From a virus: a stretch of 22,507 nt of DNA. The notes beneath the pieces were generated by a model, which ran no database searches, was not told where the DNA came from, and saw only the letters and a list, made by a program, of their open reading frames with translations. A program made the position numbers and the translations under genes. Location of the stretch: positions 1 to 22,507 of IMG/VR virus record IMGVR_UViG_3300035199_001059, one strand, 5' to 3'. Below, in pieces: positions 1-22,507 of this stretch (its first letter is position 1; each line of letters opens with the position of its first letter).

Positions 1-533
1 TCCTTACTGATTCTGATTATCTTGCAAAAGAGTGTTATAAGCTAAAAAATCACGGTAGAGAAAAGAAAGGTATGTTTATTCATGAATCAGTGGGATTTAA
101 TTTTAGCTTCACTGAGATGCAGGCAGCAATTGGTATAGCCCAGTTACAAAAACTTAATAGGATTATCATTCGAAAGGACAGTATAAGGAGAACATATTAT
201 GAAAGGCTATCTCACCTGGTAGGACTTAAGTTGTTAGGTTCAAGTCCGAATACGGATCACGTATTTTGGTTTACATCAATTTTAACCGACTTTCAAGATG
301 AGCTTAAATCGTTCTTGGATTCCCACAAAATACAAAGTAGACGAGCTTTTTATCCCCTACATATGCAACCCTGTTATCAAACATATGATCTACCTATACG
401 TGATGAATTTAACAAATCTAAACAAATTTATGATCGCTTACTATCGTTACCTTCCTCATACATGCTCACAGCAGAGCAACAAGGTTTTGTGTGCGATACA
501 ATAGTGAATTTTTATAAACACAAAGCTCTATAA
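1..533 (+). CDS. DegT/DnrJ/EryC1/StrS-family sugar aminotransferase, C-terminal part (5' truncated)
   Basis: This is the end of a PLP-dependent nucleotide-sugar aminotransferase; the reading frame is open from base 3 and enters from outside the window, so no start codon is visible. About 176 residues remain. The family signature for the region after the active-site lysine is clear: a HGR tripeptide (bases 48-56), then GFNFSFTEMQAAIGIAQL, then SRRAFYPLHMQP, which matches the C-terminal small domain and the usual end of the family. The PLP lysine and the aspartate that contacts the pyridine nitrogen lie upstream and cannot be checked. Such enzymes put an amino group on a 3- or 4-keto sugar. With GDP-mannose 4,6-dehydratase and a formyltransferase in the same cluster, a GDP-perosamine synthase role is plausible but is inference. 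The N-terminal half may reveal the true substrate. Confidence 0.88.
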   Translation, partial: LTDSDYLAKECYKLKNHGREKKGMFIHESVGFNFSFTEMQAAIGIAQLQKLNRIIIRKDSIRRTYYERLSHLVGLKLLGSSPNTDHVFWFTSILTDFQDELKSFLDSHKIQSRRAFYPLHMQPCYQTYDLPIRDEFNKSKQIYDRLLSLPSSYMLTAEQQGFVCDTIVNFYKHKAL

Positions 534-576
534 AGTGATAAATTTACTTAACTAAAGATATTTGTGAAAATTAAAC

Positions 577-1308
577 ATGATAGATACAAAAAAACGTAGC
601 GTATTAAAAGCTATTACATGGCGCTTATTTGCCATAGTTCTTTTAATGACGGTCACGTATATCGTAACCAAAGATATCAAGTCGGTCACTTATGTGACAC
701 TTGCATATCACTCAATTCAAGTGGGAATGTTTTTTGTGCACGAAAGAATGTGGCAAAAGTTAGAGTGGGGAAAATCCACAGGTGTTTTTATACAGATGAC
801 AGGAATGAGCGGATCAGGAAAGTCGACTTTGGCCTCGTCGGTTGCCTCAAGCTTAATACGTAAGGGTTATTGCGTTGAAGTAATAGACGGCGATGAATAC
901 AGGACAGGACTGTGTAGTGACCTAGGTTTCTCCAAGAAAGATAGAAACACAAATATCCGCCGGTTGGGATTTGTCAGTAAGGTTTTAGCCAGAAATAATG
1001 TAATTTCTATAATAGCTGCAATTAATCCCTACGAAAATATACGTCAAGAAATTTCATTAATATCAGATAGGGTAAGAACAGTCTACATTGAATGTGACTT
1101 AAAGACATTAAAGAAACGCGACACCAAAGGTCTATATAGACGTGCCCAACTTCCTGATGATCATCCTGATAAGGTGTATAATTTTACTGGCGTATCAGAT
1201 CCGTATGAAGTTCCAGCATTTCCAGATTTAGTTATTAATACCGAAGAAGAAGACATAGAGCGGTCGGTAAAGAAACTAGAGGATTTTATTATTAAAACCG
1301 TATCGTGA
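577..1308 (+). CDS. cysC: Membrane-anchored adenylylsulfate kinase (DUF2061-CysC fusion)
   Basis: This 243-residue protein joins two domains. Residues 1-66 are a DUF2061 domain with two hydrophobic segments (about 17-31 and 37-54) and the typical HERMWQKLEWG end. Residues 70-240 are APS kinase, which phosphorylates adenylylsulfate to PAPS, the sulfate donor for sulfotransferases. Visible motifs are the Walker A loop GMSGSGKST (76-84), the APS-binding DGDEYRTGL stretch (104-112), RNTNIRR (123-129), KGLYRRA (184-190) and FTGVSDPYE (203-211). In many APS kinases a serine precedes the PY of the lid loop; here it is Asn150 (INPYE). That serine is not essential in all homologues, so activity is still likely. 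No ATP sulfurylase or sulfotransferase is in the window, so the phage would use host APS. The ribosome-binding site is weak. The fold call is certain; membrane anchoring is inferred from the hydrophobic segments. Confidence 0.9.
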   Translation: MIDTKKRSVLKAITWRLFAIVLLMTVTYIVTKDIKSVTYVTLAYHSIQVGMFFVHERMWQKLEWGKSTGVFIQMTGMSGSGKSTLASSVASSLIRKGYCVEVIDGDEYRTGLCSDLGFSKKDRNTNIRRLGFVSKVLARNNVISIIAAINPYENIRQEISLISDRVRTVYIECDLKTLKKRDTKGLYRRAQLPDDHPDKVYNFTGVSDPYEVPAFPDLVINTEEEDIERSVKKLEDFIIKTVS

Positions 1309-1337
1309 TATAGGGATCAGGATTATTAAACACAAAT

Positions 1338-2495
1338 ATGATAAAGTTAATTAACGATTCTATAACGAAAGAGAATATACAAAGTTTAGCTAAATGGATT
1401 TTAACTGACCCTAAGTTTACGAAGGGTAATCTAACGATCGAGTTTGAAAACAAGTGGTCTTCATGGTTGGGAATTAAAAACTCGGTTTTTGTTAATTCAG
1501 GATCCAGCGCGAATCTTTTAATGGCCGCAGCCCTTCTTGAATCTTCTAGACTAAGAAATAAGAAGATAGTTGTACCCTCTGTTTCTTGGCCAACCACAGT
1601 AGCTCCGTTTATGCAAATGGGATATGAGCCAATAATCTGCGATTGCGATCCGGATAATCTTGGTTTATCTATAGACCATCTAGAAAAAATAATCCATGAT
1701 CATGATCCTGCATCGATTATACTTGTACATGTTCTTGGGTTTGCAAACCATATGAACGCAATAACATCGTTGTGCAAAAAACATGATATAACGCTACTCG
1801 AAGATTGCTGCGAGGCGCACGGAGCAACATACAACGGAAGAAAACTTGGTACATTTGGTGTGATGTCTAGCTTTTCGTATTATTACGGTCATCATATATC
1901 GACAGTGGAAGGCGGAATGATAAGCACCAATAACGAGGAAATGTTAGAAAACTTATTAATGATGCGTTCGCATGGATGGATTAGAGATCTTTCAAAAAAG
2001 AGACAAAGTTACTACCGTAAAAAGTATAACTTAACAGAGTTTAATTCTCAGTTTTTCTTTTTAAAGCCTGGGTTTAATTTAAGATCGACTGATATCAATG
2101 CATTTATTGGTATCCAACAGATGGATTTAATTGATGGATATATTAAGGGTCGTAGACATAGCTTGGAAAGGTACCATAAAAAACTTGACGGAAAAGTATG
2201 GTTACAGTTTAACAATATGTGCGCCCCCTCTCCCTTGGCACTGGGAATTATTGACAAGAATAGGGATTTAATGGCTTCTGAAATGATAAAGTTAGATATA
2301 GAGTGTAGACCCCTAATATGCGGAGCGGTTAATAAACATCCGCTGTGGTATGATAATATGCCGGATATATCTTTACCAAACGCAGAGCTTGTTCATAACC
2401 AGGGCATGTATCTTCCCTGTCATCCAGGACTAACAAATAAAAACATCGATACTATTTGCGATGTTATATTAAAATATGCGTATGATTATAGCTAA
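1338..2495 (+). CDS. DegT/DnrJ-family PLP enzyme, ColD/RfbH-like sugar 3-dehydratase (Lys replaced by His)
   Basis: A full-length 385-residue PLP-fold enzyme of the DegT/DnrJ/EryC1/StrS family. Visible are SGSSAN (54-59) for cofactor phosphate binding, LLEDCCEAHG (153-162) with Asp156 expected to contact the pyridine nitrogen, and the active-site segment SYYYGHHISTVEGG (180-193). Where aminotransferases carry the Schiff-base lysine six residues before the glutamate of EGG, this protein has His185 followed by His186. Loss of that lysine is the hallmark of ColD (GDP-4-keto-6-deoxymannose 3-dehydratase) and RfbH (CDP-sugar 3-dehydrase), which remove the 3-hydroxyl instead of adding an amino group. 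RfbH-type iron-sulfur cysteines are not obvious here, which favours a ColD-like reaction. The GDP-mannose 4,6-dehydratase at 7584 would make the ColD substrate. The substrate assignment is inference; the family and substitution are seen directly. Confidence 0.85.
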   Translation: MIKLINDSITKENIQSLAKWILTDPKFTKGNLTIEFENKWSSWLGIKNSVFVNSGSSANLLMAAALLESSRLRNKKIVVPSVSWPTTVAPFMQMGYEPIICDCDPDNLGLSIDHLEKIIHDHDPASIILVHVLGFANHMNAITSLCKKHDITLLEDCCEAHGATYNGRKLGTFGVMSSFSYYYGHHISTVEGGMISTNNEEMLENLLMMRSHGWIRDLSKKRQSYYRKKYNLTEFNSQFFFLKPGFNLRSTDINAFIGIQQMDLIDGYIKGRRHSLERYHKKLDGKVWLQFNNMCAPSPLALGIIDKNRDLMASEMIKLDIECRPLICGAVNKHPLWYDNMPDISLPNAELVHNQGMYLPCHPGLTNKNIDTICDVILKYAYDYS

Positions 2496-3162
2496 ACTTC
2501 CCAAAGCCTTAATTAGTGAACTGGGAACATCGTTTAAAGATAGAAATTTCTCAGTTAAAGATTTGCAGCAGCTCTGGTATTACCATAAAGAAAGAATCTC
2601 GTCACTGTGGCATGTTCAACAAATTATCGGTACGCACGTAAATGCTTTAGAAATCGGCGTTTGGATGGGAGAGCATGCATTCCTTATTAATGGAATTTTA
2701 CGACCAAAAAAACTAGTTTTACTTGATACATGGGGCCATGATGGTATAGATCCTCCCGGTATCAATGTTCCTTGGGACACAATTTTTAAAAATGTCCAGT
2801 CAACGTTCGCTGCCCTCCATAATGTGGAAATAATTCGTAGTTCATCTTCTGCAGCCCACGCAACGTTTAAAGACGAAATGTTTGATTACATTTATATCGA
2901 TGCAGACTATTCATATGAGGCAACAAAAAAAGATTTAGAGAACTTCTTTCCAAAACTGCGACCAGGGGGAATCATCGCCGGAAACGCCTATTACCAGAAT
3001 TTTTTTGATAACATCGGTGTCTCAAAAGCAGTAGACGAATTTAGAGATAAAAATAAAGATAAGATTAGAGATTTCCGAACTTTTGGTTCTATATGGAATA
3101 GAAGCTGGTTAGTAGAGACTATTCCAGCACCAGATAAGATTTTAGGGAGCAACAATGATTAG
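2476..3162 (+). CDS. Class I SAM-dependent methyltransferase (Methyltransf_24 type)
   Basis: A 228-residue Rossmann-fold methyltransferase. The SAM-binding motif I is ALEIGVWMGE (57-66), an acidic residue at the end of strand 2 is Asp84 (LLDTWG), motif IV is FDYIYIDADYSYE (136-148), and the post-IV loop is LRPGGIIAGN (161-170). This set and the IDADHSYE-like signature fit the small methyltransferases often found in polysaccharide clusters, where they O-methylate sugars. The gene overlaps the end of the preceding dehydratase-like gene by 20 nt and its own end overlaps the next gene by 8 nt, so all three are translationally linked. A second ATG two codons in (2482) is an equally good start. The acceptor cannot be told from sequence; a sugar hydroxyl is inferred from the neighbours. 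Confidence 0.8.
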   Translation: MRMIIAKLPKALISELGTSFKDRNFSVKDLQQLWYYHKERISSLWHVQQIIGTHVNALEIGVWMGEHAFLINGILRPKKLVLLDTWGHDGIDPPGINVPWDTIFKNVQSTFAALHNVEIIRSSSSAAHATFKDEMFDYIYIDADYSYEATKKDLENFFPKLRPGGIIAGNAYYQNFFDNIGVSKAVDEFRDKNKDKIRDFRTFGSIWNRSWLVETIPAPDKILGSNND

Positions 3163-3982
3163 TATCATAGCAGAAATAGGGATTAATCACAACGGTGACA
3201 TTAATTTAGCAAAACAATTGATAGATGTAGCTAAATCTGCAGGCTGCGACTTTGTAAAGTTTCAAAAGAGAAATCCTGATGTGTGTGTACCAGAGGACCA
3301 AAAGTTAAAAATAAGACAGACTCCATGGGGAGAAATGTCTTATATCGACTACAAGCATCGCACTGAGTTTGGGTTTCATGAATACAATGAAATTAATCGA
3401 TATTGTGAGTTAAAGGGAATTGGTTGGTTTGCGAGTGCTTGGGATTTAGACTCTGTAGATTTTTTAAAGCAGTTTCCACAGCAGGATGGAAAAGTTATTA
3501 TGAAGATAGCGTCTGCAAAGATAACCGATATCGATTTATGTGTTAAAGCAAGAGAAGAGTCGGATGTTCTATTGATATCTACGGGAATGAGCACCGAGCA
3601 AGAAGTAGAGCGATGCATAAAAGCGTCTCGCCCAGATGTGGTATTTCATACTAATTCTACCTACCCATGTCCAGTATCTGAGTTGAACTTAAATTATATT
3701 CATCACCTTAACGACAAGTACGATGTAGAAGTAGGGTATAGTGGTCATGAATACGGCCTGGCCACGACCTTCGCAACGGCAGCAATGGGCGTTACGTGGA
3801 TAGAGCGACATATAACGTTGGATAGAAGAATGTGGGGCTCGGATCAAAGTGCTTCCGTGGAGCCAGCGGGTCTGCATAAGCTTGTAAGGGGTATTAGGAA
3901 TATAGATCAAGCAATGGGATCAGCGGGGCCCAGAGAGGTCCTGGGGGGCGAACTTGCTAAGAAGAAGAGTCTAAGGGGTTAA
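3155..3982 (+). CDS. neuB: NeuB-like N-acetylneuraminate (nonulosonate) synthase, short form without SAF domain
   Basis: NeuB enzymes condense phosphoenolpyruvate with ManNAc or a related hexose to give a nine-carbon sialic-acid-type sugar. The TIM barrel is complete: AEIGINHNGD (6-15), FVKFQKRNP (33-41), ISTGMS (141-146), NSTYPCP (167-173), GYSGHEYG (194-201), IERHITLDR (216-224) and WGSDQSAS (227-234). The protein stops at residue 275, just where the barrel ends, with ELAKKKSLRG. Usual NeuB proteins run to about 340-350 residues and add an antifreeze-like SAF domain that helps bind the sugar; it is absent. Short forms with a KKLR-like tail do occur, so this looks like a natural variant rather than a break. 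A strong ribosome-binding site (AGGGAG, 3144-3149) precedes the ATG. No CMP-sialate synthetase is visible nearby. Confidence 0.88.
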   Translation: MISIIAEIGINHNGDINLAKQLIDVAKSAGCDFVKFQKRNPDVCVPEDQKLKIRQTPWGEMSYIDYKHRTEFGFHEYNEINRYCELKGIGWFASAWDLDSVDFLKQFPQQDGKVIMKIASAKITDIDLCVKAREESDVLLISTGMSTEQEVERCIKASRPDVVFHTNSTYPCPVSELNLNYIHHLNDKYDVEVGYSGHEYGLATTFATAAMGVTWIERHITLDRRMWGSDQSASVEPAGLHKLVRGIRNIDQAMGSAGPREVLGGELAKKKSLRG

Positions 3983-3986
3983 TTAA

Positions 3987-4292
3987 GTGATATTCATATT
4001 CGATATTGATGAAACAATATGTTGGTACGAGGATGAAAGAGATTACAATAAGGCATTGCCACATGTTGACAGAATATCTAGGGTGAATAATCTTTATAAC
4101 GATGGAAATACGATTATTTACTGGACAGCCCGTGGATCTGTTACTGGAAAGGATTGGCTCGAACTAACAAGGAGTCAACTAAAACGATGGGGTGCATTAT
4201 ATCACGATCTTCGTATGGAAAAACCACATTACGATTTATTTGTTTGTGATAAAGCAATTAACTCAGAAGATTTTTTTAGGAGTAAATTATAA
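3987..4292 (+). CDS. Small HAD-superfamily phosphatase
   Basis: A compact 101-residue HAD hydrolase. Motif I is FDIDET (5-10) with the nucleophile Asp6 and acid/base Asp8; motif II is WTARG (46-50); motif III is Lys79 (MEKPHYD); motif IV is the acidic pair Asp83/Asp88 in YDLFVCDKA. There is no room for a cap domain, as in the small capsule-locus phosphatases (around 110-130 residues). The start is GTG, supported by AAGGGG (3973-3978) eight bases upstream and by the requirement for the first beta strand IFIFD. It starts four bases after the neuB-like gene and its stop overlaps the next start by one base. A reasonable inference is removal of a phosphate from a sugar phosphate, possibly the NeuB product or precursor. 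Confidence 0.8.
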   Translation: MIFIFDIDETICWYEDERDYNKALPHVDRISRVNNLYNDGNTIIYWTARGSVTGKDWLELTRSQLKRWGALYHDLRMEKPHYDLFVCDKAINSEDFFRSKL

Positions 4293-4846
4293 TGATTTGG
4301 AATGAAATTTTATGCCTAGGAGATTCATTAACATACGGAGCCAGAGATAGGTTTGGAAGATCATATCCTGTTGAGCTTGGTAAGATATTGACGGAAAAAA
4401 CAGGAGAGTTTTATATTTGTCACAATTACGGTATTAATGGAGAAACTAGCGCCGATATTCTAAGGCGATCTTGGAATATATTAAGATCGAATAATGGTTG
4501 TAAGATAGCGTTATTATTAATAGGTACCAACGATACAAAAGCCCCAACACCAGTAGAGATATACGAAGACAATTTACGGCAGTTGATAATGTCTATTAAG
4601 GCGCGTGGTATGAAACTTATAGTGGGAACTCTACCAGAGTTAGAATTTTCCCCTTTCTATTCTCAAAACAGGCAGTTTACAGAGATATATTCTTCAAAAA
4701 TTAGGGAAATGTCAAAGAAATATGGGTTTGAAGTGTGCGAATTATCTGAAATGCAAAAGTATTTAATCGACGGTGTGCATTTCGATAATGAGGGTTATGT
4801 CGAGATTGCAAAGAGATTTGCTGATAAAATATTGGGTTTTAAATGA
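4292..4846 (+). CDS. SGNH/GDSL-family hydrolase (esterase/lipase-like)
   Basis: A 184-residue SGNH hydrolase. Block I is LCLGDSLTYG with nucleophile Ser12; the block II glycine lies in NYGINGETS (Gly50); block III is IGTND with Asn80; block V is DGVHFDNEGY with Asp160 and His163. All four SGNH residues are present and well spaced, and the length fits the single-domain class. No signal peptide is seen, so it should act in the cytoplasm. The start codon overlaps the preceding stop (TAATG), with AGGAG at 4278-4282. In glycan clusters such enzymes add or remove acyl groups on sugars; here it lies between a sialate-type synthase/phosphatase pair and a formyltransferase. The substrate is not known. 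Confidence 0.88.
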   Translation: MIWNEILCLGDSLTYGARDRFGRSYPVELGKILTEKTGEFYICHNYGINGETSADILRRSWNILRSNNGCKIALLLIGTNDTKAPTPVEIYEDNLRQLIMSIKARGMKLIVGTLPELEFSPFYSQNRQFTEIYSSKIREMSKKYGFEVCELSEMQKYLIDGVHFDNEGYVEIAKRFADKILGFK

Positions 4847-5589
4847 GAGCGGGAATAATAGGAAATACTAGGTTAACTTATAAATGTATTTCATTACTAC
4901 AAAATCATCAGTTTGATATAGATTATGTTTTTGGGTTACCGCCCTCTAGTCTAAAAAATAAAGTAAATGCATGGGATATATCTGAATTTTGTTATAGACA
5001 TAACATAGCATACATAAACGATAACGACTGGGATTCCATAGTAAATAGAGACGTAGACATCGTGTTTGAAATGGGCGATTCCCGTATTGTACCTGTTGAA
5101 TTTTTACAAAATAATAAAGTCATTGGAAACCATGGAGCGATTTTACCGTTTGTCCAAGGTGCTGCTTCCCTCGTGTGGGGTAGAATGTTAAATAACGGTG
5201 AATGGGGTGTTTCGCTGTTTATGCTTGATGAAGAAATTGATACCGGTGATATTTTGGTGACAAAAACAGTACGATATAATCCGGAATCTACTTCGATGTA
5301 TGAATTTACTGAGTTGTGCGATGATGCCACCGTAGAGTGTTTAAGCGAGTACTTAGAAGGAAACTATCAAGTTAAAAAGAATGAGTTGTGGCAAGCAAAG
5401 TTAAAAAAGGACATGGATAGTCAGTGTGTTGTAGATATACTACGTCATTGTTATGATAAAAATATTAACATTTATTTACCCCCTCGTCGCCGCCGCCACA
5501 GTGCTTTAAACGATAATTGGAGACAAGATTTTAAAGCATCATTTATGATAGCTAACGACGTTCCGTATTCAAGGTGGTTTAGGGAATAA
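4843..5589 (+). CDS. Formyltransferase (Fmt/ArnA/WbkC-like), probable sugar N-formyltransferase
   Basis: A 248-residue protein with the formyltransferase catalytic domain. The core is GNHGAILPFVQGAASLVWG (95-113) followed by GVSLFMLDEEIDTGDIL (122-138). His97 and Asp133 match the catalytic His and Asp of Fmt and ArnA, including their 36-residue separation. In the canonical N-x-H triad the Asn sits two before His; here that place is Gly95 and an Asn (96) is directly before the His. The length (about 250) and absence of a tRNA-binding C-terminal domain fit sugar N-formyltransferases such as the perosamine enzyme of Brucella better than methionyl-tRNA formyltransferase. It would act on an amino sugar made by an aminotransferase such as the partial one at the left edge. 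The start overlaps the SGNH gene (ATGA), and the next gene begins one base after the stop. Confidence 0.82.
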   Translation: MRAGIIGNTRLTYKCISLLQNHQFDIDYVFGLPPSSLKNKVNAWDISEFCYRHNIAYINDNDWDSIVNRDVDIVFEMGDSRIVPVEFLQNNKVIGNHGAILPFVQGAASLVWGRMLNNGEWGVSLFMLDEEIDTGDILVTKTVRYNPESTSMYEFTELCDDATVECLSEYLEGNYQVKKNELWQAKLKKDMDSQCVVDILRHCYDKNINIYLPPRRRRHSALNDNWRQDFKASFMIANDVPYSRWFRE

Positions 5590-5590
5590 A

Positions 5591-6592
5591 ATGCTGTTAA
5601 TAAGTTTCGGTACAAGACCAGAATACATTAAATTAAAACCCGTAATTGATGTTTGTAGAAACAATAGTTATCCGCTTAGAATATTGTTCACAGGTCAGCA
5701 CCTAGATTTATTACCTTCCTCAGCTTTTGAGATTATCGACATGAGGCTTGATATAACTGCCGGTAAGAACAGACTAGATTCCATTGTACAATCTACCATG
5801 AATAACGACCATATTTTTAACAATATAAAACATGTAATGATACAAGGCGACACCACCTCTGCTTTCTCCATGGCCCTTGCAGCATTTCATAGAAAAATTC
5901 CAGTAATACACTTAGAGGCTGGTTTGAGGACATGGAATCACTATGATCCGTACCCTGAGGAATTTAACAGACAATCGATATCAGCCCTAGCATCAATCCA
6001 TCTATGTCCAACAAAGGACGATGCAAATAATTTAAGACAAGAACGTGTTAGCGGAGACATTCATATTGTTGGAAATACTGTTTTAGATAATTTAAGGGGT
6101 ACAAAGATAGATTATACTAATAACGTTTATATTACGATGCACAGAAGAGAAAATCACGAAATTATGAATCAGTGGTTTGAACAGTTCGAAAATATTGCTA
6201 ACAAGCATAGATCAACAAGCTTTTGTTTTATTTCACATCCAAATCCTAACGTTAAAAAAAATTTAAGCCTGCTAAGTAAAGTAAAAGTTATAGAACCAGT
6301 TCAACACGATAAATTTATTTCCATGTTAGCAAGTTGTAAATTTATGATCACCGACAGCGGTGGAATTCAGGAAGAATCTTGTTTTTTAAGAAAGAAAAGT
6401 ATAGTGTGTAGAAAAACGACCGAAAGAACAGCCAGCCTGGGTCTATTTTCTAGGCTATGTTTATTCCCAATGCACCTTGAGGCCATGGTGGCCGACATCA
6501 TAAACGATTATACTGTAGACGATAGCGAGACATGTCCATACGGTGACGGTTTTGCTACAGTTAAAATTTTCAATATCATAAAACAACTATAG
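5591..6592 (+). CDS. wecB: UDP-N-acetylglucosamine 2-epimerase
   Basis: A 333-residue GT-B-fold epimerase that interconverts UDP-GlcNAc and UDP-ManNAc, or, in hydrolysing relatives, yields free ManNAc. Motifs seen are FGTRPEYIKL (6-15), FTGQH (33-37), QGDTTSAF (85-92) with Asp87, HLEAGLRT (107-114) with Glu109, YPEEFNR (121-127), HRREN (184-188), DSGGIQEES and the TER tripeptide near the end. All expected catalytic residues are present; the protein is about 40 residues shorter than Escherichia coli WecB. AGGGA at 5581-5585 supports the ATG. The product could feed the NeuB-like enzyme (if ManNAc is released) or the UDP-sugar dehydrogenase at 8564 (giving UDP-ManNAcA). Which route applies cannot be decided from sequence alone. 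Confidence 0.9.
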   Translation: MLLISFGTRPEYIKLKPVIDVCRNNSYPLRILFTGQHLDLLPSSAFEIIDMRLDITAGKNRLDSIVQSTMNNDHIFNNIKHVMIQGDTTSAFSMALAAFHRKIPVIHLEAGLRTWNHYDPYPEEFNRQSISALASIHLCPTKDDANNLRQERVSGDIHIVGNTVLDNLRGTKIDYTNNVYITMHRRENHEIMNQWFEQFENIANKHRSTSFCFISHPNPNVKKNLSLLSKVKVIEPVQHDKFISMLASCKFMITDSGGIQEESCFLRKKSIVCRKTTERTASLGLFSRLCLFPMHLEAMVADIINDYTVDDSETCPYGDGFATVKIFNIIKQL

Positions 6593-6610
6593 ATAAAACA
6601 GGAGACTATA

Positions 6611-7531
6611 TTGAGTATTAATACAGAGATCTTGGTAACTGGTGGAACAGGTATGGTCGGAACGGCGCTACAGGATGTTTTACCGTCAGCTCTTTTTTTA
6701 TCCTCTAAAGACTGCGATCTTCGCGATCAAAAACAATGTAGCGAGTTAATAGAAACTTATATAATTCACCTTGCTGGAAGAGTGGGCGGTGTCAAAGCAA
6801 ATAGCAGTTACCTTGCCGATTTTTTTTATGACAATATAACGATGAATACAAACGTCCTTGAATGTGCCAAAAATACCAATGTAAAAAAAGTTATATCGCT
6901 ACTATCAACGTGCGTATTTCCTAATAATACTTCATATCCTTTAGTCGAAAAAAATATTCATGACGGAAGACCTCATGCTTCAAATTTTGCATACGCTTAT
7001 GCAAAAAGAATGTTAGATGTGCAATCTAGGGCGTATAGAGATCAATACGGTTGTAATTTTATAACGGCGATACCAAACAATCTTTATGGACAAAATGATA
7101 ACTTTGACCTAGAGGATAGTCATGTAATTCCGGCAATAATTCGTAAAGTCTGGGAAGCGAAAGTTAAAAATACGGTCGTAAAGTTATGGGGCGACGGTAC
7201 CCCGCTTCGAGAGTTTACATATTCGAAGGATATAGCAAGAATTTTAGCGTTTTTAATGGAAAGATATGACAAACCGCCGCCGATAAACATAGGAAGTACG
7301 ACCGAAGTTTCGATCAGGGAAGTTGCAACAATAATTTGTGAGTGCTTAGAATTTAACGGGGAAGTAGTATGGGATACGTCTTGTCCGTCTGGGCAGTTTC
7401 GAAAACCTTCATCAAACAACGAATTGTTAAATACTGGATGGGATCCAGAGGAATATACGTCGCTACACACAGGACTAAGGGAAACTTGCGAGTGGTTTAA
7501 AAAAACTTATCCGAATATTAGGGGTGCGTAA
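6611..7531 (+). CDS. fcl: GDP-L-fucose synthase or GDP-colitose synthase (Fcl/ColC family)
   Basis: A 306-residue short-chain dehydrogenase/reductase that epimerises and reduces a GDP-4-keto-6-deoxysugar with NADPH. It shows the nucleotide-binding GGTGMVG (11-17), HLAGRVGGVKAN (53-64), a STC triplet (99-101) equivalent to the Ser-Ser-Cys region of E. coli Fcl, the catalytic Tyr128 and Lys132 (YAYAK), and His171 (DSHVIP). All active-site residues of GDP-fucose synthase are therefore present. The start is TTG at 6611; the next ATG would cut the Rossmann strand, and CAGGAG (6599-6604) sits six bases upstream. Family members include ColC, which acts on a 3-deoxy substrate, and that is worth considering given the ColD-like gene at 1338. 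The neighbour gmd supplies the substrate in either case. Confidence 0.88.
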   Translation: MSINTEILVTGGTGMVGTALQDVLPSALFLSSKDCDLRDQKQCSELIETYIIHLAGRVGGVKANSSYLADFFYDNITMNTNVLECAKNTNVKKVISLLSTCVFPNNTSYPLVEKNIHDGRPHASNFAYAYAKRMLDVQSRAYRDQYGCNFITAIPNNLYGQNDNFDLEDSHVIPAIIRKVWEAKVKNTVVKLWGDGTPLREFTYSKDIARILAFLMERYDKPPPINIGSTTEVSIREVATIICECLEFNGEVVWDTSCPSGQFRKPSSNNELLNTGWDPEEYTSLHTGLRETCEWFKKTYPNIRGA

Positions 7532-7583
7532 TTTTTCGTTGTAAAAATATATAAATTTTAAAATTCGATGATAGTATTATGGT
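7532..7583 (+). promoter_or_regulatory. AT-rich gap with late-promoter-like box and 12-bp palindrome
   Basis: This 52-base gap before gmd is almost entirely A and T. It holds TATAAATT at 7550-7557, one base off the T4 late promoter consensus TATAAATA, about 30 bases before the gmd start. It overlaps a perfect 12-base palindrome AATTTTAAAATT (7554-7565). An all-AT 6-bp inverted repeat lies at 7531-7536 and 7543-7548. A late sigma factor (gp55) is encoded in this window, so a late promoter is plausible, but one-mismatch boxes are common by chance in DNA this AT-rich. Confidence 0.3.
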
Positions 7584-8567
7584 ATGCCATATACAAAAAC
7601 CGCTATTATAACAGGAGTAACTGGTCAGGATGGATCATATCTAGCCGAACTCCTTCTTAGTAAGGGATATAGGGTTGTTGGTATTAAACGAAGAACATCT
7701 CTTATCGCCACAGACAGAATAGACCACCTTTTAGATAACGATAATTTTATTTTAGTGTACGGAAATATGATCGATGTCGGATCTATGTATAATACGCTAA
7801 CGAAATTTAAACCAGACGAAATATACAATTTAGCAGCCCAGTCTCATGTAAAGGCTTCATTTTTTGTCCCGGAAGAGACTGTTAACATTACTGCTATGGG
7901 AACGTTAAGACTGCTAGAAGCATGTAGATCGGTTGTTCCGAATTGTAGATTCTATCAAGCTTCATCATCAGAGATGTTCGGTGATAATCCCCAGCCACCA
8001 TTTGATGAAACGTCAACTTTTATGCCGGCATCACCCTACGCATGCGCAAAAGTATTTTCTCATAATATTATTAGGAACTATAGGGTTGGTTATAAAATGT
8101 TTGCCTGCTCCGGAATCTTATTTAACCATGAATCCCCAAGAAGGGGAGAAACATTCGTTACTAGAAAGATTACCAGGGCAGCCGCCAGAATAAAACTAGG
8201 ATTGCAAGATAAGCTTTACCTTGGAAATTTAGATGCAAAGAGAGATTGGGGCTTTACGGGCGATTACGTAGTAGCAATGTGGTCGATGTTACAACAAGAT
8301 AAACCCGACGATTATGTTATTGCAACTGGTAAAAGTTATTCCGTTAAAGAATTTTTAGAGATTGTATTCGAGCATGCTAATCTTAATATCGATGAATACG
8401 TTGCCATTGATTCAAGGTATTTTAGACCCCACGAAGTTCCCTATCTTTTGGGAAATGCGTCTAAAGCAAATAATGAGCTTGGATGGAAACCCAAGACATC
8501 GTTAAGAGAACTTGCAATAATGATGTATGAGCATGATTTAAAGCTGGAAGTGGAGAGTAAAAAATGA
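7584..8567 (+). CDS. gmd: GDP-mannose 4,6-dehydratase
   Basis: A 327-residue SDR enzyme that converts GDP-D-mannose to GDP-4-keto-6-deoxy-D-mannose, the branch point for GDP-fucose, GDP-colitose, GDP-rhamnose and GDP-perosamine. Clear signatures are [15 protein letters not shown] (11-25), NLAAQSHV (82-89), SSSEMFGD (127-134), the active-site YACAK with Tyr152 and Lys156, [17 protein letters not shown] (180-196) and [12 protein letters not shown]. Length is close to the bacterial norm of about 340-370. The ATG at 7584 is used because the Rossmann strand starts soon after; its ribosome-binding site is poor. The stop overlaps the next start by four bases (ATGA). Placement directly after the Fcl-like gene is the classic gmd/fcl pair, in reverse of the usual order. 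Confidence 0.95.
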
Positions 8568-9514
8568 AAAACTTTGCTGTTTTTGGTCAAGGATTTGTGG
8601 GGGGTAGTTTAACGACTGTTTTTTCGGAACGGGGTTTTAATGTGTATTCTTTTGATATCATGGGTAAGGTAGCAAAAGGTGGTACAGATTTATTGTCCAG
8701 TAGCGATTATGAGACAGTAAAAACATCTCCCACAACATTTATTCATAGGTGCGAATCAAAAGCCGATTTTTCTGGTGTGTATTTTGTTTGTTTACCCACA
8801 CCGATGTTTCCATCTGGAGCAGCGGATCTTAGAATAGTGGAATCTGTTTTAGATGTTTTGGCCACAGCAAGCAGCGATACCGAAACGACCCAAAGGATCG
8901 CAGTCGTAAAATCTACGGTACCTCCAGGTAGTGTAGAAAGATGGAATAGGAAATATAACGACAAAAATTTACATATCGTATTTAATCCAGAATTTTTAAC
9001 AGAAGCCAATGCTTTAGAAGATATGAGAAATCAAAATAGGATTATTTTAGGGGGTCCCCGTCCGTGGATAAATACTGTAAAAATGATTTTTCAGACAGCT
9101 TTTCCAAAAGTGCAATTAATAAAAACAAGTTCTACGACTGCAGAAATGGTAAAATATGTTACGAATTGTTTTCTTGCAACGAAAGTATCGTTTGCGAATG
9201 AAATGTATCAAACATGTTTTGAACTTAATAAGCACGGACTAAATGTAGATTATGATAAAGTAATAGAGTATGCAAAACACGATCACCGTTTAGGTGAAAC
9301 CCATTGGGCCGTTCCTGGACCCGACGGAAATTATGGTTTCGGTGGCCATTGTTTTCCAAAAGATTTAAATGCATTAATGTTTTTAGCCAAGAAATATGGC
9401 GTATTATCGACTGTTTTACAGGCCGTGTGGGATAAAAATCTTGAGGTTAGACAAAAGCAGTGCAGAGATTGGGAAAAGCAGGTGGGTAGAGCTGTATCGA
9501 CCGAGGTCGTATAG
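8564..9514 (+). CDS. UDP-glucose/UDP-ManNAc dehydrogenase family, short form lacking the C-terminal domain
   Basis: A 316-residue nucleotide-sugar dehydrogenase, which normally oxidises the C6 hydroxyl of a UDP- or GDP-sugar twice to a uronic acid using NAD. The N-terminal Rossmann motif is GQGFVGG (8-14); then CLPTP (76-80), KSTVPPGS (116-123), [13 protein letters not shown] (141-153), AEMVKYVTN (193-201) with Lys197 and Asn201, and [10 protein letters not shown] (258-267) with catalytic Cys263. The N-terminal and central dimerisation domains are complete, but the protein ends about 50 residues after the catalytic Cys. Family members usually run to 390-440 residues with a C-terminal UDP-binding domain, which is missing here; no remnant of it follows, as the next gene starts three bases after the stop. 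The catalytic Cys and Lys argue for a working but reduced enzyme. Substrate unknown. Confidence 0.85.
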
Positions 9515-9516
9515 TA

Positions 9517-9951
9517 ATGAAAATCATAAGAGGTGTTATATGCGGATCATTCGACGTAATTCACCCTGGGTATACTAGGATGTTTCGTGATGCAAAAGAA
9601 AATGCCTGCAACCATTTAATAGTAGCCCTTCAGGATGATCCCACAATAGATAGACCAGAAAAATGTAAACCTGTGCAATCGTTTAACGATCGTCGAGAAA
9701 TACTACAGTCTATAAGATATATCGATGATATAGTAGAATATAGCACTGAAAAAGAATTGTTTAAACTATTATCAACATTAGATTATGACATAAGGATTCT
9801 AGGAACAGATTATAGGGGTAAACACTACACTGGAATCGAATTAAAAAAGCCAGTTTATTATCATGTAAGAAATCACGACTATTCAACAACATCGCTAAAA
9901 AGAAGTATTTATAATTCCATGAGGGACAAAATAGAGTCAATCGATTCTTAG
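9517..9951 (+). CDS. TagD-like cytidylyltransferase (nucleotidyltransferase, HxGH superfamily)
   Basis: A 144-residue nucleotidyltransferase that would couple CTP (or ATP) to a phosphorylated alcohol or sugar, as glycerol-3-phosphate cytidylyltransferase does. The active-site motif GSFDVIHPGY (10-19) corresponds to the family HxGH, with the second His replaced by Tyr19. The C-terminal nucleotide-binding motif appears as RNHDYSTTSLKR (118-129), in place of the usual RT-x-GISTS. Length is near the 130-residue TagD norm. The preceding gene ends three bases upstream. It closes the sugar cluster; a 61-base gap follows. CDP-glycerol for a teichoic-like decoration, or activation of a heptose- or ethanolamine-type phosphate, are possible roles; none can be selected from the sequence. 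Confidence 0.8.
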   Translation: MKIIRGVICGSFDVIHPGYTRMFRDAKENACNHLIVALQDDPTIDRPEKCKPVQSFNDRREILQSIRYIDDIVEYSTEKELFKLLSTLDYDIRILGTDYRGKHYTGIELKKPVYYHVRNHDYSTTSLKRSIYNSMRDKIESIDS

Positions 9952-10012
9952 TAACAAATTATTATGTAAATATTAATAAACACTTGTTAAGATTATCTAA
10001 GGAAGTATAATA
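9952..10012 (+). promoter_or_regulatory. Intergenic gap with possible late promoter, closing the sugar cluster
   Basis: This 61-base gap separates the sugar genes from the nuclease gene. It contains TGTAAATA (9965-9972), one mismatch from the T4 late box, about 40 bases before the ATG at 10013. A six-base inverted repeat TAACAA/TTGTTA lies at 9952-9957 and 9984-9989 with a 26-base spacer. A good ribosome-binding site AAGGAAG (9999-10005) is seven bases before the start codon. The promoter call is weak; the ribosome-binding site is clear. Confidence 0.3.
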
Positions 10013-10798
10013 ATGACAGAATCTTTAGATAAACCATTTCCATCAAATAAACCCCATATATCATTTTCAGAATTTTCAAATTGGCATGAATGTAGTTGGA
10101 GATATAAACTACAATATGTTGAAGGTATAGATACATTTGAGAATAGCGTATATACTGAGTCGGGAAAAGCAGTTCATGCTGCTTGCGAAAGATATATTAA
10201 AACTAGAAAGATGGATGAAGATATCTGTATTGATATGCTCACCACCGCCTGGCAAAAGTATAACTTTAAAGATTTAGAATCGTGGAAAAATACATGTAGA
10301 AGTATGTTGGTTGAAGTACCTGCATGGTTAGACGAAACATTTCAAGGCTGGGAATGCGTTGAGGCAGAAGAAATGTTGTATGAAAACATAGATCACGATA
10401 CACAAAAATTTAAGGGGTTTATAGATGCGATTATTAAAATAAAACGAGGAAATAAAACGATATATTGGTTGCTTGACTGGAAGACAACCAGTTGGGGTTG
10501 GAGAAGGCAGAAAAAAGAAGACTTTCGTATAAGAATGCAACTAATACTTTATAAGAAATACTGGGCGCAAAAACACAATATAGCATTAAAAGATGTTCGA
10601 TGCGGTTTTGTTTTGTTAAAAAGAACAGGCAAACAAAATACTCGATGCGAGCTCATATCAGTTTCTGTTGGATCAAAAACCTTAGAGAAAGCAGACAAGA
10701 ATATAAGAAACATGTTAACATCTGTTAGAAAGGGTGTTTTTATAAAGAATAAAAACAGTTGCAAATATTGCGCCTTTAAAGATAAACACTGCATTTAA
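10013..10798 (+). CDS. PD-(D/E)XK nuclease, RecB/Cas4-like, with probable Fe-S cysteines
   Basis: A 261-residue nuclease of the RecB/Cas4 type. It begins with the family's HISFSEFSNWHECSWRYKL (15-33) and has His55 (GKAVHA), Asp138 (GFIDAI), the D-x-K pair Asp155/Lys157 (LLDWKTT) and the Q-x3-Y motif Gln176/Tyr180 (MQLILY), which together form the metal site. Four cysteines, Cys27 near the start and Cys250, Cys253 and Cys260 at the end, have the C...C-x2-C-x6-C layout that holds an Fe-S cluster in Cas4 and AddB. No helicase domain is fused and no cas genes are near, so it is a phage replication/recombination or DNA-end processing nuclease rather than part of a CRISPR system. A strong AAGGAAG ribosome-binding site precedes it. 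Confidence 0.85.
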   Translation: MTESLDKPFPSNKPHISFSEFSNWHECSWRYKLQYVEGIDTFENSVYTESGKAVHAACERYIKTRKMDEDICIDMLTTAWQKYNFKDLESWKNTCRSMLVEVPAWLDETFQGWECVEAEEMLYENIDHDTQKFKGFIDAIIKIKRGNKTIYWLLDWKTTSWGWRRQKKEDFRIRMQLILYKKYWAQKHNIALKDVRCGFVLLKRTGKQNTRCELISVSVGSKTLEKADKNIRNMLTSVRKGVFIKNKNSCKYCAFKDKHCI

Positions 10799-10844
10799 CG
10801 AATCCCCTCCTATCGGGTTAAAATCTTAAAAACTTGGGTTGTTT

Positions 10845-12089
10845 ATGAAAAAGAAAAAAATATTAATGTTTTGCGACCATCCATTATCAACATCTGGTGT
10901 TGGAATTCAGGCAAGATATCTTATTAACGGTTTGTTGGAAACGGGACAGTATTCATTTCGTATTTTTGGTGCCGCTCTAAAGCATACAAATTATGACGTT
11001 ATAAAGGTTACTGATGATTTTATAGTTAAGCCTATAGACGGTTTTGGAAATCCAGACATGCTTCGTCTGGCATTAGCGACCGAGAAACCGGATGCTCTAT
11101 TTTTATTTACAGATCCAAGATTTTTTATGTATATGTGGGAAATGGAAGATGAAATTCATCAAATATGCCCTATTGTGTATTGGCATGTTTGGGATAATGA
11201 TCCGTATCCAGCTTTTAATTCCGTCATATATCAAGGAACAGATCTTATAAACTGTCATTCATATAAGACCTATTCCATGCTACACAAAAGGTTTCCGGAT
11301 AAAGTAAACTTTGCTCCCCACGCCCTTCCCAATCAGTTATTTTATCCTCTTCCAAAATCTGAAATACGTGAACACAAGGCTAAGATTTTGGGGCGTGATA
11401 GGATAAAAGACTTTGTAGGAATTTGGATTAACAGAAACGCTAGAAGAAAGAAACCTGGGGACGTCTTAGCAGCATGGTCCCTATTTTTAGACGAACTGGA
11501 AAAAAAATATAATCATCGTAATGCTATTTTATTGCTTCACACCGATCCTACTGACAATGAGGGACCAAATTTATTTTCCGTTGTTGATAATTTTAATCTA
11601 AGAAATAACGTGTTTTTTTCCACGAATCGTTTAGAATTTCATGATATAAACGTTCTATATAACATATCTGATTTTTGTATAAACGTTGCTTGTGCAGAAG
11701 GGTTTGGACTATCGACGCTCGAAGCAATGCAGGTAGGAAAACCAATAATAGCTCAAAAAACAGGTGGGTTAACACGCCAAGTAGTTGACCACAGGGATAA
11801 CAGTGAAAATGGTGTTGCATTAGATCCAGACGTAAGAACCTTAGTCGGATCCCAAATGGTACCGTATATTTACGAAGATCATGTTTCCAATAAAAATGTT
11901 GCTAATGCATTTATGAAAATGTATGAATTCGGTCCTGAGGTACGAAATCAAATCGGTGAAAAGGCGCGTAGGTATGTGATAAGTGAATTTAACCTAGAGT
12001 CTACTGTGGATATCTGGCATAAGACCTTAATGGATACTATAACGAACTGGAGACAACGATATGATTTTAAGAGGGTTATAGAGATATGA
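10845..12089 (+). CDS. GT4-family (GT-B) glycosyltransferase 1
   Basis: A GT-B-fold glycosyltransferase of 414 residues from the ATG at 10845; a TTG two codons earlier (10839) is a possible but less likely start, and neither has a clear ribosome-binding site. The N-terminal domain carries a STSGVGIQARYLI loop typical of GT4 donors/acceptors; the C-terminal domain has GIWINRNARRKKP and the E-x7-E signature EGFGLSTLE with GKPIIA after it. No membrane segment or signal peptide is seen. It transfers a sugar from an activated donor, but donor and acceptor are unknown. It overlaps the second glycosyltransferase by four bases (ATGA). Its place beside the nuclease and late sigma factor, outside the sugar cluster, suggests a virion protein, host glycan or DNA target; all three are guesses. 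Confidence 0.85.
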   Translation: MKKKKILMFCDHPLSTSGVGIQARYLINGLLETGQYSFRIFGAALKHTNYDVIKVTDDFIVKPIDGFGNPDMLRLALATEKPDALFLFTDPRFFMYMWEMEDEIHQICPIVYWHVWDNDPYPAFNSVIYQGTDLINCHSYKTYSMLHKRFPDKVNFAPHALPNQLFYPLPKSEIREHKAKILGRDRIKDFVGIWINRNARRKKPGDVLAAWSLFLDELEKKYNHRNAILLLHTDPTDNEGPNLFSVVDNFNLRNNVFFSTNRLEFHDINVLYNISDFCINVACAEGFGLSTLEAMQVGKPIIAQKTGGLTRQVVDHRDNSENGVALDPDVRTLVGSQMVPYIYEDHVSNKNVANAFMKMYEFGPEVRNQIGEKARRYVISEFNLESTVDIWHKTLMDTITNWRQRYDFKRVIEI

Positions 12090-13246
12090 AACGAGTTATT
12101 TTAAGGGCACCAGTGCTAACACAGTCTGGTTACGGCGTACATTCACGACAATTCGCTAGAACTCTTCTAAATAGAACGGATATCGAATTATATATCCATG
12201 CAGTTCCATGGGGAATAACTCCATGGATTATAAACCCAGAAAAACATGACGGTCTTATCGGTAAAATTTTAAATCGCTGTGTTCCAGCCAAAGAGAAATG
12301 TGACGTTAGTATACAGCTCCAACTCCCGGATGAATGGGATCCAAACCTTGCACATAAAAACATCGGTATTACTGCGCTTGTCGAAACTGATAAATGTAAT
12401 CCTAAATGGATCGAGTGTATTAATAAGATGGATGGTGTCGTTGTTCCGTGTGATCATAATGTAAAAACTATTGCGAATACTGGACGCACCTCTACTCCCA
12501 TTACTGTGCTAAGAGAAGCTTATTTTGACGAGCTGTTAAATACAAGTTTTGATGATACATTTCTATCAAGTGTTACCACCAATTTTAATTTTTTAATGTT
12601 TGGTCAAATTACGGGAACAAACAATCAAGATGATAGAAAAAATACTTTCAACACAATTAAGTGGTTTTGTGAATGTTTTAAAAACGACCCGGAAGTCGGC
12701 CTAATTTTAAAAACAAATAGTGGAAAAAATACACATACAGATCTACAGTTAACACGTAATAAGTTAAAACAGGTGGTCGGTGAAGTTAGAAGTGGTAAAT
12801 ATCCCCGCATTTATTTATTACACGGTGATTTTTCACCAGGCGATATAAACGCATTGTATAGGTCAGAAAAGGTTAGATGCTTACTAAATTTAACACGGGG
12901 AGAGAGTTTTGGTCTTCCAATACTCGAAGCATCTGTCGTGGGTCTTCCATCTATAGTTACAGATTATAGTGCCCCTCCAGAATATCTACATCCTGATAGG
13001 TTTTTAGAAGTTCAATGTGATGTTAAACCTATACACGAATCAAGAGTAGATAATCGAATATTTATGCCCGGATCTAGTTGGGCTGAGGTTCGAGAAAACC
13101 ACGCAAAGAAACGGATGATAAAATTCAGACAGCAACCAGCGCTTCCAGAGAAATGGGCTAAGGGTTTATCAGATCGGCTATCCTTAACTCATAGCTTTTC
13201 ATCGGTGGAAAAAGATATAAACGTTTTGTTGGAGTCTTATTTTTGA
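12086..13246 (+). CDS. GT4-family (GT-B) glycosyltransferase 2
   Basis: A 386-residue GT-B glycosyltransferase with the same layout as its upstream neighbour. The N-terminal loop is LTQSGYGVHSRQFARTL, the C-terminal E-x7-E motif is ESFGLPILE, followed by VGLPSIVTD, which binds the donor nucleotide in GT4 enzymes. No membrane helix is visible. Start (ATGA) and end (TGATG) both overlap neighbouring genes, so it is cotranslated with the first glycosyltransferase and the small membrane protein. Shared architecture but limited motif identity between the two proteins suggests an old duplication or two separately acquired enzymes acting in sequence, one adding the first sugar and the other extending. 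Donor, acceptor and linkage cannot be read from the sequence. Confidence 0.82.
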   Translation: MKRVILRAPVLTQSGYGVHSRQFARTLLNRTDIELYIHAVPWGITPWIINPEKHDGLIGKILNRCVPAKEKCDVSIQLQLPDEWDPNLAHKNIGITALVETDKCNPKWIECINKMDGVVVPCDHNVKTIANTGRTSTPITVLREAYFDELLNTSFDDTFLSSVTTNFNFLMFGQITGTNNQDDRKNTFNTIKWFCECFKNDPEVGLILKTNSGKNTHTDLQLTRNKLKQVVGEVRSGKYPRIYLLHGDFSPGDINALYRSEKVRCLLNLTRGESFGLPILEASVVGLPSIVTDYSAPPEYLHPDRFLEVQCDVKPIHESRVDNRIFMPGSSWAEVRENHAKKRMIKFRQQPALPEKWAKGLSDRLSLTHSFSSVEKDINVLLESYF

Positions 13247-13536
13247 TGTGGATAGTAATTTCTATTGTGTTGCTTGTTCTGCTGTGTTGCAGTTTATTGA
13301 TCAATGTCAGGGTTTTAAAAATGTTAGCAATGATTGAAGATAACATGCAGGAATCCTGTGATATGTTAGATGATTGTTATTCACAGATAGGTGATGTATT
13401 GAACACGCCACTATTACATGATAGTCCAGAAATTAGAAGCGTACTACAAAATATATCTGCGGCAAGGAATGCCGTTTTATATGTCGCGAATAATGTATCC
13501 AACACCACCGCCCCACTGCCTGACAAAGAAGAGTAA
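13246..13536 (+). CDS. Small single-pass membrane protein, unknown function
   Basis: A 96-residue protein starting at the ATG that overlaps the preceding stop (TGATG); a TTG one codon earlier is less likely. Residues 2-21 (WIVISIVLLVLLCCSLLINV) form one strongly hydrophobic helix near the N terminus, followed by a soluble, helical, acidic region with a LHDSPEIRSVLQNI segment and a short acidic tail (DKEE). No lipobox with correct spacing and no enzyme motif is seen. It lies directly before the late sigma factor gene. It could be a membrane-anchored accessory protein; a spanin or holin role is not supported by the single N-terminal helix alone. I do not recognise the family. Confidence 0.7.
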   Translation: MWIVISIVLLVLLCCSLLINVRVLKMLAMIEDNMQESCDMLDDCYSQIGDVLNTPLLHDSPEIRSVLQNISAARNAVLYVANNVSNTTAPLPDKEE

Positions 13537-13539
13537 TGA

Positions 13540-14241
13540 ATGCCTCGAAAACCTAGTAAAAAAAATTTATATTTTAATGATGATACACAACAGGCGATAA
13601 TAAAGTTCCAGACAGAAGAGGAACGATCGGAGCGAGAAAGATTATACGTAAAAGAAATACTGCCTGCGTTTGATAAACTAGTTGAGAATTTAATTTTTAT
13701 ACATAAGTTTCAAGGGCAGGATAGAAATTTCGAAACCTTAAAGAGCGATTGTGTTACATTTTTATACGAAAAAATCCATAAATACAATGGGTCAATGGGT
13801 ACCAAAGCTTTTTCATATTTTAATGTTGTAGCAAAAAATTGGTTAATTAATAATTCTAAAATTGTCGCAAAAAAGTTAAGAAGGGATGTAAGTATAGATA
13901 GTCCAAACCTTACTGCGGGACAACGAGCAAATATAGAGCTGTACCAGGTTATCCCCGCCCAGGATAAAGTACTAATAGACCAGGTAAATAAACGTGCCTT
14001 AAGAGCGTTATTTGAAAAAATCCGCGAAGAATGTACAAATAAGAACGAAGAGTTGTGTATAACATCCATTATTTATATTTACGATAATATAGATCAAATT
14101 GACCTACTTAATAAAAGGGCTGTTTACTTGTACATACGAGAAATAAGTGGTCTAAACCCCAAACAATTGACAATCGCAATGTCGTCAATTAAGAAAAAAT
14201 ACAGAGTTTTTCGACACCTAGATTTACTGGAGAAAAAATGA
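13540..14241 (+). CDS. 55: T4 gp55-like sigma factor for late transcription
   Basis: A 233-residue protein of the gp55 family, which binds host RNA polymerase and the -10-like TATAAATA box to direct late gene transcription. The family core is visible as LPAFDKLVENLIF (41-53), FLYEKIHKYNGS (74-85) and KAFSYFNVVAKNWLINNS (89-106), a divergent sigma region 2. It is longer than T4 gp55 (185 residues) because of an extended C-terminal half, roughly residues 140-230. It starts four bases after the small membrane protein stop and overlaps the next gene (ATGA). Its presence places the baseplate genes that follow under late control and marks the genome as T4-like. Coactivator (gp33) and clamp (gp45) partners are not recognised in the window. 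Confidence 0.85.
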   Translation: MPRKPSKKNLYFNDDTQQAIIKFQTEEERSERERLYVKEILPAFDKLVENLIFIHKFQGQDRNFETLKSDCVTFLYEKIHKYNGSMGTKAFSYFNVVAKNWLINNSKIVAKKLRRDVSIDSPNLTAGQRANIELYQVIPAQDKVLIDQVNKRALRALFEKIREECTNKNEELCITSIIYIYDNIDQIDLLNKRAVYLYIREISGLNPKQLTIAMSSIKKKYRVFRHLDLLEKK

Positions 14242-14606
14242 AGAACCTTGAGGGTAAAATTAAAAAGCTGGATAAAATCGAAAAAAAACTAAAAAGGTTT
14301 TCTGATCTTTTAAATGAAATCGGTGAATCCGATAGTAAACTCGGGTCCATGTGGTTGGAGGTATACGAGAATGCTCATCATGATAGGGCCCACGCAAACC
14401 AGTTATTCGATAGTGTGTTCGAAGAGATAAAGTTAAATCCAGCGAACCATGCGGTTTATGGAGCCCAAGCCTCGAAATACTTAGAGAGGCTATGTAAATC
14501 AAATGAGCAGATATTAAAATTGGCAGAGCTTGTTCAAAAAAGTTATGATAACGAAACACAGATTAATCCAGACGAAATATTCAGCAGGATAGAGCAAGCA
14601 AAGTAA
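14238..14606 (+). CDS. Helical protein, possible terminase small subunit (gp16-like)
   Basis: A 122-residue, Lys/Glu-rich, all-helical protein with no membrane segment. The N-terminal 25 residues could form a coiled coil. The middle shows NPANHAVYGAQASKYLERL, then a helix NEQILKLAELVQKS. The P-x5-V-x-G-like spacing followed by a long charged helix resembles, from memory, the conserved part of small terminase subunits in marine T4-like phages, which bind DNA for packaging initiation. The size is also right. An alternative is a gp33-type late transcription coactivator, given the four-base overlap with the gp55 gene. Neither is proven; I list it as a conserved-looking phage protein of uncertain role. 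Its stop overlaps the spike gene start by one base. Confidence 0.45.
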   Translation: MKNLEGKIKKLDKIEKKLKRFSDLLNEIGESDSKLGSMWLEVYENAHHDRAHANQLFDSVFEEIKLNPANHAVYGAQASKYLERLCKSNEQILKLAELVQKSYDNETQINPDEIFSRIEQAK

Positions 14607-16207
14607 TGGGTGTAACTGATCCCATAACCGCCGCCGTCGATGGTGAGGTTTATGTTGCCGGCTCCTCAGCCGCCTCTACCGCCTCAGCCCAATTACCCCC
14701 CCTCTTGGAACAGGCCGTTGTTCTTGAGTACGTTTGCGATACTGGTGAAAATTTTGTTACCAACCTTCTCGTAAATGCATCTATTCTTACACAAAAACAG
14801 CGGACATCTGAAAAATCTTCATCAACTCCAAAATCGATTAATAAGCACGGACTAACAAGCGATCAACAAAAGTTATTATTTTCCGAGATAGCTAAAAAAG
14901 ATCCAGACATGGCTAAAAAGCTGGATAAAAACAAGGTTTTAAATCTGGTATCCGAGGTGGGAGGAGCCGACCCTCCGGTCGGGTCAGTTTTAGCCAGGGT
15001 TATAACTCAGGCTTCTTCCGGCAATTATGTTATATTATTTCCGTTATTTTCACACATTACTATACCTAGTTCTGCTGGCGAAACAGTGTTTTTTATTAGG
15101 GATCGTCTTGGCGGCGGCGATGGTACCGTGGGATACTGGATAACACGAAGACCAACCCACACCGCCGCCGACAATTTAAACTTTACTGCCCAGCAGTCAG
15201 TCGGTAATGTTAAGGGGGGAAGGGTTATAAACGCGGGTACTTCTAATGAAGATCCGTATAACGAGGTCCCCAACTTTGATGATGGATCGTCGGACAATGT
15301 CAATGCGACATCATTGGTTTCTGATGATCCAAGTTCTGATACGAAAGCAGCAAAAAGTGTAAAGTCATACGAGCAAATAATGGACAACTCACGAACCACT
15401 GCTTTCACGGTAAATGAAGCAACAGAAAAGTTAAGCCAACGTCCAAATGATCTTACTATACAAGGTTCAAATAATACGCATATTTTTCTCGGCATGGATA
15501 GAAAGGACGGCCTAGACCTTACGGATAGTTGTAAAGACGGTGGAGCTGGATGCGTCGACATTGTCGCTGGAAAGAAAATATTCTCGAACACAATAGAAAA
15601 CACAAGAAAATTTAAAGAGGTAGATAACAGGCTTGGTAAGCGCGTTCAAGCTGCCGGAGATATTAGTCTTAAAGATGATAAGTGCAGGGTAAGGATTGTT
15701 GCCAAATCATCAGCGGATAAAGATTTTGATATAAAGTTCCCCACCAAGACTCCATCCCTGGATCCAAAAAAACCACAGATAGCCCCGGTGGATATGAAAC
15801 CGTATGTAGTTTTTAAGTCCGATGAGATAAGGATAATCGCACGTGAGAATGGTAGCATCAAGATCGTAAAGGAAGGAACAAAACCTGGCGTAACTGGTGG
15901 GACGTACAGCGCAATTATTATGCATCCTGATGGTACAATACAGATCGATGCTGAAAAGATTGTAATGGGCCGCAATGATTCAGAAGCAAACGGATACGTT
16001 AAGTATAGCGAATATAATAAACAGATGACGCAGTTAATAAATTACCTAAATACAACTTTTACCGGGATTTCTACCGGCTTAAAAACAACGGCTACACCGG
16101 GATATACGGGTCCAGACCCTGGAAATATAGCCGCGGCTCAAGCAATTGGACAGATGCCAATCATCACACTTAGCGATGCCAGATCAAACAACGTTTTTGG
16201 AGAATAA
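14606..16207 (+). CDS. Baseplate central spike/OB-fold-like protein (gp5-like, no lysozyme domain seen)
   Basis: A 533-residue virion protein. Residues near 122-187 (VGSVLARVITQ ... VGYWITRRP) look like an OB-fold beta barrel, as at the N terminus of T4 gp5. A long Ser/Asp-rich linker follows (about 205-250). The C-terminal half has repeated beta strands around DLTIQGSNNTHIFLGMD (285-301), GAGCVDIVAGKK, and FKSDEIRIIAREN and GTIQIDAEKIVMG near 405-460, compatible with a beta-prism or spike. The Ala/Ser-rich N terminus and lack of lysozyme catalytic motifs distinguish it from T4 gp5. It is followed by gp25 and gp6 genes, which supports a baseplate hub/spike assignment. GC content appears locally higher than in the sugar genes. 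The overall family call is moderate; exact stoichiometry and tip are unknown. Confidence 0.65.
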   Translation: MGVTDPITAAVDGEVYVAGSSAASTASAQLPPLLEQAVVLEYVCDTGENFVTNLLVNASILTQKQRTSEKSSSTPKSINKHGLTSDQQKLLFSEIAKKDPDMAKKLDKNKVLNLVSEVGGADPPVGSVLARVITQASSGNYVILFPLFSHITIPSSAGETVFFIRDRLGGGDGTVGYWITRRPTHTAADNLNFTAQQSVGNVKGGRVINAGTSNEDPYNEVPNFDDGSSDNVNATSLVSDDPSSDTKAAKSVKSYEQIMDNSRTTAFTVNEATEKLSQRPNDLTIQGSNNTHIFLGMDRKDGLDLTDSCKDGGAGCVDIVAGKKIFSNTIENTRKFKEVDNRLGKRVQAAGDISLKDDKCRVRIVAKSSADKDFDIKFPTKTPSLDPKKPQIAPVDMKPYVVFKSDEIRIIARENGSIKIVKEGTKPGVTGGTYSAIIMHPDGTIQIDAEKIVMGRNDSEANGYVKYSEYNKQMTQLINYLNTTFTGISTGLKTTATPGYTGPDPGNIAAAQAIGQMPIITLSDARSNNVFGE

Positions 16208-16210
16208 AAA

Positions 16211-16540
16211 ATGTCTAAAGCAACATTACAGACGGAGCTGCAAGATGCTTTTAAGGCTGCGATGGATGCAGCCGCAACTGCGGCTGGAGCAAAAGATCTA
16301 TCAGCGGCATCTGAAATTCACACCGCTGCCGGCAAAAAATTTGGTGAAGATGCTGTAGCAGCGATAGAGAATTACTTAAAAGAATTAAGTGTGTCTTTAA
16401 CGGTAAATGCCCATGTTGATATCACGGGGAAGTCGTATACGATACCCAAAGAGGGTGGAAAAATCACTGTCGGCCCATGGAGTGGAATAAAAGTTAAAGG
16501 CACTGCAGATGGAATAGTATTATCAGAAACGGCTAATTAG
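16211..16540 (+). CDS. Small structural protein of unknown function
   Basis: A 109-residue protein between the spike-like and gp25 genes. Residues 1-60 are Ala-rich and helical; residues 62-105 are beta-rich (SVSLTVNAHVDITGKSYTIP, then KITVGPWSGIKVKG). No PAAR, lysozyme or chaperone motif is visible, nor any membrane segment. Start ATG comes four bases after the previous stop. Its place in the baseplate block suggests a virion or assembly protein; I do not recognise the family. Confidence 0.65.
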   Translation: MSKATLQTELQDAFKAAMDAAATAAGAKDLSAASEIHTAAGKKFGEDAVAAIENYLKELSVSLTVNAHVDITGKSYTIPKEGGKITVGPWSGIKVKGTADGIVLSETAN

Positions 16541-16550
16541 TTAAAACAAT

Positions 16551-17021
16551 ATGGAATTTACTTTTAAACATACAGGAAAAGCATCTACCGAAATAGCGGA
16601 TGAAAAAACCAACCTTCCCCAACCGCTGATGGGTATTAAAACCCCCCTACGTCCAGGTCGAGGCGCAAGCGGATTATTTGATATGCACCTCTCTAGGAAT
16701 AATCTAATAAGGGATAATTTAAAGAACTTATTGATGACAAACCATGGCGAAAGAATAGGACAATACGATTTCGGCGCAAATCTTCAAGAACTACTTTTTG
16801 AAATGCAGAGCGGAGATTTTGATTCTAGGGTTGTTGAAAGGGTTAGCACCGCCGTCGGAAAGTATATGCCATATATTTCGTTACAAGAGCTACAGGTAAC
16901 AGATAGTTCTATGGAGAATCTTCCCGAGGGTGCAACGATAAAACTTAAGATTATTTACAATGTGAATGATCTCGGAATAAAAAATGACAGTATTGAAATT
17001 CTTATGAGAACCGAGGCGTAA
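16551..17021 (+). CDS. 25: T4 gp25-like baseplate wedge protein
   Basis: A 156-residue GPW/gp25-family protein; gp25 is the small wedge/sheath-initiator component that links the baseplate to the first sheath ring. Residues 41-90 carry the family features: an aligned helix LSRNNLIRDNLKNLLMTNHGE, then RIGQYDFGANLQELLFE. The C-terminal beta-strand region (110-155) includes LQELQVTD and LKIIYNVND. It is a little longer than T4 gp25 (132 residues), with a 40-residue N-terminal extension rich in Pro and Gly. It precedes gp6 by two bases, as in other contractile tail systems where the two are partners. Confidence 0.85.
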   Translation: MEFTFKHTGKASTEIADEKTNLPQPLMGIKTPLRPGRGASGLFDMHLSRNNLIRDNLKNLLMTNHGERIGQYDFGANLQELLFEMQSGDFDSRVVERVSTAVGKYMPYISLQELQVTDSSMENLPEGATIKLKIIYNVNDLGIKNDSIEILMRTEA

Positions 17022-17023
17022 TA

Positions 17024-18871
17024 ATGGCTAGCAACAAAAAAGTACAAGGCTTAAAACTAGAAAAGAAAAGGTATTATCTAAATCGTGACTTTGATTCATT
17101 TAGGGCTGATCTATTAAGTTACGCACGAACATATTTTTCCAATAATATTCAAGATTTTTCTGATCCGTCAGTTGGCGGTATGTTTATAGATCTTGCAGCG
17201 TATGTTGGCGACGTTATGTCATTCTACATGGATCATCAATACAGGGAACTATTTGCTGATACAGCAATAGAGGAAAAAAATATTGAACGCCATGCTCGAG
17301 CAGCTGGAATAAAATTAGAGGGACCATCAGCAGCAAATGTGATGGTAAAATTTTATGTAGAAGTCGATGCCCAAAAATCGTCCACAGATACAATTCCAGT
17401 CTCCCACCAACTTCCGGTAATACAACGTGGAACGATTGTCGTGGCAGACACAGGCATACCATTTGAGTTAACGGAAGATCTCGATTTTTCTGAAACGAAT
17501 CTTAAGGGTACCCCTCTGTATACGCAGAGAGTAGGCGAAATAGATGCAGACGGCACGGTGACAACATTAATTTTGCACAAAGAAGGACTGTGTATTTCTG
17601 GGTTTACCGAAACAGTTTCATTTAACATTCCCAATACAACCGTTCCGTTTCGTACAATTACGCTTAGTAGGCAGGATGTTACAGAGATCATGTCCGTCAA
17701 GGACTTAAATGGCAATATTTATCATGAGGTTGATAACTTAACAAGCGATACCGTGTTTAATGTTATCGAAAATGTAAATAAAGACAACAAGCAAATCAGA
17801 TCTCAACTTGAATTAATTCCTGCCCCGTATAGATTCGTAAGAGAACAGTCGGCATCCCCAAGAATCACAACGCTAAGGTTCGGCAGCGGCGATGCATCCA
17901 CCTTGGATGATGATATCATTCCAGACCCATCCACTCTTTCACTTCCACTGTACGGTAAAACATCTCTAAACAGGTTTACAATAGATCCAAATAATCTTTT
18001 AAAGACTCAAACATTGGGAATATCACCACGTGATACAGATATCGCGGTACGGTATCGTTATGGCGGCGGAATTTTACACAACGTTGGTGTTAATTCTATT
18101 AACTCTATATCCATATTAAATATAAAAATTAGTGAAGCTGTACCGATGGATAAGCAAGTAACTATACGGGCCAGTCTTGATGTTAGAAACGACGCTCCAG
18201 CCGCAGGTGGAGAAAATGCCCTCACTCTTGAAGAAATAAAAGCAATAATACCCAGCGCAAAAAATCAACAGGCAAGAATAGTAACCCAGCAGGATTTACT
18301 TGCAAGGATTTATACCCTTCCAGCAACACTTGGCCGTGTATTCAGAGCCGCCGTGTATCCAGATCCAGGATCCGTTTTAACAAATAGAATTTATATTATT
18401 TCTCGCAATTCGGAAAAGAAATTAATTACATCTCCTGACACTCTTAAGAAAAATCTCAAATTGTATTTAAACGAGTACAGGTTAATATCTGATGCTTATG
18501 ATATATTGGACGCTAAAATTATTAATGTGGGAGTAAGGTTTAGAATTGTTGTTGACAGTATTTCAAATAAACACATCGTATTATCAAACGTCGTAAAAAA
18601 AATAACTGAGTTTCTTAATCAGGATAATATTCATATAGGTCAGCCGATCATAGTAGGTTTAATACAGAACGTAATTTTTTCTGTTGATGGTGTTGTAACA
18701 ATTTCTCGTTTAAAATTTGTTAATCTTGCTTCTACCATACAGGAAAGATCGTATAGCACGGAAATGTTTGATATTGATTTAAATACCCGAAAAGGTATGG
18801 TAATCCCTACTATCGGAAGCATTTTTGAGTTAAGATATCCAGAATTTGATATTATTGGTGCCGTGGAGTAA
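17024..18871 (+). CDS. 6: T4 gp6-like baseplate wedge protein (Baseplate J family)
   Basis: A 615-residue protein related to T4 gp6 (660 residues), the core wedge component that forms the baseplate ring by dimerisation between wedges. The N-terminal signature is RDFDSFRADLLSYARTY (21-37) followed by DFSDPSVGGMFIDLAAYVGD (46-65) and SFYMDHQYRELF, then the helix of AIEEKNIERHARAAG. The central region is beta-rich. The Baseplate_J-like C-terminal half includes LTLEEIKAIIPS and a TQQDLLARIYTLP segment, typical of gpJ/gp6 proteins. It ends with a stop just before the next ATG. GGAG at 18865-18868 in its last codons is the ribosome-binding site of the following gene. Family assignment is strong; interface details are inferred from T4. 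Confidence 0.88.
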   Translation: MASNKKVQGLKLEKKRYYLNRDFDSFRADLLSYARTYFSNNIQDFSDPSVGGMFIDLAAYVGDVMSFYMDHQYRELFADTAIEEKNIERHARAAGIKLEGPSAANVMVKFYVEVDAQKSSTDTIPVSHQLPVIQRGTIVVADTGIPFELTEDLDFSETNLKGTPLYTQRVGEIDADGTVTTLILHKEGLCISGFTETVSFNIPNTTVPFRTITLSRQDVTEIMSVKDLNGNIYHEVDNLTSDTVFNVIENVNKDNKQIRSQLELIPAPYRFVREQSASPRITTLRFGSGDASTLDDDIIPDPSTLSLPLYGKTSLNRFTIDPNNLLKTQTLGISPRDTDIAVRYRYGGGILHNVGVNSINSISILNIKISEAVPMDKQVTIRASLDVRNDAPAAGGENALTLEEIKAIIPSAKNQQARIVTQQDLLARIYTLPATLGRVFRAAVYPDPGSVLTNRIYIISRNSEKKLITSPDTLKKNLKLYLNEYRLISDAYDILDAKIINVGVRFRIVVDSISNKHIVLSNVVKKITEFLNQDNIHIGQPIIVGLIQNVIFSVDGVVTISRLKFVNLASTIQERSYSTEMFDIDLNTRKGMVIPTIGSIFELRYPEFDIIGAVE

Positions 18872-18875
18872 TCTA

Positions 18876-20480
18876 ATGTTTAGAATATTAAAACCAACGA
18901 AGGATACTTACATCACAAACAGAATAATCAATAATAAGTTTAGAGCAATAGATGCCAATGTTGGCCAAGCTGGAACGCTAGATTTATTTAAGCTGTATGA
19001 TGAATCCTCAATAGCGAGCGGAACATCAGTAGATTCTTTACATTACGGAACACAAAGTGGATCCCGTCCGATAGAGCTTTCCAGGTTGCTAATTAAGTTT
19101 GATCTAGATCCGCTACACAAGCTTACAGGTTCGACATTGAACATAGGTTCACCAACATTTAATTGCACTCTAAAGTTGTTTGATGTGTATGGTGGACAAC
19201 CAACACCTTCTAATTTTAAAGTTGTCTTGCACCCGTTGTCTCAAGCATTTGACGAAGGAATAGGCAGGGATATTTTTCACTATGCCGATGTTGATTCATG
19301 TAACTTTTTAACCGCTTCTGTACTTAATAGTAGCGCATCATTATGGTACATGTCTGGAGCCAATGCTTCGGGCCTTCTTGGGTCTAGAGATATAGACATT
19401 ATTTCCAGCGGAAATTTATATACCGATGATCCCGCAAAAATAATACAGCTTTGGAAACAACAGACCTTTAACAAAGGTGACGAAGACCTATCGATGGATG
19501 TAACACAAATCCTATCAGCTACGCTGGTGGGATTAATTCCAGATCACGGATTTAGGTTATCCTTTTCAGGTTCTCGCTGGCCGGGAGAGTCAGAAGAGAC
19601 TGACAACAAGTCAAGATTTGTAAAGAGATTCGCATCAAGGCATAGCGTAAATACACGCATCCGCCCAAGGTTAGAAGTTCGTATCAACGATACGCTGCAG
19701 GATAATACGAAAAATTTTGAGTTTGATGTTAGCGGTACTATATTCTTTAACAACTATAGCAGGGGTCAATTATCTTATATTTTATCTGGTACATCTGCAA
19801 CCGAGATAAAAGGGTCAGATTGCATAACTGCTCGATTGGTATCTGGATCTTTTTCTAAACTTATTACCGGCTCTCAATACAGTGTGGGGTCTAATTTTAT
19901 CACAGGGGTGTATAGTGCGTCCTTTGCGATTTCATCGTTTGAGGATTCAACATTACGATCTCACATTATAAATGCAGGATCTGCATCGTTTAATGTTTAC
20001 TGGGGATCTATTAGCGATGGCCTTCAACAGGCGGCAGTCGGATATCTCACCTCGTCGTTAATGGTTAAATCGCCTACTCGAACAGCGTTTGGTCAAAGTT
20101 TGAGCGTGTATCAGCCAATAATTACCAACGCAAAATCATTTTATCTATCAGACGAGAAGGTGAGATTACGTTTATTTATTAGAGACCAATCAGAGATAAT
20201 CAAGCATAGAAAGCTACCAAGAGAGGTAGCAAGTAAGATATTAAATAAGGTGCACTATCGAATAGTCGATATGTACTCTGGGGATATTATTATACCGTTT
20301 GATGAAACATATAATGCAACGTTGCTATCAACGGATTCTTACGGTAATTATTTTGACATCTACATGGATTCGCTCGACGTGGGTCGTGTGTATCAAGTAG
20401 ACTTAAAGTTAATCGATTCAGGTATGACACAGGTATTCGAAAATATAACTAATTTTAGGGTTGATCCAGCAACTTCATAG
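18876..20480 (+). CDS. Virion protein with DNRLRE/CBM-like N-terminal fold
   Basis: The gene is called from ATG 18876 (534 residues), since GGAG at 18865-18868 is seven bases upstream; a TTG at 18846 inside gp6 would add ten residues and lacks such support. Residues 1-130 resemble DNRLRE/CBM96-like beta-sandwich modules: a DTYIT start (9-13), N-x-G near residue 29-31 (NVGQAGTLDLF), an SR-LLIKFDLDPL stretch (60s) and a Phe-Asp-Glu (QAFDEG) in place of the usual W-x-E. Later parts are Ser/Gly-rich beta structure, with a C-terminal fibronectin-like ending (VYQVDLKLIDSGMTQVFENI). It lies between gp6 and the LamG protein in the baseplate block, so a peripheral baseplate or host-contact role is likely. 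The module match is by pattern, not by search. Confidence 0.65.
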   Translation: MFRILKPTKDTYITNRIINNKFRAIDANVGQAGTLDLFKLYDESSIASGTSVDSLHYGTQSGSRPIELSRLLIKFDLDPLHKLTGSTLNIGSPTFNCTLKLFDVYGGQPTPSNFKVVLHPLSQAFDEGIGRDIFHYADVDSCNFLTASVLNSSASLWYMSGANASGLLGSRDIDIISSGNLYTDDPAKIIQLWKQQTFNKGDEDLSMDVTQILSATLVGLIPDHGFRLSFSGSRWPGESEETDNKSRFVKRFASRHSVNTRIRPRLEVRINDTLQDNTKNFEFDVSGTIFFNNYSRGQLSYILSGTSATEIKGSDCITARLVSGSFSKLITGSQYSVGSNFITGVYSASFAISSFEDSTLRSHIINAGSASFNVYWGSISDGLQQAAVGYLTSSLMVKSPTRTAFGQSLSVYQPIITNAKSFYLSDEKVRLRLFIRDQSEIIKHRKLPREVASKILNKVHYRIVDMYSGDIIIPFDETYNATLLSTDSYGNYFDIYMDSLDVGRVYQVDLKLIDSGMTQVFENITNFRVDPATS

Positions 20481-20496
20481 GCATGTGATTTAGTTT

Positions 20497-22507
20497 ATGA
20501 GCAAACAAATTTCAAAGCTAGGACTGTATTTAAACAACGCGGGAATTCCATCGCAGGGATTGTTCGTTCCAGAACATGTTATTTCGTTAATCGATACTAA
20601 GACTAGCGTAAATAATTCTTCGCTCAATGATATACGATCAGATTCAAATATTTTTAGTACATCGTCATTTCGATATGACACGTATTCTGTTGGCGTTAAA
20701 AATACTCAGCAGTTCAGGATAGACTTTAATCGGTTTGAAAATCATACATTTTTCAATTCAGCAGAAGTAAATGTTAATGTTGCTTTTGAAAAGGTAATAA
20801 ACAAGTTTCCATTTGATGGATCAAGAAAGAAAACAGAGGAGTTTTTTGATAGTTTAACAGGGTTCGAGAATCATGTCTACCAATCTTTCCCAAAAAACAT
20901 AGGGTACTTAGTGCTTTCAGGTTCTGCGATCGATGAACAAAGTCACCTTGGAACGTATATCGAAGTAATAGATTCTCAAGGAGCAAAATATAGTACGATT
21001 AGTCCTAATACAACGGGACATAGCGTTTTAAGTCCAGCAAAGAAACCGTTTACGGTAGATATGCATTTATTTGTACCAGAAGCTATAAACGGAAATCAAA
21101 TAATTGCCCAATCGATCAGTGGATCAGGAATTTTCCCTATCGGATTCACATTAGCCCTATCACATTCGACCAACACCTCAAAGGCTAATGTATTCTTCGG
21201 TGTAACGTCTGGTTCGATGTACGCAACCGCCTCCGCAGAAATATCAAAGGGTCAGTTTAATCATGTGGTTGCATCGTATGACCAAAGATCCTCGAACCTT
21301 TTAAGGGTTCACATAAACGGTGTTTTAGAAGCAACATCAAAACAGAAAATGATCATGCTTAATGGTATGAACGTTTTTCCGTCTGCTTTTTTAATCGGAT
21401 CGGGATCAAGTCATGCATTTCCAGCACAAAACCAGGCAGGTACTGAACAATTTAAGTTTACCCCAAAGCAAACGCTCTCTGGCGCAATCGATGAATTTAG
21501 GTACTATCATAAATTTAAAACTCTTGATGATCAAGTGGACACAAGAAAAAAATCAGTGTTTGCTGGAAATGATTTAAAGTTATATTTTAAGTTTAACGAA
21601 CCAAAAGGAAACTATAATCTAAATTCCCTAGCTTTAGACTCCTCAGGTAACGCATTACACTCTACAATAGAAAATTATTCTACAGATTTAAGGTTGACTG
21701 GTAGCTCAACACCGTACGGTCCAGTACCACTAACGAGCGAAGATATTAATATAAATCCTATATTGTTTCCAGATTTTAATAGCGTAACAAACCTAAATTC
21801 AACGTTGCTTTTGTCTGCATCGAGGTATGATACGCACAATCCAAATCTAATTACGAAATTAATCCCGCAACATTATCTTAACGAGGGATACCTGTACGAA
21901 AGTCTTGGATCGCAGGATGGAACCATGGGAGACTATATTTCTGGTCATACACCTCGCGATTTAAGAATGGGATCTCAACAGATGATTGTTTCCCTTTTAT
22001 ATGTTTGGGCGAAGTTTTTTGATGAGTTAAAAATAAGCATCGATCAATTTTCGAATGTTCTATTTACGAACTATACGGATTTAGAGACAACACCTAGTCA
22101 GTTATTAGCGCGCATAATAAATACTCACGGATTTGAAATGTCTAATGCATTTCAACCAGCGACCGTCGCACAGTGGGTAGACGGAGAAAATCTAGACAAT
22201 TTTATTAGCACGGGAGAAAGTCCATTATCGTTTATCCAGAATGAAATCTGGAGAAGAATTTTATCGAATCTACCACAGATGATTCAATCGAAGGGCACCC
22301 TCCACTCCGTTAAATCAATGTTTCGATGTATAGGCATAAATCCAGATACAACGATTAGGATAAGAGAGTTCGGCGGTCCTTCCAGGGGTGTATTGGGAAC
22401 GCTTCGAGAAAACAGAACGGAGATTTCATCCATGCTTGATTTTTCGTTGACAGGATCGTCTGACACTGCTGCTCCTTTACAACCCTGGCGCGTTACATCA
22501 AAGCCGT
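20497..22507 (+). CDS. Large tail/baseplate protein with LamG domain (3' truncated)
   Basis: The frame from ATG 20497 stays open to the window end (670 codons seen). Residues about 182-345 form a LamG/concanavalin-A-like domain: KKPFTVDMHLFVPE, GQFNHVVASYD, LRVHINGVLEA and GAIDEFRYYHKFKT. A long beta/helical stretch follows, and residues 589-628 hold LSNLPQMIQSKGTLHSVKSMF and then IRIREFGGP, a signature common in large tail/wedge proteins of marine and Bacteroidetes phages. Position after gp6 and size recall T4 gp7 by place, but LamG is not a gp7 domain. It may bind carbohydrate at the host surface. The right end is cut by the window. Confidence 0.8.
   Translation, partial: MSKQISKLGLYLNNAGIPSQGLFVPEHVISLIDTKTSVNNSSLNDIRSDSNIFSTSSFRYDTYSVGVKNTQQFRIDFNRFENHTFFNSAEVNVNVAFEKVINKFPFDGSRKKTEEFFDSLTGFENHVYQSFPKNIGYLVLSGSAIDEQSHLGTYIEVIDSQGAKYSTISPNTTGHSVLSPAKKPFTVDMHLFVPEAINGNQIIAQSISGSGIFPIGFTLALSHSTNTSKANVFFGVTSGSMYATASAEISKGQFNHVVASYDQRSSNLLRVHINGVLEATSKQKMIMLNGMNVFPSAFLIGSGSSHAFPAQNQAGTEQFKFTPKQTLSGAIDEFRYYHKFKTLDDQVDTRKKSVFAGNDLKLYFKFNEPKGNYNLNSLALDSSGNALHSTIENYSTDLRLTGSSTPYGPVPLTSEDININPILFPDFNSVTNLNSTLLLSASRYDTHNPNLITKLIPQHYLNEGYLYESLGSQDGTMGDYISGHTPRDLRMGSQQMIVSLLYVWAKFFDELKISIDQFSNVLFTNYTDLETTPSQLLARIINTHGFEMSNAFQPATVAQWVDGENLDNFISTGESPLSFIQNEIWRRILSNLPQMIQSKGTLHSVKSMFRCIGINPDTTIRIREFGGPSRGVLGTLRENRTEISSMLDFSLTGSSDTAAPLQPWRVTSKP

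Follow-up and report, generated by a model that had tools for sequence, protein, structure and literature searches.

The stretch of DNA analysed here (the window) is 22,507 bp long and represents a complete IMG/VR record, derived from an uncultivated T4-related virus of bacteria. Thirteen sequential ORFs on the plus strand span positions 3–9951, separated by gaps of no more than 52 nt and with five overlaps. An earlier note had described them as a thirteen-gene cluster for activated sugars and glycan tailoring; all 13 were confirmed at these positions, on one strand and tightly packed, with g01 cut, and the gene families bear out the proposed nature of the cluster. With g01 partial and no sequence beyond it in the record, the 5' end of the cluster is missing. 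Pfam and NCBIfam matches also support the gene identities given in the note, except that the second DegT-family enzyme (g03) is predicted to be a ColD-type dehydratase, the TagD-like protein (g13) carries an altered motif, the HAD assignment (g06) is the weakest and g01 is partial. Neither ground for doubt named in the note held up: the window has no broken gene, and the join between cluster and phage genes recurs in independent contigs. Sigma-70 promoters are no more numerous than in shuffled sequences (64 vs. 61.9), and the T4 late motif TATAAATA is absent from the plus strand of the window.

The branch-point enzyme is a GDP-mannose 4,6-dehydratase, Gmd (g11, 7584–8567; PF16363, E = 2e-128), which is 65–69% identical to its counterparts in seven loci of its own group and 50% identical to Gmd of E. 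coli. The product of g03 (1338–2495) has the DegT fold (6.8e-69), and its best PDB matches are 2gms and 3gr9 (ColD/WbdK). When aligned to lysine-type homologues and ColD, it has a histidine (in FSYYYGHHIST) at the position of the catalytic, PLP-binding lysine, a replacement common to all of its close phage homologues that were aligned. It forms one clade with ColD (WbdK) of E. coli O111 (support 99/97, 33% identity), with a single change of this residue on the tree. The histidine and the tree rule out an ordinary aminotransferase, and g03 is predicted from its sequence to be a GDP-4-keto-6-deoxymannose 3-dehydratase of the ColD type. Among 16 phage loci with ColD, a Fcl/ColC-like gene is found immediately upstream in 10, with a 4 nt overlap where read, and Gmd is nearby in 11; the overlap resembles that of wbdJ and wbdK in E. 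coli O111, and in locus L187 a GT11 gene precedes ColC. Alongside Gmd and ColD, the window holds one Fcl/ColC-type epimerase-reductase gene (g10, 6611–7531; PDB GDP-L-fucose synthase, 8e-85), which is Fcl-like in the tree, clustering with Fcl genes most of which lack a neighbouring ColD. Taken together, these genes would form a GDP-fucose/GDP-colitose branch, probably including a colitose-type sugar. ManC is missing from the window, and most of the relatives are without a ManC-type gene, NTP_transferase (PF00483) having turned up in 2 of the 23 phage records. No report of colitose in phages was found among the open-access papers listed.

A further branch is suggested by g01 and g08. What remains of g01 (3–533) is the C-terminal 176 aa of a sugar-aminotransferase-like DegT-family enzyme (PF01041, 2e-31, profile positions 186–359 of 360), matching transaminase 2oga and perosamine synthetase 3bn1/3dr4 in the PDB; the N-terminus with the catalytic Lys/His site falls off the contig. 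The product of g08 (4843–5589) resembles sugar N-formyltransferases (PF00551, N domain, 1.4e-8), has a visible N-H-D motif, and matches sugar formyltransferases 4xcz and 4lxq as well as GDP-4-amino-4,6-dideoxymannose formyltransferase 5vyr. Close relatives of it in cells are few: at E ≤ 1e-10, matches came from 2 of the 298 genomes searched, with 27–30% identity. The pair is consistent with synthesis of GDP-N-formylperosamine, the formyltransferase match being weak and its amino-sugar partner truncated. The adjacent SGNH/GDSL hydrolase (g07, 4292–4846; PF13472, 9.3e-22) has a 69% identical copy beside a formyltransferase in locus L059.

The NeuB-family synthase (g05, 3155–3982; PF03102, 2.5e-64) is a short form of 275 aa without the SAF domain, and scores 218.7 bits, below the NeuB_NnaB equivalog cut-off of 399.65. 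Metal-ligand histidines H198 and H219 are invariant across its phage homologues. Of the 81 cellular ORFs scored, 80 likewise lack SAF, judged by their length; since its closest cellular relatives are just as short, the short NeuB is a subfamily, and a phage innovation is ruled out. Next to it lies a small HAD-like protein (g06, 3987–4292; phrog_1238, 1.2e-23), which shows HAD motifs and a Pfam HAD_PNKP match (E = 0.004) below cut-off; in relatives, genes of this type often occur within a few genes of NeuB (L083, L084–L087, L091, L105). The non-hydrolysing-type UDP-GlcNAc 2-epimerase (g09, 5591–6592) passes the WecB model TIGR00236 (219.1 bits, cut-off 210.15) and scores 65 bits against the NeuC model. 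NeuA was not found in the window; it is present (PF02348) in five of six related NeuB-bearing records (G026–G031), adjoining or near NeuB.

Gene g02 (577–1308) encodes a fusion of a DUF2061 membrane domain (PF09834, 3.3e-10) and an APS kinase (PF01583, 5.5e-44) that passes TIGR00455 (171.8 bits, cut-off 138.7) and has the P-loop GMSGSGKST. The membrane domain in this protein counts against a membrane-free, cytosolic reading of the cluster. Homologues 52–60% identical over 238–243 aa occur in 13 other phage loci, and the kinase part alone in 10 more. Of the sulfation step proposed earlier, the activating enzyme stands, but the window itself holds no sulfotransferase. Relatives carrying the kinase often have one near it: of the 13 records that match the APS kinase in full, 7 also contain PF00685 (E ≤ 0.001), as against none of the 7 other records (Fisher p = 0.044). 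NeuA, ManC and sulfotransferase may lie off the contig or be supplied by the host. The remaining tailoring genes specify a SAM methyltransferase (g04, 2476–3162; Methyltransf_24, PF13578, 1.5e-13), an NDP-sugar dehydrogenase of the UDPG/GDP-mannose type (g12, 8564–9514; TIGR03026 above cut-off, PF03721 and PF00984) that lacks the C-terminal domain and has its catalytic cysteine within FGGHCFPKD, and a TagD/RfaE-like nucleotidyltransferase (g13, 9517–9951; CTP_transf_like, PF01467, 7e-10). The latter reads HPGY where the HxGH motif of TagD/HldE is expected, as do five of its six phage homologues (the close ones), while the single distant homologue has HRGH.

The cluster adjoins a conserved far-T4-like backbone, also on the plus strand, that begins with a PD-(D/E)XK nuclease (g14, 10013–10798; PF12705, 1.3e-20). 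Past it, at 10839–13246, lie two conserved GT4 glycosyltransferase genes overlooked in the earlier note: g15 (10839–12089; PF00534, GT-B) and g16 (12086–13246; PF00534, 2.4e-7), the second syntenic in relatives. The AlphaFold model of g15 (pLDDT 88.6) has GT4 matches in Foldseek, including 3oy2 of chlorovirus NY2A. A sigma-factor-like (gp55-like) protein follows (g18, 13540–14241), for which the sole PDB match by profile is T4 gp55 (weak, E = 1.2) and the fold matches, all weak, are mostly bacterial sigma factors. The gp25-like and gp6-like baseplate wedge genes (g22 and g23, 16551–18871; phrog_43, 3e-11, and phrog_219, 4.7e-15) support the T4-like assignment of the note. Placement among the far-T4 phages was made from these two matches and from distant matches to far-T4 isolates, gp23 being outside the fragment. 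Among sequenced records, Flavobacterium phage immuto, Microcystis phage Mel-JY01 and an uncultured 484-kb phage come closest, at 30–32% identity.

Such sugar gene sets occur in dozens of related phages of aquatic origin, in many of them at the same spot in the genome. The nuclease holds the same position in relatives, and upstream of it is a variable sugar island that exceeds 15 kb in the longest; islands of like or larger size at this place give no support to the earlier view that such a cluster is seldom seen this full. Roughly twelve relatives, independent of one another, show the same junction between sugar island and nuclease, which rules out an assembly break; together with the phage genes gp25 and gp6 it also rules out host contamination. 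Among the 119 proteins of six islands, epimerases, glycosyltransferases and methyltransferases are frequent, and PhoH is found inside the ColD-bearing island of L187. The gene mix varies from relative to relative, which makes the one complex glycan proposed in the note only a candidate product. Such strong variation would suit host-derived cargo of little function, retained as filler for headful packaging, an idea raised for the LPS genes of cyanophages (PMC3037559). We regard this as highly unlikely here, as the ORFs of the window are intact and tightly packed, the cassettes ColC-ColD, NeuB-NeuA-HAD-WecB and SGNH-FT recur, and key residues are kept among distant homologues.

The note had also asked whether the set matches one host locus. 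No full match was found, and the only genes found together were NeuB and HAD, in a polysaccharide locus of a Flavobacteriales MAG (SP71, L105). The identity of NeuB to cellular copies does not exceed 56%, and the idea that a single host locus recently passed on the whole set has no support. At E ≤ 1e-70, no g03 homologue was detected in 396 genomes of the phylum to which L105 belongs, a sample without a positive control. Membrane machinery is scarce. By a simple hydropathy rule, used instead of a trained predictor, TM-like segments occur in 2 of 211 island ORFs of the window's own group vs. 175 of 884 ORFs in cellular NeuB loci (p = 2e-15). An initiating glycosyl-phosphate transferase (PF02397) and a flippase (PF01943) were found in none of 21 related records, and the window has no initiating transferase, flippase/exporter or polymerase of an O-antigen or capsule operon. 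The relatives examined lack membrane export proteins, a hint that the phage may decorate its own particles with sugars, but this lack also fits use of the host export system. In the latter case, phage nucleotide sugars and glycosyltransferases would alter or extend host LPS or capsule via host lipid carriers and exporters, blocking superinfection, hiding receptors or deterring grazing. Such remodelling has been proposed for the LPS genes of cyanophage P-SSM2 (PMC2984593), and the nearest cellular NeuB-HAD pair does lie in an export locus; we consider it possible but rather unlikely, given the near-absence of membrane proteins and a lineage that we assume, from its T4-like backbone, to be strictly lytic. 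DNA-glycosylating phage glycosyltransferases are also known (cited in PMC12619734), and g15 and g16 are conserved soluble enzymes beside a nuclease that could place sugars on hypermodified bases as a shield against restriction. The thymidylate-synthase/dCMP-hydroxymethylase family is present in only 2 of 21 records, which makes this very unlikely. To our knowledge, moreover, sulfation, formylation and nonulosonate steps go beyond anything known on DNA.

We give about an even chance to a glycan programme that runs in the cytosol on host sugars and decorates virion proteins. Computation establishes the gene families, the ColD residue and clade, the fixed site and the paucity of membrane machinery in relatives; the products, the acceptor and the biological role are inferred. 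The cluster would be the end nearest the nuclease of a variable island for glycan synthesis, carried at a fixed site in far-T4-like aquatic phages, with soluble branch enzymes that draw on host precursors. Gmd would convert host GDP-mannose to GDP-4-keto-6-deoxymannose, from which g10 could form GDP-L-fucose, g03 with g10 or an off-contig ColC a GDP-colitose-type 3,6-dideoxysugar, and g01 and g08 GDP-perosamine and then its N-formyl form. NeuB and an off-contig NeuA would yield a CMP-activated nonulosonate-type sugar, and the DUF2061-APS kinase would supply PAPS for sulfation. Assembly may take place in the cytosol through g15, g16 and further glycosyltransferases such as the relatives carry, the acceptor most likely being a virion protein, as in chloroviruses. 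More tentatively, far-T4-like phages may possess an autonomous cytosolic counterpart of chlorovirus glycosylation, in which a conserved soluble glycosyltransferase pair is joined to a swappable rare-sugar island (colitose-type, N-formylperosamine, nonulosonate, sulfate) and the coat varies from phage to phage. If virions do carry rare host-like sugars, adsorption, recognition and grazing would be affected, and there would be a reason for T4-like phages to keep 15–20 kb of sugar genes. The fixed site, the conserved glycosyltransferase pair and the ColC-ColD and NeuB-NeuA cassettes allow specific, testable predictions of enzymes and acceptor.

Sugar clusters in T4-like phages are already known, and this one is a variant with ColD. 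The T4-like cyanophages P-SSM2, S-SSM7 and S-SM2 carry LPS gene clusters, that of P-SSM2 reportedly near phoH (PMC2984593, PMC3037559), and whether the cyanophage sugar genes are functional or 'stuffer DNA' was left open (PMC3037559). The likeness lies in large sugar/LPS-type sets in marine T4-like myoviruses, and in the PhoH of the L187 island. The lineage is different, with no marine Synechococcus or Prochlorococcus phage among the gp6 and g15 matches listed, and, unlike the cyanophage clusters as described in the text of those papers, the present island abuts a nuclease-GT-GT and baseplate module and contains ColD. Virion glycosylation in chlorovirus PBCV-1 uses GMD, GMER and soluble glycosyltransferases (PMC4691112), comparable with the virus-encoded Gmd, Fcl and TM-free glycosyltransferases here, and the g15 model is structurally close to the NY2A enzyme (3oy2); the present host, however, is bacterial, there are extra ColD, NeuB, APS-kinase and formyl branches, and a virion protein as acceptor is a proposal. 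The colitose O-antigen locus of E. coli O111 (L208) shares Gmd, ColC and ColD, with ColC and ColD overlapping as in phages L187–L200, but has manC, phosphomannomutase, wzx and wzy, which the phages mostly lack. The SP71 locus has adjacent NeuB (56%) and HAD (46%) genes with a sulfotransferase, methyltransferase and GT2 nearby, but differs in its polysaccharide export genes (ABC-2 permease, Wzt_C ATPase, Wzz-like kinase); no other window genes occur within the flank examined. The far-T4 phages, which include Flavobacterium phage immuto and Rhodothermus phage RM378 (PMC4360716, PMC7198788), share the gp6/gp25 backbone. The sugar-related terms looked for are absent from the main text of PMC4360716, and carbohydrate and sulfur AMGs are mentioned in PMC7198788. 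In immuto, aminotransferase, methyltransferase and epimerase genes come after PD-(D/E)XK-GT-GT, so that a related gene arrangement, though with an island content different from that of the window, is already at hand in a sequenced isolate.

At 22,507 bp, the window spans an entire IMG/VR record and is therefore a genome fragment. Positions 3-9951 are filled by 13 plus-strand ORFs (g01-g13), of which g01 is cut short where the contig ends; no gap between them exceeds 52 nt, and there are five overlaps. The thirteen-gene sugar cluster described in the earlier note stands, its family assignments being backed by Pfam, NCBIfam and PHROGs (the HAD-like g06 is the weakest), but that reading overlooked a PD-(D/E)XK nuclease gene (g14, 10013-10798) and two GT4 glycosyltransferase genes (g15 and g16, 10839-13246), which are fixed neighbours of the cluster. 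Baseplate PHROGs for gp25 and gp6 are matched by g22 and g23, respectively. At 30-32% identity, gp6 is closest among sequenced records to its counterparts in Flavobacterium phage immuto, Microcystis phage Mel-JY01 and an uncultured phage of 484 kb, and g15 matches additionally include Rhodothermus phage RM378. Although gp23 lies off the fragment, these gp6 and g15 matches point to a phage of the far-T4 group. A gp6 scan of viral contigs gave 57 loci, and where flanks are long enough they share the order nuclease-GT4a-GT4b-g17-g18-g19-g20-gp25-gp6-g24-LamG. The g18 product looks sigma-like: bacterial sigma factors make up most of its fold matches, all weak, and T4 gp55 is the sole PDB match of its profile (E=1.2).

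Upstream of the nuclease, the 12 relatives examined carry co-directional genes, mostly of 200-350 aa, with the longest run exceeding 15 kb. A Pfam scan of 119 proteins from six such islands gave, among its most frequent families, NAD epimerases (19), GDP_Man_Dehyd (16), GT2 (10), methyltransferases (8), UDP-sugar dehydrogenases (7), GT4-type enzymes (7) and CTP_transf_3 (4). Recurrence is highest closest to the nuclease (g12 in 9/13 loci, g11 in 7/13, g10 in 6/13 and g13 in 5/13), while g05 and g03 recur in two and one of the 13, indicating that the island is larger and swappable and that its conserved end is what the window holds. Two groups, one bearing the APS kinase and one bearing ColD, have similar islands, which mostly lie upstream of a g18 homologue; in the isolate immuto, sugar genes come after nuclease-GT-GT. 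On L059, a contig from a different-looking phage, SGNH (69%) and formyltransferase (42%) genes at 9453-10747 are ordered as g07-g08, which suggests that the pair is mobile as a cassette.

The top solved structures related to g03 are ColD/WbdK. At the PLP-lysine position, g03 and its close phage homologues have His and distant homologues have Lys; in a tree, every His-type protein falls in one clade with the reference, E. coli O111 ColD (support 99/97). Of the 16 phage ColD loci (near-duplicates L189/L190 and L195-L197 included), 10 have an Fcl/ColC-like gene directly upstream of ColD, with a 4-nt overlap in those read, which is the order of wbdJ-wbdK in E. coli O111; Gmd is nearby in 11. As g10 groups with phage Fcl genes that mostly have no ColD neighbour, fucose, colitose or both are candidate products. 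Among other aminotransferases, g01 resembles perosamine synthetase, and g08 is similar to sugar formyltransferases, including the GDP-4-amino-4,6-dideoxymannose enzyme 5vyr, so that GDP-N-formylperosamine may be made.

For the nonulosonate branch, five of six NeuB-bearing related records have a NeuA-type gene, and in L083, a compared locus, NeuB and HAD are adjoined by CTP_transf_3, GFO_IDH_MocA and SDR genes. In another, L091, a DAHP_synth_1 (KDO-8-P-synthase-like) gene (11485-12291) follows the NeuA-type gene adjoining NeuB. The short NeuB form is the rule in the closest cellular homologues (80/81 ORFs scored), mostly from Bacteroidota and Chlorobi; the closest (56%) is from a Flavobacteriales MAG, where NeuB-HAD lies within a locus for polysaccharide export that also has a sulfotransferase gene. 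The TagD-like g13 (9517-9951) carries the nucleotidyltransferase motif HPGY, not HxGH, near residues 16-19, with Tyr for the second catalytic His, as do five close phage homologues.

In g02 (577-1308), a DUF2061 membrane domain is fused to APS kinase; full-length matches occur in 13 phage loci, in most of them close upstream of a g18 homologue. A sulfotransferase search covered 20 records, 13 chosen for APS kinase and seven for other genes (no full APS-kinase match). PF00685 was matched in 7/13 of the former (three below the family cut-off) versus 0/7 of the latter (p=0.044, uncorrected), lying no more than about 8 kb from the kinase, save in the related phage record G013 (about 15 kb). Since the two record sets differ in lineage, this association of APS kinase and sulfotransferase is suggestive only.

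The ManC-type family PF00483 was found in 2/23 phage records and PF00303 in 2/21, and the initiating transferase PF02397 and flippase PF01943 in none of 21 related phage records, many of these records being fragments in which absence is no proof. By a hydropathy rule, TM-like segments occur in 2/211 island ORFs of the window's own group versus 175/884 ORFs of cellular NeuB loci, a general control that includes non-polysaccharide genes (p=2e-15). The two island ORFs are L083:11118-11984 and L091:6189-6971. The pattern fits soluble branch-point enzymes that would take GDP-mannose and UDP-GlcNAc from the host, and at the enzyme level there is good support for a cytosolic glycan programme. The glycan would then be placed on a virion protein, an acceptor that we infer at about even confidence and prefer because the machinery is soluble, members of the lineage share a conserved GT pair and chloroviruses offer a precedent. 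Remodelling of the host surface through host export machinery, as proposed for cyanophage LPS genes (PMC2984593), is the main rival and a possible but less probable outcome.

We did not find three of these features in the literature searched: a ColD-defined 3,6-dideoxysugar cassette in phages, a fixed edge of nuclease-GT-GT, and islands almost devoid of membrane proteins. The virion-protein reading has a parallel in the chloroviruses, whose virion glycans are made via Gmd/GMER and GTs without TM domains (PMC4691112), and the fold of the conserved GT pair is close to a chlorovirus GT (Foldseek on the g15 AlphaFold model). Sugar and LPS clusters are already known in T4-like phages (PMC2984593, PMC3037559), and in the ColD-bearing locus L187 a PhoH gene (12932-14074) separates the g18 homologue from the island's Gmd end, a position that recalls the LPS cluster which P-SSM2 is reported to carry near phoH (PMC2984593, PMC3037559).
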